Positions 1 to 64,000 of a stretch of 64,000 nucleotides of DNA are shown here, piece by piece. The notes below the pieces were generated by a model that was not told the DNA's origin, made no database searches, and saw nothing but the letters and a program-made list of their open reading frames with translations. Source of the DNA: Impatiens glandulifera (Eukaryota > Streptophyta > Magnoliopsida > Ericales > Balsaminaceae); assembly GCF_907164915.1 (NCBI RefSeq), contig NC_061862.1:29901151-29965150 (forward strand). The letters run 5' to 3'. Position 1 is the stretch's first letter, and each line of letters begins with the position of its first letter. The position numbers and the translations under genes were made by a program.

Positions 1-165
1 TTATTTCGGGTTAGTCGGGTTGGTCGGGTTGGTCTGGGTTCGGGTTTGAGTTTGTTGTTTTCAGGTTGATTCAGGTTCGGGTCGAATTCGGGTTGAAAAT
101 TTTGTTATAATGCACCTCTTCAACTCGAACCCACCTGAATTGACACCCCTAATTTTGAAATATTA
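1..165. repeat. GGGTT/TCGGG-rich dispersed repeat
   Basis: The first ~100 bases are built from short degenerate units of the type GGGTTGGTCGGG and GGTTCGGGT, followed by a stretch ending in TTGACACCCCTAAT. This composition is common in dispersed plant repeats. No ORF or element boundary is visible, and the left side is cut by the window. Confidence 0.4.
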
Positions 166-2100
166 TTTATAAGACTAATGATCTTAATTTATATATAAAA
201 TTTTATTTATATTATAATTTTATTTAACATAACTATTGAATAATCTATTTAAATTTATAAATTTATTTTGAATAGTAAAATTATACACAGTTATTTAATC
301 GTTATTTTAAATTAAATATATTATAAATAAATAATTATTTTTTTAAAAATTTTTATCATAAAATTATTATTTATAAAATATTTTATTTTAAGTTATCATT
401 AATTTTAAGAATTATAAATAAATTATATATATATACTAAATTATTAATCTCATTAATTTTAAAATATATTATTAATTATTAATTTAAAATATTTATTAAT
501 TTAAAATATAAAATATATATATTATAAAATAATAATTAATACAAAAAAAGATTTAATTGATAAAAATTAATGAGATGATTATTTTTTCATTAATTGAATA
601 AATATAATATATTTTGAACTTTTATTATTGTGTTATGGTTGTAAATAAATAAAACAAATGATACACTTTATTATTATTTTTAATTTAGTGAGAGGTTGTG
701 CAACAATTGACTTGGCATGAGTTTAGTAAAGAATTAAAAAGATTTTTAGTCTTAACAATTATTGCATGCTTTTCATTAAAGAGAGCTTGATCAGTTTCAT
801 GGCAGACGATACTTAATTATATTGCCTTGGTAGCCGTGACGCTTTATGTGACTTCAAAACTTTAAGGCCTTATTGAATGAGTTACTGAATTGAGGTATTT
901 ATTTGAAAATTTTATTTATGATTAAAGTGTTGTTGTAAACAAAGAAAAATGGTTCATTGTAGATAGACAACAAATGTTAGATGAGAGGTTTGAGAAGTTG
1001 GTATTGATGCTATTATACTTGGTGAGGTACAAATTAATATTCAGACACAAAAAAACAATTGATCTTAGATTTTTTTCTTTCAATTTGTTGGTTTGGAATT
1101 TTGAATACTCATTATTACATTAATAATATTTTAATGATCAAACTACTTGATTCATTTTATTTTATTTTAAACAAATTTTAAACATAAAACAATATTTTAT
1201 TACAAATCTCAAATAGATATTTTTTTTTTATGTAACTAGGTTTTCTTTATATAAAATAAAGTCAAATTAAAGGAAGTGAAACTAATTAAGGAATCCGTGA
1301 CAATAATAAAAGACTAGTTAGGAATGTTTTGGATTTATATAATTATAAACTAAAATTTATTTAAGATTAGAAAGTTATGTCTATTTAGGTATAACTTGTT
1401 TGAATTAATAATACATTTTAAGATGTTTTTAATAAAAATAGAAATTAAACTTTTGATATTTTAGTCTAGACTCCTTACATTTAAGTTATGATTTATATAA
1501 TATCTTTTATTTATAAATATATATTTTTAATGTTTATTTTTATCTATTAATCACAAAATTAAATTTACAAATTTATTAATAGACAATGTCAGTTAGATAT
1601 CCATTAATTCTCGCGTGCCTTGCAGTTTTGTCCACTAAAATTAACATCCCCCATTGTACAAGTCAACATCTACCTTTTTTAATTCCTACCAATAATAATC
1701 CACTAACTTTTTCCCTTCTCTCATTAATGAACAGTTAATTAAATAAATAAATACAAAAAATGAAAACTATATTTAATGGCAAGAAGATAGTTAGACAGGT
1801 AAATGTAATAAATTTTATTGTGAGTTGATTTCAACTTATTTTATCTTTAATTGGTGACATAAAATCTTTAGAAGATCTAAAAAAAAACAATTTACAAGCT
1901 AACTTGATGTAACAATTTAGTGCATGACTTGGGGTTTTCTCATTTTTTTCATTGTGAGGACTTCAACTGTTCATTTACTTTGGAAAATGCCTCTAGTGCA
2001 TGACTTGAGGGTTTTTATTTTTATTTTTAGAAAATGCCTCTAGCATTTGTCTAAGTCTTGTTTTTCACTTTTTTTAGTGGAAAATTCTCCAAGCACTTGT
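166..2100. other. AT-rich intergenic DNA, nothing recognised
   Basis: This is very AT-rich sequence with long A and T runs and (TA)n tracts, most extreme at 180-560. There is no ORF of useful size on either strand, no element terminus and no RNA gene that I can recognise. Confidence 0.5.
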
Positions 2101-5100
2101 CTATGATTTTTCAATATTTTTAGTGTAAGTTAAGGCGTGCATTGATCTCTCGTTTTTGAACGAATCCCAGATCAAAATATGTTCGGAATCTAACTTCAAG
2201 TGTCACTTTTGGACCGTCTCAAAAGGAGGCCATTTTTTTCTTATATTTTTGTTCGACACGAAGATCATCAATAATGCACTTGAATTCGTGTTCTCGCGAT
2301 TATTTTGAAAAATATTTTGTGTATGAAAGAGAATTTTCTACCCGCCAAACATCATTTCTGACGTCTTAATCAAGCTTCTACTTTGCGCCACGTGCTTTGG
2401 AAATTCGTCCCGCTACCTTTATTATATTTTTTATTTGAGAGATTCTTCTTCATTATCGACTTGAGTTCTTATGGTACTCGAGGGTACTATATGACAGAAT
2501 CGGTACACTCGTGTTGCTTTTGAGGCACATCAAGACACAAGTATGAATAACATCGAATGGTGATTTCAATGTCTCATCCACTTTGAGTATTATTATATAT
2601 TTTTTGTTTTTGTTTTGTAGTGACCCAGTATATATGATAGAATCGATACAAATATGATCTTGCTTTTAGTAATCATGACGAGAGTTTGGGTGAGTACTGC
2701 ATGATGATTTCAAAATCTCAACCATGTGGGAAACTTTGTTTTCTTTCGTTTTTTGAAATATGGGTATATTTGACATAATCTATACACTCACGTTCATTCT
2801 TTTAGGCAATAAAGACAAGAGTCTAGATGAACACGCAATGATGATTTTAATGTCTCAACCTTGATGACTACTTTAACTCATTTATTATTAATTATTTTTT
2901 TCAAGTCTAGAGTTTCGAGTCATCTCCCTTTTTTGAAACATTTTTTATTTTCTTTTAGGAAGCATAACAATATTATTTATTCACGTGGTTTGAGCTTAGG
3001 CTTTGAATTTTTTCACGAGCTTCTTTTTTTTAAGAATTAACAGCGAGTACACGAAACGATGCAATCAGATATCCTTTGCTCGAACTGTCTAGGAAATTAT
3101 CGAGTTTATTTTGAAACGATCATCGAAAGGACACTCTCATCTTGACTCGTACTTGTTTTCTAATATCCGTTTTATTTTTTTTCTTGTCTTCCTTTTATAA
3201 GATAGTAATCTTGGCAACCTTTCTTTACATTATTTTTTGGAAAATGAATGGTTATAACTGGGCCTCGAAAAAAGGCTGCCTACGTATCTCTTGAGAGAGG
3301 ATTCAGGTTGAAACGTAGTTCAAAGTGCAAAAGTGTTAGTTTTATTTTGGAAATGCCCTTATTGTGAACTAGGGTTTTATTATTCTTTTTTTTTTTCATT
3401 TTTGTAATGCCATAGTGTGAACTAATTTTCTTTGAACTACGTTAGAATGCATCTTACATCATAAATTTTCTTTTATTGTATGACTTAGAATGCGTTATTG
3501 GGGATAAATGTCTTATATTGCATCGTTTTTTTTTTTCATCTTTTAAGGTTAGACCTTTATTCGTGTTTTATGAAGAATGCTACTAGTCTTGACTTAGAGA
3601 CTTGTTTTTTTTAAATTAAGAATATTGCCTTCTTTGTTTTTTTGAAGAGAAATGACGATTATGACCAGGCCTAGTGAATGAACTGCCTACGTATCTTTTG
3701 GTACAAAAATTAGGTCTTTGTGGTCATGATAATTGTTTTTTCATTTGTTTTTATTTTTAAGATGTCATAGTGTATGAACTATGAATTCATTTTATTAGAA
3801 AATCACTTAGCATGAAAACTACGATTTTATTGTCATTTATTATTATGATGATTTTCTTTTTTCTTTTTAGTTGTTTTTCATTCATCATCTTTTTAGAAAC
3901 TAGAGTTTCATTTTGTTGATGCTGTTATCATTTTTTTATGTTTGTTGATGCTCATATTTTCAATATAAATGGTGTTAATGTATGTATATGCAAATGAAAT
4001 CCTATAAAGGGTTAATCGTCTCCAAATTCTTCATTCATGTCATTTTAGACTTCCAAGTGTACCATCAATTAAGTATGTGAAGGAATACTGCGCTTATGTT
4101 ATCTGCGAGATCCATACTTGTCTTCTATGATTTACTTTGTATGTTTGACTCACTAGTTCGAGTAGACGTTACGATTCTTCTTTCATGAATATCGTCCTTG
4201 AGTTTTGAGCCGTAATCCGGCCTTGGAACTAGGGTCATTTCTTATGATCAAGAGATCATGTCCTAGTTTTGTGCTTATGTATTCTAGGATGCCCTTCATC
4301 ATCTTTCATGATTTATCTTGAATGTTTGACTCACTAGTTCGAGTAGACATTGAGATTCTTCTTCCACAAGAATCGTTTTGGAGTCTAAGTCATGGTCACA
4401 GTCTTGAAACCTAGAGTTATTTCTTATGATTGAGAGATAATGTCTTAATTTAAGATTAATATAACAAACGCAATTATTGTCGACTTCAGATTTATATTGG
4501 ACATTGTCACTTGCTCGAGTCGCTCCGAGATGTCATATGAGTAACTTTTTAGGGCTTTGTCAAAACTATAATAGGCTTCTCATTGATGAAGTGCATTATC
4601 TCTCAATTTTTATACCGAGTTAGCATTTCTCGCATGCTTGCTTATCTATAATGCATTGATCCATTTATATGATTGGATGTTCTAGCTATCATTTTGTTTG
4701 AATGGAATAAAATGTTCTTCAAAAGAATTTAACAAGGACACTTTAAGTTTGTTGAGCATATTAGTGTATAAGACGTTGATGTGCGATGTACATTCTTGTC
4801 CTTGTATTCGATCTTCAGTTGAGCTCTTGGGATCTGAAGTTGTGGGTCGTGATCAAGAGATCATATCCTCGATTAGAGGTTGATGAATAGGCACGACCAT
4901 CTTGAATCACATATTCGTCCTTATCATCTTCGCATACTTGGATTGCTTCGAGATGTCATCATGTATACATATGGTATCTTTTTAAAACTCCATCAAACTA
5001 TAATATGCTTCCCATCAATAAAGTGCACCATCTCTTGATTTGTACATCGAGTTAACATTTTTTGCATACTTGTATATCAACAATGCTGTCTCCATTATCA

Positions 5101-6691
5101 TATTATTAGCTTTTTAGTTACTTCATTTCTTTGAATTAATTTAAAGATTCTTCAAAAGGATAAAATGGGCTTACGTAAATGATATTATGCATACCAATGT
5201 ATAGGAATTTGAGTAAACAGTTTCCATTCTCGTCCTTGCGTTTCACATGATCGTTGTGTAGATTGAGAAATGTATTTGTCCAGATGACATGATTGTCCTT
5301 GTCTCGAAGCAAGGGAAAGTTAAAATGGCATAAACGCATCTTATGGAGTCATGACCCTTCAATGTCTATGCATTTCAAATGTTGTGCATGTGAAGCCTAA
5401 TCAACTATGTGATTTTTATGATGATTTCAATAGATGGATCTTGTTTTTGATTCGTCATGAATAACTTCTAGATCTATAAAGTTAGTTAAGAAGAGAAGTC
5501 AGTCAATCATATGACAACCCGTGTCGTCATTTATGCATGTACGTGTCTTAAGAAGAAATATGCGCACATTTTATAACTTGTCGTTTTTATTTAAAATAAA
5601 AGTATTTAAATGTGGGGTTAGTAGTAAACAATATAAACCGTCACAAGTATTCAACCCTTATCTCCACCTTACAAATGCACACAATGTTTTTCAAAGTATA
5701 AGAAAGGGTTTCCGTTCAATGAAAATAAAATAAAATTGAGTCTTCTTTGATATTCTTCTTTCCTCGTCATTTGGTCTTTCATGTTCTTCATTTTCTTTGG
5801 CATGCCTCTTGTAGGACCGTCGCCATCTCCGTGTTTTTCTGCTCGGAAGAGTAAAAGACATATGGATTGTGGCCGATCATAACCTTTATGACTAAGTTGT
5901 TCCTCAAAGGGCGCTATCTCTCTTAGCTTGATCATTTCATAGGAAATCCAACAACATTTGAGATAGGCGGTCCGAACGACTAACATCGTAGCGTTGACCA
6001 TAAACCTACCTATAAAACAAAAACCAAAGACAAACAACATTTTTTTAAATGGTCATAATGTACTCGTGTGCGCCTATTTTAACTAAAATGCATACAAGTA
6101 TTTACATAAGTATAATAGGCACATAAAGGATTTTGACGTGGTTCTATCGATTGGAACGACGATCGACGAGTCATGGTAGTAGTGTCCGGTTTTTGTGTCT
6201 AGGTGAAATCATAAGAGAGAGTTAACTCTTGACATATCAAGCGAAGCCATCAATGCAAGAGAGCATACCATCAATCGGGAATTTCTCCCCCCGCCTTTTA
6301 GTGCTACATTTAAATGGCAAACTCACTAAAAATGTGGAAGAGGGGATCAATCACAGAATTTAAGTCAAACTCACGGAACATCACTTAAGCATTTGGAACA
6401 GTTCGTCATTCCTCATTGGATAATCTTTGCACATAATACTATATGTGTACAGATGATATCGCACAACACACATCGTGTACTACCTCAAAATAAAAGGAGA
6501 TATGCCAAGATTAGAACCAATGCACGTAGAAAAACGAAGTTGGGCGATGTACCCATTTTCGTCTTTATTTATTATTTTTCTCTTTTAATTTTATTTCTAC
6601 TTTTACTTTTTAAATTTTTTGTTGTTGAAGGTGTAATATATTATTCTTAAAATGACAAATTTTTTTTATTTCAAGTTAAGCATCAGTTACT
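2101..6691 (-). repeat. Degenerate non-coding repeat region, possibly the interior of an old Tat/Ogre-type element
   Basis: There is no coding capacity; ORFs here are under 125 codons and resemble nothing. The motif TGCCTACGTATCT occurs twice (3278-3290 and 3690-3702), each time after a stretch reading like ATGACCAGGCCT. I have seen this signature in dispersed plant repeats. Two pairs of diverged internal duplicates lie at 4120-4195/4305-4380 and 4556-4655/4976-5075. If the primer-binding-like site at 6692-6709 is real, this would be the interior of a non-autonomous element on the minus strand. That assignment is inference, and no matching second LTR was found to the left. Confidence 0.35.
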
Positions 6692-6709
6692 CCCCAGTAG
6701 AGTCGCCAG
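6692..6709 (-). other. Candidate primer binding site (tRNA-Arg type)
   Basis: The minus strand reads TGGCGACTCTACTGGGGA. This resembles the tRNA-Arg-complementary primer sites I associate with Ogre/Tat Ty3/gypsy elements. Seven bases to the right (plus coordinates) a TGTAATACC boundary could be the end of a minus-strand 5' LTR. Confidence 0.4.
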
Positions 6710-6716
6710 AAAAGTT

Positions 6717-8000
6717 GTAATACCAAAAATCGACCCTTTCTAAGAAGGGGTTCTCGTTACTCGATAGTCGTGCCCCATAACTCACATTCCTCTCGAGTCT
6801 CGAGTGAGACGAGGAACACAAATGGTAAGTTTGATTAGAGTACATTTAAAACATTGACTTAGACTAACTTTGACTTTTTTAGAGTTGCTACGTAATATAC
6901 TACTTGAGAAATTAGGAAAGAAAAATATTTTGAATATTCAAGCATGTTTTAGAGATTTTGTTCTTGGCCCAATGCTTGGTTACACATTAGAAAGGGCTCT
7001 CACACTATATCTTACATTTAAAACATTGACTTAGACTAATTTTTACTTTTTTAGAGTTGCTACCTTATCTACTACTCGAGAAATTAGGAAAGAAAAATAT
7101 TTTGCATATTCAAGCACGTTTTAGAGATTCTTTTCTTGGCCCAGTGCTTGGTTACACATTATTTATTTATTCAATCCTAGGGCATGTATCTAAAGGTAAT
7201 CCAAGCCTAAATATGTGTCTGGTTTTGTATCGTTTTGTTCCTAAGACATGTGTCTATTTCATGGTCATAAATATAAAACATAATGAAATAAAATAAGATA
7301 CTAGTACTTGTGAGAGAGAAAGGGAGGCTCGAAAAATAAAGTTACAAAATTCCTAAATGTCTAAGAATGACCACGCCTAAGCCGAGAATTAGTACTTCTC
7401 TTCCTTCTTCCTCCTTATTTTCTTTTTTCTTTCTTGATTTTGTAAGCGACCTCCATGGCAATTTTAGGGTTTCTCCCTCCTTTTATCATTCTATTCGTTG
7501 AAGGATCTCAGTCACTAGGAAGAACTACGCCTTAAGGCCTCGTGATCCTCTTGCCTCAAGGTTGTTTAATTCTTTGCTCTAAATGATTTGTCCAAAAAAT
7601 CAGAATTTTTTTCTTCCAAATGAGGATTTTGCGTTTGATGATAGAAAGAATCGAGGAGAGAGTAATAGATGAATGTAAAATAAAGGGAAAAAGACGCTTG
7701 CATCTGTTGTGTATTGCCTTTGGGATAAAGAAAGGGACTGAAGCCTAATCGTCTTCTATTCTTTTACAATTGAACCCTAAGCTATCATTAGGGAAATTTG
7801 ATGAATTGACCCTAATAATGCCCTTAATTGGGGAAATGACCAGCGCCCCATTAAACTTGTAGAAATGATCACTTCCCATTTTTCGGACGAAAATTCCCCT
7901 TTTTTCATTTCTTTCTTCCCCGTCTTCTCCTCATTCTCTCTAAACTCAAACCTAAACGACGAACGGTGAATGACGATGGACAGCCACAATGAACAACAAA
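6717..8000 (-). repeat. Possible LTR remnant with an internal 149-bp duplication; no gene
   Basis: The left edge (TGTAATACC) abuts the candidate primer site. A 149-bp unit at 6841-6989 is repeated at 7013-7161, period 172, with roughly a dozen differences. It contains GAGTTGCTAC...GAAATTAGG, a pattern seen in Tat-type LTR repeats. The right edge is not defined, and no gene is visible from 7162 to 8000. Confidence 0.35.
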
Positions 8001-8016
8001 CGGTGACGACACAACC

Positions 8017-8560
8017 ATGAGCACGAGCACGATGGTGGAAATTGTTATACTTCTGTTCTCTTCTTCCTCGACCATTGTTTGTTGTTTGTATAGCTCGTTA
8101 AAAATAGTATGGTCGCGAGATGAGCGTGCCACCGCGAGACGCGACCATACCATTTATAATGAACAATTCATAATGGTATGGTCGCGTCTCACGACGACAC
8201 GCTCTTCTCGCAACGACACGCTCGTCTTGCGACGGAGCAATCGTCTCGCGACGACGTGCACGTTTTGCAACAACGCCATTTTGAATGTATAATTGCATGA
8301 CTTCAATGGTATGATCGCGTCTTGCGATGACCGAATGTCTCGTGACAATACGATTGTCTCGCTATGACGCGCTCGTCTCGCAACGACGCGCTCGTCTCAC
8401 GAAGACACCATTTTTAATGAATAATTGCATGACTTCAATGGTGTGGCCGCGTCTCGCGACGAAATGCTCGTCTCGCGACCATACCATTAATAATGAATAA
8501 TGAATAATTGCATGAGTTCAATTTTATGGCTGCGTCTCGCGACGATTCCTTATTCTAATA
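8017..8560. repeat. GC-rich inverted-repeat cluster (TCTCGCGACGA repeats)
   Basis: Many copies of TCTCGCGACGA-like units in both orientations sit in otherwise AT-rich DNA. A clear inverted repeat has 19-bp arms at 8136-8154 and 8172-8190 around a 17-bp AT-rich centre. A related copy in reverse orientation is at about 20157-20205, beyond the MULE transposase gene, so the motif may belong to that element's subterminal DNA. ORFs predicted here are by-products of the repeat. Confidence 0.6.
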
Positions 8561-8570
8561 GTATTATTTT

Positions 8571-8803
8571 TCCATTCATTGTTTTCAATTGCAGCAGCTG
8601 AAGTATTCTTTTTGTATAATGGAGAGTGAAAAATTGCTGATGGTACAATGTCTTTTCATGCAAATTCATCCATTCATTGTTTTCAATTGCAGCAGCTGAT
8701 GTATATTTTTTGTGTATTGAAGAGTGAAAAATTGCTGATGGTACAATGTATAATAGTATTATTTATCCATTCATTGTTTTCAATTGCAGTAACTGAAGTA
8801 TTC
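8571..8803 (+). repeat. Tandem ~98-bp units at the 5' end of the MULE gene
   Basis: Units start at 8572, 8670 and 8767 (CCATTCATTG...). Each contains a T-rich tract ending in TTGCAG or a variant, and the complete units end in an ATG-proximal stretch (GAGAGTGAAAAATTGCTGATG). The third unit is split by element A and resumes at 13543, where it supplies the ATG at 13557. A transposase promoter/first-exon segment therefore appears to have been triplicated before A inserted. Confidence 0.65.
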
Positions 8804-10301
8804 TGTTAGGATCGGGGACGCCCTTGGAGGACCGGAGTGTTTCCGGTTTTAGGAAGGGTGGCCGCTTACAACAACACAACACACACTGATTGGTGATAGT
8901 CCGGTTAGAGACTAAAACCGCTCTTAACACTACACAGATTGTCACAGACTCTTGAACCGAGTTCAAGTGCGGAAATGTCCGTTTCAATCTGAAGCAACGA
9001 ATACGATTCAGATGAAGTTTATAAGGAGTCGGTTTAAGGAGTATGTATAGACCGTTTTGATTATTAGAGTAGGATTATATTTCGGTTAACGTATATCGGT
9101 TTTGGAGTAAATAAGCGGGAAATAAATAAAAGACACGAGACAAGATTTTTTATGGATGTTCGGAGCAAACCTTCCTACGTCACCCCTTCACAGATTATGA
9201 GAAGGATCTCTACTAACTTGAATGTTACAACATTCACACAATGTCGAACGAGCCTTAATCGCTACTCGTCGGTTACACCACTCACTATGATGTAATACAA
9301 TAACACAACACAATACAACTTTCGGTAAATGAAACAATAGATTTCTTTCTCTCTTAATAACTTTTTGAAACGTTTTGGACAATTTGATACTTTTATTCCT
9401 TGCTCTTGGATTACTTCTTCCTTGCCTTCTATTTATATGAAAAATATGACAACGGTCATATTTTCTCTCTCCAGGAGATTGGCCGCTGGAAACCGGTAAT
9501 GATCAAGAGGCTTGCACGCTTTCCCTCTTGGACAGATCAATTTGGACACATGGCAGACATGCGCTTAGCCGGTTTGCATGTTGGACACATGGTAGACATG
9601 TTCTTAGCCGGTTTGAATGTTGGACACATGGCAGACATGCTCTTAGCCGGCCGTCTGCCTGACAGCTATCTGGAGATTGCTTCTGGATTTGGACAAGCAT
9701 GCCTGACAGCTACCTGCTGCCTGGAGATTGCTTCTGGATTTTGATTACTCATTTAATAACCAGAGCTTAGCTTGATAACATTTAATCAACCGGAACATTT
9801 ATGACCGGAACATATTTATGACTGAGCGGCTCATTTAATAACCGGAACATTTATGACTGAGCGGCTCATTTAATAACCGGAACATTTATGACTGGAGCGG
9901 CTGCATTAAGTGTCGGTTGACCGGAGCCTTCTTTCATTAAATGCCTGTTTGACCGATCTCCTAACTAAACTCCAGTTGACCAACCGGTTGACTGAACTTC
10001 TTGGACGAACCGGTTGACCGAGCCGGTTTGACCGATCTCCTAACTGGGCTCTAGTTGACCAACCAGTTGACTGAACTTCTTGGCCGAACAGCTTCTTGTT
10101 ATATTTAAACCAATTAATATACTTGATATAACTTAGCGGTTTAACATATATATTTGAACTTAGTTTTATCTATTTATTAAACTTTTCATAAGTTATAACA
10201 ATTATTTTCTATCAATTTCTCCTTTTTGATTATTTAGAATAAATATTCAAAAATCGTAATGTGTGGCCAGTTTAAAATTAATCTACTTAATTTTTCTATC
10301 A
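8804..10301 (-). repeat. Element A 3' LTR
   Basis: About 1.5 kb, TGTTAGGATC...TATCA on the plus strand. It contains three 39-bp units (GGACACATGG...) at about 9542-9650, where the partner LTR has two, and repeated ~36-bp units (AACCGGAACATTTATGACTG) at 9790-9900. A TATA box on the minus strand lies at 9430-9437. The ORFs at 9400-9744 and 9503-9700 are LTR reading frames, not genes. Confidence 0.85.
9430..9459 (-). promoter_or_regulatory. Element A LTR promoter: TATA box and MYB-like palindrome
   Basis: On the minus strand TATAAATA (9430-9437) lies just downstream of the palindrome ATGAC-CGTT-GTCAT (9446-9459). The centre contains CAACGG, a plant MYB core. The same pair recurs in the LTRs of C and D, with a variant in G. 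Confidence 0.6.
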
Positions 10302-10440
10302 ATTTCTCCCTTTTTGATTATTTAGAATAAATATTCAAAACTTGTAAGGTGTGGCCGGTTTAAAATTAATCTACTTAATTTTTCTATCAATTTCTCCCTT
10401 TTTGATTATTTAGAATAAATATTCAAAACTTGTAATGTGT
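10214..10440 (-). repeat. Element A: tandemly multiplied polypurine tract/U3-start module
   Basis: The polypurine tract (minus strand ATCAAAAAGGGAGAAAT) is present at 10215, 10302 and 10390 with period 87-88 bp. The copy at 10302 adjoins the LTR. Each is followed on the minus strand by a (T)AGAAAAATTAAGTAGATT-type U3 start. Multiplied polypurine tracts are a known Sirevirus trait. Confidence 0.75.
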
Positions 10441-10595
10441 GGCCGGTTTTTAAAAATCTTATATTTGTTTGGCCGGTTTTAAAGAGCTTACATTTGTTTG
10501 GCCGGTTTTAAAGAGCTTACACTTGTTTGGCCGGTTTTAAAGAGCTTATATTTATTTGACCGGTTTTAAAAAGCTTATATTTGTTTGGCCGGTTT
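10440..10595. repeat. 29-30-bp tandem array (TTGGCCGGTTTTAAAGAGC)
   Basis: Five imperfect units of 29-30 bp lie between the multiplied polypurine tracts and the end of the coding remnant of element A. They look like further amplification of the U3-derived GGCCGGTTTTAAA motif. Confidence 0.75.
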
Positions 10596-10648
10596 TTGGG
10601 AAAACGGTTTGGTTTAAAGGAGAACTTTATTTTTCTAACGATTTTTCT

Positions 10649-10831
10649 TCAAATTTTGTAATCTAACAATCCTAAAATATTTCTAAGGGAAGAAAACTTA
10701 GACTCGAGAAGTGGCTTTGTGAGGATGTTAGCCACTTCATTCTTGTTCCCTTCATGTGATGTGTTCTTCAGCAGCCGGCTGTCCGGATGCAATGTTGTCT
10801 CTTCCAAGCTTATGTCTTGATTTACCTGCAT
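10649..10831 (-). pseudogene. Element A: C-terminal remnant of copia RNase H/pol
   Basis: Sixty codons. The last ~35 residues carry the conserved end of copia pol (N-EVA-ILTKPL-E-KF--LRNILGLLD), closely matching the ends of pol in elements C (29734) and D (42436). Everything upstream in pol is deleted. The join to gag falls beside TGCAG at about 10830, the position where C and D have a TTTTTTGCAG motif at the gag-pol boundary. Confidence 0.75.
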
Positions 10832-12040
10832 TTATAGACAATAAAGAATCTGGTCCCCATTTTTCTTTGGGTCCGTGACTTATTAGTCCCTTGGGAATCC
10901 AGACTTTAATAAGTCGGATAAATTTCCCGGTTATGGTTCTAATTTCTTTTCCGGTGCTTGGCTTGACATCTCTATGTCTTAAGAGTGCCTTATTTTGTGG
11001 TGACTTTTGATTAATTTTATGTGAGTGTGTATCGGTTTGTTTACCTACTGGCCGGTTGGCTTTCCTTCTCTTAGGATGAAGCCATTTTTCCGAGTCAGTT
11101 GGACTTACATATTTTATTTCTTTTTCCGGTTTTGAGTCACGTTGTGCCTCATTGTCGGTTGATGAACTCTTGACAAATCTTATGAAAGGAAGATTGTCTT
11201 TTGTGAGTTTCATCCCGTTGGATGATTGTGAGTGGCGGATTTGTTATAACCAATACCAAATTTACATTTGGGATGTCTTTGGTAATTAGACATCTGGTTT
11301 ACCGCTTCACTAGATCTCTTCCAAGAAGCCGTGACATATTTGATTCTCTCATTTTCTTCGGTTAACGATTGGACTGTCTCTTTGAGCTTCTCATTCTCTA
11401 AGGACCGTCCAACCGGTTCGTAAGTCTCGGTTCCGCTTGGCTCACCAGCTGTACCACTTGACTTTCCGGTTTCATATTTTGTTTGGGTCGGTATTAAAAC
11501 AGACAATTTTTTGAACTCATCGACCATGTCATTGAGTGCAATAACTAAGTCTTCTTTAGTAAATTCTTCAGAAGAGAAATCAAATACCTCAGATTCTTTC
11601 TCAGCCGCGAAGCATGTATCGGCTTTATCATCGCCGTCGCTAGATGATGAGTCGTCCGAATCGCTATCGGCCCATTTGCTATTGATTTCATAAGCTATCA
11701 GAGCCTTATGATCTTTCCGCTTCTCCTTTATTTGGTCGCTACCCTCACACAGTTGGATCAACTTCTCCCAAATTTCTTTAGCAGAAGAGCACAATTTGAT
11801 CTTACTAAACATGTTTTTGTCCAACGACTTGAACAAAATGTTTTTGGCAACATTATCCAAGTTATTCATCTTCTTATCTTCCGTCATCCATTTGTATCTT
11901 GGCTTATCAATCTTTATCGGGCCATCGGTAATAACATACCACATGTCATCGTCTTGTGAGGCCAAATGCACTTCCATCCGTATCTTCCAATCAACATATT
12001 CTTCGATGCAGAACATGGGGGGCTCGTTGATGAAAGACAT
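10752..12040 (-). pseudogene. Element A: gag (capsid) with internal deletion
   Basis: The ATG at 12040 begins a copia-type gag (PPMF---Y-DWKIRMEVHL, then DDDMW-VITDGP). The N-terminal ~105 residues align well with the gags of C, D and E. After CEGSDQIKE the frame jumps to a serine/aspartate-rich segment (SDSDDSSSSDGDD), so the middle of gag and the CCHC zinc knuckle are missing. A stop after residue 276 (11210) is followed by the rest of the tail in another frame (to 10752). The tail matches the gag C-terminus of D (NLPFIRFVKSSS, then a RLIKVWIPKGLI-type end). The product could not package RNA through a zinc knuckle. Confidence 0.85.
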
Positions 12041-12074
12041 GATGGTATTCGGTTGCTTGAGTGTTAAGAACCTC

Positions 12075-12086
12075 GCTCTGATATCA
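12075..12086 (-). other. Element A primer binding site (tRNA-iMet)
   Basis: The minus strand reads TGATATCAGAGC, one change from the usual TGGTATCAGAGC, two bases inside the 5' LTR. It fixes the element's orientation. Confidence 0.85.
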
Positions 12087-12088
12087 CT

Positions 12089-13542
12089 TGTTAGGATCGG
12101 GGATGCCCTTGGAGGACCGGGGTGTTTCCGGTTCTAGGAAGGGTGGCCGCTTACAACAACACAACACACACTGATTGGTGATAGTCCGGTTAGAGACTAA
12201 AACCGCTCTTAACACTACACAGATTGTCACAGACACTTGAACCGAGTTCAAGTGCGGAAATGTCCGTTTCAATCTGAAGCAACGAATACGATTCGGATGA
12301 AGTTTATGAGGAGTCGGTTTAAGGAGTATGTATAGACCAGTTTCGATTATTGGAGTAGGATTATATTTCAGTTAACGTATTTCGGTTTTGGAGTAAATAA
12401 GCGGGAAATAAATAAAAGACACGAGACAAGATTTTTTATGGATGTTCGGAGCAAACCCTCCTACGTCACCCCTCTTCTCAGATTATGAGAAGGATCTCCA
12501 CTAACTTGAATGTTACAACACTCACACAATGTCGAACGAGCCTTAATCGCTACTCGTCGGTTACACCACTCACTATGATGTAATACAATAACACAACACA
12601 ATACAACTTTCGGTAAATGAAACAATAGATTTCTTTCTCTCTCTTAATAACTTTTTGAAACGTTTTGGACAATTTGATACTTTTATTCCTTGCTCTTGGA
12701 TTACTTCTTCCTTGCCTTCTATTTATATGAAAAATATGACAACGGTCATATTTTCTCTCTCCAGGAGATTGGCCGCTGGAAACCGGTAATGATCAAGAGG
12801 CTTGCACGCCTTCCCTCTTGGACAGATCAATTTGGACACATGGCAGACATGCTCTTAGCCAGTTTGCATGTTGGACACATGGCAGACATGCTCTTAGCCG
12901 ACCGCCTGCCTGACAGCTACCTGCTGCCTGGAGATTGCTTCTGGATTTGGACAAGCATGCCTGACAACTACCTGCTGCCTTGGAGATTGCTTCTGGATTT
13001 GGATTACTCATTTAATAACTAGAGCTTGACAGCATTTAATCAACCGGAACATATTTATGACTGAGCGGCTTATTTAATAACCGGAACATTTATGACTGGA
13101 GCGGCTGCATTAAGTGTCGGTTGACCGGAGCCTTCTTTCATTAAATGCCTGTTTGACCGATCTCCTAACTGAACTCCAGTTGACCAACCGGTTGACTGAA
13201 CTTCTTGGCTGCTTTTACTTCAAACAATTTCCCTGAAATAGCAAAACTTTAAATATTATTTGCAGCCAGTGGGATTTGATCCCTGGTCACCTGTGTGACA
13301 GACAGAGGTGTTAACCACTACGCTACAACAACTTCTTGTTATATTTAAACCAATTAATATACTTGATATAACTTAGCGGTTTAACATATATATTTGAACT
13401 TAGTTTTATCTATTTATTAAACTTTTCATAAATTATAACAATTATTTTCTATCAATTTCTCCCTTTTTGATTATTTAGAATAAATATTCAAAAATCGTAA
13501 TGTGTGGCCGGTTTAAAATTAATCTACTTAATTTTTCAATCA
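12089..13542 (-). repeat. Element A 5' LTR
   Basis: TGTTAGGATC...TTCAATCA on the plus strand. It is about 97% similar to the 3' LTR where aligned, with fewer 39-bp and 36-bp internal units and with a SINE insertion at about 13208-13329 that the 3' LTR lacks. Its ORF at 12690-13022 matches the 9400-9744 frame of the other LTR and is not a gene. Confidence 0.85.
13208..13329 (-). mobile_element. tRNA-derived SINE inserted in the element A 5' LTR
   Basis: About 120 bp present only in this LTR. On the minus strand it starts GTTGTAGCGTAGTGGTTAAC, which fits an RNA polymerase III A box (TAGCGTAGTGGTTAA at 13311-13325). It is followed ~40 bases later by GGGATCAAATCCC (13271-13283), which fits a B box within a T-arm-like stem. 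A non-tRNA 3' part follows. AACTTCTTG occurs on both sides and may be the target duplication, though the empty LTR also carries two near copies of CTTCTTG. A functional tRNA is unlikely because no acceptor stem is seen. Confidence 0.7.
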
Positions 13543-15681
13543 TATTCTTTTGTTTAATGAAGAGTGAAAAATTGTTGATGGTACAATGTATTTTCATGCA
13601 AAACTTTGGATTTACCCCAAAATACTACATTTGCTGAGTTAGTTGATATCAACATGATACACTTAACCTGAAAAAATCTACATATGATTTAGTGCTTCAA
13701 GTCAAGTATAATGTTCAGGGTATGCGAAATCCTCCCCCTATTCTTATTGATCAAGATATGGATGTGGGCATCTATTTATCATTGTTGATTTCGAGTCGCA
13801 ATGTGTCACCACTGTGTGTCTCTATAGTAGAGAAGTTACCACTTACTCAAGAAAAGATACTACTACTTACATACCCAACTCAAGAAAGTATACTACCACT
13901 ACTTACTCAAAAAAGTATACTAGGAGTTATTCCTTATATATTTCAGTAGGATGTCTTTGAAAGTCAAAATGAAGCAGGAGAAGAAAACTCTCTGCGTCAT
14001 TAATAGGACTTTCTTAATACTAGTAGTGCCGCACCATCAATTGCACTCACGCCTCAACGATCATCAATGCTTACACCATCTATTGTAAGAGCATCATTTC
14101 CATCGACAAACCGATCATCAATGCATACACCATCTACTACAAGAGCATCATTTCCATCGACATACCGATCAATACTTACGACAAACCCATCATCAATACA
14201 AACAGACCGATCATTTGGGATGTCATTAAGTAGTGAAATCGTATTAGAAGTCGGTGCATTGTTTGATAATAAAATAGAACTTCAACTGAGGTATATAAAT
14301 ATGCGATGACTAATTATTTTGAATTCAAAGTGGAGAAGTCAAGAAAATATCTTTGGTATGTGAAATGTGTGGATGAGAAATACACGTGGAGATTGCGTGC
14401 TGTGAGAGGTAAATTATCTGAGATGTTTGAGATATAGAAATTTGACCAACATCACACATGCTCAATTTTGTTGAGACAAGAAAAAAAATGGAAACACCAA
14501 CATAGGTTATTGGGGAGTGCATGAATAGTAAGTACATATACCATCACCATGACCACTTGCCTAAGAAAATAATTGAAGACATGCAGACAAGTTATGGGAT
14601 AAATATGACATATAATAAGGCTTGAAGGTCAAGGGAAAAGACTTTAATGGCGGTGCGAGGAACTGTAGAGGATTCTTACGAAAAAAATGGCATCATACCT
14701 TTACATATTGGAGAAGAGTAATCCGGGTACCATAATAGAAATCCTACTTCAGGTACATATGTTCATGTCCCTAGGCGTCTCAATTATGATTTCAAAACCT
14801 ATTGCCGTCCTATATTGTGCGTTGATAGCAGTTTTTCTTAAGCACAATGTCAACTATATCCCGTTTCATTCGGCGTTGTTGATTTAGAGAATAATAACTC
14901 CTAGACTTATTTTATGCAAAAAATGAGAGATGCAATTGGATTATTTGATGATCTCATCTTCATATCCGATAGACACTCAAGCATCGCCAATGCCTCGTGT
15001 CCAGTTTTTCTAGAAGCAGACCACGGTGCATGCACATCTCACATAAAGATTAATATTATGGCCAAATTCAAAACTGATAACTATCACGAGAAGTTTGATT
15101 TGGCTTCTTGTGCGTACATAGTCTCCAACTTTAATCGACATTTTGACAGGATCAGGGTTAAGGATCAAAGGATTGCTGCCTATTTGGAAGAAATTGAGTT
15201 CCAAAGATGGAGTAGAGCATTTTTCCCCGGTAAGTGATATAATCAACTCACAAGTAATTATGTTGAGAACTTTAATAGTTAGAGCATGAATGCCAAAAAG
15301 TATACCACTTTAATAATGACTGACTATTTAAGATTCACAATACAACATTGATTTCATGATAGAAGAGAAAAAACGTCCAACTACCAAGAATGTTTATCTC
15401 CAAATTATGAAAAGTTATTACGCGAGCAATTCGAGAAGGCCAAATTCTATAATGTCTCCCCGCTTAACCGATTAGTGAGTCCCATTTTAAAGTCAATTTG
15501 AAAGACATGACATGCACTTTTAGGGTATTTGAAGTATCCAGTCTTTCTTATACGCATGCCCTGGCTGCTGCCCATCACCGGAGTTTGGTTGCTTATGACT
15601 TCTACTCAAGGTATTATTCAACTCACATGTTCAATCTATCTAACCAATTGCACACATGTTTAATCGTTCTATTTTCCTTGC

Positions 15682-16053
15682 TGATGCGGTGCGAGTCGAA
15701 GAGATTGGAATATAATCTAATTAAGGAAGGGATTGGAAGATATATTCTAATCAAGGAAGGGATTAGAATATATATTCTAATTAAGGAAGAAATTACTAGA
15801 GATATTCTAAATTAGGTAGGGATATTCTTGCTATGGAAGGAATATCCTAAATTAGTATAATTAAATTGTAATTAGACGTAATTCCTAATTTAATACGTGT
15901 AAGTCCTATAAATACCCTGAAGGTATTCCATTGTAAGGGGGAAGAAGATTATTAATCAGAAAACGAGGTTTCCTCAATATCTATCAACTTTCGGTATTCG
16001 TAAGAATCAACGAATCTTGATAAAGGTTCATCCTAGCCACGCACGCTGCATCA
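15682..16053 (+). repeat. Element B 5' LTR (372 bp)
   Basis: Runs from TGATGCGGTGCGAGTCG to CACGCTGCATCA. It contains repeated AATCAAGGAAGGGATT-like units near its start and a TATAAATA promoter candidate at 15908-15915. No difference from 18826-19197 was seen. Confidence 0.92.
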
Positions 16054-16055
16054 GT

Positions 16056-16067
16056 TGGTATCAGAGC
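16056..16067 (+). other. Element B primer binding site (tRNA-iMet)
   Basis: TGGTATCAGAGC, two bases downstream of the 5' LTR; an exact match to the usual plant iMet primer site. Confidence 0.9.
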
Positions 16068-16084
16068 CCAGTCGACCCTGAGGT

Positions 16085-18859
16085 ATGCCGCCCCGAAGAC
16101 AGCCGCGCAACCCTACCCCTGGTGCTGATGATGGTGACCTTGCTGAGTTGCGACGTGAAAACGCTGAGTTTCGCCGTGATAACGACGATTTGAGGCGGCA
16201 GGTTGAATGGTTGACGCAACGGATGGATGCATCTATGAACATGCCCCACCCTGAAGATGATGTTACGATGACAGATGAAAACCCTCTCGGTGGTCTTCGG
16301 AATCGATCCCCTGAACGCCCCAATCATCGCTGGGAGCAGGCTTTCAGGGTGGACATCCCTAAGTTCGATGGTAGTCTATCACCGGAAGAGTTTATTGATT
16401 GGCTTTCTCAGGTTGAAGAGATTCTGGATTTCAAGGAAGTTCCTGCAGATCGTCGTGTACCCCTTGTTACGATCCGCTTACATGGTCGTGCACAAGCATG
16501 GTGGCAGCAGTTGAAACAGACACGTGTTCGTCATGGTAAGGCAAAGCTCACGAATTGGGACAAATTCAGGAAGCATATTAGGGCTGCGTTTCTACCATAT
16601 AATTACGAACGTAACCTGTACCAGCGGTTCCAGAATCTTCGTCAGGGTTCTCGTTCCGTGGATGACTATTCCACTGAGTTTTACACCTTTGTGGCTCGTG
16701 TTGACCTGTCTGAGTCCCCTCTCCAGTTGGTTTCTCGCTATATTGGTGGCCTTCGCCTCCAGTTGCAGGATATTTTGAATATGTTTGATCCCTTGACTGT
16801 TTCTGAGGCACATCAGCGTGCTTCACAGGCTGAGAAACAGCTAGCTAGGCGCGGTTCGGGTAGCTTTGGAAAACAGGTTGTCCCCACTAGTGGCATTGGT
16901 TCTTCTTCCCAGTCGGCCCATCCCACCCCAGCCCCCCCTCGCGGCACTACAGCCCCCCCACAGGGACGTCCCGGTGGCTTGCGTTGTTTCGATTGTGGTG
17001 AAGTTGGCCATCGCCAAGCAGAGTGTCGCAACCCAAAGTCCACCAATCGTGGTCTTTTTACTGAGGTGGATGATCCTGACTCTGCTCTTCCTTCAGATTC
17101 AGCCCCAGTGTATGATGTTTATGATGATGAGGCAGCGGAGGAGTATGTTTCTGGTGATGTTGGCCCCCTTTTGGTGATTCGTCGATCATGTTTAACCCCT
17201 CGTGCTCCTGACAACGAGTGGTTACGCAATAATCTGTTCCATTCCACTTGTACCATCGGTGGCAAAGTTTGCACCTTCATCATTGATGCTGGGAGTTGTG
17301 AGAATGTGATTTCTGAGGTTGCAGTTTCGAAGCTGGGTCTGTCCACTGAACCTCACCCCAAGCCTTATCGCCTGTCCTGGCTGAGTCAAGGTACGGATGT
17401 TACAGTTTCCAAGCGCGTACTTGTTAATTTTTCCATTGGTTCCCATTATCGTGATGCTGTATATTGTGATGTGGTTCCTATGGATGCTTGTCACCTTTTA
17501 CTTGGTCGCCCTTGGCAGTTTGATCATTCCGTTATACATGATGGGCGTGCTAATACCTACACGTTCTTATTTCATGGTACCAAAATTGTGTTGATGCCAA
17601 ATCAGCCCAAGAAGGGTGCTGCCCTCACTCATCATGCGTCCCCCCCTACCACCTTGTTGTCTCGGGGTCCTTTTCAGACCGCCATGGTCGAATCGGGCAT
17701 GGTGTTTGCTCTATTTTGTTCGCTGATTACCTGTGGTGCTAGTTCTAAGGTGCCTATTCCAGTGCAGCCGCTGTTACAGGAGTTTGCAGATGTTTTTCCT
17801 GAGAATCTGCCTTGTGCCTTGCCTCCTTTGCGTGATATCCAGCATCACATTGACTTGGTTCCAGGTGCTGCCCTACCCAACCGTCCTCATTACCGCATGA
17901 GTCCCAAAGAACATGAAGAGTTGCGTAGACAGGTGGAGGACTTGCTGGCTAAGGGACACATTCGAGAGAGCCTTAGTCCCTGTGCTGTCCCGGCCCTTCT
18001 TTCCCCAAAAAAGGATGGGTCTTGGCGTATGTGCATTGATAGTCGTGCTATCAACAAGATTACAGTGCGTTATCGGTTTCCTATTCCCCGGTTGGATGAC
18101 TTGTTGGATCAGTTGGGTGGTGCTTCTGTGTTTAGCAAACTGGATCTCAAGAGTGGATACCATCAGATTCGTATTCGCATGGGTGATGAGTGGAAGACTG
18201 CCTTTAAGACTCGTGAGAGCTTATATGAGTGGCTGGTTATGCCGTGTGGTCTGTCGAATGCTCCTAGCACCTTTATGCGTATGATGAACCAGGCTCTTCG
18301 CCCTTTCATTGGGAAGTTTGCTCACAATCATGCTGTTAATCGCTCCACTGGTTTCAGTCCTTTCCATGTGATTTACGGGCTGTCTCCGCGTGCTCCTCTT
18401 GATTTGTTAGCGCTGCCCAGCAAGGTGCGTCCTCATTCCACTGCTGCGGATTTTGTTGGTCAGTTGGCTCAGGTTCATCAGACCACTCATGACCGCTTGG
18501 TTGCTGCTACTGCCAAGTACAAGGAGAAGGCTGATTCGAGAAGGCGTGCTGTTGATTTTGAAGTTGGTGACTTTGTGTGGGCTATTCTGACTAAGGATCG
18601 TTTTCCAGCTCATGAATATAGCAAGCTTGCTGCTAAGAAGATTGGTCCTGTTGAGATAGTGGAGAAGATCAACCCCAATGCTTATCGTTTACGCCTTCCC
18701 AGCCATGTGCGTACCTCTGATGTGTTCAATGTGAAGCATCTTGTTCCTTTTGTGGGTGAGTCTTCTTCTGATGAGGATGATGCGGTTCCAGATTCGAGGA
18801 CGAATCTTTTCTACCCTGGGGGGAATGATGCGGTGCGAGTCGAAGAGATTGGAATATAA
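16085..18859 (+). CDS. Element B gag-protease-(RT/integrase fusion) polyprotein
   Basis: An uninterrupted 924-codon ORF from the ATG at 16085, 32 bases after the 5' LTR. Residues 20-55 are a charged coiled coil. About 95-210 is the retrotransposon gag domain (WW-QL, F---YR-----F--LRQG-RSV--Y). A zinc knuckle CFDCGEVGHRQAEC lies near 301-314. An aspartic-protease motif (IIDAGSCENVIS) lies near 399. RT spans about 562-744 (W--CIDSRAINKIT, FSKLDLKSGYHQIR, MPCGLSNAPSTFMR). At about residue 744 (nt 18315) RT passes directly, in frame, into the integrase C-terminus (NRSTGFSPFHVIYG; NAYRLRLPSH). The catalytic Y/F-x-DD box, RNase H and integrase HHCC/DDE core are absent. The stop lies 34 bp inside the 3' LTR. 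Gag and protease may still work; reverse transcription cannot. Confidence 0.9.
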   Translation: MPPRRQPRNPTPGADDGDLAELRRENAEFRRDNDDLRRQVEWLTQRMDASMNMPHPEDDVTMTDENPLGGLRNRSPERPNHRWEQAFRVDIPKFDGSLSPEEFIDWLSQVEEILDFKEVPADRRVPLVTIRLHGRAQAWWQQLKQTRVRHGKAKLTNWDKFRKHIRAAFLPYNYERNLYQRFQNLRQGSRSVDDYSTEFYTFVARVDLSESPLQLVSRYIGGLRLQLQDILNMFDPLTVSEAHQRASQAEKQLARRGSGSFGKQVVPTSGIGSSSQSAHPTPAPPRGTTAPPQGRPGGLRCFDCGEVGHRQAECRNPKSTNRGLFTEVDDPDSALPSDSAPVYDVYDDEAAEEYVSGDVGPLLVIRRSCLTPRAPDNEWLRNNLFHSTCTIGGKVCTFIIDAGSCENVISEVAVSKLGLSTEPHPKPYRLSWLSQGTDVTVSKRVLVNFSIGSHYRDAVYCDVVPMDACHLLLGRPWQFDHSVIHDGRANTYTFLFHGTKIVLMPNQPKKGAALTHHASPPTTLLSRGPFQTAMVESGMVFALFCSLITCGASSKVPIPVQPLLQEFADVFPENLPCALPPLRDIQHHIDLVPGAALPNRPHYRMSPKEHEELRRQVEDLLAKGHIRESLSPCAVPALLSPKKDGSWRMCIDSRAINKITVRYRFPIPRLDDLLDQLGGASVFSKLDLKSGYHQIRIRMGDEWKTAFKTRESLYEWLVMPCGLSNAPSTFMRMMNQALRPFIGKFAHNHAVNRSTGFSPFHVIYGLSPRAPLDLLALPSKVRPHSTAADFVGQLAQVHQTTHDRLVAATAKYKEKADSRRRAVDFEVGDFVWAILTKDRFPAHEYSKLAAKKIGPVEIVEKINPNAYRLRLPSHVRTSDVFNVKHLVPFVGESSSDEDDAVPDSRTNLFYPGGNDAVRVEEIGI
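18811..18825 (+). other. Element B polypurine tract
   Basis: CTGGGGGGAA immediately precedes the 3' LTR, the expected place for plus-strand priming. It also encodes the PGGN residues of the ORF. Confidence 0.8.
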
Positions 18860-19197
18860 TCTAATTAAGGAAGGGATTGGAAGATATATTCTAATCAAGG
18901 AAGGGATTAGAATATATATTCTAATTAAGGAAGAAATTACTAGAGATATTCTAAATTAGGTAGGGATATTCTTGCTATGGAAGGAATATCCTAAATTAGT
19001 ATAATTAAATTGTAATTAGACGTAATTCCTAATTTAATACGTGTAAGTCCTATAAATACCCTGAAGGTATTCCATTGTAAGGGGGAAGAAGATTATTAAT
19101 CAGAAAACGAGGTTTCCTCAATATCTATCAACTTTCGGTATTCGTAAGAATCAACGAATCTTGATAAAGGTTCATCCTAGCCACGCACGCTGCATCA
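18826..19197 (+). repeat. Element B 3' LTR (372 bp)
   Basis: Second copy of the LTR, with no difference from 15682-16053 by eye. The first 34 bases are also coding. Confidence 0.92.
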
Positions 19198-19532
19198 CTT
19201 GCTCACAGTTATTACTCAACTGAATCGTGCTTGAATGCATATGAAGAGACATGTTATTCTGTTTGTGATAAAGACGATTGTAATATTCCCGAAATTAACA
19301 AACAATGCATGTGCTTAAAACCACCTATTAAGGTTAAGAAAGGCAGTCAATAACAAAACATATGTCATCCCAATGTGAGGTCCGTAAGGTCCCGAGACGA
19401 TGCAACTCATGTGGTGGTCTAGGACATAACATGGCAACATACAAAGTAGTGATGCCTGCACTATCTACTACAAGAGCATCATCATCTCAACAACATGAGT
19501 CATCATCTCAGCAATATGAGCCTTTAGTTTGA

Positions 19533-20334
19533 ACTTGTTTTAGATTTTGACAGTGTCTGATTTGGTAGTTTGAGATTGGGATAAAATGAACTAGTGTATG
19601 TTATGGTTGATTATTTGATTCACATTTATGGTTGAAAATATTTAAATTTGAAATACTTGGTATGTAAGTTTGAAAGACTATTTTACCCTTAGAATGATGT
19701 TTGATTAATTTTTAGTGGTTAAAGTTGACTTTTAATACTCTTTACTATGAGTCAAGTCATTCATATATTATGTAATTAAGCCAAGTTTGTTTGAAGTTTA
19801 GTTTAAACTGAATTTAGATAAATAAGGAATATTAAATACACTTTTTGTTGTGATTAAGTGAGTCTCTGTCTTCTCTTGAAAGATAACTGAACTTGATAAA
19901 CTGTAAATAAATATATACATATTATGGAACATTTGTTAATAAGCTGAGGTATTTCAGGATATAATTTTATTGATTAACTTACTATATTACACATAAAGTT
20001 AAGTCTTTTATAACTTAATTCAAGTTAAATATAATAATTAATCGATTTTACATAATAGATATTAAAATGAACTTAATTCAAACACTACCAAGTCTTAATG
20101 CTGATACTTAATGAACAATTATATTCAATTCAGTCTTAAATTTCCGTCATGGCACGATCGTGCCGTCGCGAGATGCGACCATACCATTTATAATGAATAA
20201 TTGACTTCTTTTTATGTTATGTAAAGATATTAAAATTACATCAATTTTGGTTTACATAATGAAGAATAAATGTTTGATAAAGATTACTAGGATTACAAAA
20301 AAAAATTACATCAACATGAGATTACGGAATACAA
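19533..20334. other. Spacer between the MULE transposase and the C48 gene
   Basis: AT-rich, no gene. At about 20157-20205 it holds one reverse-orientation copy of the GTCGCGAGATGCGACCATAC repeat seen at 8017-8560. Confidence 0.5.
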
Positions 20335-21853
20335 CTATGGTTCTAAAATTTGATGGAATAACCTGACCGCCCACTTGTTTCTCCAAAAACTCATTTCATT
20401 TGAGGTCACATTATCTATACCTAGGTTAGTAATCAAGTATTCCAGATACATAAACATAAAGACACCACAGTCCCCACTCTTGGTTGCTTTGGGGACTTCC
20501 AAATTTTGGTTGCTTTGGGGTATGGAAGTCTTCTGTATTTCATGGGGTCGTAACTTAGCTTAGGAAACCTTAATTTTTCAAGAGGAGAGGTTTCCTTACT
20601 AAGTATATACGGAAGCATTTCACACATTAGTTTCATGAATAAATCAATATTCTTATAAATAGTGGAATCACAGTCATACACGTCGATCCACCACTCTTGT
20701 AGACGAACAACGCACAATATCCAATGTTGGTTACCGAGGTTCAGTAGGACATATATATCATCGACTACTTTCCATTCAACCATATATTTATATTCAGAAT
20801 CCCAATAGTACTCCATAAATTCTTCATTGTCATACTCGTGAGGATCTATAATAAACTTTGGATACTATAGATTGAACTTAACTCCGAGCATATAATCCCC
20901 TATTGTAAATTTATTCCTATATGTCTTTGGATATTTGGCAATCCGTTTTTTCAAAAGGTAGCAACATGAATCGATTTCCTGCACAATGGAAAACATTCAA
21001 TATATAATCCAACTATTTATAATGAGCGACAATAACATTAAAGATGAATTGCACAACTTACCGCATCTTCGAGCCAGGTGAACCTTGTCAGAATTCTATC
21101 ATTGAATTACTTGTCTGCAAGGCACGTAATTACATCCTTTTTTTCTTTGTCGGTTGTTGGATCTTTCATCCATGTTTGCAATTGAACCAACATATGATTT
21201 TCATACTTCTGAAGGGGATTGACTGTAATTGGACCATTTGTCTTTGACTATTTTCCCGAAGGGTTGGTGAACGTGTCATCTATCTTCAGCTTCTTCATCC
21301 TCCACTTTTGCCCAAATGTTAATTTAGGAGGAGTATTGAATTATTTAAAATCATCTTCCTCCTTTTTCCCCTCCTCCTCCTTCTCCTCCTCCTCCTCCTC
21401 CTCATTTTCATTCATCTTCTCCTTCTCCTTCTCCTTCTCCTTCTCCTTCTCCTTCTCCTTCTCCTTCTCCTTCTCCTTCTCCTTCTCCTTCTCCTTCTCC
21501 TTCTCCTTCTCCTTCTCATGTCGCACATATTTGATGAACACCATTTCATTCTCCTCCTCATTCTCCTTATCCTCATTAACCTTCTCATTCTCATTCATCT
21601 TCTCATCTTCTAAGTTATTATTCTAATTCTCCTCATCAACCTTCACCTTCATCTTCTCATCTTCATTCTCCTCCTCATTGTCTACCTTCTCATCATCAAC
21701 CTTCTCCTTCATCTAATTTATCTTCTCATCTTCATTCTCCTTCTCCCCATTTTCTACCTTCTCATCATCAACCTTCTCCTTCATCTCCTCATTTTCATTT
21801 TCATTATCTACCTTATCATTCTTCATCTTCATCTCATCATCTTCATTTTCCTT
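20335..21853 (-). pseudogene. C48 (Ulp1/SENP-like) peptidase gene of a DNA transposon
   Basis: Runs on the minus strand, tail to tail with the MULE transposase. The C-terminal exon (20335-20978) carries the peptidase core: histidine in NQHWILCVV, aspartate in WIDVYDCD, and cysteine in GDCGVF. The cysteine is in a different frame because a short CCAAAGCAACCA duplication (around 20470-20515) shifted the frame. A canonical GT-AG intron lies at 20979-21061. The upstream exon (from 21062) encodes NPLQKYENHML and WMKDPTTDKEKKD, then a Lys/Glu-rich region expanded by a hexanucleotide repeat. The 5' part was removed by insertion of element C at 21854. Ulp1-like genes are known passengers of MULEs (Kaonashi type), so this may be part of the same element as the transposase. 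Confidence 0.75.
21415..21516. repeat. (CCTTCT)n hexanucleotide microsatellite, about 17 copies
   Basis: Near-perfect CCTTCT tandem repeat. On the minus strand it reads Lys-Glu dipeptides, in keeping with a natural acidic/basic stretch of the C48 gene having expanded. Flanking sequence to 21850 is the degenerate form (TTCTCATCTTCATTCTCC). ORFs of poly-Arg or poly-Ser here are frame artefacts. Confidence 0.9.
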
Positions 21854-23183
21854 TGTTAGGATCGGGATCGCCGATAGGGGACCGGGGTCCGGCTAAAGGG
21901 GACCGGGGTCCGGTTAAAGTAGACCTCTTTAAACACACACACAACGGTTGGTGCTAATTCGGTTAAGAATTAACACCGATCTTAACACTACACAAGCTGT
22001 CACAAACTCTTGAACCGAGTTCAATGGCAGAAATGTTTGTTTCAGCCTGAAGTAACACACACAGATCGATTAAAGAAGAGAGTAGAGAAGGATCAGTTAA
22101 AATGAGGGGAAAACTAGTTCGGTTGGTTTGGTAACCAAAAGTAAATGAAGAACACAAGACACAGATTTTATGGATGTTCGGAGATAAAACTCATACGCCA
22201 CCCCTTCTTCTCAAATAGTGAGAAGGATATTCACTAAGAAATATTCAACAACACAATACAACACACGATCGAGTCTTATTTACTACTCGATGTTCACTTT
22301 ACAATACTCACACAGTATTGTAATACACTTTTACAAATATGTAAACACACAGAACATTTTAGTTTGTTCTTATCACTCAATAGCTTTGCAGATTTCTCAA
22401 AGTTTATTCGCAAGATTTAGAATCCAAAGCTAGATAGTGAGCGCAAGAATCAGGTCGAAGAAGAGACTTTTCTTCAGCCTATTTGCTTCCTTTTATAGTG
22501 GAAGTATGACAACGGTCATATTTCTCTCTCTTAGATGATTGGTCAGTAGAAGCCGTGCTGGTCCGGATTAGGTGACTTGCACGTTTTGTCTTTGTACACA
22601 TGGCAATGGTACATTTGGCGGTCGCCTGCTCCTTGGAGGTTGCTTGTGGACTTAGGCAAAGTCAGGTAATCATTCACCTGCATTCTGCCTTGTTTCGGAA
22701 CCTTCTTCTGCATATTCCCAAGGAATATTTGTTTATGTCAACACGTTAACTACCAACATGTTCATATCTTTGAATAATCTGCCCGTAAGAGATGTATGGT
22801 AGTTTTAGGATTTTCAAGAGTTTGAACCAGCCGGACATTATCGGTTTGCAGTTCAACTGGTTCTGAAGTTGAGCCGATCCGGATTTCTAAGAGGATAAAT
22901 TCATTGAGGAATTCTGATTTGAGCTTTTTTATGAGAATCGGTTTGACCGGTCTGGTTGAAGATATGTACCTGCACATAAAGTTAAATTTGATTAAGTTCT
23001 TTTAGATTGTTAATTACTTATTAATTAACCATCTAGTTCTTTTAAATATTCAAAACCATGTAATCGGTGACCTGTTTCAAAAGAACTTAAGTTTTGTTTT
23101 GGCCGGTTTTTGGAGAATTGGCTTGATCGAAGGAGAACTTTATTTGGGGAAGAATATTGTATAAAATTTTTTGTATACTTAGA
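21854..23183 (-). repeat. Element C 3' LTR (inner edge approximate)
   Basis: Starts TGTTAGGATCGGGATCGCC at 21854, matching the partial 5' LTR at 52974. On the minus strand a TATAAAAGG box (22489-22498) lies next to the palindrome ATGACCGTTGTCAT (22506-22519). The inner edge is placed at the polypurine-like AGGGAGAAAT at 23184 and is uncertain, because the expected TG is not preserved there. Confidence 0.7.
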
Positions 23184-23422
23184 AATTTCTCCCTTTTTGA
23201 TATTTTTAGAATAAAAGTATCAAAAACTAGTAAGTTGAAGCCGAAATTGAAGACTTTTGTAATTTTCCAAAATATCATAATTTCCCAAAATAGACGTAAG
23301 TCATATTATATATAATTTTCAAACCGAATAATATAGGGTATTAAAAATGTCATAAGTTATAATTATAAGATATATATATATATATATATATATATGAAAC
23401 GAAAATCTTGAAGATTGAGAGA

Positions 23423-26400
23423 TTATTGGCCCCTTTTATTTGGTTGGTTGACCATGTCGTGGACCCATCTATAAACGAATCCCGTTCCCGGATCAGTGAG
23501 ATCTTCGAAACTGCCATCCGGTTGACCTGGGAATTCAGCCGACTGTTGATGTCTCATTAGTTGAACATGAGCTTGAAATGGTGAGGATCTCTGACTTTGC
23601 ATAAATTGTTCAACCGCATCTGCTCTAGTTCCTTGATCTGACCGGGCACTAGAGCGGACAAATTGAATTGGGGTTGGTGAAATCGGTGTGGTGGAGATTG
23701 TAGGCCGACGCTTTCTTGGATTTAGAGCTGCAACATCTTCCTCTTCTTCTTCAGTGGTTGGATAGTTGAAGGGACCGACTGGAATCACAGCCGTCCGAAT
23801 ATTTGTCTGTGTGGCATCGGTTATAACCGATGTTGCTTGTGCCCTTTTTCTTTTCTTTTCCTAGTCCCTTGTCTTTTTGGCAATCGGGGTGGATGACTGT
23901 CTCCTTTCTTTATATGCCCCGGCTAGGATTTCCTGTTCCTGAAATTGTCGAGCCGCATCGGCGTTTGCTTCTACACCCGCTTCAGGATTATCCTCCTCGT
24001 TTTGGATTTTTGGGCTAACTCTGCATCGATACGTATGGTTTTCTTGGCAAGCCGAACGGTTTCCTCCTCATCCGCCAGAATCTTTCTGGCCGTTTCTTCA
24101 TCTTTTCGGATTTGTTCTTCGTTGGCAACGACTTTGACTTTTGCCAACTCATCCAATTGGACTGACATGGCTTGCAACATCTCAAGTGTTTGAGATGTAA
24201 CTTTTTCAACATTTTTAATTTTAGACTCGGTCGAAGAAACCCTAGCTTCCAAGGATGCGTGCCACAATGAAGCCTTAATGTCTAGCGATTCATGCCACGA
24301 GGCTATGGAATCCTGAACCGTTTTCTGGATGAACGCCTTCATTTCATCCGAGAATGAAATAAAAACTTAATTTTGTACTGGAGGCGCATAATGAAACGAT
24401 AATGATAGAGTGGGGTCGGTCTATCTTGGAGTGTTAAGGGACTTACCCGACGGAGATTTGTTAACATTTGCGGTGGATGGAGAGGCCGTTGCTCCATCTT
24501 TTTCTTGGGACGCTGAGGAAGATTCGGGTTGGCTTTCTTCATGTTCTCCCCTACCAGTCTGGATGATTGACCGAATTCAAAAGTTGTTTGTTTCCCGTGT
24601 CGGTTAGCCTCTTCAGCCGAAGTGTAGTACATTGCAACATTCCTCTTGGTTTCTTCCTCCATCCTCTTTATATCGGCTTGAAGTCTCTCCACAACTGATT
24701 CCAGTGCATCCAACACGCTCTTATCTACCCCGATTACTCCACCATTGACCATATGATTTTGATAGGCGATTTCCATTGTTGAAGTTAGTACTTTTAATTT
24801 TGCGTTGGTTTCTACCAACGTTTCCCTTGACATGGCTAGCGGTACGAATGAGGTTTTGGCGAGCTCGATCACCTTTTGTCTAAATTTATTAACATGGACC
24901 ACCTGATGGTTTCGGGATAACCTTGGAGCATGTCCTCAAATAATGTTTCAGTCCTCAGTCTTGACCAATTATAGAACGAGTTTGATAAGTCTTGAGCCTC
25001 TTCCGCAACCATTTTGAGAACACCATCAAAAATTTCATCGACCCTATCATTGGTCATCTTAAAGTTCGAAATCTCAGAATCCGGAATGACTATATCATTA
25101 ACCGTCTCCTCCTGAGTTGGATTTTGATTAGGTCTAGCTGAAATATTTTCTTCATCAACTGGACCGGTAGGGTATGAGCACTCTCATGTGCCAGAGAGTG
25201 TTCACCCAACCTCTCCTCTTCATTTTCTTTAGCCGTCTCGTCGACCTGTTCATCATTTCGTTCAGCCATCTCATCGGCTTGTTCATCATTTCTTTCCGCC
25301 GTCTCATCAACTTGTTCATCATTATCTGCCTAATTAGTTTTAGTTGTTTGACCGGTCTCCATACGAATACTCCTCACATCGGTTTCAACCAACCTATTGA
25401 CATCTTTTAAAACATTGTCAATAATGTCCGAGGTGCTTTGTTGGACCTCTAAAGCCGCATGCCCAACATGTTGAATATCAGATTTTAGTGGTACAAAGGT
25501 AGTAGCTGGATTAGAGGTACTTACCTCAGGATTAGTAACCACTTTTGATTTAGATCGGCCGGTTACACTAACCGATGATTCCTTTAGAGTAGGAGGAACT
25601 TCCAGATTTTGAGCAGGTTCCGCGCGAATCTGCTCATCAGCCGGAGTGGGATTAGGAGTTTAGGGTTTAAGAGAGGCCGTGCGGTTGGCCGACCCGGAGG
25701 GTATCCTAGAGGGTGTTCTTTCGGTGTCGGTTGACTGTCTAACCGATTTATCAGCTACCGGTTTCTTTCCTTTCTTCATCTTTTTCTTGGTTTTTTTATC
25801 CTTAGGCTTCTTAGTATTTGGTTAAGTTTCTTTCGATGCCCTATCTCTTGGTGCCTTCCCAGCTCTTACTAGGCTTTTCCCAATATTGACAGAGTTTATG
25901 ATTTTGGAGTTGGAGAGAGGAATACCTGATTCGGTTGGGATATGAAGGTGTTGCAGGATCTTGCCGATCTGCATGGCGTAGCCCAAAGACCGACCCTTCT
26001 TTCCAGCCACCATTTCACACAGATTCTCAAATAACACACTGACCCAGTCGATTTTGTCACCGATAATGATACCGGACATCATCTAAAACCATGGCCGAGT
26101 CAGGTTGTCGAAATTACCTCCTTTCCCTTGAAGGGATTTGGAGACGATATCGCATAGCCACCGGTATTCGAACTTCAGTGAGCTCTTCTTTCCGGTGAAC
26201 TCCACCAGTTCATCCGAATTTGAGATTATCTTCTGAATCTCCACAATGTCTTCTTCCGGTAAGTTTGTTAAAAAGTCGCGCCCCTCCGTGGGCAGACCAA
26301 GGGCTGCAGCGAATGTCTCCTCTGATAGATGGAATTTGTTACTACCCACCTTTGAATCAATGACTCTTTTCTTGAGACTAACATTCTCGAAGAACACCTT

Positions 26401-26562
26401 AACTTCCTCTTGATGGACCACGAATGGTTCGTCCAGAAAGGATTCTAGACTAGAGTGTTTCACCAAATCCATCACCTTCTTGATTTCTGCAGTTCCGTTG
26501 TCGGTTATGTCCTTGAAATCAACTTACACTATGTGAACGAAGAGTGCATTATCACGTCCCAT
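23423..26562 (-). pseudogene. Element C gene X3: transposon-protein domain plus coiled-coil tail
   Basis: The ATG at 26562 (MGRDN) matches the X3 start in element D. Residues 1-160 are the X domain (SLESFLDEPFVVHQEEV, LSEETFAAALGLPTEGRDF). This is followed by MSGIIIGDKIDWVSVLFENL in the segment ending at 25822. A long polar region follows, with an (A)NDEQ(V/A)DE(T/M)AER repeat at about 25200-25330. Then come a helical part (24339-25057, FEDMLQGY; VVERLQADIKRMEEETKR) and a coiled coil rich in Glu/Lys (23971-24342). The C-terminus is charged, with polyglutamate (TTEEEEEDV). Two or more frameshifts and several stops break it. The domain recalls the 'putative plant transposon protein' family (Pfam Transposase_32). 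Function is unknown. Confidence 0.75.
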
Positions 26563-26669
26563 ATTGAGATTTAGAGAAGAGCTTTAAAGATATAGAGTAA
26601 ATTGAAAGAAAGAATAGTTAGAATGCAAGAGATAGAGAGAAGCGTGATTAAATAATAAGTAGACAGACC

Positions 26670-26738
26670 TTTATATATGAAGCGGTTGTGTTGGTTACCT
26701 AATTGAACCATCACGTTCTTTTGGGAAAAGGCGCCAAA
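26670..26738 (-). promoter_or_regulatory. Element C X3 promoter: TATA box and E2F-like site
   Basis: On the minus strand TATATAAA (26670-26677) lies 108 bp before the X3 ATG. TTTGGCGCC (26730-26738), matching the plant E2F consensus TTTSSCGC, lies ~52 bp further upstream. Repeated GCGGTAAA-type motifs (TTTACCGC on the minus strand) fill about 26758-26850. The same arrangement precedes X3 in element D. Confidence 0.6.
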
Positions 26739-27018
26739 GTTTCCCTCCAAAAGTTACTGCGGTAGGTTTTGGCGATAAACTATGGGCGGTAAAAGATGAG
26801 CGGTAAATTAAGGGCGGTAAACTATGGGTGGTAACGGCGGTCAGTTTTAAACGTTAAAGTGAAGTGAACCGAATTATCTGAGATGCACAGAAATATTTAA
26901 AGTTAAAACCGAGTTTTTTTTTAAGTTAACCGAAATTGAAAAATTAATCCGAAACTTTGAAGTTAACCGAAATTGAGTTGAGCGGTTGAATTTAAATATG
27001 CGAATATAAATATAACAA

Positions 27019-27042
27019 CAGGTCGTACAACAAAATGACCTG
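27019..27042 (-). terminator. Conserved 3' inverted repeat after element C X2
   Basis: CAGGTC...GACCTG, 6-bp perfect arms and a 12-base loop that reads ATTTTGTTGTAC on the minus strand, 38 bp after the X2 stop. The loop holds TTGTA, similar to a plant upstream polyadenylation element. Related motifs follow X1 of C and X1 and X2 of D. A role in 3' end formation is inference. Confidence 0.45.
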
Positions 27043-27079
27043 ATTGTTAAGAAAGTACACATGCGAAGAAATTAAAGAC

Positions 27080-27824
27080 TTAATTCCTAGGTCCTAGTCT
27101 TTGAATCCAGCTCTCCACCATTACACCGGTCCTTGATTCTATTCTTTGAATCCAACTTTCCACCGTTTCATCGGTCAAAATGTTGGCCGGACTCACCGAG
27201 GTTCCCGGTTTAGGATTTAGGATGATGGAGCGAAGATATCGATTAATCCGAGGAGCGAAACCAATCCTTCTTCTAGGTGATTGAATTAGCATCTTCAAGT
27301 GGTTGAAGATGAGGAAGGCCCAGTTGATGGGCGTGTTCTGTGATATTGCGACCATCATTTCATAGACTTGCCGAGTGTAATACTGGTTCGTCATATGTCC
27401 CAGAATGGAACGTTAAATGATGTCATTGAAAATTTCAAAATGGGGATCAAGGTTGGATTTGAGGCCGTGACAGTCGACCGAATTAGGGGTGCTAGAGAGT
27501 ATGTAAAAGAAATTCTCATTTGCCTGGATGAGGGGAGATGGAAAATCCAAAAATCCTTCAGATGGTAGATCAAAGAGTTCCACAAATGAATATTTAGAGA
27601 TCCAAAAGAGTACACCGTCTATGTAAGTGATGATACTTCCATCATCCCTTGCATCAACGTTATTGAAGAATTCAATGACTTCCTTGTCTAGGATGGAGTC
27701 ATATTTTTCAAGAAATTTCCGCAAGCCGGAATGAACAAGAGGATAGAAAATGACTTCTCTTGATCTGGAGGATAGGACGGATTTGAATTCGATAACTAGA
27801 GAATTTCCTGAGTTGTGAGTTCAT
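27080..27824 (-). pseudogene. Element C gene X2: transposon-protein domain
   Basis: The ATG at 27824 (MNSQLR) matches X2 of element D (MNAKLR). A frameshift follows within ~35 codons. The main part (27413-27724) reads LRKFLEKYDSILDKEVIEFF and ELFDLPSEGFLDFPSP. After a stop it continues as VYEMMVAISQNTPINWAFLIFNHLK, then a C-terminal part ending in a repeated ESWIQR motif. It is homologous to X1 and to the X3 N-terminus. A TATA-like CTATTTAAG (27907-27915) lies ~85 bp upstream. Function unknown. Confidence 0.75.
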
Positions 27825-27906
27825 CTTGAGAGGTGTTGGATGCAAAAGTTTTAGCCTAGCGAGAGAAGCAAAGAATGTTATGATTTTGATTTTTGGGTGA
27901 ATGGTT

Positions 27907-27915
27907 CTTAAATAG
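27907..27915 (-). promoter_or_regulatory. Element C X2 TATA-like box
   Basis: CTATTTAAG on the minus strand, 84-91 bp before the ATG, at the same place as the TATATAAA box of X2 in element D. Flanking bases (CATTAAATG...CTCAA) are also shared. Confidence 0.5.
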
Positions 27916-28144
27916 TTGAACGGTTTTGAGAGCATTTAATGTCTTCATTTATTGAAAAGATTTATCCGTTATGAGATATTTTGTCAATATTCCCAAATTG
28001 AATGCTTTTTGAGACTTGAACACAATATTCCTTTTTCAAATATGTATCTTGGAAAGTGTGACGTAGACTGTCCTACCTACATTGACTGGTCAAGAATTTT
28101 GAAAAATAGTTAAGTGTAAGCTTTGTTTTTAAAATGTTCGGTTT

Positions 28145-28162
28145 GAGAAGCGGTAACTTCTC
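28145..28162 (-). other. GAGAAG/CTTCTC hairpin between X1 and X2 of element C
   Basis: GAGAAG CGGTAA CTTCTC: 6-bp arms with a 6-base loop. It resembles the longer hairpin conserved after pol in C and D. Confidence 0.5.
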
Positions 28163-28263
28163 CATGAGAGTGTGCCCGGTTAGAAATTAAACCGAAAATG
28201 TTTAGGACCGAATTTCATTAAAACCGAAAACCTTCATAGCCAAAAGACAAACAAAATAATCGG

Positions 28264-28970
28264 TTATGAATTTGAGATACACATTTCAAATATATGGATC
28301 CTAAAGCTAGTAGTGAATGGACCGATCGCCAGAGTTTTTTTGGCTTTTGCTTTGTCCATCCGATGAAGACGTGCTTGGATCCTATCATTTGTCAGCAGCT
28401 GGTTTGGATAGAGAGTGACACTTGGGCTGAGATAGACGTTAATTTCAAAGAACATACCGCATAGTTGGGGATCATATCCGGTTTGTCCTTTGTTAGAGAT
28501 GATCATCTCCTTCAGATTGTTAAATATGATCTGGGACCAATTCACCAAAGTGCCTTCGGTGATGGCAACCATAATTTCAAAGATTTTCTAGGTAAATTGT
28601 TGGGTGTTTGTCTTGGCAAGGACATTTTTGCTCAAGATTTCACTTAGAATTTGGAACTCGTTTTGAAGAAAGCTCTTGAGTCCCCAAGTGTTGATCGGAG
28701 TCATAGAGCCGAAAAAATAATGGTTCATCTCATTGATAACCATTGGAGGGAAGGTGAGATCGGTAAAACCTTCAGTTGGTAAACCGCAACTCAGTGCAAG
28801 GTCTATTTCACTGAAGAAGATAGTTTTACCATAAACTTGAGCGAGGATAATATCCCCCTGAATGACTTTGGGGGTGCTAAAAAATTCATTTACTACTTTG
28901 TAGTCAATAACATACCGGTCTTCCAAGAATTTTCGTAAATCGGATCTTTCAAGGGATCGAAATAGGCATT
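28264..28970 (-). pseudogene. Element C gene X1: transposon-protein domain
   Basis: Matches X1 of element D over its length: SDLRKFLEDRYVIDYKVVNE, ILAQVYGKTIFFSE, LSCGLPTEGFTDLTF, then after a stop IFEIMVAITEGTLVNWSQIIF and a C-terminus around TGYDPQLCGMFFEIN. The N-terminus is degenerate and no in-frame ATG remains, so the right boundary is approximate. It is homologous to X2 and the X3 N-terminus. A TATA-like CATTTAAATA (29031-29040) is upstream. Function unknown. Confidence 0.72.
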
Positions 28971-29655
28971 TTGCTTGATGATTTTCTTAAGTATAGTTGA
29001 GAGTGATTTTTGAAATGAGAAGGGATGTGGTATTTAAATGGCCAAGGATCGATTATCATATCTAGTGGTGTTATACTTAGATTTAGGTATACTTGTTATT
29101 TCCAAGAGAAGTAATGATGAGAATTGGATCTTTGTTATATATTCAAAACATATTGTTTAGGTGGAGTGTTGGTCTTTCTCTTAACAGTGATAGACATGTG
29201 TCTTCACGTTGTTTGAGATGTAGACACTTTTTTTTTCACAGGATTGTTTTTAACATGCATGATAAACAATGTCCAACTGTCCTAGGTTAACCGGAAAATG
29301 AACTACCAAAATTAAGATGTATATAATTAGTTGGTTTTCCATGATCGGTTTTTCGAGATGGATTTTTGCATTTTAAATAAGTACATGCTGGTTAGGCAGT
29401 AGTTATTCAGTTTAGAAAATAATTTCATCTGTTTTATCCGAATCACTTGAACCGCTTGATTTGTGTACAAATAATTTGGCAAGTTGATTAAACCAATATC
29501 AACCGGAGACAATTGTCCGGTTTAACATATTTGACTTTTTATCCCATTGATTTTTCATGCACATAATTGATAAAATTTCGACCGGTTTTTAAATGGAATG
29601 CAAATTTTTGAAACATATCCGATCAGTTTTTCAAAAAGTTCTACGAGCATGTTTT

Positions 29656-29673
29656 GAGAAGCGTGAGCTTCTC
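29656..29673 (-). other. Conserved hairpin after element C pol
   Basis: GAGAAGC GTGA GCTTCTC, 7-bp arms and 4-base loop, 61 bases beyond the pol stop. The identical 18-mer in the same element orientation is found after pol in D (42494-42511). The surrounding AAAACCGGGG/TGAAAAACC bases are conserved too. Confidence 0.65.
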
Positions 29674-29733
29674 CCTAAGACCATGCCCCGGTTTTTCATG
29701 AGATGAGTGTTTTTGAAAAATATGCGGAAGCAT

Positions 29734-30299
29734 TTAAGGTAGAAGTTGAATGCTATCAGCAAGTCCTAAGATGTTTCTAAAGAAGGAAAAATTAGCTTCA
29801 GGTAATGGCTTTGTGAAGATGTCAGCTATTTGCTGATCGGTCGAGACGTATTCCAGCTGGATATGCTTCTGCTGAACTTGCTCCCGAATGAAATGATGTC
29901 TGATGTCGATATGTTTTGTTCTTGAGTGAAACACTATATTGTATGTAATAGCTATCGCGTTGGTGTTGTCACAGAAGATCGATGATTCTTCAACAATTAT
30001 ACCGAAATCTTTCAGTTGCTGTTGGATCTAGAGGAATTGAGCATAGTAGCTTTCGGCTGCAAGATACTCCGCCTCTGTGGTTGAAGTAGCAACCGAAGTT
30101 TGTTTCTTGCTATACCATGAGACAAGCCGGTCACCCAGGTACTGGCATGTACCACTAGTACTTTTTCGGTCTATTTTACAGCCTGCGTAATCTACATCAG
30201 AATAGCTGATTAAATTAAAACTTGAGTCCTTTGGATACCACAATCCCACATCTTGAGTGCCCTTTAAATATTTTAAGATACTTTTCGTCGCTGTATAGT
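29734..30299 (-). pseudogene. Element C pol: RNase H domain, 3' half
   Basis: Copia RNase H: ILKYLKGTQDVGLWYPKDSS, YSDVDYAGC, RKSTSGTCQYLG, SVATSTTEAEYLA, then HIDIRHHFIREQV and the end DIFTKPLPEANFSFFRN. The conserved aspartates and glutamate (SD-DYAG, TEAEY) are present. The domain is cut at the QSHY/TATK codons by the CACTA element and continues at 34294. A stop near 30030 breaks the frame. Confidence 0.88.
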
Positions 30300-30317
30300 C
30301 ACTAGTAAAAAAAGACT

Positions 30318-30640
30318 TTCTAGCGATTGGTAAACCAATCGTTATTGTCATCCAAACCAATCGCTAGAAGACTATAGCGATTGGTCATAAACCAATTGCC
30401 ATCAATCAAAAAATGTGTCCTCGCTGTTGCCTTAATTGGTTAATGTCCACTCGTAATTTCCCTATGGCGATTGGTTAATGTCCACTCGCAATTTCTCTAT
30501 GGCAATTGGTTAGTCTACCAATCACAATTTCCCAATGACGATTGGTTAGTATACCAATCACATTTTCCTTTTATAAAAAAATATTAAAAAAAATTAGCGA
30601 TTGGTTAATAAACCAATCGCCACTTCCTTTATCGAAAAAA
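30318..30640. repeat. CACTA left subterminal repeats
   Basis: At least eight copies of GCGATTGGT or its complement, some as back-to-back palindromes (GCGATTGGTAAACCAATCG). Confidence 0.85.
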
Positions 30641-30849
30641 AAATTATACCTTTAGCAAGTCTCTTTCTCACCCATTTCGGAACCTGAATCATCTCCTTTT
30701 TTGGTGCAGCAGGTATATGACATCATTTGAAGAAGCAAATGAACATCATTTTATACCTCAAGGCATTCTACTAATATATTTCAAACATAAACATCTTCTT
30801 ACTTTAAGCAAAAGAAAGAATACTACCTAATTTCCCAAATGTAGAATAA

Positions 30850-32922
30850 ATTGGGAAAATTTAACCGCCTTCTTGAAGTAGCTATCAACCATTTCTTCGT
30901 TAACTAGTTGAAGTGGAGGGTTTCCATTGAAAAAAATGGATCAAAGTTGTTTTTTGAGTCAAAAAAATATAACTGATTAATACAGGAATTCTAGATGTGA
31001 TCATTATTAGGTAGAGAAGATATTAAATGACAAACCTTAGGGTTCTTATCCTTATCCAACAGTGCAGCTCTACAACCCTGCATACAAAGATGATGAAAAA
31101 TGAACAAAATAATTAAGAGAGAAATGTAGCATGCAGTGATCATTTGGTCAACAATCACCATTCATAACATGACAAACCATTCTGTACTCACGAACAAGAC
31201 ATTGGACAATGCCGAGGCGTCTCCCTTCCCAGATCTGTACAAATTATTAACTGTTTCTAGAATAAGGATAATTATGGTGTTGGATCTTGATTAATTTGTT
31301 AATAGAAGATAATTTTTTATATAATATAAATTGTAATCAGTTTACCCAATCAATCAGAAATACAATTTCAGTTTTCTATCTTGTTCAAAGTATGACTTAT
31401 TGTGACAAAAATCATATAGATTTTGAATATACTATTCTTGTGCGAAAGAACAGTTTTACCGATCTAAGTGAGATTTTAAGACTAGTTGGTGATGTCTTCT
31501 TCAGTAATTGAATTGTTGAAGAGATCCAATCATCTGTTGTGATTGTAACCTCTCTTTCCTAAAACATATATTGTTATAACATTAATCAACGGACAAGATT
31601 TAACATCAGTTTTCCAATATGGAATGGGTCGTCAAATCTGGTTTACTTACTAGTGCATCTAAGATTTCTTCAACTGTTCTTCTAGAGAAGCAATTTGTTG
31701 ATAATATCCAACCTGACCTTACTTGGTTGTATTTCTATCATTGCTGATGCTATGAAACTTTTGGGTTGACTGATTTTAATGAAATTTACCTCAGAGGGGA
31801 CAAAATGGGTCGCATGTCCACAAGGTAGCATGTCGGCACCATCCAACCTACAACCAGTAAGGCCAACATATTCACCTGTCACATTATGTCAAAACTTGTC
31901 TTAATCAGCATCCAAGAGATAAGATGAACCAATTGAATGTTAACGCAAATCAATTCTAAAACCAAAATAATGACTTTATAAATTACCCAAAAATCCAGGA
32001 AGCCGGGGTAAAAAGTAAGTGGCACCCACATCCGGGAAGAGTCCTATACCTGTTTCTAGCATTGCATAAACAAAAAAAAATCAATTTTAGCTAGACCCAA
32101 TTCATGTTAGGAAAAAATTTCAGCCCTTTCAGTAATTCAAAGCAAAGACATCCATCTGTAACACTCTTATAAACAGGAAATGAATATTGAAAGAATCTAA
32201 ACTGCAATGAAATCATATTTCGAGAGTAGATATATAAGACATTCTGCATCTCCAAATATTTCTAAGTTACCGTATTTTCTGTAGCAACTCGAAAACTGCC
32301 ATGTAATGAAGCGCCTGCCCCACCTCCCATGACAATTCCATCAAGAATAGAAACCTTCAAACAAATTTTAAATCAAAGGAAAAGATTAAAACGTACAACA
32401 ACAAAAAAGACAGAAATTAAACAATGAAACCATGTTGATTGCTTAATCACATGGGGCTTGGTATATGTGGCCATCACATAATTTAAAGTGAATTCTGTCA
32501 TGAAAAAATCAGCACCAAATTTCGTGTTTCCCAATTTATAAAACAAGGTAACAAACTACAATTAGTTATAGACTCTTATATATTCCGTAAACAAAAACCA
32601 TATCAGCTCAATTTTCCTTCATCTGGATAACTATACCATTATTAATCTCACGAACTATAGTTGCAACATCACCACCTGCACAAAAAGCTCTTCCTTTATC
32701 CTGTTACCATATTAGTTACTATTAAGAATAACACATTTGTCAAATTAAAATAAAAATCTGAAAGCAGAATGCAACTTAAAAGTTTAAAAATGTAAGAAAA
32801 AAAATTAATAAACAAATATCACCCATATATAGAGATTTCTATGTGTTGCTTACCTTAAAAATAACTAAGTCGAGATTGTCATCCTTCTCTGCGTGAAGGA
32901 AAATATCTAATAGGCTAGATAC
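30850..32922 (-). pseudogene. Captured 3-hydroxyisobutyryl-CoA hydrolase-like (CHY1-like) gene, about eleven exons
   Basis: Exons on the minus strand, some edges approximate: 32854-32922, 32637-32700, ~32452-32535, 32271-32354, ~31987-32066, 31790-31875, ~31652-31740, 31460-31559, ~31165-31236, 31036-31078, ~30850-30925. They encode the crotonase-fold landmarks [99 protein letters not shown] and GCRAALLDKDKNPK. The intact enzyme works in valine catabolism. The first exon is missing. Acceptor AGs are not evident at two exons, and an extra base in the FSRRTVEEI exon shifts the frame. Several other sites are still GT-AG. It is a capture, not a host locus. Confidence 0.88.
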
Positions 32923-33618
32923 CTGGGAAATAAAAGTAAAAAATACTAGAAAACTGAAACATTTATTCTGATATAACAAAGAAGACAAGCTAAACTCTAT
33001 CAACTTTGTTCATCATATATATATATATATATAACAAAAAGTCCTTAATAACTTTCTCACTGTAAGTGAATAAGATTTATATTAGTTTACGTGATTGCTC
33101 AAACGAATCAAACTCCTAAAATGCACTAGCTTTTGTAAAGGAAGATGCATACCTAAAACTATAAATTAAACAAACACATGAATGTGTGAAAAGCAAAGTG
33201 CAATGATCAGATCTATTATTTTAGAGTTAGTTATTGTGATTACTCAAAAGAATTCAACTCTTCAAGATCCTAAAACTTGATTAGCTTTATCAATTTGGAG
33301 TCCGCATATATAGACGTCATCTGAATCTTCATACAGGATAACGAAAACAAACAACTAGGAATTCATCTAACACATGAATTCCTAAATTGATATGAACACT
33401 AAACAAAAAATATACAAAGTAAAATGATCAGATCTAGCGTTAATAATGACAGTAATGAACACATTATACTATCTTAAGACAAAATTACACATTTCAAGTG
33501 TCATAAGATAAGTAGTCAGGTTAAATAAAGAAAGAAATCTATTCAAAAGAATCATACCGGAACTGTAGATCACCTTTTACTAACTTAAGACGAAATTATG
33601 CATTCAAAAGGATTATAC

Positions 33619-33772
33619 CGGAAATGTAGGTAATAGCAGAAGTTTCGAATCTGGCACGACAAGTATCACAATAAACTCGGCCTTCCAAAGAGAGCGGTTC
33701 CACAATAGGCCTGGTGGCGGTTACAATCGCTGGGAGTAAACAGAGAGCAATCATCAACATAGCTCTCACCAT
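33619..33772 (-). pseudogene. Captured first exon of an Ole e 1-like (pollen protein/extensin family) gene
   Basis: From the ATG at 33772, about 51 codons are open to a GT donor-like site (33617-33618). A hydrophobic signal peptide (AMLMIALCLLPAIVTA) is followed by the Ole e 1 family signature GRVYCDTCRARFETS. The family encodes secreted cell-wall or pollen proteins. The rest of that gene is absent; the CHY1-like exons follow ~700 bp downstream in the same orientation, so a transcript could start here and read into them. Within the gap, ATTCAAAAG-ATTATACCGGAA is duplicated at about 33543 and 33603. Confidence 0.75.
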
Positions 33773-34059
33773 TGTTTAATTTCAATCACATAACTTTCTC
33801 ACTCAAAGTTTGCACGGGGTGGAGTGGGGGTGGAATCGTCTCCACCATTCCTATATCTCACTTTCACACTGTAAGTGAATAAGATGACGCCACGTTAACA
33901 CGGTTAGATCTCCATGGCCGGCTTCTGCTAGGATTGGTTTCGTTGTTTCCGTCGTTCAGGAGAACCGCTGCTATCAGGAGAACGGCGAGTAGAGCGGCGA
34001 AGAGGAAAGAATAGGAAAAAGCGGAGAGACGTTGAAAGGGTTTAAATAGGAAAAAGCTA

Positions 34060-34285
34060 TTGGCATTTTTACCAATCGCTGCTATGTTAAATTAATTGGC
34101 GCCCTTCTTCTGCGGGCTTTTAATAGGTTTATTGCGAATTATTTCAAACTAGTAGCGACTGGGCTCTCCACCGATCGCCATTAAGACATTAGTTGCGATT
34201 GGATTTCAAACTAATCGCCATTACAATAGTAGTAGCAATTGGTATTAAGAACAATCTCTATGTTTGCTAGCTAATTGCCCTTTTT
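34060..34285. repeat. CACTA right subterminal repeats
   Basis: Repeated and inverted GCGATTGG/CCAATCGC-type motifs matching the left end, directly before the right inverted repeat (34281-34293). Confidence 0.8.
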
Positions 34286-34293
34286 TACTAGTG

Positions 34294-35170
34294 AGTGCGA
34301 TTGCTTGGGATTGGCCTAGAATCTTCTGCATACTCTGACCGCAAACAATATGTACGGTCGACTAGCTGTTAGATACAATAGTGAACCGATAATCCCTCGG
34401 TAATCCGTAATGTCTACTCCTTGACCGTCCTTATATTTGTCTAATTTAATAGATGAACTCATAGGGGTAGCGACTGAAGAGCAGTTGTCCATTCCAAACT
34501 TCTTTAGTAATTCATCTATATATTTGGATTGGTTGATGAATGTTCCTTCCTCGATATGCCGAACCTGAAGACCTAGAAAGAAACTCAACTCCCTCATCAT
34601 ACTCATTTCAAATTTATCGGTCATCATTTTTGAAAATTTGTCACATAGCTTAGAATCGGTTGAACCAAAAATTATGTCGTCCACGTAAATTTGAACAAGT
34701 AAAACATGCCCATTTTCCTCAAATTTAAACAGGGTTTTATCTACTAAACCTATGGTAAAATCATGATTGAATAGAAATTTTGTTAAAGTATCATACCAAG
34801 CTCTAGGAGCTTGTTTCAAACCGTAAAGAGCTTTATCCAGCCGATACACATGGCTAATTAATTCTAAATTTTTAAAATCTGGAGGTTGTTCAACATAAAC
34901 CTCTTCATTTAACTCACCATTTAAAAATGCAATTTTAACATCCATTTGAAAAACTTTGAAGTTTTTGAAAGCCGCAAAAGCAAGAAAGATTCTAATGGCT
35001 TCAAGTTTGGCCACATGAGTAAATGATTCTTCAAAATCAATGCATTCTTCCTATTTATATCATTGGGCCACTAATCTGGCCTTGTTCCTCGTAACTAAAC
35101 CGTTTTCATTAAGTTTATTTCTGAACACCCATCTTGTTCCTATAGCCGATTGATGTTTCGGTCTTAGAAC
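34294..35170 (-). pseudogene. Element C pol: reverse transcriptase and start of RNase H
   Basis: The ORF at 34316-35014 gives copia [49 protein letters not shown] with an intact YVDD box, [19 protein letters not shown]. The upstream part (LVPK-like, RWVFRN, RNKARLVAQ-like) is read to ~35170 with stops or shifts. The CACTA element cuts the RNase H start at 34293/34294. Confidence 0.88.
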
Positions 35171-35197
35171 TAGATGCCATACTTTATTCCTCTCAAA

Positions 35198-36067
35198 CTA
35201 ATTTAGTTTTTCTTGCATTGCTAAAATCCAATCGGGATCTAACAATACTTCATCCACCTTTTTCGGCTCAATTTGTGATATGAAAGCCGAGTTTTCATAT
35301 TCTTCCAAAAGTTGATGCCTAGTTCGGGTGGGTGATAAAGGGTTACCTATTATAAGCTCAAGAGGATGATCTTTATTCCTTTTAATGTTCGGTCCGGTTA
35401 TATCTCCCAAGAAATTGATTATCTGATCAAAGTTAGACATATCAGTAGGCTGAACAGAGTCAAGTCGACCAATTTCCTCAATGGACACTGAGTTGTCAAC
35501 TTCCTGCTGTAAAGAAGCTTGATCCGGCTGAATTTCAGTATTAACCGCTTGATCATAGACAAACTTTCTAAGAATCAGAACCTCATCTTCATAATTAGAT
35601 TGAATATTTAAATTTTCCAACCGATTATGTAGGCCAAAGGGTGATGCAGTATTACTTTCAACAGATTCATCAAAAACATCATGCGAAGATTCTTCAACGG
35701 TTAAGGTCCTAGTGTTATACACTCTATATGCCTTACTAACTGCCGAATAGCCCATCATTATACCTACGTCGGATTTAGCATCAAAAGCGGTCAAATAATG
35801 TTTGTCATTGATGTGAATGTAACATTTACAGCCAAAAATCCCAAGATACCGGATGTTAGGAACTCTGTCATAATATACTTCAAATGGTGTTTTATTGAGC
35901 CATTTTTTGATCATAGATCAATTTTGTGTATGACATACAGTATTAATATCATCGACCCAAAACTTTTAAGCAATACTCGAATCAGCTATCATAGACCTTA
36001 CGACTTCCTTGAGAGTTCGATTTCTTCTCTCGGCCAGTCCGTTTTGTTGAAGAGTTCTAGCATTAGA
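35198..36067 (-). pseudogene. Element C pol: integrase C-terminal part
   Basis: A 238-codon ORF (35198-35914) plus 35966-36067. It reads QQNGLAERRNRTLKE (the catalytic glutamate of DDE is in this block), KTPFEVYY, LGIFGCKCYI and the linker toward RT (TRTRHQLLEEY; LDPDWILAMQEKLN). It is cut at 36067 by element D; the N-terminal part resumes at 50211. Confidence 0.88.
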
Positions 36068-37278
36068 TGTTAGAAAAATTGAGTAGATTAATTTTAACCG
36101 GCCAAAAGACTTAATCAATCTCAATCTTCTTGTGCAGGTACAGATCAAACCGGCTGAAGTACTAAACTAAATGCTCTGGTCATAGTTTACGAAACCGACT
36201 GAACTCCTGAACCGGATCGGCTTGCAAAGGCTGATTCATCCGGCTGACACATTCTTATTGAAGATCGTAAAAGTTCAACGGAAAATATGAAAAGTGGCAA
36301 ATCTGAGAAAATGACGTAATATGACGATATAAAGATTTCTCGAAAATACAAAAGAAGATAAGATCCGGATCAGAAGCATGCAACGAAAACAATGATGAAA
36401 CTGGTTATCTAACTCTACAAGCAACATCAGATTCATGCGACTCTGACTTGGTGCATGCATGCCATGTGTCAAAAATGCAAGCCAGTCTAAGTGCATGACT
36501 GCCAAGTGTCCGATATGACAAAGCGTGCACGCAACCTCTAAACCGGATCGACGTGGCTTCAAATGACCAATCAAGCGGAAAGAGAAAATTATGACCGTTG
36601 TCATATCTTCTCTATAAATAGAAGCCAATGGTGCCGAAGATACATACGTGTGAGATCATTTACGAAAAAGCTCATACAAGAGAGAAGCAATAGAAACAAA
36701 AGATCTTACGTACCACCTCGAATAATGATTGAAATTCTGAAAGTGTCTTTGTATTGTGTGTATTTTACCAAGTGTAAAAAGTATTGTATTACATCATTGT
36801 GAGTGGTGTAACTGACGAGCTGTTACTCGTTCGAATTGTGTAGTGTGGTTGTGTAATATTCTTTAGTGAATATCCTTCTCACTGTTTGATAAGAAGGGGT
36901 GACGTAGGAGATTAAACTTCGAACATCCATAAAATCTTGTCTCATGTTCTTTACTTTCATATTCCGGCTTACTCACTCAAACCTAACTGAAACATCTAAA
37001 CCGAGATAACTAATATAATCCTAAATCAAACCAGTTCTTTTCTTAAACCGATATCTCCTAAATAACATCCAAACCGAACTATGTGTGTTGCTTCAAGTTG
37101 AAACAAACCATTTTCCGCACTTGAACCCAGTTCAAGAGGTTTGTGACAGCTTGCGTAGTGTTAAGAAGCAGTTTTAGTCTCTAACAGGACTATTACCAAT
37201 ATTGTGTGTGTTGTTGTGTAAGCGTTCACCCTTTGAAACCGGAACCCCGGTCCTCCAAGGGCGATCCCGATCCTAACA
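36068..37278 (+). repeat. Element D 5' LTR (1211 bp)
   Basis: TGTTAGAAAAATTGAG...GATCCTAACA. Promoter elements: palindrome ATGACCGTTGTCAT (36591-36604) and TATAAATA (36613-36620). It has ~50 bp near its 3' end (around 37070-37120) that are deleted from the 3' LTR. Confidence 0.9.
36591..36620 (+). promoter_or_regulatory. Element D LTR promoter
   Basis: Palindrome with MYB core (CCGTTG/CAACGG) followed eight bases later by TATAAATA. The 3' LTR copy (about 49567-49600) has one change in the palindrome centre. Confidence 0.65.
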
Positions 37279-37280
37279 AG

Positions 37281-37292
37281 TGTTATCAAAGC
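37281..37292 (+). other. Element D primer binding site
   Basis: TGTTATCAAAGC, a two-base variant of the iMet site TGGTATCAGAGC, two bases after the LTR. Confidence 0.75.
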
Positions 37293-37323
37293 AGGAATCT
37301 TAACACTCAAGCAACCGAAGAAA

Positions 37324-38967
37324 ATGGGGTTGGGAAACATGACCCACAATGACAAGCCACCGATGCTAAACAGTGAAGGATTTAGCGGCTGTAAGAAACA
37401 AATGTATTTACATCTGATCAAGCTCGATGATGAGATGAACAAAGTTCTAAAGGAGGGTCCGATAAAGCTCAACAAGGAGACGGAAGAATGGACGACTGAA
37501 GATTGAAGAAGAAACAACCTGGACAACCATTGCATGAGACATATCTTCAAAGCGATATATGACAACACGTTCAACAAAATTTCAGATTGTCAAAATGCAA
37601 AGGAAGCCTGGGAAACGATCATTCAGATCCATGAGGGAAATGAAAAAACTAAGGAGAACAAAATCTTGGTGGCAACTCAAAAATATGAGAACATCAAGAT
37701 AAAACCGAGAGAAAACATGAAAGAGTTCAGTGACCGGTTCACTAGTGTAGTCAATGAGCTACACACACTTGGAAAGAGATATTACAACTGGGAGATCATC
37801 ATAAAAGGCTTGAGATCTTTACCAAGTGCATGGGACATCAAAACCATGGTGATGAGGGAATCAAGCAACCTTGGACAGATGAAGATGCACAATGTGTTTG
37901 AGGATCTGAAAGCTTATGAATTCGAGATAAAATTTCGGATCGAAGATGAAGCATCAATCTCAACCGCAACCAGATCCTTGGTGACATCAGTGGAACCGGC
38001 GGTCCATGTATTAACCGTTGCGGCTCCCGTTAAAACCGCTGACCAGATTAGTGAAGACGTGATGGTCATGCTATCTCAAAAATTTGGGAGATTCATGAAG
38101 AAGAATCAACCATCGAACAACAACTTCAACTAAAACTATGCCGATAAATCAAATGTAAGATGTTTTAACTGTGACGGTTTTAGTCATTATAGGTCAGAAT
38201 GCAGGAAACCGAGGAGAGATGATCAAAAACCGGGAAACAACTATCAGGGAAACAACTACCACATGAATGATTACCAAAGAAACGACAACCAAGGAAACAA
38301 CTATCAAAGAAACAACAATCTGCAAACCGGTGCAGGAAATGAAATCCAGAAGGCACTTATCGAATCCGACGGCGGAAGCGATTGGGCTAACTCCGATACC
38401 GAAAACGACGAAGAAAGAATCACATGCTTCATGGCACATGATGAAGAGGTATTTAATTTCGCATCTGATGAATTTACTAAATAAGATTTAGTTACTGCAC
38501 TCAACGACATGGTCCCTGAGTTCAGAAACTTGTCTACTTATATACCGACCCGGTCAAACTATGAAACTAGAGAGTCAAGTGATACCGCTGGTGAGCCATG
38601 CAAAACCACGGTATATGAACCGGTCGGACTATCCTTAGAGAATGAGAAGCTCAAGGAGATAGTCCAACCGGTAACCAAAAAAGATGAAAGAACCAAATAT
38701 GTTACGGCTGCTTGGGAAAGATCCCGTGAAGCTGTAAATCAAATGTGTAACTATAAAAGACATCCTAAATGCAAATACGATATCGGTTACGAAAACAAAA
38801 GATCCGACAATAAGACCTCTTTAAACGGGATGAAACTCACAAAAGACAATCTTCCTTTCATAAGATTTGTCAAGAGCTCTTCAGCCGACACTGAGGCAGA
38901 ACATAACCTAAAACCGGAAAAAGAGTTAAAATATGTAAGTCCAACCGAAGAAATGGCTTCGTCCTGA
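37324..38967 (+). pseudogene. Element D gag
   Basis: One continuous frame from the ATG at 37324, interrupted by in-frame stops at 37504, 38131 and 38482 only. Capsid-like N-terminus (DEMNKVLKEGPIKL), then the copia gag core (TKENKILVATQKYENIKIKP, FSDRFTSVVNELHTLG, LPSAWDIKTMVMRES). A CCHC zinc knuckle CFNCDGFSHYRSEC follows (~38162-38205), then an Asn/Gln-rich stretch, an acidic region, and a tail (NLPFIRFVKSSS) shared with elements A and C. Confidence 0.88.
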
Positions 38968-39200
38968 AAGAAGGAAAGCCATCCGGTTAGTAAACAGACA
39001 AACCAACACACGTTCAACAAGAACTAATATACCATCACCATCATGACAACATAAGGTACTCTTCGGCAGACAAGAAACTGTCAAACCGGGTACCGGTAAA
39101 TCAATTAGAACTATCACTGGGAAAATAATCCGACTTATTAAAGTTTGGATCCCAAAGGGACTAATCAACCACAGACCCAACTGAATGTGGGTACCAGAAA

Positions 39201-39224
39201 GGTGTAAATATTTATTTTTTGCAG
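39201..39224 (+). other. T-rich CAG motif at the gag-pol junction
   Basis: GTGTAAATATTTATTTTTTGCAG lies just before the protease frame. A near copy is at the same place in element C (51092-51114, minus strand). Element A has a TGCAG there too. It looks like a 3' splice site, but no matching donor is proven. Confidence 0.35.
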
Positions 39225-42200
39225 GTTAAGAGGAGCTTGCGGCTGGAAAACTCGGAATGGTACTTGGATAGTGAGTGTTCAAGACACATGACCGGCAACA
39301 GCGGACTTCTAGCCGATATCATCTATGAAACCGGAGCAATGATCACTTTTGGTGACAACTCAAAAGGTAGAACCGTGGGCAAGGGTAAGATTGTCCATGG
39401 TAACCTGTCCATAAATAACGTACATTTAGTTAGAAAACTTGCATTTTAACTTATTAAGTATAAGTCAAATGTGTGATATAGGGTACACGGTTGAATTTCA
39501 TATGCATGCATGCATTGTTAAAAATCATTAAGGTGATACACTATTAACCGGAAACCGAATGGGAAATATTTACAAAGTTGATTGGAAAACTAAAAATGAA
39601 AATCCTGTTTGCATGATAGCTAGGAATGATCCAAACTGGCTCTGGCATAAACGACTAAACCATCTGAACTTCAAAACCTTAAACTTTATATGCTCTAAAT
39701 AATTGGTTCATGGTTTTCCAAACATCAAATTTTCCAAAGATAAAGTATGTGCTACATGTGAAATGGGAAAACAAATAAAATCATCTTTTAAAAGCAATGA
39801 AAACTTTCAATCCGAAAGATGTTTAGAACTTTTTCATATGGATCTGTTTGGTCCGGTTAGAGTAACTAGTCTAGGAGGCATGCAATATACCATGGTAGTT
39901 ATTGATGATTATTCTAGATTTACTTGGGTAACATTTTTTGAACTTAAAAGTCAAGCTACACAAAACCTGATAAAACTACTTTTGAGAATACAAAATGAGA
40001 AGTCTATTTGAATTGACCGAATCAGAAGTGATAGAGGAACCAAATTTACAAATCGTACTTTAACTACTTTTCTTAATGATTCTAGTATTAGGCACGAGTT
40101 GTCTAGTGCTAGAACACCTCAACAAAACGGCCTGACTGAGAGAAGAAACCGAACTCTCAAGGAAGCCACAAGGTCCATGATAGCCGATTCGGGTGTTGCT
40201 CAAAAATTTTGGGTCGAAGCTATCAACACTTCTTATTATACTCAAAACCGGTCTTTAATTACTAAACGTTTTACTAAAAATCCTTTTGAAATATACTATG
40301 ACAAAGTTCCTAATATCCGGTATCTCATGATCTTTGGATGTAAGTGTTATATTCACATAACAACAAAAGTTATTTGACCGCATTTGATGCAAAATCCGAT
40401 GAAGGAATAATGTTGGGCTATTCAGTCGTAAGTAAAGCATATAGAGTTTATAACACTAGATCTTTAACGGTTGAAGAAACATCTCATGTTGTTTTTGATG
40501 AATCGGTTGAACGAAACACTGCATTACCCTTCGACCTTCACAATAGAATGGAAAATTTCAATATCTATTCTGATGATGAAGATGAGGTTCCGGTCTATAG
40601 ACGGTTTGTCAATGATCAAGCGGTTGATGCTGAACCTCAGCCTGATCAAGTTGCTTTACCGCAGAAAGTTGACGCTTTAGTTTCAACTGAAGAAATCGGT
40701 CGGCCTGACCTTGTTCAGCCTACCGATCAGTTTAACCTTGATCAGCCAACCAAACGCTTGGAAGACACGTCCCGGATAAACCTCAGAAGGAATAAAAATC
40801 ATCATCTTGAACTAGTAATAGGTAACATCTAATCACCCATCCGAACTAGGCGACATAATTTGGAACACTATGAAAACTTAGCTTTCATATCACAAATTGG
40901 GCCGAAAAAGGTGGATGAAGCTTTGCTAGATCCCAATTGGATTTTAGCAATGCAAGAGGAATTAAACGAGTTTGAGAGAAATAAAGTCTGGTACTTAGTC
41001 CCTAAACCGAAACATAAATCGGTCATAGGAACAAGATGGGTATTCAGAAATGAATTCAATGAAGACGGTTTAATTACGAGGAAGAAAACCCGACTAGTGG
41101 CTCAAGGTTACAAACATGAAGAATGCATTGATTTTGAAGAATCATTTGCTCCTGTTACTAGACTTGAGGTTATTAGAATATTTTTGGCATTTGCAGCTTT
41201 CAAAAATTTCAAAGTTTTTCAAATAGATGTTAAAAGTGATTTTCTAAATGGTAAAATAAATGAAATGTGTATGTTGATCAACCTACAGGTTTTAAAAATC
41301 CAGAACACGTGAATTATGTTTACCGGCTAAATAAAGCCCTTTACGATTTGAAACAGGCTCCAAGAGCCTAGTATGACACATTAACAACATTTTTATTTGA
41401 TCACAAGTTTACAATAGGTTCGGTTGATTAAACCTTTTTCAAATTTGAGAAAAAAGAACACATATTACTTGTTCAAATATATGTTGATGATATTATCTTC
41501 GGATCAACCAATCCAAAATTATGTGATAAATTCTCAAAAATGATGACTAATAAATTTCAAATGAGTATGATGGGAGAATTAAGTTTCTTCTTAGGTCTTC
41601 AGGTCAAGTAGATCGAAACCGGAACCTTCATAAGACAGCCAAAATACACAGTCAAACTATTGAAGAAATTCGGAATGGACACATGTGTCGAGGCGGCTAC
41701 ACCGATGAGCTCATCCGTAAAGCTAGATAAAGACGAGGACGATCAAGTAGTAGACATAACGACATATCGAGGAATCATCGGTTCACTACTTTACCTAACA
41801 TCCAGTCGACCAGACATTCTATTCGCGGTCGGAGTATGCGGGAGATTTCAAGCCAATCCAAAGCAATCACACTATACCGCGGCTAAACGGATCCTAAAAT
41901 ATCTGAAAGAAACCAAAGACGTGGGATTATGGTATCCAAAAGACTCTAGTTTTAATCTAATAAGTTATTCTGATGCAGACTACGCAGGCTGCAAGATCGA
42001 ATGAAAGAGTACAAGTGGGACTTGTCAGTTTCTGGGAGACCGGCTGGTCTCATGGTATAGCAAAAAGAAGACCTCAGTTGCTACTTCAACCGTAGAGGCG
42101 GAGTACCTAGCAGCCGGAAGCTGCTGTGCACAACTCCTCTGGATCCAACAACAACTTAAGAATTTCGGTGTAACCGCCGAAGAATCTCCAATCTTCTGTG

Positions 42201-42436
42201 ACAACACAAACGCAATAGCAATCACATATAATCCAGTGTTGCACTCAAGAACTAAACACATTGACATAATACATCATTTCATCTGGGAGCATGTGCAGCA
42301 AAAACACATCCGACTGGAGTATGTCTCAACCGAACATCAAGTGACTGATATCTTCACCAAACCGCTATAGGAAGCTAAGTTTTCTTACTTCAGAAATATT
42401 TTAGGACTTACTGATAGTAAACAACTTATGCCATGA
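39219..42436 (+). pseudogene. Element D pol: protease, integrase, RT, RNase H
   Basis: Protease (39219-39449): active site DSECSRHMTG where the family has DSGCS. Integrase: zinc-binding region to CATCEMGK (~39750), catalytic residues in FHMDLFGPV, IRSDRGTKF and QQNGLTERRNRT (to 40377). RT (40860-41560): [37 protein letters not shown] with YVDD intact, GSLLYLTSSRP. RNase H (to 42436): ISYSDADYAGC, TSGTCQFLG, VATSTVEAEYLAAG, end TKPL-EAKFSYFRNILG. Frameshifts near 40370 and 41260 and about eight in-frame stops. The protein would process, reverse transcribe and integrate the element; this copy is inactive. Confidence 0.9.
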
Positions 42437-42493
42437 CAGTAATGCATGCTTTCAAAAATACATCATCATGAAAAACCGGGGTATGAACTCAGG

Positions 42494-42511
42494 GAGAAGC
42501 TCACGCTTCTC
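42494..42511 (+). other. Conserved hairpin after element D pol
   Basis: GAGAAGC TCAC GCTTCTC, 7-bp arms and 4-base loop, 58 bases after the pol stop. It is the exact equivalent of 29656-29673 in element C. Confidence 0.65.
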
Positions 42512-43062
42512 AAGCCGTACCTCAATAGGAAATTGAACATTCAAGGATGCTAACCGGAAAGATATCTCCGGTTATGTCTAACAAATTCATACTACCAAAC
42601 CACATGTATCTATATTGAGCGGTTCAAATGACTTAGTAAACTAGATAGTTTAATCTAAAGATGAACAAATGTCGATTCGTTTCGATATTTCTTCACACCG
42701 GAATAAGATATCTCGATAAAATAAGTCATGGAAAACCAACCAATAAAATGGATCATGATTTCAGTAAACTGAAGTTTTCCTGCTAACTTGGGACGGCTGG
42801 CCATTTTTCATGCATACCTTAAAAATGGAACCTATAAATCATAAAAACAGTCAACCTCAATCGAGATGACGGCACGTGTCCATCATCAAGAGAGGAAGAC
42901 TAACATTTTGTCCATATATTTATTTTCATCATGAAAATCTTTAGTCATCATTACTATTGCATTGGAACTAAACATTGTACATCTAAACAAGTTAACCTCA
43001 TATTAATTACTTGATGACCTTACTAAGCACGCTTACATCCTTAACCAAGCCGAACCCTTGGC

Positions 43063-43070
43063 TATATAAA
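43063..43070 (+). promoter_or_regulatory. Element D X1 TATA box
   Basis: TATATAAA in GCTATATAAACAACC, 75-82 bp before the X1 ATG. The aligned position in C is CATTTAAATA. X2 and X3 have the same octamer. Confidence 0.6.
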
Positions 43071-43144
43071 CAACCCTTCATATCTCAAAATAGTTCACAA
43101 AAATATTATCAACAAAATACTTGAGCAAATATTATCACAAGAAC

Positions 43145-43906
43145 ATGAACTCCTCTCCTCTCTCTAAGAAGATCCTCTTAGCCGACTTCAATTCAATCTA
43201 CCAATATGAAGATTACAGCATTAAGGAGTTTTTCATTGCCCTTGAAAAAACCGGGCTAAGAAAATTCTTGGAGAATTGTTTCATCATCGACTACTTGGTA
43301 GTTGATGAATTATTTGAAACCGCTAAAGAAGTGCACCGGGACATCATCCTGGCGCAAGTCTATAGCCAAACCTTTCTATTCAGCGAGACGGATTTCGCTG
43401 AATACTGCGGTTTACCCACTGAAGGGGTAACTGATCTCACATACTCTCCGGTGACCATTGAAGAAATGTGTCACCTGTTCTAAAGCTCTAACATCCCGGT
43501 TAAAACCTGGGGTCCTAAGAGCCAACTTTCTCACAAGTACCAGATTCTCAGCGAGATTCTGGGAAAAACAGTTTTGGGTAGGGAAAATAGCTACTAATAT
43601 ACCCAACAAATGTTTGAAATGATGATTGCTATCACGGTTGGCACCCCGGTCAACTAGTCCTAGATCATCTTCAGCAATCTAAAGAAGATGATCACCACAA
43701 ACAAAACCGGCTACGCTCCTCAGCTGAGCGGCTTTTACGTAAGTCTTGACATCCACTCCGGATTTTTTGTCACTCTCCACCCGAAGCATGTGCTAAACAA
43801 AGGAGAGAATCCAAGAGATGATCTACAGATGAGAAAAGGCAACGACTAAGAAGACCTCAACCGTTGGATCATCCAACGTTTAATCTTTTCATGTCCTTTC
43901 TTTTAA
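43145..43906 (+). pseudogene. Element D gene X1: transposon-protein domain
   Basis: The ATG at 43145 (MNSSPLSKK); one frame runs to 43906 with several internal stops (the first at 43481). The N-terminal part is the X domain: KTGLRKFLENCFIIDYLVVD, ILAQVYSQTFLFSETDFAEY, CGLPTEGVTDLTY. The second half reads QQMFEMMIAITVGTPVN, IIFSNLKKM, TGYAPQLSGFYVS. About 254 codons. No signal peptide, no membrane segment and no Env-like feature were seen. It is homologous to X2 and the X3 N-terminus, consistent with tandem gene duplication inside the element. Resembles the Pfam 'putative plant transposon protein' domain. Role unknown. Confidence 0.78.
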
Positions 43907-43942
43907 TCGAATCATGCCATCTCATTTTTCTTAGTCTACATA

Positions 43943-43968
43943 ACCGGTAATTTTGCTGTACTACCGGT
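43943..43968 (+). terminator. 3' motif after element D X1
   Basis: ACCGGT AATTTTGCTGTACT ACCGGT, 37 bases after the X1 stop; same layout as the inverted repeats after X2 in C and D. The loop contains a TGTA element like those upstream of plant poly(A) sites. Confidence 0.4.
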
Positions 43969-44250
43969 ACGATACACCTTTATTGAAAATCATTTCCTTC
44001 CTCTTTTAGCCACATCTTGAATCATAAATATTTTGAAAAATATCTTACACAAAATAATCTCAAATCATCATTGGAAACATAAATATTTATTTCCTAGAAG
44101 GCGTGCCTAGTCCGGATAGACTAGACAGTGTACAACGCACCTTTCCAGAACAGATTATTCTCTTGAAAAGGCATCAAGCATTTAATGACTATACATAAAC
44201 GGTCAGATTTTTCAAAATATTTTCATTAAATGTTTCTCAACCGCCTGCAC

Positions 44251-44258
44251 TATATAAA
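44251..44258 (+). promoter_or_regulatory. Element D X2 TATA box
   Basis: TATATAAA in CACTATATAAAGACA, 104 bp before the X2 ATG; the counterpart in element C is CTATTTAAG. Confidence 0.6.
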
Positions 44259-44361
44259 GACATTATCACTCTTCAAACAAATCACATTTCAAAAGTATCT
44301 TTCTCTCTCTATATTTTGAACCTTCACCTTCATATTTCCGTCTCTCAATTTGTTCTTCAAG

Positions 44362-45116
44362 ATGAATGCTAAACTTCGGAACTCAATCATCGTTGACTTT
44401 GAATCAGTTATGAACTCCAGATTTGAAGGTGTTCTTATTCAACCTCTACTCATATCCGGATTACGAACCTTCCTTGAAGGATCGGACACCATCCTCAAAG
44501 ATGAGGTGCACGAGTTCTTCAACAACGGACACGTAAGGGACGATGACAGCATCGTTAATTTCATTGAAGGTGTATTACATCAGCTCACTGAAGAGTCATT
44601 CACAAATTTCTTCAACCTACCATCCGAAGGTTTTTCGGATTTTCCAACCCCTCACTTTCCAGCAAAAGAAGACTACTCATTTATCTTCTTCGGCACCACT
44701 AATCCGGTTGAAGACCACAATCTGAAAGATGACATAGCTCCTCACTTCCAAGTCCTTCAAGACTTGATCTAGCGGTCCATTCTGGGCAGAATGACGAATC
44801 AAAACTACTCTCGGGAAGTGTTTGATCTCATGATCTCTATAATCAAACTCTCGCCCATAAACTGGGCCTCATTTCTCTTCAACAACTTGAAGGAGCTCAT
44901 CAAAGCTCCAAGAAGACGAATCGACTTTCCCCCCAAATAAGCCGATACATCCGCTCCGTCATTCCAAATTGCGGACCCGGAGTCCTGGTAGGTCCGGCCA
45001 ACACACTGACCGACCACATGATGGAAAGCTGGATCGGAAGAATCGAGAACCGGACCGGTAACACCGTAGAGGAATGGATCGAGAGAATGAGAGAAGGAAA
45101 CTACTATAATTTTTAA
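44362..45116 (+). pseudogene. Element D gene X2: transposon-protein domain
   Basis: The ATG at 44362 (MNAKLRN). X domain: SGLRTFLEGSDTILKDEVHE, SIVNFIEGV, FFNLPSEGFSDFPTP. A stop at 44770 and a frameshift near 44935 precede the C-terminal part (VFDLMISIIKLSPINWASFL, then a segment ending MMESWIGRIENRTG). It ends at 45116, giving ~250 codons, like X2 of C. Homologous to X1 and the X3 N-terminus. Function unknown. Confidence 0.78.
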
Positions 45117-45141
45117 AAGTCTTTATTGTTTCCGGTCACAT

Positions 45142-45167
45142 CGGTTATTTTGTTGTACGACCAGGTG
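45142..45167 (+). terminator. 3' motif after element D X2
   Basis: CGGTTATTTTGTTGTACGACCAGG, 26 bases after the X2 stop; matches the perfect inverted repeat after X2 in element C but with weaker arms. Confidence 0.4.
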
Positions 45168-45419
45168 ACTATCCATGTAATCATTTCCTTCGGATTAATT
45201 TATAATAGTTTCACTTTCTCTAAAACTTCCGGCTTAACACAACTCTCAACACTAACATAAAATTCCGGTTCAACATAACGCTTCCAACTTAACACAAATT
45301 TTCAAACTTAATATAATTTTCCCAGTTTACCAAAACTTCGGTTAAACTTTAAAAGCTTCCGGTTAACCAAAGCTTCCGGTTAAAACAATAAATCTCAAAC
45401 ATTGACATTACGGATAAAC

Positions 45420-45605
45420 TTCAAATTAACCGCCAATAGTTTACCGCCAACAGTTACCGCCCCTAGATTACCACTCAAATTTACCTCTCTTATTTACCGC
45501 CAAAAAGTTACTACAGTAACTTTTGGAGGAAAATTTTGGCGCCAAAACCAAGAACCAAGCGACGCTTCAGTTCCTTAACCGTCAAGTAACCACCCACTAT
45601 ATAAA
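45420..45605 (+). promoter_or_regulatory. Element D X3 promoter: TTACCGCC repeats, E2F palindrome, TATA box
   Basis: Four or more copies of (T)TACCGCC lie between 45425 and 45512. TTTTGGCGCCAAAA (45534-45547) is a perfect palindrome containing the E2F consensus on both strands. TATATAAA (45598-45605) lies 110 bp before the ATG. All three features are present upstream of X3 in element C. Cell-cycle (S-phase) control is inferred from the motif only. Confidence 0.6.
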
Positions 45606-45714
45606 TTGAAAGTTAAATCATTATCAATCCCTGCTCTCTCTCTCTCTAGAAACTCAAAAGCAAATCTGTCTCTCTCGATCATCTTCATCATTTTCATCAT
45701 CTTCATCAATCACC

Positions 45715-48632
45715 ATGGGACGAGATAACCCTCTTTTCACCTACATCTTGCAGGTCGACTTCAAAAACATCGACAAAAATGGAACCAGTGAATACAAGAC
45801 CTTGATCGGATCATTGAGAGAATCTGGGCTAGAAACGTTTCTCTCTGGTCCGTTTGTTCTTCATCAGGATGAAGTCCTGGAGTTCCTCAACCAGGAAAGT
45901 CTGACGAAGAGAACCATCACCGCCACCGTGAGCGGCACTACCTTTGAGATTACCGAGGAACTGTTTGCTGAAGCCCTTAGTTTACCAACCGTCGAAAGGG
46001 ATTTCCAAACCGGTCTATCAGAAGCCGACTCCGCGGTGGTCCGACTAGCACTTTCAAAAGATGCGGGTGACCTGGTGGATCACATTAATGGGAAGAAGAC
46101 ATTAAAGCCAGAGTTCTGATGGCTTCTTGATATCGTCTCCAAATCCCTACAAGGAAAATGAGGAAATTTTGATAACATGACCTGACTGAAGCTAGAAATG
46201 ATTATGGCCATAGTCCACAGTGACAAGATTGATTGGGGTTATGTTTTATTCGAGCAACTATGCGAAGTGGTTTCCAAGACAAAGGATCGGGTCCAAGCTT
46301 ATGCCATGTCGATCGGGAAAATTCTTGAACACTTAAAGATTCGAATAAGTGAAGATACACCTCTCTCTAACTCCAAAATCATGAATGCTGAGAGTGTACA
46401 GACCCGGGTTGTTAAACCGGCAAAAGAAAGTGCTCCAAGGACCAGGGGTTCTAAGGAAGCAGAATCGGCTGCACCGGAAGGCGTAGATCCTCAAGAAGCC
46501 GAGCCGAAAGGTAAGGGCAAAGCTAAAGCAACCGAAGCGGCGAAAGAAAAGACATGAAGAGTAAAATCTGCGGCTAAGAAAACCATAAAGACGACAAAGA
46601 AGAAAGCGACCAGCCAAACTATCAACTCCGAGAAAACTCCATCTCCTAGGGCCTCCCCTCGTCCAAACGATCCATTAATGACTTGTTCCTATAAGAGTTG
46701 TGTTTCCAGTTCTGAGTCACTCACCCCCGATTAGAGAATCGGAGGGAGCCGGACCAGTCCCTATCGCACGACAAGCCAATTCATCAGGAAGCCAGGTCAC
46801 ACAAGCTCAATCTAAGAGAAATCCGTCCACTCTTCTCACTCTAAATCTATTGAGAAAGTGGTACAAGATGTCACTCGTGCTAATGAAGACGAGGTGACAA
46901 GTGTTCTTGGAGAAACTGGTCAGGTCGGTGCGACTGATTAGATCAAGATCAATCCGGTCGAAGAAACGATCAATACTGAAACTATAATCCCTCCGGTGAG
47001 AGAGGGTGATAATGAAGAAAGACAACCATCCGGTCCGGCTGTGGGAGACTCTATCCCAACCGGATCCAACCCAGAACCGGCTCAAGAAGGGCAAGTGAAC
47101 CAAGATATTATGCCGGAAGGCTCAAATCCGGGTAATGAAGAAAATCAAGAAGTAACTAAAGATGATCCTCCGGTGCATGGAGGAAACGAATCTCAAAATG
47201 GGTCAACCGGTCCCACTACTCAGGAACCAAAACAAACCGAGATCATACCGGAATCTGCTCCTACGGTTTCTGAACAGGAAGTAGAGGAATGTTTCAGCTA
47301 CTATCAACTCATCTGGAGGAAGCGGCTGAAGGAATAGTGCGTCCTTATCGCTTATGGGGCAGTGTTAGAAGCCAAACCAAATTATCACACATGCTTCCCG
47401 ATCTTACCGGAAAAAAGTACTGGTCGGAACTGTTGATCATTGAGGAGGAAGCTCTCGGTCTTGTGAAAACCGATATTATTTCGATGGCTTTAGCAAGAGG
47501 GTCCCTGATCAATGAACATGCCAGACTGAAGGTATTGGATGAAGCTTTCAAGAACGTTCAAAGGGATCCAAATGAAATGGAAAAAATTATGATTGAACGG
47601 TTCACCAAGGTGAGAAACGATACCCTCCTCAACATTAACCGGCTAGATGAAGAACTAGTACCGGTATGTAGTGACTGTATCTTGCATCTGGAAGATTACC
47701 GAAGTAAGCCAATCTTTAAAATCGGTGAATGCTCTAGAGCAGCAGGGAACCGAGAAGAAGGCCTACAACCGCATCCAAATGAGGATAAAGTCGATAGTCT
47801 CATCCATTCAAGTAAGTCCCATTCTCACTCTGCCTCTAGGGATAATAATTCCACCGACCAAAAGAAATCAAAAACTGTAATGTCTGTTCATACACAACCA
47901 AGTCGGGATATTGAGCATACATCTGAATACATCAAGGGTATCATCGATAATGCTGTTGCCACTTCAATGAATGAATGGCACAATGTCACGGAAGCAAGAA
48001 CCTCTACCCTCAAAGACGAGTTGATTGAATCGGTTAAACAAACAGTTGAGTCATGAACCGCTCCGTTGTTAGAAATGATGCAACTTATGGCGGCTCAAAT
48101 TGAGGAGCTGATAAAGTTAAAAGCGGCAAACACTCAAGACTTGATCCGATCCGATGCGGAAGCAGCCCTTCGAATTCAAGCTGAAGAGAAAAAAGAAGAA
48201 CGATTGAGAAAAAAACAGGAGGAAAATGACTCGAGAATAGCCCGGGAATTTGATGAGGCAGAAAAGGCGAAACAAGCTAAGCCAGTTCAGGCTGAAGGAA
48301 TTGTGACAGGGCGACATGATAAAAGAAAAAAGATAGCCGATCTGTTGACAGGGATGGAACAAAGTGGTCTTCAAGGTCCACAGCCGGATGATCACCCAAA
48401 CCGACCCATAGCAGATAAAGAAGAAGAAGATGACACTCCTCTACGACCAAGGAAGAAGAAAGCTGCACCGTCCTCATTCGCTTTATCAACAAGCCAAGGA
48501 ACATCAACCGTTCCTCCTTCTCGACCACCCAGACCGACAAGTGGATCTTTCCGGTTCAACAACTTACCTCCCGGAAGAACAAGACTTTTAGCCGAATGGA
48601 GCATGGATGCGGATCGAAGAGCAAGGGAATGA
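45715..48632 (+). pseudogene. Element D gene X3: transposon-protein domain plus long polar and coiled-coil tail
   Basis: The ATG at 45715 in a good context (CACCATGGG). About 970 codons, one frameshift near 47300 and about six in-frame stops. X domain: ESGLETFLSGPFVLHQDEVL, TVSGTTFEITEELFAEALSL; then KLEMIMAIVHSDKIDWGYVL. Next is a Lys/Ala/Glu-rich basic region (46400-46620; KGKGKAKATEAAKEKT) that could bind nucleic acid, and a Pro/Gly/Asn/Glu-rich linker (46990-47330). An alpha-helical part follows (47340-48056; MLPDLTGKKYWSELLIIEEE), then a coiled coil rich in Glu/Lys/Arg (48066-48290) and a Ser/Pro tail (PPSRPPRPTSGSFRFNNLPP). No transmembrane segment is visible. Relatives occur in C, F and G. 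Function unknown. Confidence 0.78.
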
Positions 48633-48863
48633 GAGGCCGAGTAGGAGAAAAGGCTCAAAGAGAAAGAAAAGGGAGGGCCATCTGATCCATAACTTACTTA
48701 CTTATTTTCTGTCTTGAACTTATGAACTTATTACCCCTACATTCCGCTTATTTTATCTTATTTATGAAGTTAGCTTTTGAAAAATCAAACTCTTTCAACC
48801 AGCTTAGGTTCATCATACATATTTCAAAACAGCATATTTTGACACTTTTCTTTGAAAAGTATC

Positions 48864-49055
48864 AAAAATGGAGAAATTGCTAAAAATATTTTTCAAAACC
48901 ATTTTTAAACCGGCCATACATTACAAGTTTTGAATATTTATTCTAAATAATCAAAAAGGGAGAAATTGTTAGAAAAATTAAGGAAGTTAATTTTTAAACC
49001 GGTCATACATTACAAGTTTTGAATATTTATTCTAAATAATCAAAAAGGGAGAAAT
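48864..49055 (+). repeat. Element D multiplied polypurine tract
   Basis: Three polypurine tracts at 48864-48878 (AAAAATGGAGAAATTG form), 48952-48966 and 49041-49055 (AAAAAGGGAGAAATTG form). The first two are each followed by an imitation U3 start (TGCTAAAAAT or TGTTAGAAAAATTAAG); units are about 89-90 bp. Only the last adjoins the real LTR. Confidence 0.8.
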
Positions 49056-50210
49056 TGTTAGAAAAATTAAGTAGATTAATTTTAATCTCAATTTTCTTGT
49101 GCAGGTACAGATCAAGCCGTATCAAGCCGGCTGAAGTAAAAAATTAAATGATCCGGTCATAGTTTACGAAACCGACTGAACTCCTCAACCGGATCGGCTT
49201 GTAAAGGCTGATTCATCCGGCTGACACACTCTTATTGAAGATCGTAAAAGTTCAACGGAAAATATAAAAAATGGCGAATATGAGAAAATGACGTAATATG
49301 AGGATATAAAGATTTCTCGAAAATACAAAAGAAGATAAGATCCAGATCAGAAGCATGCAACGAAAACAATGATGAAACTAGTTATCTAACTCTACAAGCA
49401 ACATCAGATTCAGGCGGCTCTGACTTGGTGCATGAATTCCATGTGTCAAAAATGCAAGCCAACCTAAGTGCATGACTGCCAAGTGTCCGATATGACAAAG
49501 CGTGCACGCAACCTCTAAACCGGATCGGCGTGGCTTCAAGTGACCAATCAAGCGGAGAGAGAAAATTATGAACGTTGTCATATCTTCTCTATAAATAGAA
49601 GCCAATGGTGCCGAAGATACATACGCGTGAGATCATTTACGAAAAAGCTCATACAAGAGAGAAGCAACAGAAACAAAAGATCTTACATACCACCTCGAAT
49701 AGTGATTGAAATTCTGAAAGTGTTTGTGTATTGTGTGTATTTTACCAAGTGTAAAAAGTATTGTATTACATCATTGTGAGTGGTGTAACCGACGAGCTGT
49801 TACTCGTTCGGATTGTGTGGTGTGGTTGTGTAATATTCCTTAGTGAATATCCTTCTCACTGTTTGAGAAGAAGGGGTGACGTAGGAAATTAAACTCCGAA
49901 CATCCATAAAATCTTGTCTCGTGTTCTTTACTTTCATATTCCGGCTTACTCACTCAAACCTAATCGAAACATCTAAATCGAGATAACTAATATATTCATA
50001 ACTCAAACCGGTTCTTTCCTTAAACCGATATCTCTTAAATAACCATCCGCACTTGAACCCGGTTTAAGAGGTTTGTGACAGCTTGCGTACTATTAAGAAG
50101 CGGTTTTAGTCTCTAACCGGACTATTACCAATATTGTGTGTGTTGTTGTGTAAGCGTTCACCCTTTGAAACCAGAACCCTGGTCCTCCAAGGGCGATTCC
50201 GATCCTAACA
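49056..50210 (+). repeat. Element D 3' LTR (1155 bp)
   Basis: TGTTAGAAAAATTAAG...GATCCTAACA, ~96% similar to the 5' LTR where compared. It lacks ~20 bp near its start (GGCCAAAAGACTT in the 5' copy) and ~50 bp near 50040. Confidence 0.9.
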
Positions 50211-50677
50211 TTAGACAACTCGTGCCTAATACCGGAATCTTCAAGGAATGCAGTTAACATATTGTTTGTAAATTTTGTTCCTCTATCACTTCTAATCTTA
50301 TTTATCCGTATTGATTTCTCATTTTACAATCTTCTAAGAAGTTTAATCAAGTTTGGAGTAGCTTAATTTTTAGAAACCAAAAATATCACCCAGGCGTGTC
50401 TAGAGTAATCATCAATAACAACCATAGTATAATGCATACCGCCTAGGCTTGTGACCTTAACCGGTCCAAACAAATCCAAATGAAGAAATTCTAAACATCA
50501 GTTTGATTGATAATTTCCTTTACTTTTGAAAGTTGTCTTTATTTGTTTCCCCATTTGACATGCAGAACATACTTTATCTTTTGCAAATTTCATGTTAGGC
50601 ATCCCTTGAACTAACTCTCTGGTACAAATGATATTAATATTTTTGAAGTTCAAGTGGTTTAGCCGTTTATGCTAGAG
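50211..50677 (-). pseudogene. Element C pol: integrase N-terminal and core part
   Basis: Minus strand, several frames with stops: zinc-binding block ending CSACQMGKQIKT-like, LHLDLFGPVKVTSLGGMHY with the first catalytic aspartate, and RSDRGTKFTNN with the second. It ends at the D insertion (50211), and 36067 continues the same domain. Confidence 0.82.
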
Positions 50678-51097
50678 CTAGTTTAAGTCATTCTTAGCTA
50701 TCATGCAAACCGAATTTTCAGTTTTAATTTTCCAGTCTACTTTGTAAATATTTCCTAACCTATTTCTGGTTAATAAAATGCTACCCTGAGTGTTCTTAAC
50801 TAAACATGCATGTTTATGAAATTCAACCGTATATCCTACATCGCACATTTGGTTAATACTTAGCAGGTTAAAATGCAAGTTTTCAACAAGAAGTACATTA
50901 CTTATAGTTAAGTTGTCGTGGACAATCTTACCTTTGCCCCCGGCTCTACCTTTACAGTCATCACCGAAAGTAATCATTGCACCGGCTTCCTGAATAATAT
51001 CGGTTAGCAAGCCACTATTTCTGGTCATCTGTCTAGAGCAACCGCTGTCCAGATACCATTCCGTGTTTCCTAGCCACTTGTTCTTCCTAATCTGCAA
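50678..51097 (-). pseudogene. Element C pol: aspartic protease and pre-integrase region
   Basis: A 139-codon open segment: EWYLDSGCSRQMT (active-site DSG intact), ITFGDDCKGRAGGKGKIVH, then the GAG-pre-integrase part (LLSINQMCDVGYTVEFHKHA; GNIYKVDW). No natural ATG; it follows the T-rich CAG motif at 51092-51114. Its product would cleave the polyprotein. Confidence 0.82.
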
Positions 51098-51407
51098 AAA
51101 ATAAGTATTTACACATATTTAGTACCCACATTTACTTGAGTCCGTGGTTGATTAGTCCCTTAGGAATCCATATTTTAATTAGTCGGATGACTTTCCTAGT
51201 TATAGTGTTAATGATTTCACCGTTACCTAGCTTGACATCTCGCTGTCTGCTAGTAGGTGCCTCATTATGTCGTGGTGGTGAGCGTTGATTTGTTCTATAT
51301 GAATGTTTATCTGTTTATTTTGTCACCGGCCGATTGACTTTCCTTCTCTCAGGATGAAGCTATTTAGCCATGTCGGTTGGACTTACATATTTAATTTCTT
51401 TAGCTAG

Positions 51408-52920
51408 TTATGAGTCATGATTTGCCTCAGTATCGGTTGAGCTACTCTTTACAAATCTTATGAAGGGAAGCTTGTTTTTGTTGAGATTCAACTCTTTGGA
51501 ATGTTTCTGGTTATCTGATTTACCACCTTTGTATTCAAGGCCAAACTTGCATTTGGGATGTCTTTGGTAGGGAGACATTTGGCTTACAACTTCACTGGAT
51601 TTTTTCCAAGCAGCCATGACTTATTTAGATCTTTCATTTTCTTCAGTTAACGATTGAACTGTCTCTTTGAGCTTCTCATTCTCATAGGATAGTTCAATTG
51701 GTTCATTGGTCTTGGTTCCACTTGATTCGTCGGTTTGGAAGTTACTCGGTTGATCAGTATGGATGTTCAACCGGGTTGGTACAAGAGCAGACAGGTTCTT
51801 GAATTCAATAACCATGTCATTGAGAGTAGTGACCAGATCTTCCTTGGTAAACTCTTCAAAAGAAAAATCAAATACCTCTTCCTCCTTAGCCATGAGGCAA
51901 GGGAATCCTTTGTTATCGGTTTTCGTGTCGGAATAAGCCCAATAGCTCCCACTGTCATCGACTAGTAATGCCTTTTGGATTTCTTTGCCTTAATCGGATT
52001 GTTGATATTCGCCTCTCTGGTTGTTATCAACCGGTCTTCGGTCATCCGGTCTTCGATCATCCATTCTTGGTCTTCTACACTTCGACCTATAGTGACCTAA
52101 ATCATTACAATTAAAACATTTAACGTTATACTTATCACCGTACTTGTAGTTGAAGTTGTTTGATGGTTTACTCTTCTTTATGAATCTTTCAAATTTTCTC
52201 GCAAGCATGGCCATCGCATCCTTGGAAAACTGTTTAGCGATTTTAACTAGTTCCGAATGGTTGGCTCCACGGATGTCACCAAAGCTTTGGGTGCGGTTGA
52301 TGTTGAGGCTTCATCTTCGATCCGAGATCTCATCTCGAACTCGTATGCCTTCAAGTCTTCAAACACATCATGCAGTTTCATTTGCCCGAGGCAGTTAGAT
52401 TCTCGCATCACCATTGTTTTTATGTCCCAAGCACTAGGAAGAGATATTAGTGCTTTAACAATGGTCTCTTTGTTGTGATACTTCTTTCCAAGGGTGGATA
52501 ACTCATTCACCACATTTGTGAACCGATCACTAAACTCCTTCATGGTTTCACCCGGCTTCATTTTGATATTCTCAAATTTTTGAGTTGCCACCAATATCTT
52601 GTTTTCTTTTGTTCTTTCATTTCCCTCATGAGCTGAATCACCGTTTCCCGGGCTTCCTTTGCAGACGTACAATCTCTGACTTTCTCGAATGTATTTATGT
52701 CAAAAGATTTGAAGATATGCCTCATGCAATGGTTGTCTAGGTTGTTTCTTCTCCTATCTTCAGCTGTCCATTGACCTTTCTCTTTCTCAATCTTTATCGG
52801 ACCTTCTTTAAGAATGGACATCATTTCATCGTCCATGGTAATCAAATGTAGATACATCTGAACCATCAAATCGGCAAACGACTCACTTTCTAGCATCGGG
52901 GGCTTCTCATTGTGAGTCAT
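51408..52920 (-). pseudogene. Element C gag
   Basis: The ATG at 52920 (MTHNEKPPML), the same start as D's gag core. Segments: 52558-52920 (DEMMSILKEGPIKIEKEKGQW), 52247-52672 (TKENKILVATQKFENIKMKP), and 51990-52214 with zinc knuckle CFNCNDLGHYRSKC. Then comes an Arg/Asp/Pro-rich stretch and the tail (51408-51893; KLPFIRFVKSSSTD). Two frameshifts and at least one stop. Confidence 0.85.
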
Positions 52921-52959
52921 GTTTGCCAGCTTTGTGTTACTTGAGTATTTAAACTAGCT

Positions 52960-52971
52960 GCTCTAATACCA
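52960..52971 (-). other. Element C primer binding site
   Basis: TGGTATTAGAGC on the minus strand, one change from the iMet site, two bases from the LTR edge. Confidence 0.8.
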
Positions 52972-52973
52972 TT

Positions 52974-53047
52974 TGTTAGGATTAGGATCGCTGATAGGGG
53001 ATCGGGGTCCGGCTAAAGGAGACTTCTTTAAACACACACAACGGTTG
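52974..53047 (-). repeat. Element C 5' LTR, first 74 bp (rest beyond E/F)
   Basis: Matches the start of 21854-23183 up to CAACGGTTG, where element E/F interrupts it. The continuation (GGTTGGTGCTAATTC) must lie to the right of the window. Confidence 0.85.
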
Positions 53048-53645
53048 TGATAGGATCGACTTTATCGATAGAGATGGGGGTCTGACTAAGGATGAAGGCT
53101 TATGAAAAACGGTTTGAAAGAAATCCTGTTAGGGATTTAATTCGCTTTCTATTCTCGCAAACACTTGTAAACACTTGAAACAGATTCAAGGCGGAATTGT
53201 TTACTTGGGTTTGAAGCACAATATGAAATATGAAGAGATGAAAGAAATGAAATAACACAGCACTTTGTTTATGAATGTTTGGAGAAACTCTCCTACGTCA
53301 CCGCTTCTTCCAACCACCGGAAGGATTCACTATAATATGATTCGAATCAAATACAGTTTACACACACTTAGCTCACTATTGAACATAACACTTTCTGTTC
53401 AATTACAAGATGAAGAATATCACTCAGCTAAATGTGTTTTGATTCTAGCTCTCTCTTGATTCACACACAGTACAATCAGAAAGCAGTTTCACAGTATGAG
53501 TATTCAAAGGCTTGAATTCAGTAAGCAAGAAGATCGAATAGTTTTTTTCTCTGTAAAATCCGAATGCTTGTTCGTTTTCTAAGGCCGATTATCCGTTGTC
53601 CTTTATTTTAATAGAATGGCAAATGTCATTGTTGATCTTCAGGAC
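53048..53645 (-). repeat. Element E left (3') LTR, truncated
   Basis: Aligns with 54793-55350 up to CCGATTATCCGTTGTCCTTT (about 53608). It then runs ~40 bp further into sequence that may be LTR before joining the gag tail directly. The U3 side and all of pol are missing. Confidence 0.75.
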
Positions 53646-53652
53646 TGTGTAC

Positions 53653-54747
53653 TTAGAAGAGTACTCTTCTAGCTCCCTTCCTGCACTCCTCAGTCTCCTG
53701 AGTTCTATTTTCATCTTCTCTTGCCATGAAGCACGCCACCTCTTCTTCATCACTTTCACTGGATGAAAAATAGGAGCTACGACTGCTTCCTCTATTCTTC
53801 CCGTCACCTGCCATACGAGCCTTCAGCTCTTTTCCATCATCCTTGGCATCTTCACGCTTTGGCTTCTGGAATTCCGATGCATAATGCCCTTTAATACCAT
53901 AGTTAAAACAAGTAACATTAGTTTTAGATTTTTTATTGTCATTAGAATTTGAAGAGTTTGAGTTAGAGTTGCTTTTCTTCATGAAGTCGCCAAACTTCTT
54001 CACAAAGAGAGACATGGCATCGCTGCTCAGCTGCTGAGCTGCCATCTTCACATCCGGAGCGGTTGGTGGCTTTTCAGCAGTCACCAACGCCTTGGAAATG
54101 ATAACGGACGTGGGTTGATCTTCTTCCATCCTACAGTTCAGCTCGAACTCATAGGACTTGAGATCAGCAAAGAGATCAAAGAGAGAGATTTTGTTAAAAT
54201 CTTTGGATTCTCTCATCGCCATAGTCTTTATGTCCCATTCCCTTGGAAGAGCACGCATGACCTTGATAGCAAGCTCCCGGTTGCTATAGGTCTTACCTAG
54301 GATAGACAGAGAGGAGACGATCTTGCTGAATTTAGTGTTGAAATCGTTCATTGTTTCACCAGGACGCATCTTGAAGCTATCAAACTGTTGAGTGGCAACC
54401 ATGATCTTGTTTTCCTTGGTTTGCTCGTTGCCCTCGCACAGTTGAGTGAGTCTGTCCCAAACCACTTTGGTAGTATCGCATTCGATAATGTAGTTGAACA
54501 TGCTGTCATCGAGAGATCTGTATAGAACATCAAGAGCCATGTTGTTGAGATTGTTCTGCCTCTTTTCATCAGCGGTCCAGTAAGCTTTCTCCTTATCAAT
54601 CTTGATAGGACCTTCTGTGACAACGTTCCACATATCATCATGAAGAGAAGAGAGATGAGCACGAACTCTTTTCTTCCAAACAATATAGTTTTCTCGAGAG
54701 AAAGTTGGAATGGCTGTAGCACTAGCATCTATGGTTATGGTCGACAT
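53653..54747 (-). CDS. Element E gag (intact ORF)
   Basis: A 364-codon uninterrupted frame from the ATG at 54747, 32 bases from the primer site. Copia gag: PTFSRENYIVWKKRVRAHLS, DDMWNVVTEGPIKIDKEK, TKENKIMVATQQFDSFKMRP, LPREWDIKTMAMRES. The zinc knuckle reads CFNYGIKGHYASEF: the second cysteine and the last cysteine are replaced, so it should not bind zinc. A Ser/Glu-rich tail (SYFSSSESDEEEVACFMA) follows. The last ~20 codons read into the deletion junction with the truncated LTR. It is related to, but distinct from, the gags of A, C and D. Confidence 0.85.
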   Translation of the reverse strand: MSTITIDASATAIPTFSRENYIVWKKRVRAHLSSLHDDMWNVVTEGPIKIDKEKAYWTADEKRQNNLNNMALDVLYRSLDDSMFNYIIECDTTKVVWDRLTQLCEGNEQTKENKIMVATQQFDSFKMRPGETMNDFNTKFSKIVSSLSILGKTYSNRELAIKVMRALPREWDIKTMAMRESKDFNKISLFDLFADLKSYEFELNCRMEEDQPTSVIISKALVTAEKPPTAPDVKMAAQQLSSDAMSLFVKKFGDFMKKSNSNSNSSNSNDNKKSKTNVTCFNYGIKGHYASEFQKPKREDAKDDGKELKARMAGDGKNRGSSRSSYFSSSESDEEEVACFMAREDENRTQETEECRKGARRVLF

Positions 54748-54778
54748 ATTTCAGAAAAGGCTTGAGAATAGAAACAAG

Positions 54779-54790
54779 GCTCTGATACCA
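54779..54790 (-). other. Element E primer binding site (tRNA-iMet)
   Basis: TGGTATCAGAGC on the minus strand, two bases from the LTR. Confidence 0.88.
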
Positions 54791-55800
54791 ATTGATAGGA
54801 TCTTCTTTATAGATAGAGACGGGGGTCTGACTAAGGACGAAGGCTTATGAAAAACGGTTTGAAAGAAATCCTGTTAGGGATTTAATTCGCTTTCTATTCT
54901 ACGCAAATACTTGTAAACACTTGAAACAGATTCAAGAAATAATTGTTTACTTGGGTTTGAAGTACAAGATGAAATATGAAGAGATGACAGAAATGAAATA
55001 ACACAGCAATTTGTTTATGGATATTCGGAGAAACTCTCCTACGTCACCCGTTCTTCCAACCACCGAAAGATTCACTATAATATGATTCGAATCAAATACA
55101 GTTTACACACACTTAGCTCACTATTGAACAAAACAGTTTCTGTTCAATTACAAGATGAAGAATATCACTCGGCTAAAGGTGGTTTGATTCAAGCTCTCTC
55201 TTGATTCACACACAATACAATCAAAAAGCAGCTTCACTGTATGAGTATTCAAAGGCTTGAATTTAGTAAGCAAGAAGATATAATAGTTTTCTCTCTCTGT
55301 AAAATCCGATTGCTTGTTCGTTTTCTAAGGCCGATTGTCCATTGTCCTTTAGATTTGTTAAATACTGAGCAAGAGCTAACGATCGAATCTTTTAGAATGA
55401 TACGTGGCACTCTTCCATTGGAAAGCCTCCATTGTATACAACAGGTTCTGAGCACAAGGATCGTGGCCGTACACCACTGGTAGTGCACCGAATATTCCAT
55501 TAGGATATACCTGCAAAAAAGGTAATGTGAGGAAAATTTTCTTACGTGGCATTCCTTGGTTGGTTGCATATAGCTGTTGTACTAATCTTCACTAGAAAGT
55601 GGAGCAGGAGTAGGGTACAACTATAGCACGTGGGTAGGTGAAATGCTAACTTCAAGCAAACTGCTTAAACTGAGCATTAGACGTATTTCAGTTAGACGGA
55701 CTGTGAAAATCAGTCTAATGAAATCAAGCATCTCCTTTTAATAACCGAATCTAACAGACCGCCTGGTCTAATAGAATTAGACTACATGTCTAATTACAAT

Positions 55801-56705
55801 AACCATTTGATTGCACGTCTAACTCCACTGAGTTAGACTGCACGTCTAATTTCGGTTCTACCTCAGACTAATCTGAAGGAGTTAGACTTACGTCTAACTT
55901 TCACTTAATTAGACTACGTCTAATTATCCAATAGCCATTAGACTGCACGTCTAACTCCACTGAGTTAGACTTCACGTCTAATTCCGGTTCTACCTCAAAC
56001 TAATCTGAAGGAGTTAGACTTACGTCTAACTTTCACTTAATTAGACTACACGTCTAATTATCCACTAACCATTAGACTGCACGTCTAACTCCACTGAGTT
56101 AGACTGCACATCTAATTCAGGTTCTACCTCAAACTAATCTGAAGGAGTTAGACTTACGTCTAACTTTCACTTAATTAGACTACACGTCTAATTTTCCAAT
56201 AACCATTAGACTGCACGTCTAACTCCACTGAGTTAGACTGCACGTTTAATTCCGGTTCTACCTCAGACTAATTTGAAGGAGTTAACTTACGTCTAACTTT
56301 CACTTAATTAGACTACACGTCTAATTTTCCAATAACCATTAGACTGCACGTCTAATTCCGGTTCTACCTCAGACTAACTTGAAGGAGTTAGACTTACGTC
56401 TAACTTTCACTTAATTAGACTTCACGTCTAATTATCCAATAACCATTAGACTGCACGTCTAACTCCATTGAGTTAGACTGCACGTTTAATTCTGGTTCTA
56501 CCTCAGACTAATCTGAAGGAGTTAGACTTATGTCTAACTTTCACTTAATTAGACTACACGTCTAATTATCTAATAACCATTAGACTGCACGCCTAACTCC
56601 ACTGAGTTAGACCGCACGTCTAATTCCGGTTCTACCTCAGACTAATCTGTAGGAGTTAGACTTACGTCTAACTTTCACTTAATTAGACTACACGTCTAAT
56701 TCCGC
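55801..56705. repeat. ~134-bp tandem array, seven units, rich in TTAGAC...GTCTAA palindromes
   Basis: Units start with (A)ACCATTAGACTGCACG-like sequence at 55801, 55932, 56067, 56201, 56334, 56441 and 56574. The fifth is ~27 bp short. Each unit holds several TTAGACN(1-6)GTCTAA inverted pairs. Confidence 0.9.
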
Positions 56706-56740
56706 ACATATTAGACTATCCGTCTAATTACACGTCTATT

Positions 56741-57135
56741 AGACTACATGTCTAACTCCGACGAGTTAGACTGTACGTCTAATTCCGAGTATCTATTAGA
56801 CCATCCGTCTAATTCCATGTATATTAGACTTGGGTCTAATTCTATACATTCATTAGACTACACGTCTAACTCCGATGAGTTAGACTGTACGTCTAATTCT
56901 ATGCATTCATTAGACTTCATGTCTAACTCCGATGAGTTAGAATGTATGTCTAATTCTATACATTCATTAGACTACACGTCTAACTCCGATGAGTTAAACT
57001 GTACGTCTAATTCTATGCATTCATTAGACTACACGTCTAACTCCGATGAGTTAGACTGTACGTCTAATTCTATGCATTCATTAGACTACACGTGTAACTC
57101 CGATGAGTTAGACTGTACGTCTAATTCTATGCATC
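56741..57135. repeat. 57-bp tandem array, five regular units plus degenerate flanks
   Basis: Regular units start (CATTAGACT) at 56851, 56908, 56965, 57022 and 57079, exactly 57 bp apart. They use the same TTAGAC/GTCTAA module as the neighbouring array. Because 57 is divisible by three, one frame is open and yields a repeated 19-residue peptide. Confidence 0.9.
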
Positions 57136-57462
57136 TTATGCCAATATCGGTCTAATGACCCTCATTAGAGCCAAGTCTTATGAAATATAGTTTCAATACA
57201 CCTGCATCAAAACTCATAAGTCATTTCATCATCAAAATCTCAATGGTTAAATTATTTCAACACTCAGTCAAAATAATTTGACTCAACAATTTCCTCCTTT
57301 TTGATGAAGAAATTGGAAACCTGCATACATATACCAAAATATGCATAATCATATAAATAGACAAAACCCTTGTTCACTTACATCAAACATTCAAAACCAA
57401 TATTCAGATAACCATCATAGAAGCATTGTTTGAAAGACTTAAAAAGAGTATAAGAAAAGAAA

Positions 57463-60400
57463 TTATTGTTCTTCCCTTTTAACTCGAGGATCGGTTGGAC
57501 TTATATCTTGACCGAGAACCATGTTGAAGAAGGAAGGATAGCCGCGACCACCACGACCGCCTCCACTTGATCTACCACCACTTTCATTACCGCTGCCACG
57601 ACCACCTTGATCAACATTGGCTAGCCTACTACGACCACCACCACTTCGACCTCCACAATCATTACCGCTTTGACCTCCACCTCTCTTGGTTGGCCTAGGA
57701 TTATCATCGGTGCTTGGAGCTCGCCTGGATCTAGTGCCGGTTGACACACCATCATATCTTTTACTTGTCTCGCCTTGGGTGGGTCGATATTGATCTTTCT
57801 CAGCATTAGCCTTTGCGTCCTCCTTTGCTTAAAACTTCCTTGCAATGGAGTCAGCAAATTCCTGTCGTTCGTTATCATTTCTACTCAAACAACCCTGAAT
57901 TTCCACCGTCTGATTATTCACCAGACTGAATTCTTCTAAGGTCTCTTTATGACGTTCATCATTGAATTGTCTTTCAATGTACAATAATTCACTTTGACGG
58001 ATGAAGAGTTACTTTTCAAACTTTGAGAAGTTTAGATTTGAGACATGAGTCTCATATGTGTTCTTCTTCAGAGTGTTATCTAGTTCAGTAAGGACCTTGA
58101 TAATCTCACAAAATCCCTTTCTTTCTTCTTCCTTCGTGTTCATGGCCTTTGTCATGGTCTTCTGAATAGATGAAAGCACAAACTTCATAGACCTTAACAT
58201 CTTTTTTCCTTCGGCATAAGATTCTTCATGTGATGAAATCTCTTCAGACTCTGCTGCCATGCTCTAAATTGGCTCAAAGTTTGTGTGAATCTGCAAGGAT
58301 TGCTCCGGTTGATTCTTTTCGGCATTCTTAGTAGCTTCATTCTTCTTTTCTTCTAACAATTCTTCTTCAGCTCTCTGAAATCTCTCATATAAATTTCCAG
58401 AGTAGTGAAGAGGAATGTTGATATTTTCATGAACATTTCCTGCAATAGTGTCGGGAAATAGACGGGACTTCTTAAAAGTTGCTTGTTGATCTTATTCCTC
58501 CTCAGATGAGGAACTTTCTTTTTCAATGACCTTCTCTTTGGAGGGTTCCCCTTTAGATCTGATAGTTTCTGGATGAGTTACCTTGGCCACTTTCTCTTGA
58601 ACTTCCTATGATCTCACAACAGAGGTTATCGCAACATCTTCTTCAAGAGGAGCTTGAACAACTTCCTCAATCACACCTTCCACATGAACTTCTTCTTCAT
58701 TTGTCTCTAGGGCTTGTTTAGGCTCTTGGACAATCACTTCTTCTTCTTTATTCAGATTCTCTTGAATTGGTTGATCTAGAATGCGTCTCTCTTCGGCAGA
58801 AAGATTCCCGAATTCGATCAAGAGAGCAACATCTAGCTCATCAACATCGTTGTCAGCATCAAGAATATCCATAGCTTCATCATCATCGAAAGGCTTTGCG
58901 CCAGAGCAATCGGCGCCATGGACGTATTGGGAAATAGTCGAAACGTAACCGTCCAAGATGTCGTTCAACCTTTTCAAAACTTTCAATTCAACTTCAGATC
59001 CTTTCTCAGCAGGGTTGAAGTTAGCCTTTCTGGCTTCAAAGATTGGGAAAAGAGGTTTTCCATACAGGCAAGCTTCCACTAGATCTTTTCTCTTCAGAGC
59101 CTCAGCAACCTCTGAAGTTCTTGTCCATTTAAGAACTTTCTTTTCATTTGCTACCCGCTTCTTCTATTCTTTTGTTATTGCAGAGTTCGTCAGAGAATTA
59201 TTGTACTTGGATGACAGTCTCTCCAGGCACCATGATTCAAAAATCTCCAGTTTCTCAGCCATAATGACTTTAACCTGATCTAAAATGAGGTCAACAATCC
59301 TTGTTGCCTCCGATACCTTTTCAGGAACTTGAGTTGCGATTTTATTACCTTTTCCAACAATCTCTACGGGTTTTAGAGCAGGTCTGGGTTCACCGAACAC
59401 GATTCCACCTGTCTGTCTTTTGGAACTCATCAGTTCGAACGCTGATTGGGGTTTCTTATAGAGCTCAGCAGGGAGCTCCACACGAATAACTATTCCAGCT
59501 ACCAATGAATCTTTATAGAGCGGGAACAGTGGGTTCATGTTCAACAGATTGACCAACAACAAGGGTAAGAGCAACACCTTGTTCTGGTTGAGATGACTCT
59601 GTAGCACCAACGGCTACTAGATCAGTTGGAACAACACGAGACTCAATCCTTTCAATATTTTCAACATTTGGACCGGCTGACTCAACAGCAGATCCTTCAG
59701 CAAATTCCCTTAAGGGAGAGAATACAAATTCAGCTTGTTCCACAATAGGAACATCAAACTTAGGCACAACGACCAAAGACTTAGAAGAAGTTACCTTTAA
59801 AGATTTAGACGCGCGGGGCGCCTTCGTCTTCTTCTCCTTTGAGACACAGGATCTCGAAGGCTTCCTCAAGATGGTTGAGGGAGTAGATAGTGAGGACATC
59901 GGAGTTGCAACAAGTACGCCTGGACCTTCCCTTAACTTTGAATCGACAGATTCAGAGTCCTTCTTGTTTGAACTCTTCAGACTGGAGGAACTGGCCTCCG
60001 ATTCATTCACTGTTTTCGATCTCTTTGCCCCTGTTGACATGATAGAAGTAGACGGTTGCTTGGATCGGGTAGAGGGCTTTCCACCAGTTTAGAGACTAGA
60101 TGCACCAGATGCAGATTCTAGATTGTTCTTCATCCTCATCGGTGTGTTAGCCACTGTAAAGGCAGTGAATACTCTTGGAGAGTTGATCTGCACAGGTTCA
60201 CCAACAGGAACCCCCAAATGCTTTAACAAATGACTTAGTTGAGCCGCAAACGTTATGCTTTCCTTGTTCGTCTGACAGGTCGAGAAGCACAAGTTCTGGA
60301 AAAGGGTATGAGCCCAGTTTACCTGGATTCTCTTTGAAATAGCACACATATAGTCAAAACGGTCTTGACTATAGAGATGGAAAGAGCCAGATTTCCCTTG

Positions 60401-60803
60401 TAGCGCCTTTGCCACCACGTCGTTCAGCAGAATGAAATGCGGTTTAAATGCCTTCTTGAGTCCATTAACATGGATTATTGAGCCATCGACAGAAAAGGTT
60501 CTCTTCATCTCCTCCATGATTTCAAGTGAAAGGATCAAGTTGAACGAGTGCCTTTCCGTTGGAAGTTCAAAGAACTCCGCATAAACTGCTTCATCGAAGG
60601 AGAACTCTATGTCGTTGACGGTTGCTACGATGGATTCACCCACCATAGTTGGTGATTTGAAGAACTCGCGAACTTCTTTTTCATAGAATATGAACGGACC
60701 TCCAAGATAATTCCTTAACCCAGAATATTCTAGGGTTCAGAACATCTCCACCACCTCCGGTTGATCGAAAGTGTACACCGATGGAAAATTCACCTACAAG
60801 GTA
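57463..60803 (-). pseudogene. Element F X gene: transposon-protein domain, acidic region, coiled coil, Gly/Arg-rich tail
   Basis: The N-terminus is cut by element G at 60804. X domain: SGLRNYLGGPFIFYEKEVRE, FFELPTERHSFN (60089-60720). Second half: RFDYMCAISKRIQVNWAHTL and SHLLKHLGVPVGE, matching X1-X3. Then a Ser/Lys-rich region (59513-60040), a conserved helical part (59164-59610), a Glu-rich acidic stretch (58606-59079), a coiled coil (58009-58260; LTELDNTLKK) and a Gly/Arg-rich C-terminus (57463-57747; SGGGRGGRGY) that may bind RNA. About 1,100 codons with several stops and shifts. It is the F counterpart of X3, followed by the polypurine tract. Function unknown. Confidence 0.72.
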
Positions 60804-62032
60804 TGTTAGGATCTAGGTCGCGGCTGAGGAACCGGGGTCTGGCCGGTCAGCGCGTTTCACTCAAAGGGTGGTGATTAATCCGGTTAGAGATTAATACCGG
60901 GGTTTCAATACTACACGAACTGTCACAAACCCTTGAACCAGGTTCAAGCGCGGAACAGGTTTGTTTCAGGTTAAAGCAGCGCACTTACGAGATAGGCAGC
61001 ACCGGATTTGGATAAGACAAGTTTGGAAGTTTGCTGGGTGGGTTTTGAATCTTAGTAATTCGGTTTAAGTAATGTAGAGTCGGTCGAAGCGGTTAGTGTA
61101 GATCGGTAATAAAGTAAAGTAACCAGAAAGCAAGTAACAAGACAGATTTTATGGATGTTCGGAGATAAAACTCCTACGTCACCCCTTCCTCTCGAAACCG
61201 CGAGAAGGATATTCACTGAGGAATACAAACACAATCCGATCGAGACTTATTTCTTGCTCGATAACACCCGTACAATTTAACCAAAATTGTAGAATACACT
61301 TCAAATAAGCGCTTTAAGCTTTCTAGAGATAGAACACAATGTGTGAAAGTTCAGAACTTGTAACCCTCTTAAAATCTCTTGTGTCCCGCATTTACTCCTC
61401 TTTAGCTCCTCCATTTATAGGTGAAATGTGTCAACGGTCACATTTCATTTCCTTGAATCTGATTGGTTGAGCAGAGGTTCAGTGATTCAGACATAGCGGT
61501 CAACTTTTCAGACCTGGCGGTCTAGTCTTCCAGTGTGTAGGTCAAACCGACTAGGTTTGTCTTTTGCTCAATGTGGTAACAGTCGGTTAGACAGTTGTCT
61601 GTACTTGGAAGATTGCCTTTCTGATTTATCCTGAAGTGGAAAGATCTTATAGGACTATCTTCTGCAGCCTGCAGACTGTCCTCAGACTTGTATGAATATG
61701 GCAATATTCAGTCTGTTCCTTTGGTATCATTCTCAACAGATACCCGAAGTATCTATTTGTGCTGGTCGGTTATGTGTGTTAACCGATGACTTCTGGTTAT
61801 TCATTGGCTATTCATTGGCTTCTAAATGACCGACTGTCTAGTGTTTCCGGCCTTCTGTTTTGACCGATCTTGTCTTTCTTGTTCGGTCATGTTTCTGGTC
61901 AGTTTAGATGTTTGACCGGTTGAGTTTTTCTTAACCGGTTTATTAATTTGACTGGTTCGGTCCTTTGCCTGTTCCTGCACCAGAGTTTTGTTTTTGTTAA
62001 GTTTTATTTAACCGATCTAATTTTATCTAACA
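60804..62032 (-). repeat. Element G 3' LTR (1229 bp)
   Basis: Minus-strand promoter: CCTATAAAT (61412-61420) beside the imperfect palindrome AAATGTGTCAACGGTCACATTT (about 61425-61446), which is the counterpart of the ATGACCGTTGTCAT palindrome of A, C and D. Minus-strand ORFs inside the LTR are not genes. Confidence 0.82.
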
Positions 62033-62232
62033 ATTTCTCCCTTTTTGATTATTTTATTTAAAATATTCAAAATCTTGTAAGAGTGAAAATGTAGGCCGGT
62101 TTTTTTTGAGGAATTTTATTTGGCCGGATTTTTGGAAACTGACTTGGGAGAATTTTTCGAAAAATTTTGGAAAATTTTGAGAAAAGTTTTGAAAAATTCT
62201 ATTTGTTTATCTTATCAATTTCTCCCTTTTTG
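62033..62232 (-). repeat. Element G duplicated polypurine tract module
   Basis: Polypurine tracts at 62033 and 62218 (minus strand ATCAAAAAGGGAGAAAT), each beside the same AATATTTTAAATAAAATA sequence, separated by GAAAATTTT-type repeats. Confidence 0.7.
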
Positions 62233-62385
62233 ATTATTTTATTTAAAATATTCAAAACCATGCAAGAGTTGAGATTTAGGCCGATTTCCAAAAATCACTT
62301 TATATATATATAAGAAAACACTAATTCAAAAAGCTATATATATGATAACCGAAGTAAACATAAGTAAAGATAGGATTTGAAGCCC

Positions 62386-64000
62386 CTATTTCTTCGATCT
62401 GGACGGCAGGAATTGTTCCATCATTGCATCGGTTGGTTGTCCCTTAGCCGGTTGATCCGGCCTTGAAGAGGAACCTCCAGCTCCCGAGGTGCCGGTTTGA
62501 GTAGATATCGGTTGACCGACCGTTCTAATTGGAATCGCATCGAAAACCCGCTGTCTTGTGAGTTGCGGCTGGAGATCTTCTTCGAAATCATCCTCGGTGT
62601 GCAAAGCCGAGTTGAGTGGAGGATCAACAACTGTCTCGGTGATTCTGTTCAGTAGTATGTTGACTCGCTCCTTCTTTGAAGGAGCTTTCCTTTTACGTGT
62701 GGCCGGAGCCGATGAGGAGACAACCGCTTGGGTCTTCTTGTGAACCTTGGCATACTCGTCGTACAATTGTTTCTGAGCGTTTAGCCGCTTAGCATCTTTG
62801 GCTTCTTGAGCCGCTATGGTTTTGCGAGTTCGGATTTTTGGCCGTTAATTTTCGTATGTTCTTTGCTATGTTCGCATCAGACCATGCCGTCTCCTTCTTT
62901 TTCCGCGTTTCCTCGTCCAGCGCATCTTGAAGTTTCCGGGCCGCGAGGGCATTCGTCTCCTCAATTGCCTTATCTGCAGCAAATTTGGCCTTTATTAACT
63001 CATTCACCTGTTCGGTGACCGCCTTGAGGTCAGCCTCAAGCTTGGTGTTCCTTTCCTCAAGACTTGCATTCTTTTCTTCAAGACTTATGACCCTGTCGAG
63101 TGTTGAACCGGCTTGGGCACTTGACCGCTCCAGGTCCTCATCGACCTTTGTCAGCCGTTACTCGGTCTTTTCTTGAGACCGTTCCACCTCTGCTACCCTT
63201 TGGCTGACCGACTCGAGGTCATCCACCAACTTTGCAGTCATATATCCTCCAAGGCCTTGGTTCGCTTAAGATGAGCGTCGTATAGTACATCGGCCTTACC
63301 GTAGTTGGTTTCGACCGACGTGATCCGCTTGACCGCCTCGCCAAGATCATCCCTTGTTGTCTCGGCTATCTTGACCGCTTGGACTGCGGTTTTCTTAACT
63401 TTCTTCTTCCAAGGTCGAACCAGGTCGTTGGCAAATTCTTCAATGATAGTTATGACCCTCTCTTCCGTTACGGCCGGTTCTGAATTTCCGGTTTGAACAG
63501 ATGCGTGTAGGTCGGTGAGAGGAGGCTATGTCCTATCGTCGGTTATGTTGATCGTCTGATCCGCTGGAGGAGAGGATAACTTTGCATCCCCCGGATTCTG
63601 ACCGTCAACATTCTCATGAGGCGGTGAGTGTGTTGTATCTTGATCTTGATATTCGGGCACCGCTTCAAGCTGCGCCACTTCATCGGTCAGCTCCCTTTCC
63701 TTGACCGCTAGCAACTTTAACACCAAGAGTTGTAGTTGGGAATTCGGTGTTTCCGGAGTGTGCTTTTCTCAAAGGCAGTGAATGTGTTCGGTGAGTTTTA
63801 TTAACCGAGCACAAGGTTCTACTAATGCATATCGGTCTAAGGCGGTTCTGGCATCTTCAACCTTTGTGAGGGTGATGACTTCCTCCTCCATCTCCATCAA
63901 CCTTTCGAATTTTTGGCCAACGGATAGACCCGGTAGCATGTCTTTGTAAAATAGATGATGTCGGTGCCGGATCCATTGACATAACACTTCGGACGCCTCG
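62386..64000 (-). pseudogene. Element G X3-like gene, C-terminal part
   Basis: Runs in from beyond the window. 63769-63987: WIRHRHHLFYKDMLPGLSVG followed by MEMEEEVITLTK, matching the DMLPG/EEE-VL segment of X3 in C and D. 63526-63726 is acidic. 62789-63240 has coiled-coil-prone Glu/Lys/Ala sequence (DKAIEETNALAARKLQDALD). 62386-62766 is a basic segment (RKRKAPSKKERVN) and a Gly/Ser-rich end (GTSGAGGSSSRPDQPAKG). Several stops and shifts. The X domain itself is outside the window. Confidence 0.65.

Follow-up and report, generated by a model that had tools for sequence, protein, structure and literature searches.

What are the three tandem genes that lie between pol and the 3′ LTR of two copia-type elements in Impatiens glandulifera, and what might they do for the elements that carry them? 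For the extra gene found at this place in Sireviruses, the available text of the literature describes the function as unproven, with possibly no true envelope gene (PMC3414828), and an internal promoter as hypothesised and never conclusively identified (PMC2829016). Here we examine the three genes, which we call X1, X2 and X3, in a window of 64,000 nucleotides (the whole stretch of DNA analysed).

Elements C and D and their three-gene module

The two elements, C (+) and D (−), lie on opposite strands, with C inserted within D and flanked by the TSD TTAGA on both sides. The 5′ LTR of C (36068..37278, +; TGTTAG...CTAACA) is followed by TGTTATCAAAGC, which we take to be PBS-like, and is 94.6% identical to the 3′ LTR (49056..50210, +; K2P 0.057). 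Between the LTRs, a broken gag-pol (37507..42369, +) contains gag_2 and SH3_retrovirus by Pfam and a reverse transcriptase recognised by its likeness to the frame of D that matches RVT_2 in Pfam at E = 5e-55, so that both gag and pol are of Ty1/copia type; the gag-pol regions of the two elements can be aligned throughout, at 72–79%. The frames ending at 42367 (C) and 29737 (D) are presumably RNase H, and a Pfam scan of the C frame at 42005–42367 gave no RNase H match. An 89-bp tandem repeat (48861..49083, +), with copies of the polypurine tract at 48955 and 49044, extends into the start of the C 3′ LTR, while the limits of the D 3′ LTR (21855..23183, −) were set by eye. Searches of the window found nothing at gathering score in Rfam, and no tRNA.

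Downstream of the RNase H frames, X1, X2 and X3 follow in identical order in C and D. This confirms the module reported in a first-pass annotation, whose frame positions also stand. In C, X1 (43145..43846, +) is a single X domain broken by stops and X2 (44362..45113, +) a single X domain with one in-frame stop and a frameshift after it, both identified from their frames, BLASTP and HHalign; X3 (45715..48632, +), also broken, joins an X domain to a long charged tail bearing K/R clusters. The D counterparts, all broken and on the − strand, are X1 (28969–28267), X2 (27824–27083), which gives the top single-frame match to Transposase_32, and X3 (26562–23426), again a domain with a tail. Complete triads occur in the window only in C and D, and every copy is interrupted by stops or frameshifts.

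A fourth X domain, F (60092..60736, −), is a stop-free frame of 215 residues without its start, nearest to X3 (hmmsearch 138.9 bits; HHalign 99.4%) and 24–35% identical to the six X domains of C and D; the LTR of another element ends at 60804. A tandem array of 34 copies of the palindrome TTAGAC-N3-7-GTCTAA (55775..57134, no strand assigned) lies 3′ of the F frames and, judging by its position, probably belongs to the same element. Pieces of the F tail matched the C and D tails at nothing better than E = 0.022. Frames at 62389–63768 (−) were considered as an X3 tail and rejected, since they resemble the tails of C and D only weakly (in a set of 11 pieces the lowest E-values were 0.002 and 0.003, and shuffled controls reached 0.12).

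Paralogy and selection in the X domains

Three lines of evidence, BLASTP, HHalign with shuffled controls, and sequence identities, bear out the proposal that X1–X3 are tandem paralogues of one domain. Among 22 pieces from the window, all 12 cross-type N-terminal pairs match in BLASTP, with E-values, which refer to this tiny 22-piece set, of 1e-12 (D X1–X2) to 1e-3 (C X2–D X3, the weakest); D X1–X3 (7e-10), C X2–X3 (1e-7) and C X1–X2 (3e-6) fall between. When profiles of the C + D pairs were compared all against all with HHalign, in alignments spanning 215–235 columns, the three were mutually similar at 99.5% for X1–X2 (E = 6e-23), 98.6% for X1–X3 (5e-16) and 98.5% for X2–X3 (1.5e-15), against no more than 0.4% in six of six column-shuffled controls. 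Identity is 50–56% between same-type domains of C and D and 20–29% between types inside each element. The N-terminal pattern first described as common to all three is recovered among the invariant columns of five domains (SGL, L, V.EFF, LP.E, M..I, W and F..L). X1, X2 and X3 are three paralogous genes.

Selection has acted on these frames. In-frame pN/pS is 0.36 for X1, 0.40 for X2 and 0.42 for the X3 domain, compared with 0.87–1.56 in six shifted-frame controls, the alignments being built on protein and hence biased toward the true frame. These ratios disfavour the idea that the frames are passengers from host DNA, functionless for the element, as does the retention of their order in two elements at about 65–67% DNA identity; the broken state of all triad copies in the window is what such an idea has in its favour, and we find it barely credible. 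Two other ideas were dropped: programmed stop-codon readthrough in X2, where the C and D stops (TAG, TAA) share a position, because the X1 and X3 stops sit elsewhere and decay explains the coincidence equally well; and recombination of the X module against pol, from synonymous differences of 0.71–0.84 in X versus 0.48 in pol, because synonymous sites are near saturation.

Relatives, fold and the envelope question

The first-pass annotation had suggested Transposase_32 (PF20167) as a possible relative, and this kinship holds. A seven-sequence consensus matches the family at E = 2.8e-9 (37.6 bits), over profile positions 6–176 and thus 171 of 177, with the runner-up family at E = 0.12; D X2, translated across one stop, is the best single frame and matches at E = 0.0014 (19 bits; profile 5–172/177). 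Because both scores lie below the Pfam gathering score of 45 bits, the X domain counts as a diverged relative of Transposase_32 rather than a formal member. Among the remaining sequences scanned, the family was unmatched by P0001, P0003 and P0004 at E up to 10, and by F or ten pieces at E up to 1. Protein-database searches with P0002 (192 candidates, none at E 0.01), alignment A4 (1914 candidates, none at E 0.1) and the profile consensus (1545 candidates, none at E 0.01) gave absences that say little about plants. None of 167 pattern matches in viral contigs was confirmed as an X relative, and the sole plasmid match (E = 0.05, identity 24.7%) was taken as chance.

Transposase_32 is reported from an extra ORF of sunflower Athila (PMC11728184, in part), which resembles X in its domain and in being an additional ORF carried by a plant LTR element; X differs in belonging to copia rather than gypsy elements, in forming three tandem genes and in its sub-gathering score. 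The antisense TRP28 ORFs of Retand (Transposase_28, PF04195) are also extra ORFs between pol and the 3′ LTR, for which, in the text available, DNA binding is predicted and a regulatory role proposed (PMC11963269); compared with X via Pfam, they are antisense, of gypsy lineage and of another family.

Two X domains had VANC21 (PDB 9lnj) as their best fold match; for this mostly helical domain a VANC21-like fold is a supported candidate, though not proven. The viral structure library returned 321 matches, none at E ≤ 0.001; within the 50 listed, E was never below 0.36 and query TM never above 0.18. An X sequence profile found three weak matches in PDB, VANC21 not among them, and Pfam scans of the consensus and of four X domains with stops read through listed no DUF1985 at E up to 10. 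Excerpts of PMC5735166 name DUF1985 and DUF287 for VANC proteins and describe VANC21 of Arabidopsis VANDAL21 as a DNA-binding anti-silencing protein that acts on methylation. The likeness to X lies in the fold match and in being encoded by a plant transposon whose noncoding DNA holds repeated motifs (PMC5735166, PMC10398659, both in part); on the other side, sequence similarity is undetectable, VANC21 comes from a DNA transposon and X from a retrotransposon, and X has three paralogues per element. A mostly helical domain in genes maintained by selection would also suit an extra gag-like or particle-associated protein aiding packaging, but the X frames have no Pfam gag match and the sole nucleocapsid entry in the structure lists (8y9j, TM 0.12) falls far under VANC21, making such a structural role very unlikely.

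By published description (PMC2829016, PMC3414828 and PMC6317226, each in part), X shares with the Sirevirus envelope-like gene its position between pol and the 3′ LTR and its Sirevirus-like junctions, and differs in comprising three genes, in having no membrane segment and in its candidate promoters. Sireviruses are marked by a polypurine octamer, AGGGGGAG, with an AT/TG attachment site and several copies 5′ of the 3′ LTR; the octamer here, AGGGAGAA-AT/TG, agrees with it at 6/8 bases and is multiplied by the 89-bp repeat; two elements in the PMC2829016 set, as far as accessible, also have a variant octamer. Could X3, and perhaps X1 and X2, then be a classical envelope-like protein with a membrane or cell-to-cell movement role? 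Its position, shared with the extra ORF of 74% of SIRE elements (PMC6317226, in part), favours this, as does a crude heptad test nominally positive in two of six tail pieces, neither of them from C or D (shuffles reaching the score: F_t5 0.003, G_t3 0.033; four C/D tail pieces 0.17–0.35). The K/R clusters, the match to the fold of a DNA-binding protein and the hydropathy argue against it: a 19-residue Kyte–Doolittle scan found no transmembrane segment in the C and D X pieces, where the mean never exceeds 1.23, in agreement with the membrane-free character first noted (the maximum in one F piece is 1.68, within its overlap with a second F frame). We therefore consider an envelope role improbable. 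The earlier judgement that X is not an env gene gains both support and precision from the VANC21 fold match, and the earlier interpretation holds up as a whole. An ‘ENV-like gene’ by position and VANC-likeness are mutually compatible.

Candidate promoters, noncoding repeats and a proposed role

Upstream of each C gene, CTATATAAA forms a candidate TATA box: at 43062..43070 (+), 83 nt 5′ of the X1 ATG at 43145; at 44250..44258 (+), 112 nt 5′ of the X2 ATG at 44362; and at 45597..45605 (+), 118 nt 5′ of the X3 ATG at 45715. The aligned D sequences are CCATTTAAATA, CTATTTAAGA and TATATAAA, respectively. That each gene has its own TATA promoter is supported, if not proven.

The region 5′ of X3 is also rich in repeats. 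Distal repeats of a TTCCGGTTAA-type motif (45221..45374, +) lie in the intergenic stretch before C X3, where CGGTTAA occurs five times against 0.12 expected; proximal to X3 is a TTTACCGCC array (45425..45511, +) of four degenerate copies of a unit of about 14 bp, and D has a tandem TTTACCGCC array of 14-bp period 5′ of its own X3 (26772..26841, −). A block conserved between C and D (22/24; 45520..45547, +) contains TTTTGGCGCC, which we take to be E2F-like; E2F control of X3 was rejected, the count of TTTSGCGC (3 observed, 1.45 expected) being too weak. The cluster of repeated motifs directly 5′ of X3 parallels one reported 5′ of ENV in some Sireviruses. CGG-CCG palindromic boxes of the type in PMC2829016 were also sought, and no clear array was seen in the C or D LTRs.

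We propose, at about even chances, that X1–X3 are separately transcribed accessory genes with a diverged Transposase_32-like domain of VANC21-like fold that serve anti-silencing in a Sirevirus-like copia lineage. Each would be transcribed from its own TATA promoter, not via a spliced env message; the proteins, with K/R clusters in X3, would enter the nucleus and bind short sequences that recur in the noncoding parts of their element, with the arrays of TTTACCGCC and CGGTTAA 5′ of X3 as the leading candidate targets; and, once bound, they would keep the element clear of DNA methylation, leaving its promoters active. From nuclear entry and DNA binding to the identity of the motifs and anti-silencing itself, these steps are what we infer. 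The same evidence would fit nuclear DNA-binding activators or autoregulators of the element that leave DNA methylation unaffected, and the arrays sit in the promoter region of X3, as would be expected of binding sites for an autoregulator; the fold relative found, VANC21, acts on methylation (PMC5735166, in part), and we hold this alternative to be rather unlikely. Returning to anti-silencing, a broader form is more tentative and we would put it below even chances: the Sirevirus ‘envelope-like’ gene would be no envelope gene and here a triplicated, self-promoted VANC-type set, the noncoding repeat boxes of Sireviruses its targets, and the fold one shared with a DNA transposon, each element using it to reverse methylation by the host.

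The general idea that extra ORFs modulate methylation is already in print: PMC12844716, in the part available, takes up VANC and raises the question of whether LTR retrotransposons modulate their methylation through extra ORFs, and modulation of RNA silencing has been proposed for another extra ORF (PMC11728184). Among the matches listed (titles and abstract starts, with subscription literature mostly outside), no paper linked VANC with either Transposase_32 or the extra ORFs of Sireviruses. For the Sirevirus extra gene, the window supplies a domain family together with a candidate fold and candidate promoters, all directly testable. If the VANC link is true, a large group of plant retrotransposons would share anti-silencing with a single group of DNA transposons, and what Pfam names after a transposase would prove to be a DNA-binding regulator.

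Homology and age of X1, X2 and X3

X1, X2 and X3, the three extra genes of the diverged copia elements C and D, had been read in the first-pass annotation as tandem paralogues, and this is borne out: their order is identical in the two elements, between pol and the 3' LTR, and BLASTP (22 pieces) and profile comparison agree on homology over the whole domain. HHalign probabilities among the three were 99.5, 98.6 and 98.5%, compared with at most 0.4% in six of six column-shuffled X3 controls. X1 and X2 each consist of one domain, in a frame of ~240 residues; in X3 the domain is followed by a long tail with many charged residues. In a FastTree phylogeny of seven domains, each type groups its C and D copies together (SH-like support 0.99) and X1 is sister to X2 (0.98), so triplication of the domain is older than the C–D split. 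Stops or frameshifts interrupt every C and D copy of the three genes. The pN/pS of the X domains is 0.36–0.42 in frame versus 0.87–1.56 in shifted frames, and that of pol is 0.26; synonymous sites are near saturation, so dN/dS cannot be taken as exact.

Ten single X pieces gave no Pfam match above the cut-off. D X2, with one stop read through, matched Transposase_32 (PF20167) at E 0.0014, and the seven-domain consensus at E 2.8e-9 (profile 6–176 of 177; 37.6 bits, below the gathering score of 45). The second-best family for the consensus had E 0.12. The kinship with Transposase_32 proposed in the first-pass annotation is thus correct.

An HMM of six X domains found one additional domain in the window, F (60092–60736, − strand; 138.9 bits), nearest to X3 (99.4%; X2 98.2%, X1 97.2%). 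The domain start is absent from its frame, and the LTR of another element ends at 60804. Charged frames upstream of that LTR (62389–63768, −) show weak similarity to the X3 tails of C and D (E 0.002–0.003) and may be the end of a further X3 gene, truncated where the window stops; they precede a polypurine tract and the LTR (about 60804–62216, or from 62031). Downstream of F, and adjoining its frames, lies a dense tandem array of 134-bp and 57-bp units (55775–57134) holding 34 TTAGAC-GTCTAA palindromes. The last part of a further downstream frame (57466–57828, −) is rich in glycine and arginine (GGR/RGG-like) and could bind nucleic acid.

Nested elements of the window

The window consists of nested plant LTR retrotransposons. 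Element C (36068–50210, +) has TGTTAG...CTAACA LTRs at 36068–37278 (5') and 49056–50210 (3') that share 94.6% identity across 1145 aligned sites (K2P 0.057), and its flanks read as a TTAGA target duplication of 5 bp; a PBS-like sequence follows the 5' LTR and AAAAAGGGAGAAAT precedes the 3' LTR. It is inserted inside pol of D, at a point whose counterpart in C lies ~240 bp before the SH3_retrovirus domain and which, by position, is therefore in the integrase part. D (−) extends from its 5' LTR end near 52974 to 50211 and, beyond C, from 36067 through its terminal 3' LTR (21855–23183). Pfam identified copia gag and SH3_retrovirus domains in C and copia RT in D, and gag-pol of the two agrees at 72–79% along the alignment. 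The putative RNase H frame of C gave no RNase H match in the Pfam scan. Just after pol, C and D share two spaced palindromes, GAGAAGC-TCAC-GCTTCTC and ACCGGA...TCCGGT (42494–42511 and 42553–42572, +, in C; 29656–29673 and 29502–29521, −, in D).

Smaller elements accompany them. A Ty3/gypsy deletion derivative (15682–19201, +) has 376-bp LTRs that are 99.7% identical. The single 925-residue frame between them contains no stops and includes gag, zinc knuckle and protease domains, part of RT and an SH3_Tf2-1 domain; RNase H and integrase core were not among the Pfam families listed. It is a recent insertion that has kept its fused frame. A mini element (53048–55351, −), like the TR-GAG type, has direct repeats of ~560 bp (93%) together with a TGGTATCAGAGCC primer site; between the repeats lies a 365-residue copia gag frame. 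A shrunken Sirevirus-like element (8804–13548) has long direct repeats, a gag match in one of two scanned frames between them, and 88-bp repeats before its 3' LTR that resemble those of C.

Candidate promoters and upstream repeats

The window has three copies of CTATATAAA, a sequence that conforms to the plant TATA consensus given in PMC2829016; they lie 83, 112 and 118 nt upstream of the C X1, X2 and X3 start codons. This count is ordinary, since 8 of 100 shuffles reached three (0.97 expected); the placement before these genes is not, with TATATAAA present in 1.1% of background 150-nt windows. The aligned sites in D read TATATAAA (X3), ATTTAAA (X1) and TATTTAA (X2), but in a weight-matrix scan of D other sites, themselves unremarkable, scored higher.

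X3 is preceded in both elements by the same series: a CGGTTAA-type repeat, then a TTTACCGCC array, then a block in which C and D agree at 22 of 24 positions, and last the TATA box; upstream of X2, no stretch was conserved between them at 19 of 24. TTACCGC has 13 copies in the window where 2.7 are expected, and six of these copies fall in the two TTTACCGCC arrays. PMC2829016 describes repeated boxes directly 5' of ENV and an internal promoter not conclusively identified. Among the regions of each element that were compared, the X2–X3 intergenic regions, which are low in G+C, have the highest observed/expected CpG, both in D (26563–27082; 1.52) and in C (45114–45714; 1.25).

A possible role for the module

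The module resembles a set of three small transcription units that encode nuclear DNA-binding proteins. VANC21, the anti-silencing protein of Arabidopsis VANDAL21 transposons, is described in PMC5735166 and PMC10398659 as binding short motifs within its own element's noncoding repeats and causing methylation to be lost there. From VANC21 we infer by analogy that X1–X3 may have an anti-silencing role.
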